Shown in pieces: positions 1 through 64,000 of a stretch of DNA of 64,000 bases. The position numbers and the translations under genes are program-made. This DNA is from Artemia franciscana (lineage: Eukaryota; Arthropoda; Branchiopoda; Anostraca; Artemiidae). The stretch's first letter is position 1; every line of letters begins with the position of its first letter. Below the pieces are notes generated by a model that was not told the origin of the DNA, did not search any database, and saw only the letters and a list, made by a program, of their open reading frames with translations. The stretch is taken from positions 48,023,490 through 48,087,489 of the forward strand of contig NC_088866.1 in NCBI RefSeq assembly GCF_032884065.1, written 5' to 3'.

Positions 1-114
1 CAATAAGTTTAACTTTTGTACAGCCATCCATGAAAAAACACATCTTTTGCCATCCTTTTTGGTAAAAAAAAATCAGGAGGTCGTGTACTTGTTGACTTCA
101 GTTGGGTTTCGTAA
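1..114. other. Unassigned left edge
   Basis: No coding sequence or recognised repeat was seen before the Penelope-like terminal repeat that starts near 115. Confidence 0.3.
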
Positions 115-449
115 ATAGTGATGAAGACCACACTGCCTTTCCATCATGAACATCAAAAACAAGAAGAACAATAGGGAATTCTTTTCGCAAAACTGTGGAA
201 TTCTAATTTAAATGAATATTTCGGCTCTATATCCAAGGGCTGTCTTCAGCAAAACATGAATATTTAACAGAAAAAGAGACTCACAATAACATACGACTAT
301 TAAGACTAAAGTGAAAATTTTAAAACTGTCCCAGCATCCTTACTTCAGCGAAGTCAACCAGGACTGATAAATAAAGTGAGGTGAAACGTGGCAATTCATT
401 AAAATGAAAGAAAAATAATGAAAAGCAGGTTTTCAATGCTAATATTGCC

Positions 450-1136
450 TTTTTGGCAGCTAAACTCAAAGAGGTTTCTGTAACTGGTTCTGTGTCAATG
501 TCTACTGGTTTTTTAATATATTTTGTAAGATTGTTTTAATTAAATTTGTGCATAGAGTATTTATTGAACATTCCTCCAAGTCCTTCTTTAAGGAAATATT
601 ATTATTGATCTTAAGTCTGATTTCAATCGCTTCTCGAACAACCTGCTTTATGCCTACGTTATTGCTTATAAGGGAGGATTCTTCAAAAAGTATTTTGTGG
701 CTGGGGTTTTCAAATACGTGACTGCTTAATGCAGAATCAAAAGAAACATTAGCAACATTTGAATTTAGAGCTTTGGTGATATCGCCTTTATCCTGTTGTA
801 GTCGTTTCTCTAAATTCTGGCGAGTTATACCTATATAGTATTTGCCACAACATGGTATTCAAGAGACCCATCTTTGGCCAGTAACTGGGGTTTTATCTTT
901 ACCAGTGTTTAGGAGATTCATAATTTTGAAATTATTAGTAAATGCTACATGCAGATTATTTCGTGTGCAAACTTTTTTAAAATTAATAGTGATTTTTCTG
1001 ATGTATGAGAGGCAGATAATATTTGAAGACATATCAGGATTCTCAAATGGTAAACTATCATTGATTTTACGGTAGTATCTTTCCAGTCTACGGTTAATTG
1101 TATCATTAACAAGTAACATTGGGTACCCCTTTCCAA
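450..1136 (-). pseudogene. GIY-YIG endonuclease remnant of PLE-A
   Basis: The minus strand encodes short out-of-frame pieces matching the C-terminal half of the PLE protein, for example NDTINRRLERY, FTNNFKIMNLLNTGKDKTPVTGQR and NISLKKDLEE-like segments. They correspond to the linker and GIY-YIG domain that are intact at 29467-30282. In PLEs this domain makes the DNA nick used for insertion. Here the frame is broken in several places. Confidence 0.75.
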
Positions 1137-1239
1137 ACAGTATGTTCCTGATAAAGTTTAGTTCTGCTGTGATGTGGGAATCAGAAGAAATGATTACGGC
1201 ACGATTGACGAGAGAGATTACGATAGCTCTTTTAACATG

Positions 1240-2390
1240 TGGGTGGTGGGGGGCTTTGAGTTTATTTATGCTGCGAATAATTAACAGATCTTGGAATTAT
1301 ATTTTATTTGCGATTTAAATTTCTAAGGCAAACTCTAGATTTCTATCATTTGTATTAAGGTGATCTAAAAATAAAAAAAAATAAAAAAAATCATTTCCCC
1401 TATAATTCCAAAGGGAAAATACGTCATCCATGTAACGTCCCCAATAGATATGCTTCAAGACGTATGCATTAAATACCCAATTTTCAAGATATTCCACATA
1501 AATATTCGCCAATAGCCCAGAGAGACTTAGTCCCATCGGCGGACCGTTTATTTATTGATAAAAAGAATCACAGAACTGGAAATTCATTGAACGCTTGTTA
1601 CAGAGTTTAACCAATGTCATTAAGACCTCGCAATGTATTATAGGTGTTGAACTTCTATTAAATGATAATTTTCTTCTCTTTTTTTAAATGTAATTGTTCA
1701 GATACTGCCTCATCAATATTTTTATACATAGAAACAATATCAAAACTACTTACTATTGTGAACTCTGAGATACTTACGTTTTTGAGTTATTCGACTAAAT
1801 CTACCGAATTGCTTATGTATGATTTTTGAGAAAAAAGCAAAGGTTTGAAGGGTGTACATAGCCATTTTCCAATATTGGAAGCTGGGGCTTTTCTACAAGC
1901 TACAATGGGTCTTAAGGAATGCCTTGGTTATGTTGTTTCGGTAAACTGTAAAATTTTGGACAAAAGCTGCCATGGCGGGAATATATATTGCATAATTGTG
2001 GGGTCATTTTACCATTCTGCTTTAGATTCTTTAATTCATTTGTAATTTTATTAGCAAACTGATCAGAATGGTCATGGTTTATAGTTGGATATGTAGTTTT
2101 GTCATTTAGATGTGAATAAATTTTATTGTCATAGTCTGTCGTATCCATGACAACTTGAGAATTGCTTTTATCTGCTTTAGTGCTTTAGCTATTATAATGG
2201 ACCGGTCTTTGCGGAGATTAAATACAAATTTTAGGTCATGTAAATTTTCTAGTATTATATTGGCAGGAGACTTAACCTTTTTTTTAGCTGTTGTTAAGGG
2301 TATCAATATGACAAGCCCTATCTTCGTCTGGGTTTGAAACAGAAATATAACATTTGTGTAAAGAGGACTCTAGAGAGGAAACTAGATTCC
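1240..2390 (-). pseudogene. Reverse transcriptase remnant of PLE-A
   Basis: Fragments in different minus-strand frames match PLE reverse transcriptase. They include SLSGLLANIYVE (motif B region) and GRYMDDVFSLWNY (motif C, YMDD) at 1315-1536, and VSSLESSLHKCYISVSNPDED near 2284-2400. An A-rich expansion around 1370-1390 has inserted extra residues just after the YMDD box. The 5' end stops near 2390, where it meets an inverted terminal repeat. It is non-functional. Confidence 0.8.
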
Positions 2391-2429
2391 TAGATATACG
2401 TATGTTATTGTGTCTCTTTTCTTTTATAT

Positions 2430-2505
2430 ATTTTTTTTTCTGAGGACAGACCTTGGGTCTAGAGCCAAAATATCCATTCAAATTAGAATTCCTCTAATTT
2501 GCGAA
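2430..2505 (+). repeat. Inverted PLE terminal repeat (5' side of PLE-A), split by a LINE
   Basis: The CTGAGGA...TATCCATTCAAATTAGAATTCC block is the same terminal repeat as at 115-250 but in the opposite orientation. It breaks off near 2505 and resumes at 6563 beyond the LINE. Its hairpin has decayed and the G of the GAAA box is lost. Confidence 0.7.
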
Positions 2506-2530
2506 ATTTTCGCAAATTAAGCAAATTGCT

Positions 2531-2556
2531 AATGAATGAATGAATGAATGAATGAA
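2531..2556 (-). repeat. Tetranucleotide tail of the LINE
   Basis: About six repeats of ATGA (CATT on the element's sense strand) follow AATAAAG. This is the simple-repeat 3' end typical of CR1/L2-like LINEs and marks the 3' end of the insertion. Confidence 0.85.
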
Positions 2557-2680
2557 CTTTATTACCCGTAAAGTATAAAAAACACAAAGTACGGAGTATT
2601 ATGAATAAATAAACAAAAACAAATACGATAAACAGCGAAGAAATACAAAATTGAAACTAACAAAAGACAATATGGATTAA

Positions 2681-5376
2681 TCAACCAGTATCAATATGGA
2701 AAAAAGGCTGCAGAGGGTCATAAACGTGAATAAAGTTGACAGTCTTTTTACATAAATCATCACTGGAAGACCGAATCCGAGAAGGCACATCTACTAAACC
2801 AAATCGAGCAATTATTTTTTTGTTTCGGTGCCATCTAGGAAGCCGGAGGAGGAATTTGCAATATCTGAAATAAGCCGTACGTAGAGTATGTCGATCTTTC
2901 TTACGAAACAGATGAGCCATGCCTGATAAAAACAAAAGCACAGGGGCGCAATAAGCGTTATAAATCATGCACAAACCGTTGCGGTTTTAACGGCTTTTGT
3001 TTGGGGATATTTTTCCGTAAGCGACGCGTAGGTTTTTCATGGCTTGATTCACTAGGGATGAACAGGTAGCGGAAAGTGTTGGGCCGAAACACAGACCAAG
3101 CCAACTAACTAAAGAAGAACATGGTAGAACTGCAGTCCCAGTAACGAATGGAGCGACCGCATAAGGGCTATTAAAACAAATAAACTCGCATTTAGACGCA
3201 TTAACTGACAGTCCAATCTTAGATAGTTCATTGGTTAATATAGTAAAATTAGAAAGCAGTCCACGGCGAGTCCGGGCAACAAGAAGAACGTCATCTGCAT
3301 ATGCAATAGAAGACAAACCAGTATTACCGTAAAAAACAGAACTTCTAAGGGGACGCAGGCACGATGCAAGCACGCATTTAAATATACTAGGAGACAAAAC
3401 GGCACCTTGCCGAACTCCCTTATTAATTTTTACCGGGTCAGATATTTGGCCATTCCAGGTAACTTGAATTTTAGACTTTGAATACCAAGAAGACAATAAA
3501 CATAGTACAGAAGGATTAACACCTGAAGACGCAAGGGAAAATAGAGCCTGAGAGTGTACAATATTGTCGAAAGCTCCACGAAATATCAACAGTAAGACAG
3601 TATAAAGACATTTTAGCTTTTACGGCATCTTTCATGAGTCGGCTTAAAACATGATGTGCATGGGAGCAACCGAAACTTTTCCGAAAACCAAATTGAAAAG
3701 GCGTAAAATCACAATTCGACTCAATTTCTGGTAGTAACAAAATGTTCAAGCAACTTACTTAAGAAACACGATACTGTAATGGGACGATAATTCATACATG
3801 ACGTGGGGTCCTTGCCTCGCTTTTGAATAGACGTTACACGGCCACAAAGGAAACTATCAGGAACAAGCGACTGTGCTAAGCAAGACTGGAAAAATATTTG
3901 TAAATGGTTAAGTAGAGCAGGACAATCATAAGCAAAAAATCGGTAAGAAAGGCCGTCACCATCAAGGCTATTTGAACGCTTAATTTTTCTTAAAGCCCGG
4001 CGAATTTCAGATATTGCTACAGGCTGGACATGAGCCTGCAGGAGACGGTATGGTAAAAGCGGTTTAAGCAACTTATAATAAAAAGACTGAAGAAAACTAT
4101 TAAATACACTGAAAACACGCTTATAATGATCAACAAAATTAGCTAGCTGGAGACAAGATAGGGTAGATGGGGAACATTTCTCACTATTAATAACCTTATT
4201 CCAGGAGGCCTTATCGGTGGGGCCTGGCCATGCATTCAAGCGTGCCCTCTTCAAACTGGCCTTATATTCAAGTTTACACTTTTGTTTCACAGAGAAAACA
4301 GCTCCGGAAGATGGTCGGTCACATGATATCCACATACGTAGCCAAAATTTGGCTTTTTGCTTAGCACGTTTTACTTCAGGATCAACGTTCCAATTAGGCT
4401 TTCTTGTACCAATCCTAACTTTATCCACAGGCACTGCAGCTTTGGAAGCTGATTTAAGGCAATGGACGATTTGACAATAATAGAAATTTAGATCAACTGT
4501 ACTTGAAGGCGAGGAAACTGACGTTTGCAGCAGGTGATATGGCACTTTTATGGTCGAGAGTAAAGCAGTTAGCCTAGCAAGGTATAGTGGGACATTAGCA
4601 CGATCCCAATTCAACTTCATATGCCACTTCGGCTGAGCCGAAAGTATTTTGCCAGATAGCTCACAGGACAAATTACAGCTAAGAATAAGGTGATCGTCGT
4701 CAATCTTCTCTTCGTCCACCCTGACAATCGATGATATTAAGCTGGAACTGGAAGAGATCACGTGATCCAGGTTCGATTTTGAACAGCCTCTGTTATGAAT
4801 ATACGTGAATGGGAGGCTCTTAACTGCGACGTGATATATGCTAGGAAGTGATTCTAGCAAGAGGATTGATCTATCGGAGGTACCAAGAATGTCACAGTTA
4901 AGGTCACCAGCTAAAACCCAATTTAGGTCTTTCAAACGTAGACTTTCGAGTAGAGACTTTAAACTGGAGCAACATTTAGCGAAAGATGTGAACGATGCTA
5001 TAGAACGTCGATCGCAAGGTAAGTAAACGTTTATAAAGGCGGTACTGTCACATTGAATCGCTAAGATGTTATCATCACAATGAATCACAGAGGGCTTTGA
5101 TGGGGAACGGAAAAAAATTGCTAGGCCACCGGAAGGGCGGCCTCTAGTTTGCTTGGCCTCTTGCGAAAAGAAATGGTGGACAGAAGATCGCTTCAGGCTA
5201 GAAACGTTTGATTTGGTCAAAAGATGTTCTTGCAAGAACACTATGTCATGGACTAATAATTCATTAATTAACAAGTCTTTGTCTTTTGTGCCGTTAATAT
5301 TAAGAGAAGCAAAACTTAAAATAGTGGCTTGGTTCATTTTGGAGCAGAGTTCAGAGCGCGTTTTATCACTGGGCAA
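2681..5376 (-). pseudogene. LINE ORF2: endonuclease plus reverse transcriptase, broken
   Basis: The 5376-3721 part (551 aa) has an apurinic-type endonuclease: SLNINGTKDK, FLQEHLL, LAGDLNCDI, SNLDHVISS and DDHLILS give the expected Asn, Glu, Asp/Asn and His sites. The start of the reverse transcriptase follows (SLDGDGLSYRFF, MNYRPITVSCFLSKLLE). The frame then shifts near 3740, and the next piece (3749-3516) carries FQFGFRKSFGC. A second shift near 3590-3597 leads to 3589-2987 with GVRQGAVLSPSIF and the catalytic YADD. An in-frame TAA at 2987-2989 separates the last piece (2974-2681), the C-terminal tail. ORF2 begins inside the end of ORF1 (about 43 nt overlap). Confidence 0.9.
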
Positions 5377-6455
5377 TTCATACTATAGGAAACATGAGCT
5401 TCGCCGCAGTTGGCACATTTCGGAGCCTCTAAGCAAGGATTGTCTTTAGTATTGGAATGGCATCCAGAACATTTAGAGCACTTCATCTCATTCGGGGCAC
5501 ATGGGCAGTGAGCTAACGAATGATGGATACTTTGGCATCTAAGACACCGTCTGGGCAATTCTTTGTATTCCGATATTTTAAAAGACTCGTAACCCAAGCG
5601 CAGACCTGTAGCGATGGCAGATTTTAGTGCAGCGGAATCAAGGAACTCTAAACGGAATGTATGAGAAGAGCCGATCTGGCTGGCCTCAACAAGACCAGGA
5701 ATAACGGAGATGAGTATACTGCTAGAAACACTGTCGGGAAGTCCCCTAATTACTCCAAGAGGTTTGCGATCAATCACTTTAGCAAGAATATTTGGATAGC
5801 TCGCAACAGCAGATGCGGCAAGAGAATTGGCGGAAACTTTATCCCGCGTAACAACAACCCATCTTCTCCTTACCGGATCGGACTTTACCGACACAATACC
5901 GTCATGTCCGGCGAAAGAATCAAGCTTTTCCTTGCGAGAAACGGGGTCTCTTAGTTCTGGAGGCGGATATTTAAGAACAACGGCGTACGAGGGTTTGTGA
6001 TTGGTACCCTTACTATCTGAGACCAAAGAACTATTAATAGACGTTGTTGGACTATTGAGGTGAGCAAGCGATTTTAACTGATCAAGGCACTGGTTGACTT
6101 TGGCGGTAAGGATAGAATAAGCTGACGCCGGAATGCTAGGGACTTCAGAGGGGGATTTGATCACGAACTCTGGAATATCAATATTTTCTGCAGAGCAGCG
6201 AGAAAGAGTAGCGATAATGTCCGACAATGAACTATTCTTAGCACTGAGTCCCGAACGACGAGGTATAGGCTTATCTGGGAAGCAATTGCTATATAAAAGT
6301 TTCTTAGCTCCAAGAACATCTTCATACGGGAAAAAATCACTAGCGTATTTCACAATAGACTGATGGTCCAACCCCTCATCGATATTGTGCTGAGCAAAAT
6401 TCAAAACTGGGCAATAATAAAGCGTACTGGTATTCCAATTGTCCATGATAAGCAA
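5334..6455 (-). CDS. LINE ORF1 protein, gag-like, CCHC zinc knuckles
   Basis: An open frame of 373 aa on the minus strand, uninterrupted. The C-terminal 70 residues hold three cysteine/histidine-rich knuckles beginning CLRCQSIHHSLAHC, CSKCSGCHSNTKDNPC and CANCGEAHVSYSMNC, as in gag-like ORF1 proteins of Jockey/I-type LINEs that bind their own RNA. The middle (about residues 165-300) contains YAVVLKYPPPE and LRLEFL-like stretches that could be an RRM-like fold, but I cannot confirm that. The start Met at 6455 is the first in frame. It is intact while its partner ORF2 is broken, so selection on the element has ended. Confidence 0.85.
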   Translation of the reverse strand: MLIMDNWNTSTLYYCPVLNFAQHNIDEGLDHQSIVKYASDFFPYEDVLGAKKLLYSNCFPDKPIPRRSGLSAKNSSLSDIIATLSRCSAENIDIPEFVIKSPSEVPSIPASAYSILTAKVNQCLDQLKSLAHLNSPTTSINSSLVSDSKGTNHKPSYAVVLKYPPPELRDPVSRKEKLDSFAGHDGIVSVKSDPVRRRWVVVTRDKVSANSLAASAVASYPNILAKVIDRKPLGVIRGLPDSVSSSILISVIPGLVEASQIGSSHTFRLEFLDSAALKSAIATGLRLGYESFKISEYKELPRRCLRCQSIHHSLAHCPCAPNEMKCSKCSGCHSNTKDNPCLEAPKCANCGEAHVSYSMNCPVIKRALNSAPK

Positions 6456-6562
6456 ATTTCACTCACGGCTCGGCATCAGTCCAAAAACAATTAAGTGAAA
6501 AAGGTATATCCACAGAGAAGTTCTCAATAAGCACAATTATGAAATGATCCGCACTAATTTTC

Positions 6563-6615
6563 TTGCGAAAAGAATTCCCTATTGTTCTTCATGTTTTTGA
6601 TGTTTGTGTCGTATT
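6563..6615 (+). repeat. Continuation of the inverted PLE-A terminal repeat
   Basis: The segment reading TTGCGAAAAGAATTCCCTAT, followed by a TTGTTCTTC and TTTTTGATG stretch, is the reverse complement of 145-195. It continues the repeat broken off at 2505, so the LINE between them is a nested insertion. Confidence 0.75.
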
Positions 6616-7275
6616 GCGTTTTTATATGAGAGTTGTTTTCTTCTTATTGTCCAAAAATTTCGTAGGTCAACAGCTTTTGAAGCGTGTATTGAAATCAATA
6701 AGTTTTGTATATCTGGAATGAACATGTAAAGTAGTTTCTTTTAATGCGTACATTGTTGTCTATTTTTGTTTTATGAAGCTTAGGTCTCTAATAATAGGGT
6801 TTGCTCTTCATTTAACCTTCACTGCCATGAGTAGTTGGATATGATGTTTCTTTTTAGCAAAATATGTATTTTTTGTTGTACTTCTTTGTTTAAAAAACAT
6901 AAGTCTGTATAGCCCACATTAAAAACAGGATAATAACTACACCTGACAGGTATTTTCTTATGCTAGGTTACCGTTCTTGTCTCAACTCAGATCCAAGGAT
7001 AAAAATCCTTGCAAAGTTCTGTCCAAAGGATCTCTCTTCATAGAAATACTGGTCTAAGACGAATTTCGTATTTCTGGCCTGTCTCTAGAATATCTTCTGT
7101 TGCCAAATTACGAAATTCTTCTGTGTCTATTGTTGTGTTTAAACAATTTTCTTATAAATATTGAGACAATTTTTATAAAAATAAATTTTACTATTAGAAA
7201 GAAAAAAACAGTAAATAGCACAGAAATATAAGGATTTTTTAAGTCTTTTGGTTACGATATTCTGGTTCCCTTTAT
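6616..7275. other. No gene seen
   Basis: AT-rich sequence with no reading frame or repeat that I recognise. It ends in a short TA tract at about 7276-7289 that abuts PLE-B. Confidence 0.4.
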
Positions 7276-7436
7276 ATATATATATATAAAATAGTGACGA
7301 AGAACACCCTGCCTTTCAACAACAAACGAATGCAAAGTTGAAACAATAGGGAAAATCTTTTCAAGACACTGGAAATCAATTCACTGGATATTGATTTCCA
7401 CTTGATTGATTGAAACTTGATTGAATGAATTGAAAC

Positions 7437-7681
7437 AGGTGGTTCGGGAATCAATCGAAATTAGTCTAAAAAAAGTTTTAGTCTAAAAAAAAAATGATAA
7501 TATTTCTTTGAACAGAGACTTGAGAGAGTACTCGCTAAATTCTTTATACTCAAATTTAACTAAAAATGATCTAACAAAATATTCTACTGAACCAATTTAT
7601 AACAGTATTGAATCAGTTACGAAAAGACCTTTCCGGCAGGCTGCCAAAAACGCAAGGTTGGCTTTGAGAACTTGCATTTAA
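7437..7681 (+). pseudogene. C-terminal fragment of PLE GIY-YIG endonuclease
   Basis: In frame it reads VVRESIEIS, then after a T/A-rich disruption NISLNRDLREYSLNSLYSN and a tail ending AKNARLALRTCI with a TAA stop at 7679-7681. It matches the last roughly 80 residues of the 29467-30282 protein. The conserved Glu of the VVRESIE helix is present, but the GIY and YIG motifs upstream are absent. Confidence 0.82.
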
Positions 7682-7875
7682 TCATTTTGTTCTGTTTTGT
7701 TTGAGTGAATTTATCATCTCACTTCATTCTATCTGTCAGTCCTGGTTGAACTTCGTTGAAGTAAGGATGCCAGGGCTGTTTGAAAGATTTTTTTTCTTTT
7801 AAACATTGTTAGTTTTAACTCCCACATTTTAATGTAAGTTTGTTTATATACATATATTTTTTTTTCTTTCTCGTG

Positions 7876-7920
7876 TTGTGCTGAAGACGGCCCTTGGACA
7901 TAGGGCCGAAATATCCACTG
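7876..7920 (+). ncRNA. Hammerhead-like core in PLE-B terminal repeat
   Basis: GUG-CUGAAGA, then a GGCCC/GGGCC stem with a 9-nt loop, then GAA-AUAU-C and CAC. This follows the hammerhead layout: CUGANGA box, stem II, GAA box, a tiny self-complementary helix III (AUAU), C at the cleavage position, then GUG/CAC as stem I. There is one unpaired C between the first box and stem II. PLE terminal repeats of other animals are known to carry minimal hammerheads. Activity is unproven. Confidence 0.45.
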
Positions 7921-7975
7921 AATTGATTTCCAGTGTCTTGAAAAGATGTCTCCCATTGTTTCTACTCTGTGTTTG

Positions 7976-9333
<1,358 letters not shown>

Positions 9334-9871
9334 TGAGGGGATAATCAGTAAACGTCTGGGACCTCCAGGAAAATCTTATGCTAAGATCAGTAAGCATTCA
9401 AGTGATGTGTTAGTGAACAAAAAACTTGAGCCTGGTACAAGAGTTACTATAAAACTTGAACCAATAAAACCCCAAGAAAAATTTCGAAAAGGACAAGTAG
9501 TATCCCCATTGACACCCCTAGAAACAACTGGAGAATATTGGGGGTACCAAGTCCGTCTTGCCGACAGTCTAACAACTGCAATGAGCCAGTCATCTTTCAA
9601 GGAAGGCTATGACCTCATAATTGGTACTTCAGAACGTGGTAAGGATGTTGACGACGTCAGATTTCCAGATTTCAAGCATGCTTTAATTGTTTTTGGGGGA
9701 GTGAGAGGCCTGGAAGAGGCTGTAGAAAATGATGACGCAGTAACCACCTCAGATCCAAGTGATTTGTTTGGATTTTATATTAATATTTGTCCGAATCAGG
9801 GATCTAGGACGATAAGGACTGAAGAAGCAGTTTTCATAGCTTTATCTGTTCTACGGGATACATTTTTTTGA
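9334..9871 (+). CDS. SPOUT1: SPOUT1 (C9orf114/CENP-32) RNA methyltransferase, terminal exon
   Basis: This exon encodes the C-terminal 179 or so residues of the SPOUT-family putative RNA methyltransferase known as C9orf114 or CENP-32, linked to centrosome and kinetochore function in vertebrates. Family landmarks are LEPGTRVTIKL, YWGYQVRLA, GYDLIIGTSERG, FKHALIVFGGVRGLE, and the terminal SPOUT knot CPNQGSRTIRTEEAVFIALS, which binds S-adenosylmethionine. The exon starts after the acceptor AG at 9332-9333. Its first base is the third base of a codon, so an upstream exon ending in CG would give the Arg expected before EGI. The stop is at 9869-9871. An ATG at 9245 lies in the intron and is not the start. 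Upstream exons lie outside the window or were not recognised. Known: family. Inferred: function here. Confidence 0.92.
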
Positions 9872-9885
9872 ATAAATTGAATAAA
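9871..9885 (+). promoter_or_regulatory. SPOUT1 polyadenylation signals
   Basis: AATAAA occurs at 9871-9876, overlapping the last base of the stop codon, and again at 9880-9885. This implies a 3' UTR of only a few tens of bases. Confidence 0.7.
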
Positions 9886-11020
9886 TTCCTTGCCTTAAGA
9901 AATTTGCATTTTCTTTTACGTTTAGGTTTATGCCAGTATTTCGGAGGTTATTATCAGAGATTTTGCTGAAATGTCAAGTTTTGTTTTTCATTAATCATAT
10001 GGGCAAGGGGGCAGGGGGCAAGATATGAGGAAGTAGTTTCTATAGATCTGTCCAATTAGAATGAGAATTTATAAGATATGTATCTCTGGCTGTTTAACGT
10101 GGAAAGGTAGGGATTAAAAAGTACTTGTTCCAAATATATTGCAGCGTCCCGCAACTTCAATAAAAAGTAGAAAATTTTAAACAAAAATGGGATAGGCCTA
10201 ACTCGATTAATTACTTATAATTATAATTAATGTAATTATATTTAACTTACTAAAATCGTAATTACATCATATATTAACTATATTAATTATAATATAATAA
10301 TTATAATATAATGCTATATCATCAAATAAGAGACATCTCTGTAAGTGACAGACCTTATCTGCAGAGATTCGTAATTGCTTCAATGTTGCGATCGCTTATA
10401 CATCACCGCATTAGATATTACTTAATTTTGAGGTTTTTGTTAAAATATTAATTTAAAGGTACTTTCAATGTCGCTGTCTTAAAAAATTTGGATATAATAC
10501 AAGGTTTAGGACTACTTTTTCGTCTCCGTACCAGAGGTTATGTTATAAGAGACTCTACTTAAATCTCAGCGTGAGCTTTTCATTAATCATGGTTCTAGAT
10601 CTACTAAACTGCTAAGATTATTTGATTTATTAGGTAAGTAATTATGTGAACTGCTACGTGACCGCAAACCCGCGACAGGTCTTTCTCCTGCGTAGATGTT
10701 TTTTTCTCTATTTACTTGTGATTGTTAAGAACAATGGTACTTATGTATTATAGCCACCATACTCAAGAAGTAAAGTTATGTTAATCCTAATTCTTACTTC
10801 ATAATGTGCTGAATAATTGTAGCTAACACATTTGCAAGCAGACCCGCTATACTTTACCTCCAATCCCCCTAATGTGCAAATATACAGCCCATATTATATA
10901 TTTTTAAGTTATTCTCCCAATGCGTCTCTTGTTTCAACCCGTGTTACCTGCACATTGAACCAACTGTGACGAAACAAATACTGGAAAAACAAGTTAGGGG
11001 TGGCATCCCTGTATCCATGA
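9886..11020. other. Intergenic, AT-rich
   Basis: No gene seen. 10195-10320 is very AT-rich and partly palindromic (TAATTATAATTAA motifs). About 10850-10910 resembles the inner part of the MITE-like palindrome at 61261-61575 (the TTTACC, CCCCCTAATGTGC and ATATACAGCCCATAT motifs). Confidence 0.45.
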
Positions 11021-11021
11021 A

Positions 11022-11261
11022 TTTATTTATTTATTGCAAAGCCCGTTACAATGCGGCATTAAAGTACAAAAGGCTGTAAACAATGGAGAAGAAAGTACAA
11101 AAGAAGAAAACGAAAAACAAAGAAGAGGGCCTTGAAAAGAACCAAAGAAGAGAACTACACAAAAAAGAAAAAGAAAAAATCCAAAAGCAAAAAACAATAA
11201 AAATCAAACGACCGAACCAATGATATACAATATGCTACTCTATACCAGACGCCGGTAGTAG

Positions 11262-11336
<75 letters not shown>
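11022..11336 (-). repeat. LINE-tail-like sequence and (TA)n tract
   Basis: A TTTATTTATTTATTGCAAAG start, read on the minus strand, looks like an AATA tetranucleotide LINE tail. An A-rich segment follows, then a TA microsatellite at 11264-11336. No coding sequence is left, so assignment to a LINE is tentative. Confidence 0.4.
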
Positions 11337-11341
<5 letters not shown>

Positions 11342-12654
11342 GAAATTGTGAACATTTTTCTATTCTATGGTCTGACATGGAATCAGCGGTAAATATTATT
11401 GGTTTAATTGTTCTATTTTATCCTTCGTTTGTTAAAGGCTCCGCCTTTTATTTTTGAGTTGTTATCTTTTAGATAATTTCTTTCTTAACGCTGTAGACAC
11501 CTAAAAGGAGAAAGTTTGATTTTTTTTCGCGGGTGGGGGGGGGGGGCTGCCAGTGTAATTTTCCAAAGATTCCGTCTTCTCTGGAATAACCAAGGATCGA
11601 GGGTCGGTATTTTCTGAATGGGTACCCAAAGAATCTAGGGAAAGTAAACCAGAAGAGTGTGCTAAAGCACATGGCTGGCTGCCCCCTTTCACTTCCTAGT
11701 TGAAGAAGTATGAAACACAGGTCAGGACCGCTGGTGCCATATTTCGTCAGTGTTGCCACGTTGAACCGTCGGTATAGATAAACCTAATCAATTAGTTAAA
11801 TTTGACAGTGTTTCTCTTTCACAAAAAATTAAAAATTACAATCTGTTGACTCCTCAAGACTAATACACTTTTAAAGGAATTGCTGCCTCTTCTTAAGATC
11901 TTTGGTGTCATATGCTCTAGCTTATTTGTTTGGTTAATTTTGCTCACCTTTGTTTTATATTTTTTTCCCTATTTTTTAACTTGATGACCGGCACTATAGA
12001 AAACGGCATTACTGCATATAGATTTCTCTTTTATGAATAATTAATTACCAATTATTCTTCTTCTTTTTTAAGATATACTTGGCTGTGTCAGTTTCTAATT
12101 AACCAGTTGGAACAATTTTATTGGCATTTTTCAGTGTCCTTTAGACTTTAAACTAATTCAAATGATTGACATTTATTGATTCAATTTTTTATTATTCTCC
12201 ATTTTTGTTGCAATTGTTCTCGCAGCCTGCCCTCGCAAGTTTAGCTTCTGGTCTGTTGTTGGCTAATTTCGTATTTTGGTTCATAATTAATGATTGTGCT
12301 AATACTGCTATTTGGGTACCTTTTAACCCTCAAATAACACTGGGTACAAAAATGATTCTCATTATTTTAGATATTTTTCACTTAGGAAAACTTAGCGTGT
12401 GAAACTTCGAGTTAGTAAAATAGAACCTAAATTTTGAGTCACGATCTTTTTACTGAATAATTCCGCAAACTTTACTGATTTCGACTGAAAAACTTAAAAA
12501 TCTGATAAGTCTAGTTCCAGAGGTTTAACTTATAAATACCCTTCATAAATTTGTCTGATATGATGTCTTCTTCTTCTTCACTGATTAATCTTGCCGAACG
12601 CTTCTATTCTAGTTTAGGCTGTAAAGTTTTTTTTCGATATGTAAAAGTTTAGAC
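11337..12654. other. Intergenic, with one unexplained short frame
   Basis: Mostly non-coding. A 78-codon frame at 12166-12402 is preceded internally by TTGTTCTCGCAG (a plausible acceptor near 12226). It then encodes a hydrophobic stretch, ALASLASGLLLANFVFWFII, that could span a membrane. There is no recognised homologue and no donor or partner exon, so I do not call it a gene. Confidence 0.3.
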
Positions 12655-14745
12655 CAAAATACCAAACAGTTCAGTAAGGTGTGATGCGGCTCAGTAGAAG
12701 CCAAAACTGTAAGGAAAAGAGTCTTGATAATAATAGATACATTAAAAGAATCGAATTTTCATGCTTACTCAAAATATATAAAATTCGTGAAGTTTAATGT
12801 TACCCATCAAAAGTTACGAGCCTTAGAAAATTTGACGAATTTTTGAAAAAAGGGGGGACAACCCTAAGAAATCAAGTGATCGTAATGAAAATCACACCAT
12901 CAGATTTGGGATATCAAAGAACCCTACTAAAGAAGTTTCAAGCTCCTTTATGCGAAAAGGTAGAATTTAGAATTTATTTATTATTTATTATTAGAACAAT
13001 GATTGTCATGGCCATGTAAAATATCACTAAAATTGTGAGAAAAAGAAGGAGCACTCAAGCAGCTCATATCACAGTTAGGTTAGGTTAGGTTAGCGAAAAT
13101 GTAGAAATTAGAATTTATTTATTATTTATTATTAGAACAATGATTGTCATGGCCATGTAAAATATCACAAAAATTGTGAGAAAAAGAAGGAGCACTCAAG
13201 CAGCTCATATCACAGTTAGGTTAGGTTAGGTTAGCGAAAATGTAGTAATTAGAATTTATTTATTATTTATTATTAGAACAATGATTGTCATGGCCATGTA
13301 AAATATCACAAAAATTGTGAGAAAAAGAAGGAGCGCTCAAGCAGCTCATATCACAGTTAGGTTAGGTTATGTTAGCGAAAATGTAGAAATTAGAATTTAT
13401 TTATTATTTATTATTAGAACAATGATTGTCATGGCCATGTAAAATATCACAAAAATTGTGAGAAAAAGAAGGAGCACTCAAGCAGCTCATATCACAGTTA
13501 GGTTAGGTTAGGTTAGGTATGCGAAAATGTAGAAATTAGAATTTATTTATTATTTATTATTAGAACAATGATTGTCATGGCCATGTAAAATATCACAAAA
13601 ATTGTGAGAAAAAGAAGGAGCACTCAAGCAGCTCATATCACAGTTAGGTTAGGTTAGCGAAAATGTAGAAATTAGAATTTATTTATTATTTATTATTAGA
13701 ACAATGACTGTCATGGCCATGTAAAATATCACAAAAATTGTGAGAAAAAGAAGGAGCACTCAAGGAGCTCAGATCACAGTTAGGTTAGGTTAGGTTAGAA
13801 GCAAGAGCACGGATGCGTGTTTATTTGTTGTTTCTTTTTGCTTTCCCCTGGAGTGAACGTATCAAACAAGTGATCCTAGAAGATCTGTAGAGGGTCCATT
13901 TTATCAAAAAAAAGTTATAGTGCCATTTTTAAGTGACTAAAAATGTCGGAGGGTAACTAGCCCCCCTTCCATCCTCTTTTTTATCCAAAATTGCCTGATC
14001 AAATTTTTGAGACAGTCATTTCCTTCAGTGTGGTCGAAAGATCTAATAACTATGTTTTTGAGGATAACTTGATCCCCTACAGCCCCCGGGGGAGGGGCTG
14101 CAAGTTATTAACATTGTTCCGTTACTTACATATAGCATTGGCTATTGGCAAGTGTAAAGATATCTTCTTTCGGGGGGGGGGGTATTTTTCTTGTGGGGCT
14201 GCTTACGTTGGAGATTTTTTCCATGGATAAGTTCGTGGGGAAGGGAATTTTCCATGGGAGCGGGAGCCGGATTTCCCAGCATTAATTAGAAACTCTCAGA
14301 AATTAAATAAAACAAAATAGGTTTTTCAACAGAAAAGAGTAGTATCAAAACTTAAAACGAACAGAAATTATTACGTACAGGAGGGGGTTGTCCCCTCCTC
14401 GGTACTTCGCTCTTTACGCTAAAGTGTTTTGGAATTGTAAAAAATTACAGTTTAATTATTTTTATTATAGACCGTTTAATTATTATATTAATTTGTTGAC
14501 CGGTTAATTATAGTATATTAATTATATTATATTAATTATTTAATAGACCGGTTAATTATTATATAATAGACCACTTTAATTATTCTAATTAAACGGTCCT
14601 TGTGCATCAAGAGTTATCTATATATAATTTGAACAAAAAGTCGAACTTTAGCGTAAAGAGAGGGGCCAACCCCCTCAGATACGTAACAATTTCTGTTCGT
14701 TTTAAGTTTTAATGTTGTTCCTTACTTTCAGTTAAAAAAGTTTGA
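12655..14745 (+). repeat. RepA copy 1 (dispersed foldback repeat) with a satellite inside
   Basis: This belongs to a family seen at least six times in the window. It opens with a segment like AGTAAGGAGCGACCCGGCTC and runs through a non-coding body with G- and C-runs. It ends in two inverted arms of about 100 bp: the left arm carries AAAACGAACAGAAATTATTACG and CTCTTTACGCTAAAGT, the right arm the reverse complement. Here the arms are at about 14340-14425 and 14640-14745. No coding capacity is visible, so it is probably a non-autonomous DNA element. An expanded satellite sits at 12966-13797. Confidence 0.75.
12966..13797. repeat. 141-bp satellite with TTAGG blocks, about six units
   Basis: Each unit contains AATTTATTTATTATTTATTA, GAACAATGATTGTCATGG and AAGAAGGAGCACTCAAGCAG, then GTTAGG repeats. 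Measured from the GAACAATG landmark (12994, 13135, 13276, 13417, 13563, 13699), the unit lengths are 141, 141, 141, 146 and 136 bp. The differences are single TTAGG units. Junctions carry two to four TTAGG copies, with variants TTATG and TATGCG. Confidence 0.95.
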
Positions 14746-15541
14746 TTTTTATTTAACACTCTTGAAGGACAGAAATACTAAATGGCAGAATAGTATTTTA
14801 ATTTTGAATATTAAGTTAATGAGGCAGTAATTTTCTTATAAGAAAGTATCCAAATTTTGCTATGCTATTAGTTAAAATTGGCTGCAACCATGGGTACTTT
14901 ACTCGCATGAAAGCAGTGCTTAGGAAAATATTTTAAGATTTCAACTTAAAGGCAACTGTTAGCTTTCTCATGGAATATAAATTTCGTCTAAATTCAAAAC
15001 CTCCCCTGAAAACCAAATACCCAGCGCTATCTATAATTTGTACTGATTGATTATTGTGGTGCTAGGTATGCAAGTTAAAGACTACTACCAGGAGATCAAG
15101 CTTTGCTCCTTGAAAAGAAAGACAGTCTTTTTTTTTTTTTACAGAATAATTTCAATTTCATTTTCACATATTCTGTAAACCTTGTTGCATATTTATACCT
15201 ACAAATTATTCTACACTGTCGACAATCAAATTATATCGCAGTATACTTTTAAAATATTTTAAAAAGGCTTTTATTAGGTAGCATGCCAATTTTCAGAAAG
15301 AAAATATAGTACTGTTTTCGAGAAAAAAAATACGGATAAATAAAAAAATATACGTGTTGGCTATAAGAACTAACCGCTTTTGCAGGGGGGTATGGTACAC
15401 CACTAAGTGTATTTTAGGGTCTTAAATCTATTTTTGCGTGCGTTTTAAGAATATATTTGAGAGGAGGTTCCTTTATTTAATATGAAGCATCCCCCTTCTC
15501 ATGTTCAGGTATAATGTTATAAATATTTCAGAAAAATTGAA
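14746..15541. other. Region upstream of NHEJ1
   Basis: No gene or clear promoter motif seen. There is an in-frame stop (TAA) at 15512-15514 ahead of the NHEJ1 ATG. A TTTCAG at 15526-15531 could be an acceptor for a 5' exon not identified here. Confidence 0.4.
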
Positions 15542-15688
15542 ATGACTCCTTGGGTGAAGTGGAGCGAATCTTCAGATTTGTGCTTTAAATTTTCCTCTGC
15601 TGAAAGCTCCTATTCCATAAGCTTTACTAATTTAAGCTGTGTCTGGAAGGAAGAGAAGACCGACGATGAGATTAGTCAAAAATCTGAG
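15542..15688 (+). CDS. NHEJ1: NHEJ1/XLF exon 1 (residues 1-49)
   Basis: NHEJ1 (XLF, Cernunnos) is the nuclear scaffold that, with XRCC4, bridges DNA ends for ligase IV in non-homologous end joining. This exon encodes MTPWVKW..., matching the family's MxPW start of the globular head, then LSCVWKEE. The GTAAGC donor at 15689 follows Glu49. The exon is 147 nt, phase 0, and joins exon 2 at 21850, also phase 0. Six exons join without a frame break to about 276 aa, close to the vertebrate length of 299. Vertebrate XLF has about ten residues before this Met, and TTTCAG lies just upstream (15526-15531), so a short upstream exon is possible. Confidence 0.88.
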
Positions 15689-15694
15689 GTAAGC

Positions 15695-16969
15695 AAGACT
15701 GTTAACCATTTCCATGATGTCTTGATTTCTCTAAAGAAAAAGTAATTTCTGAATCACCCCTATAGAGATTTGCCATATAATGCAGTATTTTTTTTTATCA
15801 TTGATTATCGTACTTTACACTCTTTTGTGGTCAAATTTGGTTTAAATTTGTGGCCCATTCCACTTCCAAAATCTTAAGTTCTACAGAATTTCTGGGCATT
15901 TCTCTTTCAGATTATCAAATAAAATTTATATTTAATATTGACCACATCCGAAAAAAATAGTTCTGGGTAAGCACCTGGGCTGTCTACGCAAAATAATTCA
16001 AGACATCCATGTCTATAATTTTGAAATTTGAAGTTTAAAAATTGTATTAGAGAAGTATCATAAACAGAAAGAAAAATCAGCTTTTCCATGATGATTGAAA
16101 ATTTGGTTGGGCACAGATGAAAATCATAAGCATGCGTGAAAACAAGATACAGAGGGGTATGCAGGAGACTACATGGAGAGGGAATGGAAAATTCACCAAA
16201 ACATAAAAAAGAAAATGATAGAAGCATTTCAGGAAACAACGTGTAAATCTCAAAGAATGGGTGACTGATAAAAGTGATAAAACAGTCAGCTCAAATGGAG
16301 CTAGCTCTTGAAGCTAGATCCTCAATGTTCCGTTGCCTCAATACCCCTCAATACCTCAATACAATGATCCTCAATACCCCTACCAAATTTGTAGTGTCAA
16401 GACGAGGTCTATGATTATGACCAATAAAATTGAAAATAAGAGGCACTCCACTCCCCTCACTCCACTCCAGCAAACCACTCTTTCTGTTCATTTTGTTCAT
16501 CACTACTGCCCTCCATTATGCCATTATACTGCCCTCTGTACAACTGCCCTCCATTTGGGTCTTTGATTATCTTTAAGATTTTCTCATGGTTTCTGTAAAT
16601 CCAAAGAAGTTCCTATGTCCCGCGACAGAGTGAACCAAAAACTTTCAAAAAATCTATGAAAACGAAGTTGATTTCATTTACATTCATTTGGTTCACAAAG
16701 CTGTCTCTACAGGCTAAAGGTTTTGTCACAACATAATCGACTTGGTTAAAAACTGGTTTTTCTTCTCTTAGCACAGGATATACATGTCTTTGAATTCTAT
16801 TTATCGTTATTTGGAAAAGGAATCATAATTCTAATCGTCTAAAGTATCAACATACGCCTTACTGCAAAAAATCCACTAGTATCAATATTTAAAAATTTTT
16901 CACTTTTTTTGTATATTTTTTTCTAACTTCACAGATACACTTGGTTTCCTACATATACGATTTTCAAAC
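15695..16969. other. NHEJ1 intron 1, 5' part
   Basis: No exon or named repeat recognised. 16330-16400 has a short CCTCAATAC tandem run. The minus-strand frame at 15907-16239 has no recognisable domain. Confidence 0.4.
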
Positions 16970-18295
16970 AGTTCGTGGTAACGAACTGGAAATAAAGAGC
17001 GACGCAGTTCAATAGTATTAGAAACTCCAAAAAAATGTAATTTTGATACCAACAGACATCAAAAGAACCGACTTATTATGTTGATTCCAAATATATAAGG
17101 TTCATAAAGTTCAGTGTTACCCATCAAAGGCTACAAGCCTAAGAAAATTTGTGTGATTTTTGAAAAAGGGAGGAAACATCCCCTAAAAGTCAAAGAATCT
17201 TAATGAAAACCACAAAATCAGATTCAGCGTATCAGAAAACTACTTTAGAGATTTCAAGCTCCAATCTGCAAAAATGTAGAACATTGTATTTTTTTTTCCA
17301 GAAGAAAGATCACAGGTGAGTTTATTTGTTTTGTTCCAAGGGATTGTATCGACCCACTGGTCCTAGAATATCGGAAGAGAATTCATTTGAACAGATATTA
17401 AAAGTTCTAATGCCCTTTTTAAGTGACCAAATAGATTGCAGGGCAACTAGGCCCCCTCCCTCGCCCTATTTTTCTCAAAATTGTCCGATACAAATTTTGA
17501 GATAGTTGAAAGGCACAATAACTATGCTTTTGGAGATGACATGACCTCTCGCGGCCCCTGGGGATAGGTCTTTAAGTTATGAAATTTGCCCATTGTTTAC
17601 GTATAGTGTTTGTTATTGGGAAGTATGCATACATTTTTCGGTGGGGGGGGGGGTTTTCTGCTTTTGAAGAGTTCTCATGGCAAGAACTTCTTATGGAGAG
17701 GGAAGTTTCCAGGGGGTGAACTTTTCAGAGAAAATTTTAAACTGGGAGGATTCGCGTAAATTTTTATACAAAATTCTTTTTATATGTCTTGTTTTTTCTT
17801 TGCCGACTCAATTTTACGCGTGGAGATATTTTGGATAATTTTTCCCGGGTAAATTTTCATCGCGAATGAATTGTTTAGATGATATTTTCATGGGTAGGGG
17901 GGATTTTTCTGTGGAGCCAAATATCCGGACAGTATTTAAAGACGATCAGAAACTAAATTAAAAAAAAAACAAGTTCTTTTCAATTTAAAGTAAGGAGCAA
18001 CATTAAAACTTAGGCTAAAACGAACAGAAGTTATTACGTTTATGAGGGGGTTTGTCCCCTCCTCAACATCTCGTTCTTTACGCTAAAGTTTTAATTTTGT
18101 TGCAGTTGCTTAAAAACGACCCCTGAAACACAAGGGTCTTTTAATAACGATAATAAGAAGCTTTTTCAAAACTACTAAAAAACTTTGTCTTTAAGAGCGA
18201 GGTGTTGAGGAGTCGGTATCCCACCTCATATACGTAATAATTTCTGTTCGTTTTAAGTTTTAATGTTGCTCCTTATTTACTGTTGATAAAACTTT
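16970..18295 (+). repeat. RepA copy 2
   Basis: Begins with a GGTAACGAACTGGAAATAAA start (a variant of the AACTGTAGTAAGGAGCGAC start) and has the same body as the other copies. The inverted arms lie at about 17985-18085 (TTACGCTAAAGTTTTAATTT) and 18187-18295 (GAGCGAGGTGTTGAGGAGTC). It lies in NHEJ1 intron 1. Confidence 0.75.
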
Positions 18296-18659
18296 GTTTA
18301 TATTTAATTCGCAATCGAACACGATTATTCGGCCAATATCGGACGCAAATAGATTATCTATTGTGACCCCTATAATAACTATCGCGTCGATAACCGAATT
18401 TTTTTGACCCAGTGAAATTTTTATTAAATTAATATTTTTATTAAATTTAAAATATTTAAACTAATTTTTATTAAATAAATTTTCTTAGTGCACATATGTT
18501 GTGAAGATTCATCGAATTTCAGAAGTAATTGGACACACAGCTATTTATATTAGGACCAGGTTTAATTGCTAGCTTGTATACTATTCCTAGAACAAAAGTA
18601 TTTCAAAATTTTCAGGTGCTTGGCGCATTCCAGGCATTGAAACGGGCATTTTGTAATGT

Positions 18660-19860
18660 ATACTAAATATATATGTTTCATTAAGTTTGGTCTTACTCAT
18701 CAAAGGTTACAAGCCTGAGAAAATTTTCCGGATTCTCGAAAAAGGGGAAAATATCCCGTAAGAGTCAAATAATTCTGATGAAAATCACAGCAGCATATTC
18801 AGCGTACCATAGACGTCTACTTTAGAGGTTCCAAGCTCCTATCTGCAAAAATGTGTAACTTTTTATTTTTGCCAGAAGAAAGATTACGGATGCACATTTT
18901 TTTTCAGGGGTGATCGTATCAATTCAGTGGTCCTACAATATCTGGAAGGGGTTCGTTTGAACGGAAAGTAAAAGTTCTAGCACCCTTTTTAAAAGTGATA
19001 AAAAAAACTGGAGGACAACTAAGCCCCCTCCCACGCCTTTTTTCTCAAAATCATCCGATCAAAATTTTAAGATAGTCATTGGTTTAAACATAGTTGAAAG
19101 TCTGAACGACTATGCTTTTGGAGATATCCTGACCCCCAACAGCCCCTGAAGAAAGGTCTTTAAGTTATGAAATTTGCCCAATGTTTACAAATAGTATTTT
19201 TTATTGGGAAGTATGCATACATTTTTTGGGTGGGAAAAGGGAAATTTTCTGATCGTGGTATTTTTCAAGGGGATAATTTTCCATGGGGAGGGAAGTTTCC
19301 AGGGGATGTATTTTCAGGGGAAACTTTACGCTGTGGGAATTTACCAGAATTCTTATTCGAAATTCTCTTGCTTTCTTGCTTTCTCTGTGCCAACTCAATA
19401 TTACGCTTGGAAGTGTTAAAGGTAATTGTCCGGGGTAAATTTTCACCAAGATTGAATTGTCTAGAGAATAGTTTCATTGGTTGGGGGATTTCTTGATGGA
19501 TGTGGGGCCATATTCCCTAGCATTATTTAAAAAATGATCAGAAATTAAATAAAAAGACACGTTTTTTCACCTGAAAGTAAGGAGCAACAATAAAACTTAA
19601 AACAAACAAAACTGTTATGTTTATGGGGAGGGTTGCTCCTCCTCAACATCTCACTCTCTCTACTAAAGTCTGAATTCTTTCCTAATTCTTTAAGAACGGT
19701 TCCTGAAACATTATATTTGTTTAATTGGAGCAATAAGAAACTTTTTTTTAAAAGTCCTAGAAAATTTTAGCGTAAAGAGTGAGGTGTTGAAGTGAAGCGA
19801 TCCCCCTCATTTACGCAATAATTTCTCTTCGCTGAAAGTTTTAATGTTGGATTAAGCACG
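18660..19860 (+). repeat. RepA copy 3, 5'-truncated
   Basis: Lacks the first about 100 bp. The body resumes with CATCAAAGGTTACAAGCCTG and ends in inverted arms at about 19560-19665 and 19765-19860. Open frames here, such as 19167-19496, are by-products of this body. Confidence 0.75.
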
Positions 19861-20009
19861 GTATCTGTACTATAAAATCTCGATTACAAGCATACGATGG
19901 TGGCTGGCGTTCACCCCCTGGTGCTTATCCTTCCGGAAAACACCCCACCACCCGCGGAAAATACCCCCTCCCCCCGCGGAAAATTTGTTTCTTAGGCATG
20001 GGTGTTCTG

Positions 20010-20472
20010 AAAAACAGATGAAGATCTGCTTGATGTTTTCCAGAGAAACTGCCCGCGGATTATTCTGGGTAACCGCCTGATGGACCGTATTTCAAATAGT
20101 AGGCTGCAAAAAAAGTGCGGTTCAATCCCGCTTTCTAGGGCTATACTGAGAGAAAGATTGAGATGGCTTCGGCAAGTTCTGTGGCTGAAGGATGACGGAT
20201 TGCCGAAGGTTGTCCTTTTCAGCCAACCGTCCAGGGTTAAACAGAAAGCAGGTCGTCCGTGGTTAGGGTTGGGAGGATGTCATAAAGAAATATTTAAGGG
20301 AAATGAACACTTCCTGGGAGGGTATAAAGAGGGAGGGAAATGAAAACTTCCTGGGAGGGTATAAAGAGGGCGGCTATGAATAGATTGGGATGGCGGAGGA
20401 GCGTGCGTAGCTGTCTTGACCTCAGTCGGCTTGATGCTTGTGGTTGTGAGTTGTTAGTAGAAGTAGTAGTAA

Positions 20473-20534
<62 letters not shown>

Positions 20535-20535
20535 T
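20010..20535 (+). mobile_element. LINE 3' fragment with (TAG)n tail
   Basis: The plus strand encodes the end of a LINE ORF2: KTDEDLLDVFQRNCPRIILG, then LMDRISNSRLQKKCGSIPLS, then RERLRWLRQV. This is the C-terminal tail after the reverse transcriptase in RTE-like elements. A 39-bp tandem duplication at about 20301-20378 (CTTCCTGGGAGGGTATAAAG) breaks it. It ends in a TAG trinucleotide array at 20457-20535. The same tail recurs at 44.8, 53.5, 57.3, 58.1 (-), 60.0 and 61.6 kb. Confidence 0.85.
20457..20535. repeat. (TAG)n microsatellite
   Basis: About 25 TAG units form the 3' tail of the LINE fragment. The poly-Val and poly-Leu frames here are artefacts. Confidence 0.97.
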
Positions 20536-21849
20536 TTGATCATTTTTACTTGACTTGGGAATGTCGGCTCCAATCCCCCTCCCCCCTAAGATCTTGACGA
20601 GATTGCAGTCTTGGTTAAGTAGACAAGTTGACCTTAATTTGGTTTGACTGCTGGGGTGGAATTTTGCTTTCATTTTATCCATCCCTACATTTTGAAGTAC
20701 CTCAAAAGACAAGTGTGCTGCGGTTTTGGGTCAAACATTGTTGCCAAACGCTAGGTAATGCTGGTGATTTTTATTTCCGACTCTAGATTTGGTTTTTATT
20801 CATGCTTCTTGGGTTTTAGCACCTAAATTAGTGACCAGGAGGTTCAGTTTCAAACGCAGACTAGTAAGAATGACGTAATTGGTAATTGGCTAAATCGCCT
20901 AATGGGAGTCGTCGGGATTTAAGTGTCTCTTGTGCAAAAATAAGATAGTCGTTGTACTGTTTCAGTTCAGGCTTGGTGTATTAGTTTTAGTTTCGAAATG
21001 TCTTTGAATGAAAACAACATCATTTTCCAAAATATAATCATTTTCCAAATTTTAATCGTTTTCCAAACTTTAATGGAAACTTATTCATATGCGATTATTG
21101 TACAGAGGCTTGGATACTATGGAATCTTATGAAATTTGATCATCTAAACAATTTGCGTATTTTGGAAGCAGACAAATTATCTTTAGATTCGCATAGCGAG
21201 TTAGAATTAACTGACTGAATTAAATTTTAATTAACTGACTTGAATTAATTAGATTAACTTATTGAATTAACTGACTGAATTAAAATTTTTACTGAGTTAA
21301 AATTAACTCAGTTGAAAATTAACTGAGTAAATCCGCATAACGAGAAAATTTACTTACTATTCTGGAAAGTAGGCGAGTGGCTTTCGAATATTTTTTGATT
21401 ATCATCATTGAATAATAATAATAATTTTCATCGTTATTGTTGCTATTATAATTATTGTCTATTGCTAATATAGTTTATGTTTTCATTATAGTGTTTTCTT
21501 TCCAGTCCCATCTGCACTTTTCCCTTTTCCTAGTTTTATGCTCTAACTTCTTGTTTGTGTACAACCTACCTGAAAATAGGGTGGATCTCCCAAGAGTAGT
21601 TCAAATTCCCTTCCCCGTCTGAGAGCTATTACAAAAGTTGCTCGGAAATCTATTTTCTTGCATTTTTACTCCAATCCTAGAACCCCCCCCCTGTTTAATG
21701 GCCAGACTTATGTGTAAGGCAGCTATCTGACAATTTTGTTGTTGTTTTTCAATTTTATAGAAACTACATTCACTGGCTCAAGGCCTATTCTTAATTTTGT
21801 CCTTTTTCTGGAATGTCAACTGCATCAGTATAAGACTCTTTTTTTTCAG
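20536..21849. other. NHEJ1 intron 1, 3' part
   Basis: No gene seen. 21195-21330 has a degenerate repeat of TTAACTGACTGAATTAA. The intron ends in TTTTTTCAG at 21841-21849. Confidence 0.5.
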
Positions 21850-22053
21850 AACTTAAATCCATCAATCGAAGCTTCTAACAAACGTATTACCTCCATTGTG
21901 GGATCCGTAGTGAATGATGAGAAAGCCAGACAGAGTTCCTATGTTTATTTGTCTGAAGATGGTAACCGAAAACTGGTTATAAAAATGGAGCAGCGCCTTG
22001 AAAATCTTCCTTTTGTTTGGGAATTTGAGCCTGAGCTCCAAACGAAAGAACAG
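21850..22053 (+). CDS. NHEJ1: NHEJ1/XLF exon 2 (residues 50-117)
   Basis: 204 nt, phase 0 at both ends. It encodes NLNPSIEASNKRITSIVGSV and ends LENLPFVWEFEPELQTKEQ. The LPFxWxF signature closes the XLF head domain before the coiled coil; in vertebrate XLF this region contributes to the XRCC4 contact. The acceptor AG is at 21848-21849 and the donor CAG|GTTGGT at 22054. An upstream ATG at 21736 in the same frame is intronic. Confidence 0.93.
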
Positions 22054-23824
22054 GTTGGTATATTTACTTTATCTTGCTACTGCTACTGTTGACTGCATTA
22101 CCAGCATGATGCCAACACAGCTGTGCACGTTCCTCCTCTTTCCCAATCTGTTCAAAGCTTCCCTCTTTACACCCCCCCCCCCCCAATACGTTCCAATTTT
22201 CTTTAAATTCATTCTTACGACCTCCTCCTGTTCGGAGACAACTTGTTTTTCGTTTGGTATTTAAACTCTCAAGTTTAGTATTTAATTGTTCCAGGAAAGT
22301 TTCTCTCAAATTCTCATCCTGGAGTCTGCCAACATCATAAATTCCCGGGAGGTAGTTATACGGGTAGCCACTAGTATCTCCGTCAGTCGGTTCAACTGTA
22401 ACTGATACCCTGAACTTCTTTGTCCGGAAATGAGCAATTAATATTGTATTATTAATACCTTCCCAGTCTTATAAAAACTTAGCAGCTTCCTGCTATTTTT
22501 GATAAATAACAATATTCATTCCGAATTTTCCTAGAAAAAATATTTAGGTATTTATAATAATTTTTTGTTTATTTTGTAGTCAAATTAACTCTACATATTC
22601 TAATATTTTAAATATTATAAATATATTATAAATATTTAAAATATTTTAATTTTTCTGGATTGATCTTTATTGTTCTATATGTTGTTATGTTCTGTTATTT
22701 TTCTGTTTGTTTTGTTTCCTAGTAACAAATTGAAATAGATCTCTTCTGCTTCCTCTGCAACCCACTAAAAATCGCTTATGAAAACTGTTATTGGTTTTCA
22801 GACAACTCTTCACCCGCCTATTAAGTGATATTGTACTCTTTCTTTACTCTTTACTCATTTGTGTTTTTCATCTCATCGTTTTCATGTCCTTTCTAGTTCA
22901 ACTAATAGGGCTTTAAAATCTCCCAAATTATGTGCTATTTCACTCTGCTATTCTATCCCTCTCCATGTTAATTTGCAGTTTCTCAAAATACTTCTTTTAA
23001 TGTTGGTGTATTGGCTTTTTATTTTCTCCAATTTCAACTTTCTCTACTTTATTGTTGTTGCACGACCCTCTTTTTCTCCTTCTTTTTAGATATGTCCCTA
23101 CCATTCTCTTCCAGAATTTTTTTATATTTTAACCCAGATTTGTTTGTTTATTTTTTGTCGTTCAAGTATCCTTACGAGGTAGTAATTTACCTTGTGTTTT
23201 TATTTGTTCTGTGTACGTTAAGTACAATGGATCAATTTATTGATTGATTAACAGGATACAAATTAGACTAAAATTCATGTTTATAGTAAACATTTTGAAT
23301 GTAATTAAGCATGGTTAGGGAAAATTTTTGACGGTGATCTAATGAAAACGTAAGCCTGGTGAATTACTGAGGTATAAACTATGAACGCTCATAAAAGAAT
23401 TGAATACGGTTCCTGAAAAGATATCACCTGAACAGTTTATCGTTTGTATTATTTCTGATCCTCTATGCTCGAGTAGCCAAAATTTCACAGTGAAAATTAC
23501 CAGTTTTACCAAAATTACCAACAGAATGCTGGTAATTTGTTTGCATAAAGTTTTACCTTTTGTCAGCTTTGATGGTCATTTACTCCACCGGTTGAAATGA
23601 GAATTTGTCCGTCAGTTAAAATAAAAAGGTTGATGTGGAACCTTTTCTTGTTATCAGACTTCATTATTTAGGCCAATTTCTATTTCCTATAGGGAATATT
23701 TTTCTGTGGGGGGGGGGGCAGGTAGGTAATCTTAAGGTAAAACACATTATAGAGTATATGCCTCTCCCTTTTTTCCTGAGTATAGTTTTGTTAATAAAAT
23801 TATTACTAACTTATGTTTATCAAG
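22054..23824. other. NHEJ1 intron 2, 5' part
   Basis: No exon seen. The sequence includes C-runs near 22173, a TA-rich stretch near 22590-22650 and a G-run near 23707. Confidence 0.45.
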
Positions 23825-24305
23825 AGTTAATTACCAAACAGTTCATAATAACCAACTGTAAGGAAGGAGCGACCCGGCTCAATAGTAACCTAAACTCTAA
23901 AAAATGGAATTTTGATAATAATAGATACATCAAAGGAATTCAAGTTCTATGCTGATTTTAAAATATGTAAGTTTAATTAATTTTATTCTTGCCCATCAAA
24001 AGTTACAAGTATGAGAAAATTTGCCTTACTTTCGAAAAAAAGGGGAAACATCCCTTAAAAGTCATAGAATATGAATGAAAATCACACCTTCAGATTCAGC
24101 GTATCAGAGAACTCCACTCCTCAACGCCTTGCTCTTTACGCTAAAGTTTGACTCTTTCTCACAACTATACTTTTTAAAAAATAAAAAACTTTAGCATAAA
24201 GAGCGAGGCATTGAGGAGAGAGCAGCCCCTTTCATACACGGCATAATTTCTGTTCGTTTTAATTTTTTATGTCACATCGTACTTTTAGTAAAAAAAAAAA
24301 ATTTT
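23825..24305 (+). repeat. RepA copy 4, internally deleted
   Basis: The 5' start (AACTGTAAGGAAGGAGCGAC at about 23850) and first part are present. The sequence then jumps from TCAGCGTATCAGAGAACTCC directly to the terminal arm CTTGCTCTTTACGCTAAAGT near 24131. The second arm follows at about 24185-24305. It ends about 220 bp before exon 3. Confidence 0.75.
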
Positions 24306-24528
24306 TTATTTAATTATATAGGCTACTGAATGAGTGTTATAGAGTGAAATAAATATTTTTATATTTGATTTTCAATAAATTCGTTAAACATTAAAATGAG
24401 TAAATCGTTGAACATACATAGACAATAAGGAAGGACAGCAGCATCAGAATAAAAAAATCGTCAACGGTATTACCGTTGATGATTTTTCAATTTATTACCG
24501 CTAAAATTTTTCAATTTATTTATTTCAG

Positions 24529-24667
24529 TTGAAGGAAGATATTGTATTACCGCTATTATACAGTTTGGTTGAAATGGAATATAGAGAAAGGGAATTGATC
24601 CACATAATCAAGAGGAAAGACGCAGAAATAGAAGATTATAAAGCGACCGGAGCTAAGGTTTCCAGAA
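24529..24667 (+). CDS. NHEJ1: NHEJ1/XLF exon 3 (residues 118-163)
   Basis: 139 nt, entering in phase 0 and leaving one base over. It encodes LKEDIVLPLLYSLVEMEYRE, then KRKDAEIEDYKATGAKVSR. This is the long dimerisation helix of XLF with its conserved KDxEIxDYxxxGA motif. The acceptor is TATTTCAG at 24521-24528. Of two possible donors (24658 and 24668), only AGAA|GTAATG at 24668 gives the phase that exon 4 needs. Confidence 0.92.
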
Positions 24668-24687
24668 GTAATGTTTTTATTCATTAT

Positions 24688-25020
24688 GAAAAAAAAAATT
24701 ACCAATGCAACAGCACAAACACATAAAAAAAAAGAAAAAAAAGAAGGGGAAAAGGAAGACTGTTTTCTTACATTAGTAATTAATATAGATCAGTACTTGA
24801 ATGAGGCATTAACCCTACTCATCCATACAATCCCCCTAGGTCAAACAGCATAGCCATACACAATCAACCATAAAGAATAATCCATAGACAGGCAGTCGTG
24901 TCGTAAGTAAGTAAAAGTCGTCATTTACCAAATTTAAAAAACAGTAAAAAAGACGCAACAAAATTCAGAGGCAACAACCCAACACAAGGGCTATATATAT
25001 CACTATATTCACCGGCTGCA
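24688..25020. repeat. RepB copy 1
   Basis: A dispersed repeat containing ACCAATGCAACAGCACAAAC, an A-rich tract and AACCCTACTCATCCATACAA. It is repeated in the same orientation at 63540-63870. It starts about 20 bp after the exon 3 donor. Confidence 0.85.
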
Positions 25021-25139
25021 TAGAAGAACAAGAGCTAAGAGTTCATATGGCACTTGTGACGAGGCAAGAAGAGTTCAGAGCCAAGAGCTCATATAGTATG
25101 AGCTCTAATAAAATTCTAAGAGCCAATAGATTGATTTAA

Positions 25140-25945
25140 AAGGAAAATCAGAGGCTAAATGCCGGTCGGGATTCAAAATAAGAGCTCTGAGTCACGATGT
25201 TCTTCTAAATATCAAAATTCATTAAGATCCGATCACCCACCCGTAAGTTATAAACACCTAATTTTTTCTAATTTTTCCTCTCCGTTTAGCCCCCCAGATG
25301 GTCGAATCTGGGAAAACGACTTTATCAAGTCAATTTGTGCAGCTCCCTGACACGCCTACCAATTTTCATCGTCATAGCACGTCCAGAAGCACCAAACTCG
25401 CCAAAGCACTGAACCTCTCCCCCAACTCCCCCAAAAAGAGCAAATCCAGTACGGTTACGGCAATCACGTATCTACGACATTTGCCTATTCTATCCACCAA
25501 CCTTCATCCTGATTAAATATTTCCGATTTCCCCTCCAACTCCCCCCAATGTCAACAGATCTGGTCGGGATTTGAAATAAGAGCTATGAGACATGAATTCT
25601 GTCTAAATATCAAATTTAATTAAGATCCGGTCACCCGTTCTTCAGTTAAAAATACCTCAATTTTTCTAATTCTTCCAAATTAACACTACCCAGCTCCTCC
25701 AAAGAGAACGGATCCGTTCCGATTATTTCAATCACGTAACTAGAATTTGTGCTTTTTCTTCCCATCAAGTTTCATCCCGATCTCTCCACTATAAGCGTTT
25801 TCCAACATTCCTGTTTCCCTCCTCCAACCCCCTATGTCCCCGGATCCGATTCGAGTCGAAAACGGAGCATCTGAGACATAAGATCCTTCTATATATCAAG
25901 TTTCATTAAGATCCCATCACCTTTTCGTAAGATACAAATACATAA
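25140..25945. repeat. RepC tandem-type repeat, left block
   Basis: Degenerate units carry a GGTCGGGATT start, a TTCATTAAGATCCGATCAC-like middle and C-rich spacers. The block is interrupted at about 25946 by the tandem PLE and continues at 30365-31085. Confidence 0.7.
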
Positions 25946-26108
25946 GCTAGACGAAAATAGCGACGAAGACCACACTGCCTTTCCATAACAAACAAATACA
26001 ACGTAGAGACAATAGGGAAAATTTCAAGACAGTGGAAATTATTTCTGTAGATATTTCGGCCCTATGTCCAAGGGCCGTCTTCAGCACAATACAAGAATAA
26101 GAGAGAAA
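25946..26108 (-). repeat. PLE-C1 terminal repeat
   Basis: Nearly identical to 28997-29164 over about 160 bp. It contains the hammerhead-like core at 26045-26089 and is followed by a TA tract at 26109-26273. Confidence 0.9.
26045..26089 (-). ncRNA. Hammerhead-like core in PLE-C1 terminal repeat
   Basis: On the minus strand: UUGUG, CUGAAGA, one unpaired C, GGCCC/GGGCC stem with a 9-nt loop, GAA, AUAU, C, UACAG. UUGUG can pair with UACAG (three Watson-Crick and two G-U pairs) as stem I. AUAU is self-complementary, like the very short helix III reported for PLE hammerheads that act as dimers. The extra C before stem II is non-standard. Read by eye; not folded by program. Confidence 0.45.
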
Positions 26109-26278
<170 letters not shown>

Positions 26279-26442
26279 ACTTACATCAAATTGTGAGGAT
26301 TAAAACTGAATAATTAAAAACACTTTTTAAAACTTTTTTTAAAAATAGCCCTAGCATCTTTACTTCAACGAAGTTCAACCAGGACTGGCGAAAATAATGA
26401 AATGAGAATATAAGCTCATTCAAACTGAAGAGAATAAAATGA

Positions 26443-27240
26443 TTAGATGCATTTTCTTAAAGCTAATCTTGCTTGTTTAGCAGCCTGTCTCAAAGGCCTT
26501 TTCGTAGTTGGTTCAGTACTATTATAAATCGGTTTAGTAAAATATTTTGTTAGATCATTTTTAATTAAATTTGAGTATAAAGAATTTAGTGAGTATTCCC
26601 CCAAGTCCCTGTTCAAAGAAATATTATTATTTATTTTGAAATTAATTTCGATTGATTCTCGAACTACCTGTTTTATTCCCAAATCATTACTAATGAGTGA
26701 AGAGTTTTCAAAAAGCATCATGTGGGACGGATTATTAAATATATGCCAACCTAAAGCAGAATCAATGGATTTGTTGGAACTATTTGAAATTAAGGCCTTG
26801 TCTATGTCATTTTTATGCTGTTGTAACCGTTTGTCTAGATTCTGATGAGTCCTGCCGACATAGTATTTTCCGCAATCACATGGTATTTGATAGACCCCTC
26901 TTTGGCGAGTAACTGGGGTCTTATCTTTACCCGAATTTAAGAAATTGATGATTTTAAAATTATTAGTAAAAACTACGTACAGATTATTTTTTGTGCAAAC
27001 ATTTTTTAATTTTGTTGTGATCTTTGGGATATACGGAAGATAGACAATATTTGAGGGCTTATCAGTAGCCTCACATTGTGAAGTATCTTCTTCGATTTTA
27101 CAAGAATGTCTTTTTATTCTACGGTTAACTATTTTATTGACAAAAGGAATGGGGTATCCATTACCAAAAAGAATATCTCTGATAAAGTTTATTTCTGCAT
27201 TTATATATTAATTGGAGCAAATATTCAGGGCACGATCAAT
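26443..27240 (-). pseudogene. GIY-YIG endonuclease half of PLE-C1, disabled
   Basis: Nearly identical to the intact C2 endonuclease at 29467-30282. The TCA Ser codon of C2 is a TAA stop at 27208-27210. The frame is also offset from the reverse transcriptase by one extra C in a seven-C run (seven G on the plus strand, about 27270-27277). The RT and endonuclease halves are thus separated by a homopolymer slip plus a nonsense codon. Confidence 0.85.
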
Positions 27241-27262
27241 GAGGGAAGTTACAACTGCTCTT

Positions 27263-29056
27263 TTAACTTGTGGGGGGGTGATTTGAATTAAAGTGAAGAT
27301 ATCTATTGTTTTGTGTTGGCTTTCGATATATAGTAAAATCCAGTTCATCAGAATTGCGAATAATTAATACATCTAAAAACGGAAGTTTATTTTCAATTTC
27401 AACTTCTAGGGTGAACTGCAAAGTTCGGTCATAAGTGTTAAGATGATCTAAGAAGCCCCGAAGCTCAGCTTCCCCATAATTCCAAAGTGAAATTACGTCA
27501 TCCATGTAACGACCCCAATAGACGTGTTTTAAAAAATAAGAACTCAATGCCCAATTCTCAAAATTCTCGACGTAAATATTTGCTAGTAGCCCGGATAAAG
27601 GTGCTCCTATGGGTAACCCATTTTTTTGCTGATAAAAAGAATCGCGAACTTGAAAATACATAGAAAACTTATTACAAATTTTAACAAGAGTCATTAAAAC
27701 TTCACAATCAATTCCTGTCGCTGAAGTCTCGATCAAGTGGTAATTTTCTTCTATTTTGTTTTTTAATAATTCCTCTGAAATAGTTACATCTATATTTGTA
27801 TAGATTGAAACACTGTCGAAACTACTGACTATTGTGTTTTCTGAAATACTTGTGTTGCTAAGTTTTTTAACCAAATCTGCCGAGTTACGAATATAGGGAT
27901 TTTGAGAATACAGTAAAGGTTTGCAAGCTGTACAAAGCCATTTTCCAATATTGGCAACGGGGGCTTTAGTACAAGCTACGATAGGTCTTAAGGGAATACC
28001 CTGTTTATGTATTTTTGGTAAACTGTAGAGTTTAGGACAGAAACTACCACGGGGAAAAAATTTATTGTATAGTTGTGGGGTGATTTTACCATTTTGTTTT
28101 AGCTTCTTTAATTCATTTATAATATTATTAGTGAACTGATCAGTAGGATCATGAGTTATTGTTTGATATGTAATTGTGTCATTTAAATGCGAAAGAATTT
28201 TGTTGTCATAGTCTGTCGTATTCATGACAACAAGTGAATTGCTTTTGTCTGCTTTAGTTATTATAATAGAAGGATCTTTTCGGAGATTAGATAGTATTTT
28301 TATGTCATGCAAATTTTCCGGTGTGGAAATAGTAGGAGGCTTAAACTTTTTTTGGCTTTTATAGAGGATATTTATAAGACCAGATCTAACTTCATCCGGG
28401 TTAGAGACAGAAGGATAGTGTTTATGCAAAGCGGACTCTAGAGAGGAAACTATATCTGCCACAGGAACCTGTTTCGGTAGAAAAGAAAATTTTGGACCTT
28501 TTTCTAGTGTTTCGATTTCCTGGGGTTCCAATGTTTTAGAAGAGAGGTTAACGATAGCAGGTCCAGGAGTGAATCTTGGAGAATAAATACGGTTTCTCAT
28601 CGAAGATTCATTTCGTAAGCCTTCCAATTTTTTATAGAGGCGTTCCTTGGACAAGCGAAAATCGTGGCTAAACAAATTCTTTTCTAATCTAACAACTTGA
28701 GCAAAATCAACGGTGGACAGGTTTTCCAGCAAAAAAGTTTCCAACGATTTTCTCTCTGAAGAAATAATATGTCGTTTCTGTTTTTTGTCCTTAATAATAT
28801 GGACTAGGGTTTTTAACTGTAGTGTATGGGCAAATTGCGCTTGTTTCCGGGTATTTAAATGTAATTTATATCTTAAAGACTTGGGAATAAGGTTTTCATT
28901 TCTACAGGATTCTAAAAAATTTTGTTGATTGATAATATTAGCATGTTTTTTACCTAGACTAATAAAATAAAAGATATCATAGGTCAACTGCTCCCCATAA
29001 GCTAGACGAAAATAGCGACGAAGACCACACTGCCTTTCCATAACAAACAAATACAA
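27263..29056 (-). CDS. Penelope-like reverse transcriptase (RT half of C1)
   Basis: A 597-aa open frame. It starts inside the terminal repeat; MERQCGLRRYF after the first Met gives an alternative start. Reverse transcriptase landmarks in order are KLYSLPKIHKQGIPLRPIV, SFDSVSIYTNI (motif A), NGLPIGAPLSGLLANIYVE (motif B), YWGRYMDDVISLW (motif C with catalytic DD), ENKLPFLDVLI and YRKPTQNNRYLHFNSNHP. These are diagnostic for PLE reverse transcriptases, which are related to telomerase RT. In intact PLEs the frame continues into a GIY-YIG endonuclease; here it ends early at the C-run slip near 27270. It lies antisense within NHEJ1 intron 3. Confidence 0.93.
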   Translation of the reverse strand: MYLFVMERQCGLRRYFRLAYGEQLTYDIFYFISLGKKHANIINQQNFLESCRNENLIPKSLRYKLHLNTRKQAQFAHTLQLKTLVHIIKDKKQKRHIISSERKSLETFLLENLSTVDFAQVVRLEKNLFSHDFRLSKERLYKKLEGLRNESSMRNRIYSPRFTPGPAIVNLSSKTLEPQEIETLEKGPKFSFLPKQVPVADIVSSLESALHKHYPSVSNPDEVRSGLINILYKSQKKFKPPTISTPENLHDIKILSNLRKDPSIIITKADKSNSLVVMNTTDYDNKILSHLNDTITYQTITHDPTDQFTNNIINELKKLKQNGKITPQLYNKFFPRGSFCPKLYSLPKIHKQGIPLRPIVACTKAPVANIGKWLCTACKPLLYSQNPYIRNSADLVKKLSNTSISENTIVSSFDSVSIYTNIDVTISEELLKNKIEENYHLIETSATGIDCEVLMTLVKICNKFSMYFQVRDSFYQQKNGLPIGAPLSGLLANIYVENFENWALSSYFLKHVYWGRYMDDVISLWNYGEAELRGFLDHLNTYDRTLQFTLEVEIENKLPFLDVLIIRNSDELDFTIYRKPTQNNRYLHFNSNHPPTS

Positions 29057-29161
29057 CGTAGAGACAATAGGGAAAATTTCAAGACAGTGGAAATTATTTC
29101 TGTAGATATTTCGGCCCTATGTCAAAGGGCCGTCTTCAGCACAATACAAGAATAAGAGAGA

Positions 29162-29164
<3 letters not shown>
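28997..29164 (-). repeat. PLE-C2 terminal repeat
   Basis: The second copy of the terminal repeat, directly upstream of the C1 reverse transcriptase and overlapping its N-terminal codons. It differs from the 25946 copy by very few bases (for example GTCAAAGGG for GTCCAAGGG in the stem II loop). Confidence 0.9.
29100..29144 (-). ncRNA. Hammerhead-like core in PLE-C2 terminal repeat
   Basis: Same CUGAAGA, GGCCC/GGGCC, GAA-AUAU-C layout as 26045-26089, with one loop base changed and the stems intact. Confidence 0.42.
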
Positions 29165-29239
<75 letters not shown>

Positions 29240-29242
29240 ATA

Positions 29243-29296
<54 letters not shown>
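29165..29296. repeat. (TA)n microsatellite in PLE-C2
   Basis: TA array with TATCTATATCTA interruptions, between the terminal repeat and AAAAGAACTTACATC of the element's 3' UTR. Confidence 0.97.
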
Positions 29297-29301
<5 letters not shown>

Positions 29302-29466
29302 ACTTACATCAAATTGTGAGGATTAAAACTGAATAATTAAAAACACTTTTTAAAACTTTTTTTTAAAAATAGCCCTAGCATCCTTACTTCAACGAAGTTC
29401 AACCAGGACTGGCGAAAAGAATGAAATGAGAATATAAGCTCATTCAAACTGAAGAGAATAAAATGA

Positions 29467-30282
29467 TTAGATGCAATTTCTTAAAGCTAATCTTGCTTGT
29501 TTAGCAGCTTGTCTCAAAGGCCTTTTCGTAGTTGGTTTAGTACTATTATAAATCGGTTTAGTAAAATATTTTGTTAGATCATTTTTAATTAAATTTGAGT
29601 ATAAAGAATTTAGTGAGTATTCCCCCAAGTCCCTGTTCAAAGAAATACTATTATTTATTTTGAGATTAATTTCGATTGATTCTCGAACTACCTGTTTTAT
29701 TCCCAAATCATTACTAATGAGTGAAGAGTTTTCAAAAAGTATCATGTGGGACGGATTATTAAATATATGCCAACCTAAAGCAGAATCAAAGGAGTTGTTG
29801 GAACTATTTGAAATTAAGGCCTTGTCTATGTCATTTTTATGCTGTTGTAACCGTTTGTCTAGATTCTGATGGGTCCTGCCGACATAGTATTTTCCGCAAT
29901 CACATGGTATTTGATAGACCCCTCTTTGGCGAGTAACTGGGGTCTTATCTTTACCCGAATTTAAGAAATTGATGATTTTAAAATTATTAGTAAAAACTAC
30001 GTACAAATTATTTTTTGTGCAAATATTTTTTAATTTTGTTGTGATCTTTGGGATATACGGAAGATAGACAATATTTGAGGGCTTATCAGTAGCCTCACAT
30101 TGTGAAGTATCTTCTTCGATTTTACAAGAATGTCTTTTTATTCTACGGTTAATTATTTTATTGACAAAAGGAATGGGGTATCCATTACCAAAAAGAATAT
30201 CTCTGATAAAGTTTATTTCTGCATTTATATATGAATTGGAGCAAATATTCAGGGCACGATCAATGAGGGAATTTACGATCAA
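29467..30282 (-). CDS. Penelope-like GIY-YIG endonuclease (C2, RT half missing)
   Basis: A 271-aa open frame with the C-terminal half of a PLE protein. It has a linker with SLIDRALNICSNSYINAE, then GVYQIPCDCGKYYVGRTHQN, where GVY and YVG are the GIY and YIG strands followed by the catalytic Arg. A conserved Glu lies in VVRESIEI. The tail ends RQAAKQARLALRNCI. In PLEs this domain cleaves target DNA to prime reverse transcription. The upstream RT half is absent (truncation near 30300), so the start Met is only the first in frame. The copy is intact where C1 has a stop. Confidence 0.88.
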   Translation of the reverse strand: MIVNSLIDRALNICSNSYINAEINFIRDILFGNGYPIPFVNKIINRRIKRHSCKIEEDTSQCEATDKPSNIVYLPYIPKITTKLKNICTKNNLYVVFTNNFKIINFLNSGKDKTPVTRQRGVYQIPCDCGKYYVGRTHQNLDKRLQQHKNDIDKALISNSSNNSFDSALGWHIFNNPSHMILFENSSLISNDLGIKQVVRESIEINLKINNSISLNRDLGEYSLNSLYSNLIKNDLTKYFTKPIYNSTKPTTKRPLRQAAKQARLALRNCI

Positions 30283-30364
30283 TGAGGGAAGTTACATTAT
30301 TCTTATTCTTCTTGTATTGTCTTCTTATTCTTGTATTGTGCTGAAGTACTTGACTTCAGATTAA

Positions 30365-31085
30365 CCCCCCCCCCAATAGATCGGATCCGTTCCAATTATA
30401 TCAATCACGTATCTAAGACTTTTGCTTATTTTTACCCGAACCCTTTCATCCCGAACCCTCCACTCTAAGCGTTTTCCATGATTTTAGGTTTCCCCAAACT
30501 CCCCCCAATGTCACCAGATCCGGTCGGGATTTAAAATAAGAGCTTTGAGACTAGATATCCTTCTAAATATCAAATTTCATTGAGATCCAATTGCCCGTTC
30601 GTAAGTCAAAAATACCTCATTTTTTTCAGAGTTAACCCCCCCCCCCCAACTACTCCAAAGAGAGCGGATCCGTTCCGGTTATGTAAATCATGTATCTAGG
30701 ACTTCTGCTTTCTTTCCCCACCAAGTTTCATCAAGTATCTTCCAAGATTTGAGTTTTCCCAACCCCTCCCCCCCCAATGTCACCAGATCCGGTCGGGATT
30801 CAGAGTAAGAGCTCTGAGACACGATATCATTCCAAACATCACATTTCATTAAGATCTGATCAACCGTTCGTAAGTTAAAATTACTTCATTTTTTCTATTT
30901 TTCCAACCGGCCCCCCACTCACCCCACCCCCAGATGGTCAAATCGGGAAAATGACTATTTCTAATTTAATCTGGTCCGGTCCCTGATATGCCTGCCGAAT
31001 TTCATCGTCCTAGCTTACCTGGAAGTGCCTAAAGTAGCAAAACCGGGACCGACAGACAGACCGACAGAATTTGCGATTGCTATAT
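30365..31085. repeat. RepC tandem-type repeat, right block
   Basis: Continues the 25140-25945 repeat: AGATCCGGTCGGGATT occurs near 30525 and 30785, with C-runs at 30365 and 30635. It ends in a run with GACCGACAGACAGACCGACA at about 31050. Confidence 0.7.
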
Positions 31086-32086
31086 GTCACTTGGTTAATA
31101 CAAAGTGGGAATGAGGAAAGCTATTTTTTGAAAATTTAGAAAAAAAAGAAAGAAATGTTTCAAAATACTCTATTTATTGTTAGTTCCAGTTTATGTCAAA
31201 TTAAATTCAAGTTAGAAAAACATTAGATTATTTACACATAAACATGACATACCAGCTCCCATTTCTAACAGAAAGTGTAGCTCGTAAGGGAAGATTTAAT
31301 TTGTATAAGAGATTAGGAAACTTCAAACAGGAAAGAGATTAGGAAAATCAAACAAAACAAATTATTGATTGGTCCTTTTGCCAACTGATGTTTGTTTTAT
31401 ATAATCCAAAAAAGCTGGCAACCATGATCCCAACCCACAAACTGCAGTGAATTTAGAACCAAGCTTGAACCATAGCTTAGATATACAATACAGTTATGAA
31501 GACTCCTCTTTTGCTTATGAGAAGCTTTTGATACAGAGCTCTGAACTTGGCGCCTCCTCCAAGCCCGCGCTCCGTCGCGAAGATCGTACTACAACACCAT
31601 AGGCTGAACGCAATTTTGTTCTGTATTAGTATCTAAGTTGTGAATTGCTCCGACTTTTAGATTCAGACAGCCAGTTTCCTGTCTCCAGCCGCTTGAATTG
31701 CTACCGCGCACTGTGTCCCGAAAATAAATCAAGTTTTCATAACTATATTGTTTTAATAAATCACTATATAACTAAATTACTATAAGCTGTGATTCAGAAC
31801 CAAGCTGTAACTATCATTACGAAGTGGAGAGACTCAACACTATGTTGATATTTGGCAGTTTAGTGTTTGATTTGTGGCTATTTATGTCGACTTGGACAGC
31901 AAGGCAAACACATTTTTTGGCAGTATTTTCAAATATAATACTACAATACGTTTTAATGCTCAATTAACAAAGCCAGCTTTTATTTATTTAATTAATTGAC
32001 TCTAATACTCATTACCGTTATTGAACACAAACAAACCATCATTAAAAAAAAAATCAGTCTAATTTTTTATTATAACTATAACTTAA
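31086..32086. other. NHEJ1 intron 3, no feature seen
   Basis: AT-rich sequence without a recognisable gene or repeat, up to the Helitron 3' terminus. Confidence 0.45.
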
Positions 32087-32274
32087 CTAGCTGTTGGGGT
32101 GGCGCTTCGCGCCACCCCGACACCTAGTTGGTGGGGGCGCTTCGCTCCACCCCCAAGCCCCCCCCCCCCCCGCGCGCGTAAGTCGTTACGCGCCATATTA
32201 GTTACGCGCCATTGTAGTTGTGTCCCTGTGTCCCACGTGTGAATATATATAGATATATGTATATTTTTAACTAT

Positions 32275-33114
32275 GTAAAACATGCGAATATACAGCATTC
32301 TTGGCTGTTCCATTGTCTGTGCATATAAATAGATTGTTAGGTTTACCGACTCTTGAACATGCAACATATAATTGTCCATGGGAAAAACAATCTGTATTCA
32401 GATCTATACCTCATTATTCTAATGATTGCCCTTGAGCTTTGTTGATGGTGATTGCTAATCGAACATTCCCTGTGCCCCCGTCGTCATTTATATATCCCCC
32501 TGTGCCTCCCGGCGTCCCTGTTGTAGTTGTTTCCCTGTGTCCCGGTCGTCATTTGTGTCCCGGTGTCCCAGTCTGTAATTTCTCTTTGAGTGTCGCGGTC
32601 GTCATTTTTATTCCCTGTGTCCCGGTGTCCCAGTCGTCATTTTTGTTCTGATGTCTCGGTCTGTAATTTCTCTTTGAGTGTCCTGGTCGTCATTTATATT
32701 CCCTGTGTCCCGGTCGTCATTTGTGTCCCGGTGCTTTGTTGATGGTGATTGCTAATCGAACATTCCTTGTGTCCCGGTCGTCGTTTATATTCCCTATGTC
32801 CCGGTCGTCATTTGTGTCCCGATGTCCCGGTCTGTAATTTCGTCAGTCGACAAACATGACGTCAGTCGACACACAAACATGACGTCACTCGACACACAGA
32901 CCCACAGACAAACTCTTGAACATGCAACATAATAATTGTCCATGGGAAAACAATCCGTATTCAGATCTATACCGCATTTTTCTAACGATTGCCCTTGAGC
33001 TTTGTTGATGGTGATTGCTAATCGAACATTCTCTGTGTCCCTGTCGTCATTTATATATCCCCCTGTGCCCCCGGCGTCCCCGTTGTAGTTGTGTCCCTGT
33101 GTCCTGGTCGTCAT
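32275..33114 (-). pseudogene. Helitron Pif1-type helicase C-terminus, duplicated and broken
   Basis: The minus strand encodes NVRLAITINKAQGQSLEKCG, then IDLNTDC and VACSRV, the last motifs of Pif1/Helitron superfamily-1 helicases. One copy lies at about 33035-32895 and a second at about 32470-32275, where it extends into KPNNLFI and NAVYSHVL-like residues. A third short piece lies at about 32767-32731. Each is followed by GTCCCGGTCGTCAT minisatellite, and frameshifts break the second copy. Confidence 0.8.
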
Positions 33115-33295
33115 TTGTGTCCCGGTATCCCAGTCTGTAATTTCCCTTTGAGTTTCCCGGTCGTCATTTATATTCCCTCTGTCCCGGTGTCCCGGTCGTC
33201 ATTTGTGTCCCGGTCTGTAATTTCTTTTTGAGTGCCTTGGTCGTCATTTATATTCCCTGTGTCCCGGTCTTCATTTGTGTCCCAGTGTCCCGGTT
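32470..33295. repeat. Minisatellite of GTGTCCCGGTCGTCATTT type
   Basis: Irregular repeats of TCCCTGTGTCCCGGTCGTCA and CCCGGTCTGTAATTTCTC, interrupted by the helicase pieces at 32731-32767 and 32895-33035. Confidence 0.88.
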
Positions 33296-33424
33296 CTAAC
33301 ATTGACACTTGGAAAAATCTTTACGTGCCAAGCATGCTAAAGCTCCAACAATTTATAATAAACCTTAAAATTTTGGGTATCTGTTTTAAGGTTTTCGAAT
33401 TACTTTAATCTATTGTCAAAATAT

Positions 33425-33740
33425 ATTGAAATATTTGTGCAATTCCCATTTTTTTTTTAGTTTTTTCTTTTTTTTTAGTTTTTTAACTTTTTTAGTTTTT
33501 TTTTCTTTTTAGTTTTTTAGCTTTTTTTAGTTTTATTTTCTTTTTAGTTTTTTACCTTTTTTATTTTTCGTATTTTTTTTTACGTTTTTTCTTTTTAGGT
33601 TTTTTCTTTTTTTAATTTTTTAGTTGTTTTTTTTTATTTTTAAGCTGTTTTTTTTAGTTTTTTCTTTTTAGTTTTTTTTTTACTTTTTTACCATTTTTCT
33701 TTTTTCATTTTTCTTTTTATTCTTTATTTTTCAGACGTAA
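33425..33740. repeat. T-rich low-complexity tract in the Helitron
   Basis: About 300 bp of T-runs broken by AG and C (TTTTTAGTTTTTTC units), A-rich on the element strand. Confidence 0.9.
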
Positions 33741-34404
33741 ATACATATCGCCGAACCTTGGTTTTTTTACTAAAATCTGGTAGGCATTGATGACCTTATC
33801 CAAGTCAAAATCCCAAACCCAATCATCATCGCTATCATTTTCAGTTTTGATACGTTTTGACTCTCGCTGTCCAGGTGCATATTTTCATCTAACTGCGCGG
33901 TTTTGCGTTCTTTAGCCGCAAGCCTTTTGGCATAAACCCTTTGAGCAGATTCCTTGGCTGTTTCTTCTGCCATTGTGGGATTTATACTAAAATTTCTCTT
34001 TGAATTAAATATTTGAGCAGCTTCCTCGGCTGTTTCTTCTGTCATTTTAAGATCTATACTAAAAATTCCTCTTATGCCAAGCTTACTAAAGCTCAAGAAT
34101 TTATAATAAACCTCAAATTTTAAGTATCTGTTTTAAGGTTTCCGAATTACTTTAATCTATTGTTAAAATATTTCGAAATATTTATGCAATTCCCAGTTTT
34201 TACATTTTAGTTTGTTTTCGTTTATATATATATAGAAGATATAATCTGGCGTAACGGACAGACAACTTATTTTTATATATATAGATTTATTAATCAACTC
34301 AATCAGCTTAATTTATATACAATAGTTTATTACAATCAATTATTATTGTCACAATCAACTTAATTTATGTATTATTTAAGAATTAACGACGCTTCTTGAC
34401 TACT

Positions 34405-34510
34405 AAGGTTCCTGCGTCGGCCCTGCAGTGCATTCCTGCAGCGCGATTCGATCTCTGGGTCCCGTATTAGCAAGCTAAGGTCAAATCCACTGCGCCACGA
34501 CAGGACGCAC
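34405..34510 (-). repeat. tRNA-derived SINE-like sequence
   Basis: The minus strand reads GTCCTGTCGTGGCGCAGTGG. Its TGGCGCAGTGG matches the RNA polymerase III A-box consensus at every position. AGATCGAATCG, about 35 bases later, approximates the B box. The spacing fits a tRNA, but no full cloverleaf was found, so it is more likely a SINE head than a functional tRNA gene. Confidence 0.6.
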
Positions 34511-35689
34511 AACAATCAACTTAATAATTAATTCAACTTAAATTTTGAATTTCCTGCTTGACTTTGTAATTTCTATGTGAACATGGAAAACAACGGGACT
34601 TTTTATCTGTCGTCAGATATAAAACGGCATGATTCCTTGTTCTATCGACAGAGATGCTAATTCACACATGGCTTAGTTCTTAAGAACATATTTCATTCAA
34701 TAAACATAGGTTATGCTGAACTAATATCCAGCGATCTCTCTCAATTAGGTTTTCAATCGAAAATATGAAGTACATTGGAAGGAAGAAAAGAAAAAAAGTC
34801 TTAAGACAGTCGTAAATAAAGCTAATATGCTAATATATAAACAGCCACAGCCGCCACTTGAATTAGAGAAAAGCAAAGGAAATTGAAAATGCCTATTAAA
34901 GTAGATCCACAGATAGCTTAGCAGCACAGAATGGGGAAGAAAAGGCCCATTTAGCTTCTTAAAACCGTTGGCCATTTAAACCATAATCTATTATGCAGTG
35001 ATTCGTTTATATTTGGAGCCTAAAAAAACCTGTATTTGGTATTAAACTTTAGCTCAGAGTGCTGATAATTCCTCTTTTAAGGAGGAGTCACTAGTGGCAG
35101 CAATTCAAAAAATCTTGAGGGAGGCACGAAGGATCTTTTATATTTATTTGAATGAATATATAAAGATATTATTTACAATCCAGGCAGAGGAGGACATTTT
35201 ATAATAGTATTTTAGCGTAAAAAAGTATTTTTCAAAACCTAGGGGGGAGGGTATCTTTTTTCTTTCATTAATTTTTTAATGAAGAAAAAAAAATGTGTCT
35301 TCCAAAACCCAGGGTTTCGGCATTTTTCTTTTTTTTCAAACAAAATGCAAAACATCATATTTTTCAAGATACAGGGAGGATCACTAATTTATTTTTCAAC
35401 AAAATAAAAAAGGGGCCCTCATTTTTTAATTAGAAATTCCCAAATTTCCCCCACCCCGAATTGGTTTTCCTTGAAATAGAGCTAACTATATTAATATTGC
35501 CTAGTATCCTAGAAGTGCTGTGTACGGAATCTTTTGGAGAGTTTTTTTTAATTAGTTAATTAATTTATTTGGAAGGTGTTAGTTAATTTACGATAGTTAG
35601 AGTTATTTAAAACGTTCTAATTAATTAAGATTGAGTTTCTTGGTTTCGCTGTATTTGTTGTTACCTCATTTCCTTTTTCAATATTTCAG
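34511..35689. other. NHEJ1 intron 3, 3' part
   Basis: No gene seen. 35200-35460 holds loosely repeated phrases like TTTTTCAAAACCTAGGGGGG. The intron ends in ATATTTCAG at 35681-35689. Confidence 0.45.
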
Positions 35690-35834
35690 AACAGCTTGAA
35701 ACAAAGCCTTTCGAAGAATCCAAATTTGGTGAGTCGTTGAGTGGCATTCATCGGGTTGGACTGCAATCACCCTCGGATATTTTCTCAAAATCAAGTCCGA
35801 ATATATTTTGCAAGATATCACGTCTGATTGTTGA
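35690..35834 (+). CDS. NHEJ1: NHEJ1/XLF exon 4 (residues 164-211)
   Basis: 145 nt. Its first two bases complete the Lys codon begun in exon 3, giving SRKQLETKPFEESKFGESL, which parallels the xLKTEPFEExxF segment after the XLF coiled coil. The rest (HRVGLQSPSDIFSKSSPN) is a low-conservation, probably disordered linker. The donor GTAAGT at 35835 is perfect, and two bases carry over to exon 5. In vertebrates the C-terminal region is a phosphorylated flexible tail. Confidence 0.9.
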
Positions 35835-35840
35835 GTAAGT

Positions 35841-37272
35841 TTTTCCTTTTTTTTTCATGTAAAGGTCGAAAACTAAATTAATCATATTTTTAAAAATTTG
35901 GATGTTTGCCTTGTTTATGTGTTTTTACTATAAAACGACAACAAAATTTTGGAATTATGTAAAGAAAATATATACTCTAGCAATGTTTTCCTCCGATTAC
36001 TTAAAAATCAGGCAAAGAAATGGCTCTCCTCCCTCAAACCCAGATTCTGCCCTTACGAAACTTGCGAAGCTTTCTGTATTTGTGTTTCTTGGCTATCACT
36101 TTGTAGACTTTTACCGTCTTATACGTCAAACCCCACTAAAAATTGAATCTTTTTATGCAGTTGTTAATGGTTAAGCAGCCTATATGAAAGTTTTGAAAAT
36201 CGAAAATATTAGGAAACACCAAAATTATTCAAATTCATAAAACATATGGTTGGGTAAAACGTGTATAGTTACGTTTAAAGCCAATTAATAAAGCCTTTCT
36301 CCTGGCTTTTGTTCGTACAAAAGTGCCTTTGCTATCATCATACAGCATTTCTTAAGTCAGCCTTCCCCCAATAGTGAGCAGGGATTTTGTTGCGGATCTA
36401 TCGTAGCTTATAGAAAATCAGGTAGTTTCTCACTCAACAAAGGGTGGAGAAAGATCTTTCTCTTATACAACTTTTACATTTTGTAATTCATTGTAAGGCA
36501 TAGTGGGCATTGGGTAACCTCATCAGGGTTGCGGCAAAAGCATCCAGAACACTCCCAAGTACCAGTGGCAGACTTGAACTTGTCATAGGGGAAAGTGACG
36601 AAAATAGGGGGAGATCCTCCTCTCCTTGAATTGGGTGCAGCTTTCATTTGCATATATACAAAACGTTAAGAGAGAAAGAAACTGAAAAATATCGTCAAAC
36701 TTCGTCCATATTAATCGATTGATAAAAAAATCATTAAAAGTCATTAAACTGTTCTAAGTCATTAAATTAAGGATAGGAATTAAAATAAAGTAGGTGGTTG
36801 GCATCAAGCCATGGGTAATTGTAGAAAAAGCCAAGACAAATAGTCCGATTGAGTGAGAGGCAAATCTGGCATAAGTCCTTATTAGGATTACATAAAAATG
36901 AAGTCAGTGCGTTTGTTATAAAATAAGTGTATCTACCATCCGTTCATGCGTCATTCCTTGGGCAAAACTAAGGTAGATAGTCATAGAACTAAGATAGTTA
37001 TAGAACTTATAGTTTAATGACTTTTAATGAAAAATTGACAAATTACGTCATTATTCGTTCTTGGCGCAAGTTTTCCTCAGATCATTTTTTGACCTATTTT
37101 GATACAAAAGTTAAAAGGAGCAAACAAAATTTGATAATTTCGGACTGTAGATTTGGGTGTCTAAATTTTTGATTGGTAGAATATAAAAAAAAAAAAAAAT
37201 TCGTTATCATTTGTTAATCACTTAATAATTGCTATTTAAAAAATTTAATTCTCCTCTCATGGCATTTAAAAT
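35841..37272. other. NHEJ1 intron 4, 5' part; RepD copy near its middle
   Basis: No exon seen. About 36790-36900 is a dispersed repeat (RepD: AATTGTAGAAAAAGCCAAGA, GTGAGAGGCAAATCTGGCAT). It recurs at 51350-51460 (+), 59770-59890 (-) and partly at 46390-46440 (-). An A-run at 37188-37200 lies 70 bp before the FG/RanBD gene. Confidence 0.5.
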
Positions 37273-39585
37273 ATGGACTTTGAAGGAACTCAAATTTTGA
37301 AGGAGGTGAAAGGCGATGCGACTGACCTTTGTAAAGAATCAGTAGCTACTGCAGAAGCTCAAAATGCCGTTGAACAGGATACAAATACTCTTGACCAGCA
37401 AATAGCATTACTGTCTTTTGGTTCTGCGAAACCAGATGCAGTGACAACATCCACTTCAACTATTCTTAGTTCTCCGAAATTTAACTTTGGTCTTCCAACT
37501 ACTCCTACAACTACAGGCGATGCGACTGACCTTTTTAAAGAATCAGTAGCTACTGCAGGAGCTCAAAATGCCTTTGAACAGAATACAAATACTCTTGACC
37601 AGCAAATAGCATTACTGTCTTTTGGTACTGCGAAACCAGATGCAGTGACAACATCCACTTCAACTATTCTTAGTTCTCCGAAATTTAACTTTGGTCTTCC
37701 AACTACTCCTACAACTACAGGCGATGCGACTGACCTTTTTAAAGAATCAGTAGCTACTGCAGGAGCTCAAAATGCCGTTGAACAGGATATAAATACTCTT
37801 GACCAGCAAATAGCATTACTGTCTTTTGGTACTGCGAAACCAGATGCAGTGACAACATCCACTTCAACTATTCTTAGTTCTCCGAAATTTAACTTTGGTC
37901 TTCCAACTACTCCTACAACTACAGGCGATGCGACTGACCTTTTTAAAGAATCAGTAGCTACTGCAGGAGCTCAAAATGCCGTTGAACAGGATATAAATAC
38001 TCTTGACCAGCAAATAGCATTACTGTCTTTTGGTACTGTGAAACCAGATGCAGTGACAACATCCATTTCAACTTTTCTTAGTTCTCCAAAATTTAACTTT
38101 GGTCTTCCAACTACTCCTGCACCTACAGGTGGATTTTCTTTTAACGCCCCAGACGTTTCGAATTTGAAAATTCGCTCTGTTGCTGGAGCAGGAGAGAAAA
38201 GAGAAGAATCCAGGCCAGCTTGTCAGTTTTCTTTTAGTTCCAAAATCATGGAAGGCGTCAAACCGGCGATAATTCAACCCTCTAAGCTATTTGCATTTGG
38301 AACACCTACTGGTGCTGAAACTGGGGAGCAAAACAAGCCTGTGACTTCTGTTTCTGGAACAAGCTCTGCTTGTTCCATTAGTTCCATTAGAAGGTTCCAG
38401 GTTCCATTAGAACCTGGGACTGCCAAGTATGGCACCAGGACCCCAGTTAACTTGACAATTACGCCTATAACTAAGACGACAAGCGCTCTTGAGCTCGATA
38501 AAGGAACCAAGCCTATATCCTCTGCAATTGGAGCAAGTTCAGCTGGTAGTTTTCAGGTTGGAACCACTGCTACTCCGGTAGTAGTCCACTGCTACTGCTC
38601 CAGTTTTTTCCGGTCCACTGCTACTGCTACTTCAACCACAGCTCCTACAAAACCAACGGGATCATTAATACAACCAAAGTTCACAATTGGCAGCTCACAA
38701 TTAACTCCGAAACTCTCAGAAATTTTAACTGAAGAAAAGAAGAAAGAGGAGATAGCGAAGCCTAATATATCTGCTGGATTTACATTTGGTAGTCCCAAGC
38801 TAAGAAAACTGAAACCAGAAGACAAAACCGAACTGAAATCAGACAATGGAAAGAAGAAGAGGGAAGAATTAACATTAAAAAGCATATTAAAACGAAAAGA
38901 TACCTCTAAACCCGAAGAATCAACGGGTATGCTGTTTAGCAGTTTTACTGGTAGCAGAGAAGCAACGTATTTTAAGAAAACTGTCAACTTCAAAGGATTT
39001 CCTGTGAAGGATACTCCTGTGTTTGGTGTACCTAAAAAAGAACCCACGCCGTTAGCTGCATTCCCTGGCTCGATGGAAAAGAAGGTAGAAGCACCCGAAG
39101 AGGAGGTATCCGAAGAATTTTTCCCTAATGCTGAATTTAAGCCAGTGATTCCACTTCCAGACTTGGTGGAGGTCAAAACAGGAGAGGAAGAAGAAACAGA
39201 GCTTTTTTGTAACCAAGGAATTCTATATTGCTTCGATGCAGATTCCAAAGAATGGAAAGTAAAGGGCCGAGGCAATTTCAAAGTTTTAAGACACAAGAAA
39301 ACTGGCAAGGTGAGGTTCCTCATGAGGAACCATGAACTAATATTAAAAATCTGCTGTAACCACTTGATTACACCAGAGCTTGATTTAATGCCAATGAAGA
39401 ATTCTGACAAAGCTTTCACATGGTATGCCCAGGACTATTCCGAAGGGGAATTGAAGAAAGAAATACTTGCGTTGAAATTCAAGCTGGCTGACACAGCTAA
39501 GAAACTCAAACAGATTGTGGATTTAGTCAAAGAAGAATTGGCAAAACCAATACCTTTTTCACTGTTGAAAAAGATTAGTCGGTAG
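37273..39585 (+). CDS. FG-repeat protein with C-terminal Ran-binding domain, nested intronless gene
   Basis: An uninterrupted 770-aa frame in NHEJ1 intron 4, same strand. Residues 14-285 are four 68-aa repeats, each with ALLSFG and KFNFGLP, i.e. FG and FxFG nucleoporin motifs. More FG motifs follow (FSFNAP, FAFGTPTG, FTFGSPK). Residues about 640-750 form a Ran-binding domain: LFCNQGILYCFDADSKEWKV, GRGNFKVLRHKKTGKVRFLM, CCNHLITPELDL, FTWYAQDYSEGE. This is closest in pattern to RanBP2/Nup358 domains (xWKxRGxGxxKxLxH), less to Nup50. It would bind RanGTP and transport receptors. Lack of introns and the nested position suggest a retrogene. No zinc fingers or TPR domain are present. AATAAA lies at 39648. 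Full coding integrity argues for function. Confidence 0.88.
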   Translation: MDFEGTQILKEVKGDATDLCKESVATAEAQNAVEQDTNTLDQQIALLSFGSAKPDAVTTSTSTILSSPKFNFGLPTTPTTTGDATDLFKESVATAGAQNAFEQNTNTLDQQIALLSFGTAKPDAVTTSTSTILSSPKFNFGLPTTPTTTGDATDLFKESVATAGAQNAVEQDINTLDQQIALLSFGTAKPDAVTTSTSTILSSPKFNFGLPTTPTTTGDATDLFKESVATAGAQNAVEQDINTLDQQIALLSFGTVKPDAVTTSISTFLSSPKFNFGLPTTPAPTGGFSFNAPDVSNLKIRSVAGAGEKREESRPACQFSFSSKIMEGVKPAIIQPSKLFAFGTPTGAETGEQNKPVTSVSGTSSACSISSIRRFQVPLEPGTAKYGTRTPVNLTITPITKTTSALELDKGTKPISSAIGASSAGSFQVGTTATPVVVHCYCSSFFRSTATATSTTAPTKPTGSLIQPKFTIGSSQLTPKLSEILTEEKKKEEIAKPNISAGFTFGSPKLRKLKPEDKTELKSDNGKKKREELTLKSILKRKDTSKPEESTGMLFSSFTGSREATYFKKTVNFKGFPVKDTPVFGVPKKEPTPLAAFPGSMEKKVEAPEEEVSEEFFPNAEFKPVIPLPDLVEVKTGEEEETELFCNQGILYCFDADSKEWKVKGRGNFKVLRHKKTGKVRFLMRNHELILKICCNHLITPELDLMPMKNSDKAFTWYAQDYSEGELKKEILALKFKLADTAKKLKQIVDLVKEELAKPIPFSLLKKISR
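37312..38127 (+). repeat. Four tandem 204-bp units within the FG/RanBD gene
   Basis: Units begin GGCGATGCGACTGACC at 37312, 37516, 37720 and 37924: exactly 204 bp apart, in frame (68 codons). Units 2 to 4 differ by only a handful of bases; unit 1 differs slightly more. The sequence then diverges after GCACCTACAGGTGG. Confidence 0.97.
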
Positions 39586-39647
39586 AAAAATTGGTTCAAA
39601 GTCTTTTCAGTATGCACCAACAAAAAAAAATGATTTATAACTTTTAG

Positions 39648-39653
39648 AATAAA
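39648..39653 (+). promoter_or_regulatory. Polyadenylation signal of the FG/RanBD gene
   Basis: AATAAA 63 bp after the stop codon. It lies inside an NHEJ1 intron and could also cause premature polyadenylation of NHEJ1 if used. Confidence 0.55.
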
Positions 39654-39659
39654 TATGAC

Positions 39660-42015
39660 AGTATTTCAAAAAACTAGTACAACTATTTTATCAATCTTTG
39701 ACACCCACCCATGGGATATCTTATAGCATCCCCCCTCCATATGCCAGTAAAATCCCTAAGAATATACTTAGCAATTGAGAGAAGGATTTCGAATCCATGC
39801 TTAAAGCAATGCCATAGTCAAAGCGAAAATGCTTAGTTGACTGAATCATAACCAAGCACAACCATAGTCAAACCTGTTTAACAAAAAGCTCATAGATAAT
39901 GTCTTTCCTCTTGATTTTAACGTAAAACTAAATACACTAAAACTAAAATGGCAAGAATTCGGTTGAAAAACATCAACATTAATTTGTGTATATGAACACT
40001 AGTTTGTGTACATCAACACTAATTTGTGTATATGAAAGCTAGTTTGTTCTCAAGGATTATATAATATATAATATAGGATTATATAATAGGATTATATAAT
40101 ATATATAATCAAGGATTATATAATATAATATATATAATATATGTCTTTGCATCTTCTAAAATTTCGTTTATCTTTCTTCTTAAATTTTTGTTCTGATTGG
40201 TGAATCACAAAAATAATGCTCGAAAGGTAATCCTCGTTCAACTCTACAAATTTCACCATTATCTGTAATTGTGACTATAATTTTGCTCGAGCACAAAGCG
40301 AATGGCCTTTATTTGAGAAGCAATTAAGCCATTGCGAAGTCAATTTAATAACGTCCATAAAATGAACAGTGGCCTAGGTGCCGCCAAGAAAAGTCAGGGT
40401 TGATGCCCCACTGTTCTTTAGTAAAAAGGGAGACATTTAAAAGATGTGTGAAAATAGGAAAAAGAAAAATGCTCTCACTTAAGTACTGATGAAAGAAAAA
40501 TTTATGGCAGCGTTTGCACCGCCCCTTCTCACATCGGCGAAACCCTTGAGCAGTAGTAAAAGTTCAAAAAAATTTATTGCTGGCGTTAACTTTAGATCAC
40601 TTATCTTTTGGCCGAAAAAGTGTCACGAACTTTTTGAGGGCTTTCATGTTTCCACGAGAATGGAGAAAGGTCTATTCGATTGTTCGTCATCAAAAATAGC
40701 TTTTGTCATCTTTTGGTAAAGATCCTTATTTTTGTTTTGCAGAAATGTTTATTTTGCGAAGCGAAAGGATCAGGTACACAGGTATATATATAAATATGCT
40801 TATAAATAATGGTATTCCAACAGCAAAAAAAAGATATCAGCAGAAAATTTGGAAACACATTACATCTAGGATATTACAGTTGTCAGCTACCAGTTGTAGA
40901 AAATTGTACTTCAAATCTGGGCCCGACAATATTCATCAAGAAACAGAACCATCTGGTAATTAAATTCAGTTTCCAGCTCCAAATTCCGTAACAAAACTTA
41001 TTACCACCAATTCAGAAACTTTATATATATGCATTTCTCATAGCAACGTCTTTATAGTTATTTGGCAAGAACATTAGAAACAAGTTTTAAAAACAGTCAT
41101 TGGATCGCAACATATCTTCTTTTTTCTTTCTTTTTTTCTTTCTGGAACAAAAATCTCACATTTGATTACTAAACTAACGTTTGATTGCTAGCTTTTGAGT
41201 TTGTGCAGGAAAAGAAGAAAAAATATACAAAGGTAAAGCTATACGTTGACTATCCTCGAATTTATAGATTAAAGAAAAGAATATTCCAAGGGTCGTGAAG
41301 ACACTGATTACCCAATTTGCTTCCTCTTTTTTCTAACATTCTGAACTTCACATAACAAATTTTTAACATCACATCAAAAGACATCATAAACGTTACTAAA
41401 TACAATCCTGGGCTTGGATTTGTACAGGGAAGCATGGCAAAATGCACAAAAAGACCCAAAGACAGTTACTATCCAGTAAGATTCCAACAACTTATAAGTT
41501 CCACTCTTATGTACTGCGATAGCATAAACGACAAAGTAGCAGCACATTCACTGCTATATGCAAACCCAGTGGAACACTAAATAATATCCAAAAGAAAAGG
41601 GTTTATTACGCATATGAAGGGGGTTGGCCCCTCCTCAATACTTTGCTCTTTACATTAAATTGTTTTAGTACCTTTAAAAAACCTTCTTATTGTTCTAATT
41701 GAACGACCCTTGTGTTTCAGGAGTTATTTTTAAAGGATTGGGTCAAAATTCAAAGTACATCGTAAAGAGAGAGGTGTTGAGGAGGGGGCAACCTCTTTCG
41801 TATATGTAATAATTTTGTTTTCGCTTTGATTCTTTTTCATCTTGAGTCTTGCACTCTCTTCAGGCAATTTCAATATTTAGATAATATTGATAATATGTTG
41901 ATATTTAGATATCAACTGCGTCAGAATGACGGAAAAACTTTTCGAACGTCAGTTAGAATCATGCTTTTTTTCTTCATTAGTATTTTCTACTGAAAAGGGT
42001 TTCAAATGTAAGCAT
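39660..42015. other. NHEJ1 intron 4, middle; short RepA fragment
   Basis: No gene supported. 40055-40140 is a TATAATATA low-complexity patch. 41595-41830 is a RepA terminal stem-loop alone (arms with CTCCTCAATACTTTGCTCTT and GAGGTGTTGAGGAGGGGGCA). The frames at 40489-40991 show no recognisable domain. Confidence 0.45.
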
Positions 42016-42019
42016 TCAT

Positions 42020-43690
42020 CAACCAGTTCGTGGTAACGAACTGTAGTAAGGAGCTACCCGGCTCAATATCAAACAAAACTCTAAAAACGGAATTTTGACA
42101 CCAAAATAGTTACATCGAAAGAATTGCATTTTTAATTTTTTTTATTTTTTTTTTTTATTTTTATTTTTATTTTTTATTTTTATTTTTTTTTTTTTTTTTT
42201 TTTTAATTTTGCATTTTAATGCTGATTTTAAATATATAACTTTCTTCAAGTTTAGTCTTACCCGTAAAAATTTACGAGCTTGAGAAAATTTGCCTTATTT
42301 TAGAAAATAGGGGGCAACACCCCTTAAAAGTGATAGAATCTTAAAGAAAATCACATCATCAGATTCAGTGTATCAGAGAATCATACAGAAGAAGTTTCAA
42401 GCTTCTATCTGTAAAAAAGTGGAATTTTGCCAAAAGATAGATGACGGATGCGTATTTATTTGATTTTTGTTGTTTTTTCTCCAGGGGTAATCTTTAAGTG
42501 ACCAAAGAAATTGAAGGGCACCTAGGCCCCCTCCCAAGCTCATTTTTTCTCAAAGTCACCGGATCAAAATTCTGAGATAACCATTTTATTCAGCATAGTC
42601 AAAAAACCTAATAACTATGTCTATGGGGACGACTTGCTCCCCCACAGTCCCCATGGGAGGGACTGCAAGTTAAAAAACTTTGACCAGTGTTTACATGTAG
42701 TAATGGTTATTGGGAAGTGTATAGACGTTTTCAGGGGGATTTCAGAGGGGATTATGTGGGGGAACTTTCCATAGGGATTCGTTATGGGGGAAGAGAATTC
42801 CCATGAAGGGGGTGCAGGACTTTCCTGCATTAAAAAAAAAGCAAAAATAAATAGGAAAAAGTTTTTTCAACTGAAAGTAAGGAGCAGCATTAAAACTTAA
42901 AACGAACAAAAATTATTACGAGTGTGAGGGGTTCACCTCCTCCTAATACATCGCTCTTTACGCTAAAGTATTTCAGTCATTTCAACTATTTATTCTACGA
43001 CCCTTTGTGATTCAGGGGTCATTCTTAAGGAAGTGGGACAAAATTCAAACTTTAGTGTAAAAAGCAAGGTATTGACGAGGGGGTGAACCCCCTCATATAC
43101 ACAGTAAAAACATACGAATATAGAAGTTCGTTACGTAAGCTAATTTTTAAGTTACGTATATTTTTACTAATAAAAACGTTCATAAAAAATTAAAAGTTTT
43201 GGTTGCCTCTTTAAGTAACCAAAAAATTGTAGGGTAATTAGGCCTCCTCTCCTGCTCCTTTTTTTCTCAAAATTGTCCGATCAAAACTACGAGAAAGCCA
43301 TTTAGCCAAAAAAACAAAACAAATTAATATGCAAATTTCGTTTTAATTATTTATGTGCGAAGAGCCAAAATCAAAACACGCATTAATTCAAAAACGTCCA
43401 GAAATTAAATAAAAAAAACATGTTTTTTTAACTGAAAGTAAGGAGCGACGTTAAAACTTAAAACGAACAGAAATTTACTCCGTATATGAAAGGGGCTATT
43501 CCCTCCTCAACAGCCCGCTCTTTAAGCTAAAGTTTTTTACTGTTTTAAAAAGTAGAGTTGAGAGAAAGAGTAAAACTTTAGCGTAAAGAGCGAGAAATTG
43601 AGGAGGGGACAGCCTCTTTCATATACGGAGTATTTTCTGTTCGTTTTAGGTTTTAATGTCGCTCCTTACTTTCAGTTAAAACAAACTTCT
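42020..43690 (+). repeat. RepA copy 5, with two terminal stem-loops
   Basis: Starts GTTCGTGGTAACGAACTGTA, then the RepA body with a T-rich insertion at 42133-42205. One pair of inverted arms lies at about 42860-42970 and 43040-43100, and a second at about 43430-43530 and 43570-43690. The longest copy with copy 6, so it is probably closest to the complete element. Confidence 0.8.
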
Positions 43691-44840
43691 TTTTTTTTTT
43701 ATTTAATCTACGATCATAGGCTCAAGATCATCGGGATAAAAACTCAATAGATCACTTGTATGCTTCGTGATTTCTCAGCCGTGATTTGCGTGATGATAGA
43801 GTGCACCTTATGCTTTGACAATGAATCACATCTTTTCTGAAGAAGTCCTTCTTCAGAAAGAAAAAAATAGCTCAGTGATAATTTATTGCCCCCCTATAAT
43901 ATTGCGCCCCTATGCCCATACCTAGTGTGCCTATCGCTAAATCCTGGCCTGGCCTTGGCTATTCTACTTTTAACATCTTCACTGCACCCACCTTCTTTGC
44001 TAATGATACTACCTAGTTAGGAGAGGTTACCCGATTCTTGTTACATCGATTCTTGTTACGCAACATCACTTTTTCACCTTCGTCAATTACTAGTAATAGC
44101 TATCTGGTCTTGTGAACAATAATTTTCAAACCTATTCTTGTACCCTGAACTCGAAAAACCTCTAAAGTTCGTTCTTTTTGGTTGTTTCAAAACTATGAAG
44201 TTCACTATGCTTACATCAGTATTTCCATTCATGTTAAACTGTAAAAATACACAAGCATAACTAATTATTTTAATTTTTGACAACGCCTGTCATCCATAAA
44301 AATTCAAATGCAAACAATCTCTTAAAACTAAAAAACAACCGCATTTTTAAAGGAAAAATACATCTTTTTACGCTGATTGGGGCAATATTTTTTATCTTTT
44401 TTTCCCTGACTTTCCACCCACGTTTCTAATTTTTAGATTTGCCGCGCGCCCGCTACTACCAAGAACTGCTTAACTGCTTGAAGAGTTTATTTTTTCATTA
44501 AAAATTGAGTTCCCATTTTTTCCATATTGTTGAAGATATATATGATCGAGTCAACATAAATTACAGTCGAATGAATGACAGTCAACAATTGACTGTCCTT
44601 TTTGCTTTAAGAAACAGTAGGATGTTTGGGACTTTTAAATATATGTTATATGGAATCGAAGGTGAATTTTCCCTGTACATGATAAAATTTCCAGACTTAA
44701 ATGCAAATACAAAAAATAAATGAAATATTACCGGGGTGTAAATCTTAATATTGCCAATTTTTCTAACTTGGCATTGTGCATTGCCCTAACGCAATAGAAA
44801 CTCTGATTTCAATTAAATGGTTTAATTTTAAAAATTTTCG
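43691..44840. other. NHEJ1 intron 4, no feature seen
   Basis: No gene or repeat that I can name. Confidence 0.45.
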
Positions 44841-44844
44841 TTCC

Positions 44845-45075
44845 AGGCTGCCAGAGGACATACTGCCAAAGTTGAGCCTTTTTGACCATCTATCTAGGGC
44901 TAAAAGAAAAGCAACTTACCTCCGAACGCAGTGGGAAGAGGTCGTAAGAAAGGATTCAAAGGAAACAGAATTTCCTGGATGAATCTTTGAACAGATTGGG
45001 AAGGAGGGGGGGCGTGCGCAGCTTTGTTGGAATCAGGCCGCTCTGTCCTACAGTGAGTTGTTAGTAGTAGTAGCA
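44845..45075 (+). mobile_element. LINE 3' fragment, truncated
   Basis: The coding tail LPKLSLFDHLSRAKRKATYL, then TQWEEVVRKDSKE, matches the ORF2 end seen at 20 kb. It is followed by a non-coding stretch with TTGGGAAGGAGGGGGGGCGT and a short TAGTAGTAG tail at 45062-45073. Confidence 0.75.
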
Positions 45076-45468
45076 TTAGTTTGCTCCGGGTTTAAATATA
45101 TTAAAAGACAAACATCAAACTTAATGCATCCGGGGTTGAATAATACCAAATAGTTCTTACTGGACATTGTAGAAAATTTATCCAAGTGCTTTCTGATTCC
45201 ACTGAAAAGGCTGAGATTTAAAATGGCCTTGTTCTGGCCTTATCACATACAAAGATAATACATGTGATATTCCATTACCAGGTTCTAGTTTTAATTGTAT
45301 CGAATTTATATCACCAGGCATTGTGCAGTATTTACTTGAGTACTATGTGAAGAATCTTCTTATTCTGTCTGAAAAGGTGGTGACTTGTAAGGTAGAAATT
45401 GGATTTAGTATTACTGAATGTCGGGTTTTTAATGTTACAACAATTCTTTTTTTTTTAGTGTGCATTCT

Positions 45469-45655
45469 ATAACGTCCACCAAACCGTTATAGAAAAGGAA
45501 GCTTTTTTCTATATAACGTCCACCCAACCGCTATAGAAAAAGGAAGCTTTTTTCTATATAAGGTCTACCCAACCGCTATAGAAAAGGGAAGCTTTTTTCT
45601 ATATAAGGTCTACCCAACCGCTATAGAAAAAGGAAGCTTTTTTCTATATAGAACG
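45469..45655. repeat. 45-bp palindromic minisatellite, four units
   Basis: Units start near 45471, 45515, 45560 and 45605 (44-45 bp). Each holds CTATAGAAAAAGGAAGCTTT followed by TTTCTATA, an imperfect palindrome around AAGCTT. The array ends 50 bp before the acceptor of NHEJ1 exon 5. Confidence 0.95.
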
Positions 45656-45706
45656 GTTTCTTCTAAAAGTGTTATGCATTGGGATTTACTCATTTCTTTT
45701 TTTCAG

Positions 45707-45800
45707 TGGAGAACTAAAGCCAAATTTAATTGAGATTAAACCTGTTGCTGGAGAAAAAAAGACTTTGGCGGTACAAAAGAAGCGAAAAGAAGCAACTATA
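45707..45800 (+). CDS. NHEJ1: NHEJ1/XLF exon 5 (residues 212-243)
   Basis: 94 nt. The first base completes an Asp codon from exon 4; the frame then reads GELKPNLIEIKPVAGEKKTL and AVQKKRKEATI. The acceptor is TTTTTTTCAG ending at 45706 and the donor ATA|GTAAGT at 45801, phase 0. It is part of the variable XLF tail. Sequence similarity to other XLFs is weak here, and the call rests on phase and splice-site fit. Confidence 0.8.
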
Positions 45801-45879
45801 GTAAGTCTTGATTTTCCTACGGCTAAAAATTTGGTGTTATTTTTATTTTTGGAATGTATCAGACTGGGATAAAATGGCA

Positions 45880-46920
45880 GGGAATGATATAGAAACGAGT
45901 ATGAAGAAATTCCGATAATTTATGAGGGATGGGATAGTTTCAATTTGTAAGGAGGAGTTCGAGCCAATAATAAAAGGAGTAAAAACCAACAAGGCTTCAT
46001 ATGCTGATATTGGGGTAAATGTGCTTCTGAAGTAGGATAATTAAAATTAAAGTTAAATTAATGTAATTTATTTAATTACATTATTAAATTATTATTATTA
46101 AATTATTATTAAATAAATTATATATTATTATTAAAATATTATTAAAATAATTAAAATATAATATTATTAAAAAATAATTTATTATTAAAATAATATTTAT
46201 TAAAATAATATTATTATAATTAATATTATAAAAAAATTATTTAAATATTATTAAAATAATATTATTATAAAATATTATTATTAAATTATTATTAAATTAA
46301 TGTAATGTAAAATTAAAGTTAAAATGCTAAAGATTATGAATAGGATTTTTGGGAAACGAGAAATATTTAGTATTGACTGGGCTGCCCACTTAATTCAACA
46401 ATCTGTCTTGGCTTTTTTCTACAATTGGCCATCACCTCCACTTTTCCCACAACTATTCCCTCTTTTGTTAAAGTAGTCAACCTGCGTGTGTTCCCCAGCG
46501 AGAACCTCCAACAGGTACGACTCTAGTTTGGCATTTGTGAAGGGACACACATGCACGGAAAGGTGTAGCATAAATGGCAGACAGTAACAACGGCAATCAA
46601 ACGGATAAAATTAACCCTTGACTGGGCCTTAGGGAAACTAATTCCGTTATTACTAATTAGTGAATTAGGGAAACTAATTAAATTCCTTTATGAGAAAGGT
46701 GATAAGAACGTGTCGTAACTACATAGGTATCAGCTCAATTTGTATTATAGACAAATTACTTCTAATAGTAAGTGCTCAACTGAGTAGCTTAGTCATACTG
46801 AGCAACTCTTTAAAAATTTGGGAGGAACTTGTTCTCCATTGATATATGCCAAGAGAGTTGCAAATAGAAATATTGGTGATTTTAATTCTGAGAAAATAGT
46901 TTGTGTTGATTGTCTTATTA
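45880..46920 (+). mobile_element. LINE reverse-transcriptase remnants around an AT-rich block
   Basis: EFEPIIKGVKTNKASYADIG (about 45955-46025) and LKIMNRIFGKRE (about 46327-46365), then LIKFLYEKGDK (about 46675-46710), match successive parts of the LINE ORF2 whose tails occur elsewhere. Between them, 46040-46320 is a run of ATTATTAAA-type low complexity. A RepD fragment on the minus strand lies at about 46390-46440. All frames are broken. Confidence 0.65.
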
Positions 46921-47684
46921 TCATATCTAATTTGGATATTTGGAACATACAATGCGAAATAAAGAAGAAAATATGCTTAAAACTTGTATAAGTTTATATT
47001 AACAATCTTTGAACCTGTTTATACAAAATCTTCATTAAATAAACAAGTTAATTAAATTATTTAACTTATTTTACGTTTTATTGTTCAATGGATTATACCC
47101 CAATTTTAATTAATTAATATTATGAGGCATTATAAGATATACCTCAACTGATTATTAGTTAATTATTATCCCTTATTAATTAATTATCATTTTGTTCAGT
47201 GCTAGATTATAAACAGTAATCTGTATTGGGGGGGAGGGGGCTCAATCCATAATTGGCAATAAAAAACAAAATTGAGATTTTGAATGGAATTCCCCGCCCG
47301 CTTACATTTCACTTACTTGTAATTACCTGGCTCCTTTACTCATTGATTAAACCTTTTACTTGGGTCTAAATGAGGAAGTAGGAAACTTGTTTTTATTTCT
47401 TTTACATATAACCAGGTTTTTAGTGTCTGTAAACCCGCTGATAGTCCACTAGTGATGTACAGCTGGCAATCACCAAAGGGCTTGTGTATAATGGAAATCA
47501 GAGTGATCTTTGTCTTTAATTACATTGATCAAAAAACCGCCAACCTTATGATTAGTCAGACCATCCAACGAAGAAAACCTTTCCAGATACTACATTGCTT
47601 CTTAACTAATAAAGCTATATTATGACTTCTAGGATAAGAAAAATTGGCTTGCATTAAACTTGTCCTCACTAATCTTAAATTTCT
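46921..47684. other. NHEJ1 intron 5, no feature seen
   Basis: AT-rich with a G-run near 47228. No coding sequence recognised. Confidence 0.45.
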
Positions 47685-47692
47685 GGCTCTAG

Positions 47693-49806
47693 CAGTGTTA
47701 CCACTATGTCAGATTTTTGTGACTTTTTTGGATTTTTCGCCCTCTTGTCAGAAAAAAAAATTGTGTCAGGCCTCGGAATTTTGTTGGATTCCTAGTAAAA
47801 TACGGATAATTGTCGGATTTACTTGAGAACGATTTTCAAACTACCGAAATGGGTGGGTTGTTCTCTCAGTGATTAAAAAGACCCTATCGCTATTTTAAGA
47901 AAGGCAAAAATTTTGAAAATTTGTTGCATTTTTGTTCTATAATAAGGAGTTTAAAATACAATTAGACCTCCTTGATGTAGTTGAGCGTTGTGATGGTAAA
48001 ATGGAAACCCTTTTCAACCTTACTTGCGATGTTCTTTAAGATATAAACATACCTACAGAGAACTGGAGTTGGATTCTGTGCGACCATGTGTAATACTATC
48101 TTTGGGTGTGATAACGTTGTTGAGGGCAGAATCAAAGACAGACTTCCATCTGTGATATGTGTCAAGTGCAGCAGAAATTCAATTCAATTAGTCGCTTGTT
48201 ATGCTTGCAAACAAGTGCCTAACAAATTGGAAGATCAGTTTCGCACAGTATATAGTCACTGCAGCATGAGTGCCAAATGACGCTCTGAGTTCAAATTGCA
48301 CCAGAAGTTTACAGACACCCTAGTCCTGAATGTGCTTGTCCCATGTCAGACATATACATACCATCTCTTCGGATGTCCGTTGACCGACTATTACATAATT
48401 GAAATGTACTTAGTAGCAACTTTCAGGGAGTCGCAGCTGAGGATCCATCTCACGCAAATGACAGGGTACCGCAAGCCCTAAAAAATCCACTGCTTCGGAT
48501 TTAATTTTAGTTCCAGCTCTATGTGCTGGAGCTGTTTACAGATTTTAATCTTCTTTTCCAATGTGAAAAACCTTTCTTTCGCAAAATAAAATCAGAGGTT
48601 GAGATACTTCTTATAAATCTGACCATGAATTTCATGAAGACTAGCTACATTAGATCAACCTCGCCATTGAATTTCAAACCTGACAAAACAAGTGAATACC
48701 TTCCAGCTGAAGGTGTGTGCATGGGGATGGCAGCTCACAGGTCTCTTCAAACCTTGAAGTCAAATCAGAGGGCAAAAGCATATGAACGTGAAGTGGGAGT
48801 CATCTATGAATGTGCTCGTAGGTTATACGTGGAGACGGTGAAGCAATTCAAACAGCGATTCTCGTTTGATGACGAACTGTTTACACTGTGTGAGATCCTT
48901 GATCCTACGAAAGCTTTGGAAATAGGTGCAATTGGTCCTCTGCAAAAGATTCTACAGAGATATAGCACAACGTCGTAAAACGGAAGAAAGATTGTAGAGG
49001 AATAGCGGAGTTTACTTTTTTTCGATCTTTAAAATTTGACAGCTGTCTGTGAGTTTTGGCGCCAAGTAGCTTCCATAAAAACACCAAATGGTTCTCAGAG
49101 GTTCTCTAACATAATCAGCATTCGCCAATACCTCCTGACCTTGCCATTTCCAAGCGTTATTGCAAAGCGGTTCTTTTCAACCTTAAAAGATGTTAAAACA
49201 GATTGTAGAAACTCGCTCAAAAGAGTGACCCTTACCTCACTTATGGAGGTAATGAGAGGTAATTACTATGGAGGTAATTACCTCACTTATGAGGTAAGAG
49301 TGACCCTTACCTCACTTATGGAGGCTAAGTTAGGCATGAAAAGAAAAAGACATTTGTCCCATGATTAAGAGGGGTGCTTAATAGTTTTATTTAAAACTGT
49401 AAAAGCCAACGCGATGGCTGAGGAGTGCGTTCAGTGTAGTTAAAAATGTGCAGCTAAAAAAAGAAAAAAAAATTGAGGAAAAAAGGAATTATATGAATTT
49501 TTTTTTAAGTATATAAGGTAAAAAAATAAAAGTGAGGGTGAATAAGGTGTGGATTTTTTTTTTGAATAGTTAAGATGTTGCTATTGCGGGAGGAGGAGCT
49601 GTAGGACAGACAGTGTAAAAGCTTGTCTTATAAAAAGAATGCGACAGAATATTGTCAGATTTTTCGGTTGGAGTCGGAAATTTGTTGGATTTTAGACCAG
49701 TGTGGTGTCGGGAAAAGTGTCGGATTTTCTATGGTCGGATGTTGGAGCTTTCAGACTTTGCAAACTAATCCATGGGGAATCTGGTAGGAACAAAGTGGAA
49801 ACATTG
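47693..49806 (+). mobile_element. hAT DNA transposon with exact 8-bp target duplication
   Basis: The left terminus CAGTGTTACCACT (47693-47705) and right terminus AGTGGAAACATTG (49794-49806) are imperfect inverted repeats (10 of 13). They are flanked on both sides by GGCTCTAG (47685-47692 and 49807-49814), the 8-bp duplication that hAT insertion makes. Subterminal GTCAGATTT / GTCGGATTT motifs recur at 47710-47820 and 49645-49745. A decayed transposase lies inside on the plus strand. It is 2,114 bp long, in NHEJ1 intron 5. Confidence 0.92.
48080..49368 (+). pseudogene. hAT transposase remnant
   Basis: Pieces in several frames. VICVKCSRNSIQLVACYACK and VPNKLEDQFRTVYSH (48150-48250) match the catalytic-domain insert of ZBED/hAT-like proteins. 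FKQRFSFDDELFTLCEILDP (48850-48905) follows. YLLTLPFPSVIAKRFFSTLK (49122-49185) is the C-terminal dimerisation domain. Frame breaks near 48280, 48520 and 48980, and an inserted repeat at 49222-49325, show that it is dead. Confidence 0.85.
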
Positions 49807-49814
49807 GGCTCTAG

Positions 49815-52200
49815 ACGCAGGGTATAAGAAGGTTAAAATCTAACCCCTGCACTTTCGGTGGAGCTAGTCAGCAATGTGAACCTGTGAGTAGCCTTATTCT
49901 CTAAGTTTGGGGTTTTAAGCTACCGTCTAAAATCGTAACGCTTTTCCTTTTCTTATGATATCCAGAAAATTCTTATAACATTCATAAAAAAACTGATGTA
50001 AATCACCTACAATTTGCTCTCTAAACCAGTCATTCTCAGTGTGTGCCATCTAAGCCACATGTGCCACATCTAAACCAGTCATTTTCAGTGTGAGCCATCT
50101 AAGCCACATGGAACACATCAAGATGTTTTTTTTTTTACCTCAAAGTCCTTCCTCCGCTTGCATTCTATGGCAGTCATGCTTTGGTTTTTGTTCTTCTGTT
50201 TCTTTCATTACCCCTTATTCAGTTTATTGCGAGAAAAGGGTAAGGGGGCTGGACTGAAGGGTTTGCTTTTTTGAATATCTGTGCTTTCTGGATAGTCTTT
50301 GGTTTTACCAAAGACATTAGGTTAGTTCTAAAATATCCCTGATGAGCTGGAAGCTATTTTAGAAGGAATGGAAAAAATCAAACTAGTTACATTCTCATCA
50401 CTTTCGTTTTGTTAAAAAAAAATTAGGTTTCAAAATTTATGATACAGAAATTTTTATATTATATTTTAGAATTATTTCAATGATTTTTAAACGGCTAGAA
50501 CGGCTTAAAAACGATAATTACAACAACAGTAATATTGTTAGACAACAATATTATTAAATAAAACTTGGAATCACAAAAATAAAAACGAATCTGATAAAGC
50601 ATGCAGAAATTTAGGTAATTTAAAGGTAATTAAATTAGCTATTTAGGTAATGCAGAAATTTAGAAATTTAATTTAAATTTAGATAAGATACCTACCGAGT
50701 GTAAAACGGTTAAAACATAAAAGTCAGTTTCAAGATTGTCGCTGCAATATTGTTCCTAAGAATATTTTGCACTGTAAATTTTGAAAATAGAAAATTGCAG
50801 CATTTCAATGCTTGTTAAAGAACGAAAAAATTATCTTCGGAGATTTCGACAGCCAGGAAAATGCATACTCCAAAGTCCATTTTTGTGAAAAGTGTCAACA
50901 GAATTTTCTCCTTCTTCGATTTTGCTCCTCAGTCCAGAATATTTGCCAAATTATAATTCAATAAATTTCAAAGTACCATGGACAATATTTTAAGCCAGTA
51001 TTACATTTTCGCCAGAGTTGCCACTATGAACCGTGATTGAAGCTACTTAGTTCAATCTGACATCGCTTTTGTCCCTAAAATTTAAAACCTCTCAATCTAT
51101 TACGTCACAGAGGCAACCACGCCCTAAAAGTAAGGTGACATGCTCTACAGGTGTTCTATGCAATATGTTTTAAGCTTACTTTTGGCTGATTTTTCACCCA
51201 CATTTCTCTTTTTTTTGGCACCCACCAATGGCGCTGGTGTTATTTGGTTTGGAACGGGGGTTAACGGTGTGACTCTAAGTCAGCCAAGAGTCAACCCAGC
51301 TCCAAATGGGTACCTGGAGAAATCCAGAGAGTCCACTGATTTTTGGATTAAAATCAAGTTGCCATCAAGCCATTGCTAATTGGAGAAAAAACCAAGACTG
51401 ATAGTCTGAGTGAGAGGCAAAGTTGGCATAAGCCTTTTTCAGAATTATATAAAAATTTTAATTCCATAATTTAATTCTATAAATATTATATATGGGAAAA
51501 AACACGGGAAGCGATGAAGGATTTGCCTCCAACCATTCCTGGCCGAAGACAGAGAATCAGGAGATCAGTACCTGCACTACACAGACCATTGGTCAGCATG
51601 CGATTAAAAAAAATTCAGTAACTCCGTACCTCCACGTGAAGGTCTTTTTCATTAAAAGTGCATTTTCTGGTTTGTCTTAGTTCTTAAAGATATATAGTTT
51701 TAACCAATTTAATCATGTCATTTTGACTGTTCTTACCGTTTAAAAATTAAAAAGTTGTTAAACTGTCTAAAAATATGGGAGCTGTAAATTGTGCCGTTAA
51801 TGTCGATATTAGAGGCTACAACAGCCTACTGAGGCACATCAAAATCCTCTATCCATACCTTTTCTTTGGCCTACTATATGAGTTTCACTTAGCACATTAA
51901 GCAAAAGTAGTGTCAGAGAAGCATTTATTTAACCTAATATCTTGAATTTAACACGTAGGTAATTTTAGGTTTTAGAATTACCTATGTGTAGGTATTTTGG
52001 GTTTTGCTTTTATAAACACCACTTCAACTTTAAAAAAAGAAAACCCTTTTAAATCATTATCTCTGTTTCTTCATTTCTCTTTGTCTTGATTGTCATTGGT
52101 TAGTAAAATGGTTACCATCAGTTACCGTTGCAAATGGTGAAAATTTTCAGTGCTGAATTCCTTTTGGTAATCTACTTAAAATTGTCTTGTTTATTGATAG
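49815..52200. other. NHEJ1 intron 5, 3' part; dispersed repeats
   Basis: No exon seen. 50023-50115 holds a tandem duplication with ACCAGTCATT and GCCATCTAAGCCACATG. 51215-51320 shares TTATTTGGTTTGGAACGGGG with the minus strand of 53690-53765. 51350-51460 is RepD. The intron ends TTTATTGATAG at 52200. Confidence 0.45.
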
Positions 52201-52302
52201 ATGGAAAGTGATGAAGATAGACGAAGAAAAATAGAAGAGCAGCTGAAGAAGGAAGAAGAAGAGGAAAAAATGAAGAAGAAAAAACGAAAAATCAAGCTTT
52301 AA
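52201..52302 (+). CDS. NHEJ1: NHEJ1/XLF exon 6, basic C-terminus (residues 244-276)
   Basis: Phase 0. It encodes MESDEDRRRKIEEQLKKEEE, then EEKMKKKKRKIKL and a TAA stop. A lysine/arginine-rich end closed by hydrophobic residues fits the X-type Ku-binding motif at the XLF C-terminus, which recruits XLF to Ku80 and doubles as a nuclear localisation signal. The charged helix before it is longer than in vertebrates. AATAAA follows at 52473. The first ATG is internal to the gene, not a start. Confidence 0.85.
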   Translation: MESDEDRRRKIEEQLKKEEEEEKMKKKKRKIKL

Positions 52303-52472
52303 TTATATACTTCTTAATGCTTATATTATGATATGCAATGTTTTTTATTACTAAAAGTATGATGATATCCTTTGAGGAAAACTAGACAATTTGCAATAGT
52401 TTGAAAAAAGATTCAAGGGTTGCCTCAATTTGAAAAAAAAAAAAAAACTTCTGTATGTATTATGTATAATTA

Positions 52473-52478
52473 AATAAA
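52473..52478 (+). promoter_or_regulatory. NHEJ1 polyadenylation signal
   Basis: AATAAA about 170 bp after the NHEJ1 stop codon, in an A-rich 3' UTR. Confidence 0.6.
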
Positions 52479-52479
52479 A

Positions 52480-53504
52480 GGTTTATAAAAAAGTAAAATA
52501 AATAAACCACCATCTGATAAACCGTGTTATAATTCTCAAGACTATATTTATAATTATTCATGACTGTCTCAACAGAATATAAGAACCATTAGTATAAATT
52601 ACCTTTGGCCTGAATCAATCTCAATTGCTGAAAGAACGAGTAAATTTGTATTTTTGCTATCAAATGACTAGGCTAGTATATATTATAATTAAATAAAATA
52701 TGAATTACTATTATGTAAATATAATAAATGACAGTATAATTTTCATAACATCAACAACAACACACCAACAAAATAAAATCGCAATGCTAATTAAACTTTA
52801 CAAATAAGAGCTTCTAAGATTTAGCTTATTTTATTTATCATATCAACAGCAACATATAAATAAAGTAAAATCACAATAATAATCAAACTTTACAAATAAG
52901 AGCTTTAACAAATAAGAATGGGGCTACCCTGATTTAAACTGCCTTCACAATCGATCGAGTGGTTTGGCACACAACCATCTTAAAAATCATAGCGCCAGGG
53001 AGAGCTGAAGAGCTCTAAATGGCCATTGGGCTTTACTGAAAAATATATGTAGTTCAAATAGTCTGGCTTCTATTTTTTGACACATCAACAATAATAGAAA
53101 GACAATCAAGATTATAGGAGGGAAAAGATGCCTCTTAGAATAACTACACTTGTATCTTTTAATTTGATTTTGCTATTTAAAGGAAAGCACGTTTTTTCAA
53201 AACTTTTCCTTTTTATAAGAGCACTCTTTGACATATAGAAGTCTTACGCCTATAATCTTTTTTTGATTAGAATTGGTAATTTAGAGCAATTTGTTTGCTG
53301 AAAACTAAACGGTGTATCGTACATTTACATGCTTATAAGTTTTTAAGATTTACAGTAAAGAATATGGCAGTTTACATTAAAGGACCAGTCAGCAGTGCCG
53401 ATTTCCATTTCATCGCCCTTCATTAAGGAACTGCGAGGGGGGGCTGAGGGCCAGCCATCCTGTTGTTTCACACAGTTTTCTGTTTTACCTTCTCAAGATT
53501 TCTC
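52480..53504. other. Intergenic 3' of NHEJ1
   Basis: AT-rich. About 52740-52920 is an imperfect tandem duplication sharing AAACTTTACAAATAAGAGCT. No gene seen. Confidence 0.45.
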
Positions 53505-53690
53505 TGCAGGTCATTGGTGTTTGGGGTGGGAAAATGTCATAAAGACGGGTTTAAGGGAAATGGGAGCTTCCTGTGAGGGTATAAAGAGGGAGGTTATGGA
53601 ATAGATTGGGATGAGAGAGGAGCGTGTGTATCTGTGTTGGCCTCGGGTGGCTTGGTGATGTGATGAGTTGTTAGTAGTAGTTAGTAACTC
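53505..53690 (+). mobile_element. LINE 3' fragment
   Basis: Non-coding end of the same LINE: TGGGAGCTTCCTGTGAGGGT, TAGATTGGGATGAGAGAGGA and GAGTTGTTAGTAGTAGTTAG tail. Confidence 0.75.
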
Positions 53691-53889
53691 ATTTAGAGTT
53701 GAGTTAACTCTGGCTGAGCTTACAGAATTAACCCCCTGACCCCCGTTCCAAACCAAATAGCCAGCAACACAAGGAATGGAACTCTTGTCTTGGCTAGGAC
53801 AACCAAATTTATGCTTCCCATGAAAATGACATTTTACGACAAGTCAACAGCAGTAAACCACACCGAAAGGTTAAAATGCATATATAATT

Positions 53890-55565
53890 CAATATATTAG
53901 TTCTAGATAACTTCGAAGATTACACTGCCTTTCCATGACGAAAGTATAACAGTTCAAAATAGGGATGAAACCTTTTAATCGACTGTACAATTTTTAAGTG
54001 GATAGTTCGAACACATATACAGTGTTCATCATCAGCAGTAAAACTAAAAGACACAAATAAAAACAAACAAAATTTATACCCAATAAACTAATTACATATA
54101 GTTTATCGCTCTTATTTAATTTTTTCAATGCAACAGCGGAAGCAAATCTCCTTAACCTTTTCGGTTCCGGTTCATTAGATTTACCTGACATATCAGGTGG
54201 ACAGAGGTCATAGCTCTTAGGTGAGATGAGATCTACTTTATTTGACCTCAATAAATTATCATAAATTGAATTCAATCCAAATTCACTTGTATCTTTGTTT
54301 ATGGAATTATTCTTGAATATTGTTTTTTAATTTCGATTGTTTCCCTGAAAATTTGCTTTAAACCTTGGTCCCTAGAAATCAAAGAAACATTTTCAAACAA
54401 AATAAAATTATTTGGATAATTATAAATGAGTCCCGATAGAACCGACTTGAAGTCTTCTGGTTTGAAATTTTCTTTAAGGACGATGAAATATAATTATGGT
54501 GTTGCAGTAATCTCATTTTTAATTTCTGGTTAGTACGTCCCACATAAAAGCTTCCACAAGTACATGGGATTTTATAAATCCCACTTTGTTGCTCTGTGGA
54601 AGTTCGATCCTTTTCAAAATTTAAAAACTAGCCAAAGTGTTACTACCTCTTAAAGTTACCTTTAAACCATTATTTTGTAAAATTCTTTTTAAGTTTTTCA
54701 CTTAGCCCTGGAACATATGGTAAAAAACAAAAAACATCTTTCTTTTCTGTTGTTTCCAGAATATCGTTAGAAAATTTTAAAAATTTGCTCCTTCTTTTCG
54801 AAAAAGTCTGGTCAATTAACCAGCCTGGGTAATGGTTACTTATTAAATTTCTTTTAGCAACAATAATTCCTCCTCAATGAATTTTGGAGAACAAATTCTA
54901 AAAATGCGGTCAGTTAAGGATATGATTAAACCAATTTTTACTTGGCGAGCATGGCCGGAGAAGAACGACAAAAATCTATTATTGTTAGTAGGTTTTCTAT
55001 AAATTTTAAAATCCAGACTGTTTTCATTTTTTAAAAGGAGAACATCCAGAAATGGAAGTTTCTTATCCTCTTTCAATTCTATTGTAAATTTTAAATCACC
55101 TCCCCAGAAATCAAGATGTTCTAAAAAACCATTTAATTCATCCTTCCCATAATTCCATATTGAAATTATGTCATCCATATATTTTCCCCGAAATTTGTGT
55201 TTTAAAAAATACGAATCTAACGCTATTGTTTCATTATTTCCTACGAAACAATTTACTAATAAAGGACTTAAAGGGGCCCCCATGGGTAAACCATTTGCTT
55301 GTTCGAAAAAAACCCTCTGAATTGAAAAAAATAAGAGAACATATTGTACAAACTAACTAAATTCATAGTTACACCGACTTCCAAAACTGTTTCACCACTA
55401 ATTAAGTCCAAATTTCTTAATATCTTTCTTACAAAAAAAATTTTTGTGGCTTTTACATCAATACTCGTATATATTGATGCTATGTCGAAACTTGAGATTA
55501 TGGAATTTGAAGAAATTTTTACTTCTTTTGGTTTTTTTTACAAGTTCTGACGAATTCCTAATGTA
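53890..55565 (-). mobile_element. Divergent Penelope-like element PLE-D, minus strand
   Basis: A second PLE family. Its terminal repeat (about 53890-54040) shares CACTGCCTTTCCAT and the hairpin layout with PLE-A to C but has a different stem sequence. Upstream on the minus strand are a broken endonuclease (about 54080-54840) and a reverse transcriptase (54843-55560). It is cut at about 55565, where RepA copy 6 begins. Confidence 0.82.
54843..55560 (-). pseudogene. PLE-D reverse transcriptase, partial
   Basis: The 55283-54843 frame (146 aa) has MGAPLSPLLVNCFVG (motif B), HKFRGKYMDDIISIWNYG (motif C), DKKLPFLDVLLLKN and YRKPTNNNRFLSF, the PLE-specific order. Upstream pieces continue to about 55560 in other frames (for example SSNSIISSFDIASIYT-like near 55500, motif A). 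The RT N-terminus is missing. Confidence 0.85.
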
Positions 55566-55582
55566 AGAAATTTGTGTCGACA

Positions 55583-56910
55583 TGAGTGGTCAAACAGCTC
55601 ATGGTAACGAACTGTAGTAAGGAGTGACCCGGCTCAATAGTAACCAAAACTCTAAAAGACAGAATTTCGATACCAAAAATTACATAAAAAAAATCAGATT
55701 TTAATGCTTCAAAGTTTCATCAAGTTTAGTATTATCCATCAAAAGTTACGTGCCTGACAAAATTTGTCTTATTTTAGAAAATAGAGGGAAACACCCCCTA
55801 AAAGTCACAGAATCCTAATGAAAATAACACCCTCAGATCCAGCATATCAGACACCTATCTACAAAAATGTGGAATTTTGTATTTTTTACCAGAAGACAAA
55901 TCACGGATGCGTATTTATTTGTTTGCCCTTTTGTTTGTTTTTTTCACAGGGTGATCGTATCGACCCAGTGGTCCTAGAATAGCGCAAGATGGCTCATTCT
56001 AACGGAAGTTAAAAGTTCTAGAGTCAATTTTAAGTGACCAAAAAATTGGAGTGCAACTAGACCCCCTACCACGCATATTTTTCCCCGAAGCTACCGGATC
56101 AAAATTTTGAGATAGTCATTCTGTTCAACCTAGTCGTAAACCTAATAACTATGTCTGTGGGGAAGACTTAATCCCCCACAGTCCCCAGGGGAGGAGCTGC
56201 AATTTACAAACTTTGACCACTGTTTCCATATCGTAATGGTTATTATGAAAGGCACCGACGTTTTCAGGGGGACATTTTTGTGCTGGGGGGGGGGGGGGTT
56301 ACTTGGGAGGATATTTCCATGGAGGAGTTTATCATGAGAACTTCCATGAAGGGGGTGCAGGCTTTTCCAGCATTATTTAAAAAAAAATGAGAAAATAAAA
56401 ACATTTTTTTCAACTGGAAGTAACGAGCAGCATTGAAACTAGAAACGAAAATAAAATATTACGTATATAAGGAGGTTCGTCTCTTCCACGATACCTTGCT
56501 TTTTGCGCTAAAATATTTCTAGTAATTTCAACTATTTATTCTACGACCTTTGTGATTCGAGGGTCATTCTTAAAGATTTGGGATACAATTCAAGCTTTAG
56601 TGTAAAGAGCGAGATATTGACGATTTAAATTTCGTTTTATTTATTCATGTGTGGCTAGCCAAAATCAAAACATGTATTAATTGAAAAACGTTCAGAATTA
56701 AATAAAAAACAAGTTTTTTAACTGCAAGTAAGGAGCGACATTAAAACTCAAAACGAACAGAAATTATTCCGTATATGAAAGGGGTTGTCCCCTCCTCAAC
56801 ACCTTGCTCTTTACGCTAAAGTGTTTTTATTGTTTTAAAAGTAGAGTTGGGACAAAGAGTCAAACTTTAGCGTAAAGAGCGGGGCGTTGAGGAAGGGACA
56901 ACCCCTATAA
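55583..56910 (+). repeat. RepA copy 6, with two terminal stem-loops
   Basis: Starts with a CATGGTAACGAACTGTAGTA start and a GTGACCCGGCTCAATAGTAA segment. Arm pairs lie at about 56400-56510 / 56590-56620 and 56715-56820 / 56860-56910. It abuts the truncated PLE-D. Confidence 0.8.
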
Positions 56911-56911
56911 A

Positions 56912-57055
56912 CTGTACCCAATAAAAATTACATATAGTTTATTACTCTTATTTTTTTCAATGCAACAGGGGAAGAAAATCTCCTTGACCTTTTTGGTGCC
57001 TTTTCGGACCTCTGTCCACCTGATATGTCAGATAAATCTAATGAACCGGTAATTT
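56912..57055. repeat. Foldback fragment of PLE-D
   Basis: 56912-57000 repeats 54075-54165 in the same orientation (ATTACATATAGTTTAT, TTTTTCAATGCAACAG). 57000-57055 then repeats 54165-54215 in the opposite orientation (CCTCTGTCCACCTGATATGT). One small fragment thus has two halves in inverted relation. Confidence 0.75.
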
Positions 57056-57284
57056 GTCAGGAAAACGCCACTTGAAACAAGGGGAATAGTTTTTACAAGA
57101 TTGATCACGCATCCCACTTCTAGCGCCATCTATGATTCTTTTTGGAATTCAGTCGCCAAATTTAAATCTGAAGTAGCATGCATATGTACGACTAAAGTTG
57201 GAATTAAGTTGTATATTTTGTTATGAAGGTGAATGATTTTGAAAATATCTAGGTTTTTTCAGGAATCAGATATTTAAAACGGTA

Positions 57285-57430
57285 GATCCTGGGAATGGGA
57301 ACTTCCTGGGAGGGTGTAAAGATGGAGGCTTTGAATAGATTGGGGTGGAGGAGGAGCATGCACAGCAGTGTTTGCCTCAAGCAGCTTGGTGCTGTTTTCA
57401 GTTGTTAATAGTAGGCTAGCAGTAGTAAGG
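57285..57430 (+). mobile_element. LINE 3' fragment
   Basis: GGGAACTTCCTGGGAGGGTG, TAGATTGGGGTGGAGGAGGA, ending in TTGTTAATAGTAGGCTAGCA; same LINE family. Confidence 0.75.
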
Positions 57431-57974
57431 CAGTTTGACAAGTTAGTTAGCTGAACCTAGCTATAGAGTTCCACCAGATCATTAGTTTACTGAACCAAGG
57501 CACCTATAACAAAAGCATCACAAAGCAACTGCAAGCACGCACAAGAGCATTAATATATAGGCCTAAGTAAAAGCAAGCCAGCATTAGCATAACCTACATG
57601 CATAATATTACATTAGCAAAGGGGTATTGAAGGCTGCTTAGCCTTATAGCCTAGTACAGAAATAAAATAAAAAAAAACTATATACAAGACAATTTAGAAT
57701 GCACTGTTACTGCCAAATACATCCTGAGAGTGGCTATTGTAATTAATTTGTTATCTTGTTGCATTTTATAGGCCTAAAGAATTTCAATTAGGCTAGGCCT
57801 ATTGAATTATGTCCTAAAGTGCTTAAGCAGCATATTATAATTAGTACTTTTAGGTTTATCCAGATAGCTGAGAGACAAATTACCTCTAATATCAGAATTT
57901 CATTCTGAATCATAAAAGGCTATATCATTTGTTTCTTTTGTAGATTCAATTTTAACCTAACTTATTATTTCTAA
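57431..57974. other. Intergenic, no feature seen
   Basis: No gene or repeat recognised between the two LINE tails. Confidence 0.4.
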
Positions 57975-58200
57975 CCTTAATACTACTGCTACTAGGCTAC
58001 TAAAGACTTACCTCATCACCAAGCCAAATGAGGCCAACAGAACTATGCATGGTCCTCCATTTCAATCTATTCAAAACCTCCATCTTTACACCCTCCCAGG
58101 AATTTCCCATTTCCTTTAAATCTTTCTTTATGACATCCTCCCAACCCAGACAAGGACAAACTGCTTTCCATTTAACCCTAGACAGGGTTAAATAGCAGTG
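57975..58200 (-). mobile_element. LINE 3' fragment, minus strand
   Basis: The reverse complement of the same LINE tail: a CTACTGCTACTAGG tail on the left, then TACACCCTCCCAGGAA and TATGACATCCTCCCAACCCA. Confidence 0.78.
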
Positions 58201-60025
58201 ACAAGTGCTGTTATTTTACTGGTTAAAATTTTGGTAAATACATGGGCCAATCTATATGCAACAAGACAAATTGCTATGTTTGGTTTTATACAATTGGGTG
58301 ATACAAGATTGTCAAAAGGCACAGAAGGGGGTGGGGGCTATATAGCTGTAGCTTTCTAGTCGTATCTTGCTTTTTGTTTTGTTTTTTGTTTGAGTCAAAA
58401 TTGCAACAGCTGTCAGCTATCTCTTCTGCAGTTGATAAACCTTCGGTAGTGTGCCCACTTATAAGAATTTCACTATAATGCCTACTTTGTACTTATTTAT
58501 ACTTGAGGTAAGGAATAGATTGTTCATCCCAGCTTGATGCCAACAGATAAAAATAGAGTAACAAAATAATTTTTCAAGGAAGAGTTCAGAAGTCTTGCTG
58601 TCTAAAGAAACTTACCAGGGGCTTAAAAACCTGCTGACTTGACTAAATAACTGGGATTTCATGAATCTTTAAAGTACTATTTTTCCTTTCAAAACTGTAA
58701 AAATGGGTAAAATTTGTCAATAGTACATAGTTGAAATAAATGCTAACTGAATGTGATGATTTTTAGGGAGTCTACCAGGGCTCTTTCTGTAGCAATCAGT
58801 CAGCACTTTATTCAGAAAACCCACCAGAGAATCTCAGATAAAAAAAAAAATTAGAAATAATCATAGTAAAATTTCATGAAAATCCAGTAAAATTATGAAG
58901 ATACTGATTTCAAAGGGTCTCTGATAACTGAAGGGCCCTTAGACTAGACTTAGAGTTATAGTTACTCAGTTATATATAAACCCGTAAAGAACGCTCTTTA
59001 ATTTTATTCACAATTATTTGTTTGCATTTTATCTGCCTCTATTTTTTTTTAAACCCTTTCAAGTTGAACATGTGCTTAAATATTTGTGTACAGATATAAT
59101 ATATTAAAATATGAGTGTTTTAAATAGGGTAGTTGCAAAGTTAGAGACAAAGTACTGAAGATTATGAATAAGGTTTTTGAAAAAGGGGAAGTACCAAGTG
59201 ATTTTAGAAAAAGAAAAACCAGCATAAAATTAGAAATGAAAAAATGATACAGTGAAAATGAAACTTGATTGTTTGACATGGCTAATTAGAAACTTACACT
59301 ACCATATATAAATAAGCAAAAACTGAGAATTTAATTTTTAGTTGAAAGAATCTCTATATGCAGTTTCCAGTTTTCGTAGTTTTCGGGGCAGTTGAACAGA
59401 AAAAATAGGGTTAAAACGTATTGCACCAAACATATAGCACTCATAATTTTGAAAAAACAATCTTAGAAAAATTGAGTTTTTAGGCTGGATTAGATTTAAA
59501 ATGGGTACAAGGGGCGTAAAATGTTCCTCCCCCAAGCTCTAATGTATTGGCTCATGGCACTGATACCTTGGAATTTAGCTTATTTTTTGTTTAATTTTTG
59601 CCTGGAAGTCCTTTGGAAATGGCCAGTTACAAATCATAGAAAACATTTTATTTGGGGTCTCCAATTGCCTTCAAATGGCTCATAGAAATGATAGACTATT
59701 TGAATTATTCTGACTTCATGCCTATCTACCTTAGTTCTGCCCCAAGGTGAATGGATGATAGATTATTTATCAACAAGTGAAATGTAATTATTTTTATACA
59801 ATTCTAAAAATGGGCCATGCCAGCTTTGCCACTCACTCAGGCTATCTGTCTTGGCTTTACTCCAATTATCCATAGCTCTCAACTTTTTCATCACAACCCA
59901 CCAAGTTTGTATTATTTGTTGGCACACTGGAGGATTTTGTTGGCACGTTCCCAAGGGAAAGTTCTACACCCAGATTAGGCAGACGATTTGAATGGCCTAG
60001 ATAATATATTTGTGAAATCAAGATT
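58201..60025. other. Region upstream of DR1
   Basis: No gene seen. About 59155-59220 encodes LKIMNKVFEKGEVPSDFRKR, a piece of the LINE reverse transcriptase. 59770-59890 is RepD on the minus strand. The DR1 5' exon and promoter may be here but were not recognised. Confidence 0.45.
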
Positions 60026-60029
60026 TTTC

Positions 60030-60690
60030 TGGAGGTTTTGTGAGTCTTGGGCACAATAATGCATTTAAATATTAATGTTAAGGAGACTAAGTTGCATGGA
60101 CAAGGAAAAAGCTGTGGTAAATAGGTGTTTTTGGGTAACAAGAAAATTGGCCAAATGGATAGCTTCACTTACCTGGGTAGCATTTTTTACAAAGATAATG
60201 GATGTTATGAAAATATAAAAAGTGGAATAGCGTTGGAATAGTGGAACTTGCAGGTGTTTTTCTTTTCAGTTGGAAAAAGTTTGGAAGAATAGAAAAGTTA
60301 GTCTGCAAATTAGAATATTAGAAGCCTTGCTAATAATGCTGGTCAAACATGGTCTTGATACATGGGAAGATCTCTTAGATGTTTCTCAGAGGGGCTCGAT
60401 GTAGATAGTTTTAGATAGATGTCTTACTGACTGCATGCTATAGTTGGGCCATGTTTCATGGATGAAATATTACAGCTTGCCACTGATTGTGCTTTTTAGC
60501 CATTTATCTGGGGCCAAACAAGAAGCAGATTGTCCCCAGATGGGATGGGAGGATGTCATAGAAAGGACTTTAATACGCTAAAAGTTCATGGGAGAGGGGA
60601 GGAAAGAAAACAAATTTGAATAGCTTGAAGTAGAGGAGATGCATGTGCATCTGTGTTGGCTTTAGACATCCCTGTGCTGTAATAAGTAGT
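60030..60690 (+). mobile_element. LINE ORF2 C-terminal fragment, decayed
   Basis: Residues such as GNKKIGQMDSFTYLGSIF (about 60138-60190), IWKNRKVSLQIRILEALL (about 60283-60340) and a ...LTDCM... tail match the post-reverse-transcriptase part of the LINE family. It continues to the non-coding end (ATGCATGTGCATCTGTGTTG) and a weak AAGTAGTTGGTAC tail. It ends about 50 bp before the DR1 exon. Confidence 0.8.
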
Positions 60691-60738
60691 TGGTACTAAT
60701 ATATTTATATAGCTGTATGATTGGGTTTTCTGTTTTAG

Positions 60739-60962
60739 AATGGGAGATAGAGTGGAAATTCCAGATGAAGAATTAACTATCCCACGTGCAGCCATCAACA
60801 AAATGATCAAAGAAATTTTGCCAAATATAAGAGTTGCTAATGAATCCAGAGAGTTAATATTGGCGTGCTGCACTGAATTTATCCATTTATTAGCCTCAGA
60901 ATCAAACGATGTATGTGCACAGCAACAGAAAAAGACAATTAGCCCTGAGCATATTTTAGCAG
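60739..60962 (+). CDS. DR1: DR1 (NC2-beta) first coding exon
   Basis: DR1 is the beta subunit of the nuclear NC2 complex, a histone-fold partner of DRAP1. It binds TBP on promoters and represses or redirects RNA polymerase II initiation; it is also an ATAC-complex subunit. The exon starts after the acceptor GTTTTAG (60738). The ATG at 60740 begins MGDRVEIPDEELTIPRAAIN, followed by KMIKEILPNIRVANESRELI and KKTISPEHILA, the near-invariant histone fold. The donor GTAAAT at 60963 leaves one base (G), fitting the Ala that normally precedes LESLGF. The remaining about 100 residues lie beyond the window. The acceptor just before the ATG implies a 5' UTR exon upstream. Confidence 0.95.
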
Positions 60963-61260
60963 GTAAATATCAATAGTTATCAGAATTCATAGGCCTAGTT
61001 CAAGTTTTTAGGAACTTTTGCCAAAAGTCAAAAGCTTCATCAACAATATTTGTTTTTTTGTAAAATATATACATATATATGTAAAATATATTTGATAATT
61101 TGAATGAGAAATACTGGTAAATTCCGTAAAATTTTGGATATTTTTTTAGGGAGAGGGACCCTAGGCTTCCTGTGTCTATAGGAAAGATGTTTTTAGGAAG
61201 AACTTAAAGGAAGTATAAACTTTACCTAGACAAAGTGAAGAATATATATTTTTTTGTACT

Positions 61261-61575
61261 TGTTAATTATACGGAACACACTCAAGAATTATGCTTAGGT
61301 TAGATCTCAGAAAACCGGTTTCATAGCCACAACGACAAGTGACAGGTGATGCAATGCATTGGACTTATATGATTTTGGCTATATATTCGCGCATTAGGGG
61401 GCGCAGGGGGGGGGGTAAGTTAAGGGTGCTGTCAAAATACTTTACCCCCACCCCTCCTGATGTGCGAATGTATATCCCAAATCATATTAATATATAAACT
61501 AAAGGTTATATGAAGGGTATTTTTCATTAAAATTAACCTAACTTTAATTCTTGGGTGTGTTCCGTATAATTAACA
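61261..61575. repeat. MITE-like palindrome in the DR1 intron
   Basis: The left end TGTTAATTATACGGAACACA (61261) and right end TGTGTTCCGTATAATTAACA (ending 61575) form an inverted repeat of about 42 bp with few mismatches. The inner parts (TATATTCGCGCATTAGGGGG and CCTGATGTGCGAATGTATAT) also fold back, so nearly all 315 bp is one long hairpin. No coding capacity. Confidence 0.85.
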
Positions 61576-61579
61576 ATTA

Positions 61580-61640
61580 CCGTTTTTTAGCAAATGGGGC
61601 GGAGGAGTGTGACCAGAAGCAGCTTTGTGGTGGGATAAAT
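61580..61640 (+). mobile_element. LINE 3' fragment, very short
   Basis: GGGGCGGAGGAGTGTGACCA then AGCTTTGTGGTGGGATAA resembles the last non-coding part of the LINE tails. Confidence 0.5.
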
Positions 61641-61974
61641 TTTCATTAGTATTCATTAGATTCTTTGAAGTAGTGCTTAAGCAGATGCTTAACCAGAACC
61701 TAATCCTTAATCCTCATAATATCAGTAACAATAATAATAATAATGTCATACATATAATATTAATGAAAATATATCAAAAGGAAATGTTCCTTCAAAACAA
61801 ACCACCGCAAATGAAGTTCCTTTTTCCAAAATCATAAGGATTTTTTATCTTCTCATTGTGAAAACTGTCTAATCTATTCTTGAAGGCTATCATAAGCAGC
61901 GCAATAGCGCTGCCTAAGTGAAGAGTGATATGGGCACAATTTACTTTTTTTTTGCTTTGTTTAGATCAGGGCGC

Positions 61975-63500
61975 TTCGTATCGAAGGAGTTGTCATAGAA
62001 ACTTCGAAAAGGGATAATTTGATTGGAAATTGAAAGGGCTAGTGTCCTGTTTAATAGTCGAAAATGATTGGAGAGCAACTAACCCCCTTCCCTTCCCACC
62101 ATTTCCCCAAACACATCCAATCAAAATTTTGAGATAGCCATTTTGTTCATCGTAGTTGAAATGCCCTGAAGTTATTTCTTTGAGGATGACCTCCCCCCCC
62201 ACCCGTTCACAGTCCTCAGGGCAAGTAAATTGTGCTTGTAAATTATGCCTTAGGGGCATATAAGGTTTATATAGAAAGGGTGATCGTAAAAACTTTGTAG
62301 GGGGGGGGGGGTCTTTGGATTAATAATTAAGATTTAGAGTGACTGCAGGGTGGACCCCCCCACACACACACACCTTGTATTTTCTCAAAACGCATCTGAT
62401 AGAAATTTTGAGATGACCATTTGCTGTCGTAGAAATTTCGAAAAAGGCTCATTCGATTGGAAATGGAAGGAACTAGTGCCCCTTTTAATAGTCAAAAGAG
62501 ATTGGAGGGCAACTAATCACCCTCTCACACCCACAATTTCTCCAATTACATCTAATCAAAGTTTTGAGATAGCTCTGAGACAGTTAAAAGGTCCAGGAAT
62601 TATGTCTTTGAGGATTACCACCCCCCATTGCCGTCAGGCCAAGGGTTGTAAGTTATGGCCTTGGGGTCATATAAGGTTTTTATAGAAAGGGTGGTCGTAT
62701 AATCTTCGGAGGGGGGGGTCATTGGATTGCAAGTCAGGAGCTCTAGTACCCTAGATCCAAGGTGATCAGAGGGCGGATGCTCCCCCTCGACGCCTCGTAT
62801 TTTTCCGAAATGCACCTAATAAAAGTTTTTAGATGGCCATTTGTTGTTGTAGAAACTTCAAAAAAGGCTCATTCAATTTGAAATCGAAAGGGCCTTTTTT
62901 AATTGTCAAAAGTGATTTGAGGGCAACAAGCCTCCCCACGCCCATCAATTCTCAAAACACATCTAATCAAAATCATGAGATAGCCATTTTGTTCAGCGTA
63001 TTTTGTTCAGCATAAGGTCTGGGAATTGTGTCTTTGAGGATGACAACCCCCCCCCCTTCCCCACAGTCCTCAGAGCAAGGGTTGTAAGGTATGCCCTGAG
63101 GGCACATAATGTTTTTATGGAAAGGGTGGTCGTATAAACTCCGGAGGGAGGCTTATTGGATTGGAAATAAGATTTTCAGTTCACTTTTTCAAAGACAAAG
63201 TGATTGGGGGCAGCCACCTCCTCTTAGGTCCTATTTTCCAAAAATTCTTTATGGAACTGGTAGTCATATAAATTTTGGATCGGATGGAGCTCATTTGATT
63301 GAAAGTTGGAAGTTTTATTGTCCTTTTTAAGAGTCAAACGTGAATGGAGGGCAATCATCCCCCTCCCTAAGCCTGCCGTTCCCCAAAGCACATTTGATTG
63401 AAATAAGATAGCTGTTTTGTTCAGCATTGTTGAAAGTCCAGTAATTATGTCTTTGGGGGGTGTCAATCTCCCCACAGTCCTTAGGAAAAGGGCTATAAGT
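61975..63500. repeat. Degenerate tandem array of about 0.4-kb units
   Basis: About three and a half units start near 61985, 62280, 62690 and 63120. Each has AGAAAGGGTGGTCGTATAA, TTGGAGGGCAACTAA, C-run phrases and AAAATTTTGAGATAGCCATT. Several phrases also occur in the RepA body (for example AAATTTTGAGATAG and the G/C-run blocks), so the two are related. Confidence 0.75.
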
Positions 63501-63539
63501 TAGGCAAATCGTTCATTTTTTACACATACTATATCATGA

Positions 63540-64000
63540 AAAGAGAAATCACCAATGCAACAGCACAAACACAAAAAAAAGAAAAAAAAAGAGAGAGACA
63601 GAAGGAGAAAAGGAAGACTGTTTTCCTAAATTAGTGATTAATATAGACCAGCGCTTGAATGAGGCCTTAACCCTACTCATCCATACAATCACATAGGTCA
63701 AACAGCATAGCCATACACAATCAACCATAAAGAATAATCCATGGACAGGCAGTCATGTCGTCAATAAGTATAAGTCGTCATTTACCAAACAATAGAAAAA
63801 ATAATAAAGACAAATAATTCAGAGGCAACAACCCAACACAAGGGCTCATCAGGAGAATACACGGGCCTATATAGGGTTTCGCCGCTTTAAATTCTCTACC
63901 CAGCCAAGTGTTGTGGCTACCACAGAATATGTTATTGAGAAAGGTATGCATGTTTGAACTATATTTTCCAAGAAGACGAAGGGTGTTCATGTTAGCCTTT
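63540..64000. repeat. RepB copy 2 and right edge
   Basis: Same repeat as 24688-25020 (ACCAATGCAACAGCACAAAC, AGCATAGCCATACACAATCA, CAGAGGCAACAACCCAACAC), direct orientation, to about 63870. Nothing was recognised in the last 130 bp. Confidence 0.8.

Follow-up and report, generated by a model that had tools for sequence, protein, structure and literature searches.

An intronless reading frame with FG motifs and a Nup358-like Ran-binding domain, probably within an NHEJ1 intron of Artemia franciscana

The reading frame and its surroundings

The window, a 64,000-nucleotide stretch of Artemia franciscana DNA, contains an intronless open reading frame (ORF) on the forward strand (37273–39585), whose 770 codons run from an ATG to a TAG and specify an FG/FxFG part followed by a C-terminal Ran-binding domain (RanBD). 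This open frame is not a product of chance, since 52 and 55 stops interrupt the two remaining forward-strand frames over this interval. Downstream, on the same strand, lies an AATAAA polyadenylation signal (39648–39653), with a run of nine As before it, at 39622, and a run of six after it, at 39668. A preliminary description had reported 770 stop-free codons, FG/FxFG motifs, a RanBD and an AATAAA of the ORF's own, and all of these are as described (from ATG to TAG; RanBD E-value 8e-34; AATAAA at 39648).

The 770-residue protein has 11 FG motifs, six of which are FxFG. Counting one repeat copy and excluding the RanBD, three FxFG are observed against 0.13 in shuffled sequences, a number reached in 2 of 10,000 shuffles, while the five plain FG compare with 2.0 and are reached in 405 of 10,000. 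The FxFG/FG repeats that characterize the Nup358 family are present in the ORF, with FxFG enriched over shuffles and plain FG only weakly so. A scan of the window outside the ORF returned seven FG clusters, six with internal stops and the seventh on the minus strand at 25435. Searches for close relatives gave 33 pattern matches in a collection of viral contigs and 156 in a collection of prokaryotic genome contigs, none of which was confirmed.

Much of the FG part consists of four in-frame tandem units of 204 bp (68 codons) on the forward strand (37311–38129), each containing a single SFG and a single FNFG motif; these units and an antisense zinc finger upstream, described below, are new relative to the preliminary description. 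Short internal repeats follow (38372–38628, forward strand), and three-frame translations give more nucleoporin-like text in another frame from about 38584. Judging by these translations, compensated frame shifts may perhaps have been absorbed within 38372–38628. The spacing of repeat pairs within 38120–38700 lends this reading no support, being at chance level (four of seven not multiples of three, three of seven multiples).

Upstream of the ORF, also on the forward strand, are exons of NHEJ1: two with parts of the XLF N-terminal domain (15532–15688, with a possible start codon, E 1.7e-7; and 21850–22053, E 4.4e-4, under the Pfam cut-off), one with the XLF coiled coil (24529–24667, E 1.2e-10), and a probable short exon (35690–35728; tblastn E 0.61, collinear, no Pfam match) followed by the donor GTGAGT. 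When joined, all four keep a single reading frame, and the last ends at the splice donor at 35728, 1.5 kb upstream of the ORF. As four in-frame exons and this donor precede it, the ORF probably lies in an NHEJ1 intron. Of the nesting proposed earlier, the shared strand is borne out, and exons and a donor are present upstream; no NHEJ1 exon was found in the window downstream of the ORF, and a scan for the last exon by its basic-tail motif gave 18 strings, many with stops and none convincing.

This arrangement could also be read with the ORF as the final exon of some longer gene: a genuine Nup358 whose upstream exons are unseen, or NHEJ1 itself, which would have captured it as an alternative 3'-terminal exon. 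The short exon does end at GTGAGT with no later NHEJ1 exon found, and the donor at 35728 leaves one base, with which the AGs before 37286, 37313 and 37337 are phase-compatible. However, these AGs are preceded by 8, 5 and 10 pyrimidines in 16 positions, as compared with a background of 7.65 (sd 2.5) and with 13 at the acceptor of exon 35690–35728; an NHEJ1–RanBD fusion was rejected on account of these acceptors near the ORF start being of background quality. Further, an in-frame TAA (37267–37269) stands just before the ORF, the ATG is flanked by A at −3 and by G at +4, and the window contains neither a second RanBD by tblastn nor another zinc-finger motif. We regard the last-exon arrangement as very improbable.

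The Ran-binding domain

The RanBD (residues 633–752; 39169–39528, forward strand; Pfam E 8e-34) is Nup358-like. Its best matches are the RanBDs of Nup358, with RanBD1 at 140–150 bits, as against about 98–107 bits for mammalian RanBP1, 94–98 for yeast RanBP1, 36–39 for ABR034Wp, which we take to be a fungal Nup2, and about 20–21 for RanBP3; this ranking is among 28 chains at E ≤0.01, none of them named Nup50. RanBP1 and RanBP3 were rejected as sources, their bit scores being below those of the Nup358 RanBDs. The stretch before the RanBD weakly resembles that before human RanBD2 (score 46, reached in 16 of 2000 shuffles), and that before human RanBD4 less so (136 of 2000).

In place of the N-terminal TPR/oligomerisation part and four RanBDs of a complete Nup358, the ORF carries a single RanBD, and no Pfam match to TPR or RanBD was obtained in 30 other stop-free stretches chosen from the 184 of at least 60 residues listed for the window. 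The locus shares with Nup358/RanBP2 the type of RanBD, the FxFG motifs, a weakly similar pre-RanBD stretch and a nucleoporin zinc finger nearby. It differs in that its one uninterrupted ORF has a single RanBD where Nup358 has four, and lacks both the N-terminal anchor and the cyclophilin domain. The frame ends 18 residues past the RanBD, which fits Nup358 because the Drosophila protein lacks the cyclophilin domain, according to the part of PMC10359004 used here.

Identity to each of eight human and frog Nup358 RanBDs is 42–54%. Unlike these vertebrate domains, that of the ORF is changed at 10 of the 41 positions invariant among them, seven of which retain the vertebrate residue in yeast; these counts come from an alignment built by hand from pairwise alignments, with gaps also placed by hand. 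Arg90 was mapped on yeast Yrb1, taken to be 201 residues long. The Nup358 RanBDs of Drosophila may have Cys for the vertebrate Ala in CANH, and A695C may hence be inherited. The N-terminal extension reads EFKPVI here against HFEPVV, retaining F, P and the first V, and EWKVK replaces EWKER, with the first E, W and K retained. The changed residues are E663V, R664K, R648Q, K650I, R653C and R686N, and the R1284 position has Lys. The extension, EWKER, the strand-1 Arg and R1284 have roles in contacting Ran and CRM1, as described in the part of PMC3045386 drawn on.

RanBP3 likewise has FxFG motifs ahead of a single RanBD in which the conserved strand-1 arginine, Gln648 here, is missing (PMC3045386, same part). 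Unlike RanBP3, the ORF has a Nup358-like sequence (140–150 versus about 20–21 bits) and retains the first Glu and the Lys of EWKER, and the likeness is one of functional analogy only.

Origin of the copy

The preliminary description had stated that there is no zinc-finger part, which holds for the ORF but not for the locus. An isolated nucleoporin-type (RanBP2/Nup153) zinc finger, DKFKSATGTWECSGCFCRNPDEVTQCPLC, lies on the minus strand at 36498–36584 between stop-rich flanks, its motif (36557–36498) being 0.7 kb upstream of the ORF. None of 150 shuffled windows had such a motif. The stop-free stretch that bears it matches human Nup358 with E 1e-13, the sum for eight fingers, and a fragment of Nup153 with E 3.9e-7; finger by finger, a Nup153 finger scores 27.4 bits and the best human Nup358 finger 14.4. 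Pfam Zn_ribbon_RanBP gives 14.9 bits, under the cut-off of 27. Between finger and ORF is a MITE-like stretch of about 300 bp with perfect 20-bp inverted ends (36731–37030, no strand assigned). This spacer has no recognisable Nup358 coding DNA, and a scan of ten stop-free stretches in the flanks for additional pieces of Nup358 was negative. The names NC2-beta/Dr1, SPOUT1, Jockey, Penelope, MITE and Nup2 are presumptive.

Three observations give good support to an origin of the ORF from the Nup358 3' part: the best RanBD matches, the weak likeness to the stretch before RanBD2 and the antisense nucleoporin zinc finger nearby. The finger points to Nup358 as the parent and would be in keeping with a 5'-inverted retrocopy. 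An RNA-mediated origin is plausible, given the lack of introns, the inverted piece upstream and the reverse-transcriptase elements that occur in the window. No convincing target-site duplication was found among exact matches of at least 8 bases between 36300–37320 and 39583–39900: the longest match, of 10 bases, is poly(A), and the longest other one, of 9 bases, pairs 37029, inside the inverted-repeat element, with 39585, at the stop codon. Nor is there a long poly(A) near the 3' end of the ORF, where only the runs of nine and six As occur. In the part of PMC2912911 used here, mRNA retrocopies are not those associated with short duplications, and 5' inversion is uncommon for Alu and SVA. The proposal of a retrocopy of the Nup358 3' end is thus sustained as to Nup358 descent, by RanBD scores and zinc finger, while its RNA route is unproved for want of a convincing target-site duplication or a long poly(A).

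The same shortage of retrocopy hallmarks would be expected if a Nup358 gene with a single large 3' exon had been duplicated segmentally at the DNA level and rearranged, with the zinc-finger exon inverted, and the finger is indeed an isolated, exon-sized piece amid stop-rich sequence. Against such a duplication, no intron-like or parental flanking sequence has been shown, and we consider it improbable.

The explanation we put forward, and to which we give about even credence, is that the locus arose by secondary copying of the Nup358 (RanBP2) 3' half, probably via mRNA, and that its product would weakly compete in, or buffer, Ran-dependent transport. The sense part, with the FG region and the last RanBD, would have stayed open and translatable, and a zinc-finger piece from farther 5' would have been inserted upstream in reverse orientation, as happens in 5'-inverted LINE-type insertions. 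Several observations weigh against it. A simple twin-primed insertion requires Nup358 coding DNA in the spacer, and the 300-bp element accounts for only part of the unrecognisable sequence there. The finger resembles a Nup153 finger more closely than it does any human Nup358 finger taken singly. The lack of a convincing target-site duplication and of a long poly(A) counts here too, as do the pattern of change among the tandem units, considered next, and RanBD losses at positions retained in yeast.

Selection, neutrality and possible function

Twelve codons vary among the four 68-codon units, 11 of them nonsynonymously, which disfavours omega ≤0.3 (P 0.0005–0.0012) and is compatible with neutrality (P 0.09–0.14), a test of 12 sites whose changes are possibly older than the copying event. 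The earlier suggestion that the gene has been kept intact by selection is not borne out: the units differ almost only nonsynonymously, and the RanBD lacks several strongly conserved residues.

Neutral evolution was simulated from the present ORF (4000 runs per divergence, substitutions only, half of them transitions). The share of runs in which an unconstrained ORF was still open fell from 22% at 2% divergence to 0.2% at 8%; at 1% the ORF was open in 45–49% with substitutions only, and in 5.5% with indels at an assumed rate of 0.12 per substitution. At most 1 in 4000 runs yielded an ORF that was open and changed at no fewer than 10 of the 41 RanBD positions; this argument weakens if the parent already lacked some of these residues (at most 1.2% for five or more). 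Since a neutral ORF is almost never so changed and yet open in this model, the changes in the RanBD were probably acquired within a translated gene, which could be the present one or a parent that had diverged before. It is also unlikely that the ORF has evolved neutrally throughout a long history.

The ORF could be a young, non-functional retrocopy, an incipient processed pseudogene that is open through recent insertion, with its odd RanBD and repeat differences inherited from a divergent parent Nup358. Neutral-compatible changes among the repeat units agree with this, as does the frequency with which the simulated ORF stays open at 1% divergence. The CpG observed/expected ratio (0.49 in the ORF, 0.29 in the RanBD, 0.67–0.79 in the flanks) is as low as expected for a copy of a methylated gene, weakly so as six other exon pieces in the window range from 0.39 to 1.03. 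However, a young retrocopy should have a poly(A) tail and a target-site duplication, neither convincingly found, and the isolation of the finger in stop-rich DNA beside a separate inverted-repeat element suggests age. We find this history rather unlikely, though deserving attention; were it true, the locus would exemplify a long open copy liable to mis-annotation as a gene.

Under our explanation of a translated secondary copy, the product would be a soluble protein that combines FG motifs with a RanBD and lacks the N-terminal anchor. Transport receptors would be bound by the FG motifs. With several conserved charged residues gone, the RanBD would have a weaker hold on RanGTP than Nup358, or a weaker effect on CRM1 complexes, and the protein would then be a weak competitor or buffer. 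A bolder version, which we think a long shot, has a lineage-specific, expressed intronless FG-RanBD protein that arose from the Nup358 3' half by 5'-inverted retrotransposition and whose RanBD, by losing conserved Ran/CRM1-contact residues, was re-tuned to RanBP3-like weak binding, turning a cytoplasmic export-terminator into a soluble competitor or cofactor. A translated FG-RanBD protein derived from Nup358 would represent an unusual duplication of the export-terminating nucleoporin, and its altered RanBD would be a natural test of the contacts needed for CRM1 cargo release.

Secondary nuclear-transport genes are known elsewhere. The RGPD family of great apes (PMC6920530, in the part drawn on) also derives from RANBP2 and evolves fast, but RGPDs arose by segmental duplication, whereas a single intronless FG-RanBD ORF is found here. 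Duplicates of Ran, Ntf-2, importin-alpha and Nup93 occur in Drosophila and other insects, many of them intronless, fast-evolving and testis-enriched, according to the portion of PMC8645118 used here. By analogy, expression of the Artemia ORF would perhaps be germline-specific. Nup93 is the sole duplicated nucleoporin among 30 examined in Drosophila, Nup358 not being named in that portion of the text (PMC8645118). The same portion describes recurrent duplication of nuclear-transport genes in Drosophila and an involvement of the transport machinery in a meiotic drive system.

A Nup358-like open frame

The intronless frame at 37273–39585 (+) runs for 770 codons without a stop, against 52 and 55 stops in the other two frames of the same strand, and its G+C content is unequal across codon positions (~0.31 at third, ~0.46–0.47 at first and second positions). 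Its ATG has A at −3 and G at +4, with an in-frame TAA at 37267–37269, and AATAAA follows the frame at 39648 (+), between an A9 run at 39622 and an A6 run at 39668. An A15 run of unexplained origin (37185–37199) lies shortly before the start.

The encoded protein holds 11 FG and 6 FxFG motifs and one RanBP1-type domain, the RanBD (residues 633–752, E 8e-34); the five other families listed by the Pfam scan were all under their cut-offs. The stop-free frame, the FG/FxFG repeats with a Ran-binding domain and the separate AATAAA of the preliminary description are therefore all borne out. Eight of the FGs lie in four tandem, in-frame 68-codon units (37311–38129). In shuffles of the frame with one unit retained and the RanBD left out, the three FxFG observed (0.13 expected) were reached in 2 of 10,000, and the five plain FG (2.0 expected) in 405 of 10,000. 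Against solved structures, the RanBD scores 140–150 bits with RanBD1 of human and frog Nup358, 92–129 with other Nup358 RanBDs in full-length chains, ~98–107 with mammalian RanBP1, 94–98 with yeast RanBP1, 36–39 with the fungal protein ABR034Wp and ~20–21 with RanBP3. The stretch preceding the RanBD aligns with that before RanBD2 of human Nup358 (score 46, reached by 16 of 2000 shuffles) and weakly with that before RanBD4 (score 29, reached by 136 of 2000). Descent of the frame from Nup358 is very probable.

Part of one account gives Drosophila Nup358 fewer zinc fingers than the human protein and no cyclophilin domain, which fits the end of our frame just past its RanBD (PMC10359004). Among relatives, the great-ape RGPD genes arose from RANBP2 via segmental duplication, with positive selection seen, according to a section of PMC6920530. 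Insect nuclear-transport genes have duplicated repeatedly, in Drosophila mostly via RNA; of 30 Drosophila nucleoporins examined, Nup93 alone was duplicated, in excerpts of text that do not name Nup358 (PMC8645118). Among the matches listed from the open-access literature, there was no short Nup358-derived FG-RanBD gene outside primates.

Sequence change and the age of the frame

The gene had been proposed to be held intact by selection. Among the four units, 12 of 68 codons vary, 11 of them nonsynonymously. The probability of at least 11 of 12 is 0.09–0.14 under neutrality, 0.008–0.015 at omega 0.5 and 0.0005–0.0012 at omega 0.3. Strong purifying selection on the units is thus unlikely, although all eight FG cores are kept.

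Of the 41 columns without variation in eight Nup358 RanBDs from human and frog, our RanBD matches 31; its ten changes are E623K, R648Q, K650I, R653C, E663V, R664K, I671V, R686N, V690I and A695C. When each vertebrate paralogue was held out as a control, it had 1–7 changes in the 44–48 columns on which the other three agree throughout; most of these bring in a similar residue, and one is a gap. Yeast Yrb1 shares the vertebrate residue at seven of the ten changed sites (648, 650, 653, 663, 664, 686, 695) and differs at 671 and 690, with 623 beyond the compared yeast stretch. A mammalian RanBP1 fragment, matched along its full length by a RanBP1 chain in the PDB, reads RAKLFRF, WKERG, MRR and CANH.

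Under simulated neutral substitution, the frame was still open in 45–49% of runs at 1% divergence, 22% at 2% and 5% at 4%, and, with indels at an assumed rate, in 5.5% at 1% and 0.25% at 2%. Eight divergences were simulated, and none gave more than 1 run in 4000 with the frame open and at least 10 of 41 RanBD sites altered; with at least five altered, the share was no higher than 1.2%. Since a simulated frame almost never stays open at such change, the RanBD probably did not decay at this locus as a dead copy. Either the gene was translated during the change, or it was copied recently from an already changed parent. We lean weakly towards translation here, because no convincing target-site duplication or poly(A) was found around the frame and because the setting of an upstream zinc finger is decayed. 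We consider an RNA-mediated origin moderately probable, and the chances that the gene is still translated evenly balanced.

CpG observed/expected is 0.49 in the frame and 0.29 in the RanBD, against 0.67–0.79 in the surroundings, and the frame's 48 CpGs fall below the range of 500 synonymous shuffles (mean 61, range 51–74). This depletion hints at a methylated gene, parent or copy; the hint is weak, as other exon pieces in the window span 0.39 to 1.03.

Part of one structural study assigns contact with Ran to the HFEPVV extension, EWKER motif and C-helix groove, along with basic residues close to the DEDDDL tail, and has the CRM1 HEAT-9 loop kept inward by yeast RanBP1 Arg90, Lys88 and Lys130 (PMC3045386). 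Our RanBD has EFKPVI at the extension and EWKVK at the EWKER motif. Gln648 occupies the strand-1 Arg position, which we equate with yeast Arg90 by our own numbering. Judged from its sequence, the product would be a soluble FG/RanBD protein, in which handling of Ran or CRM1 may be weakened, making it a competitor or buffer.

An antisense zinc finger and the NHEJ1 setting

About 0.7 kb upstream of the frame lies a strict RanBP2-type zinc-finger motif (36557–36498, −), the only one in a six-frame reading of the window; a more permissive pattern again hits this site alone, and 150 dinucleotide shuffles of the window gave none. The surrounding stop-free stretch matches human Nup358 (eight fingers together E 1e-13, the highest-scoring one 14.4 bits), frog Nup358 (E 9.6e-7) and a Nup153 fragment (E 3.9e-7, its best finger 27.4 bits). 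Pfam Zn_ribbon_RanBP scores 14.9 bits against a cut-off of 27, and the unrelated Kringle model 18.2 bits, likewise below cut-off. The flanks are rich in stops, with no recognizable nucleoporin-like sequence on either side. Since Nup358 has both zinc fingers and RanBDs, a common Nup358 source for finger and frame is the simplest reading, though not a certain one, because the finger scores higher with Nup153. Between the two lies a ~300-bp stretch (36731–37030) with perfect 20-bp inverted ends, of which the window holds no further copy at up to 3 mismatches.

Four same-strand (+) NHEJ1 (XLF) pieces lie upstream of the frame: two of the XLF N-terminal domain (15532–15688, E 1.7e-7; 21850–22053, E 4.4e-4, below cut-off), one of the coiled coil (24529–24667, E 1.2e-10) and a fourth, short and collinear, followed by GTGAGT (35690–35728, tblastn E 0.61). 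At these ends all have CAG before and GT after, and they join into one open frame with one base over; two alternative ends for the third piece gave no such joining. The claimed nesting within an NHEJ1 intron is likely but falls short of proof, because no NHEJ1 exon was recognized downstream of the frame in the window.

Neighbouring genes and repeats

A putative RNA methyltransferase exon (9197–9868, +; Methyltrn_RNA_3, E 3e-49) is presumably SPOUT1, and a histone-fold exon downstream of the NHEJ1 region (60713–60973, +; CBFD_NFYB_HMF, E 7e-20) we take to be Dr1/NC2-beta.

An element at 26446–30291 (−), presumably Penelope-like, has long ORFs for a reverse transcriptase (RVT_1, 27266–29116) and a GIY-YIG nuclease (29470–30291, with a similar ORF at 26446–27207), and long TA repeats adjoin it (26110–26273, 29165–29296). 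A broken relative lies at 54846–55352 (−; RVT_1 below threshold), and another possible one, judged by eye, near 505–2369 (−), where the one ORF scanned (862–1296) had no Pfam match. A LINE-like element at 2990–6458 (−), which we take to be Jockey-like, comprises a reverse transcriptase (RVT_1, 2990–3619), an endonuclease in a 553-aa ORF (3724–5382) and a 374-aa ORF with no Pfam match (5337–6458). A hAT transposase remnant (49033–49365, +) retains the C-terminal dimerization region (E 5e-5), and the ORF ahead of it (48511–48975) had no Pfam match. A satellite-like array at 12952–13798 consists of a 141-bp unit present in six tandem copies (95% matches), and minisatellite-like blocks at 32528–33294 have units containing TGTCCCGGTCGTCATTT.
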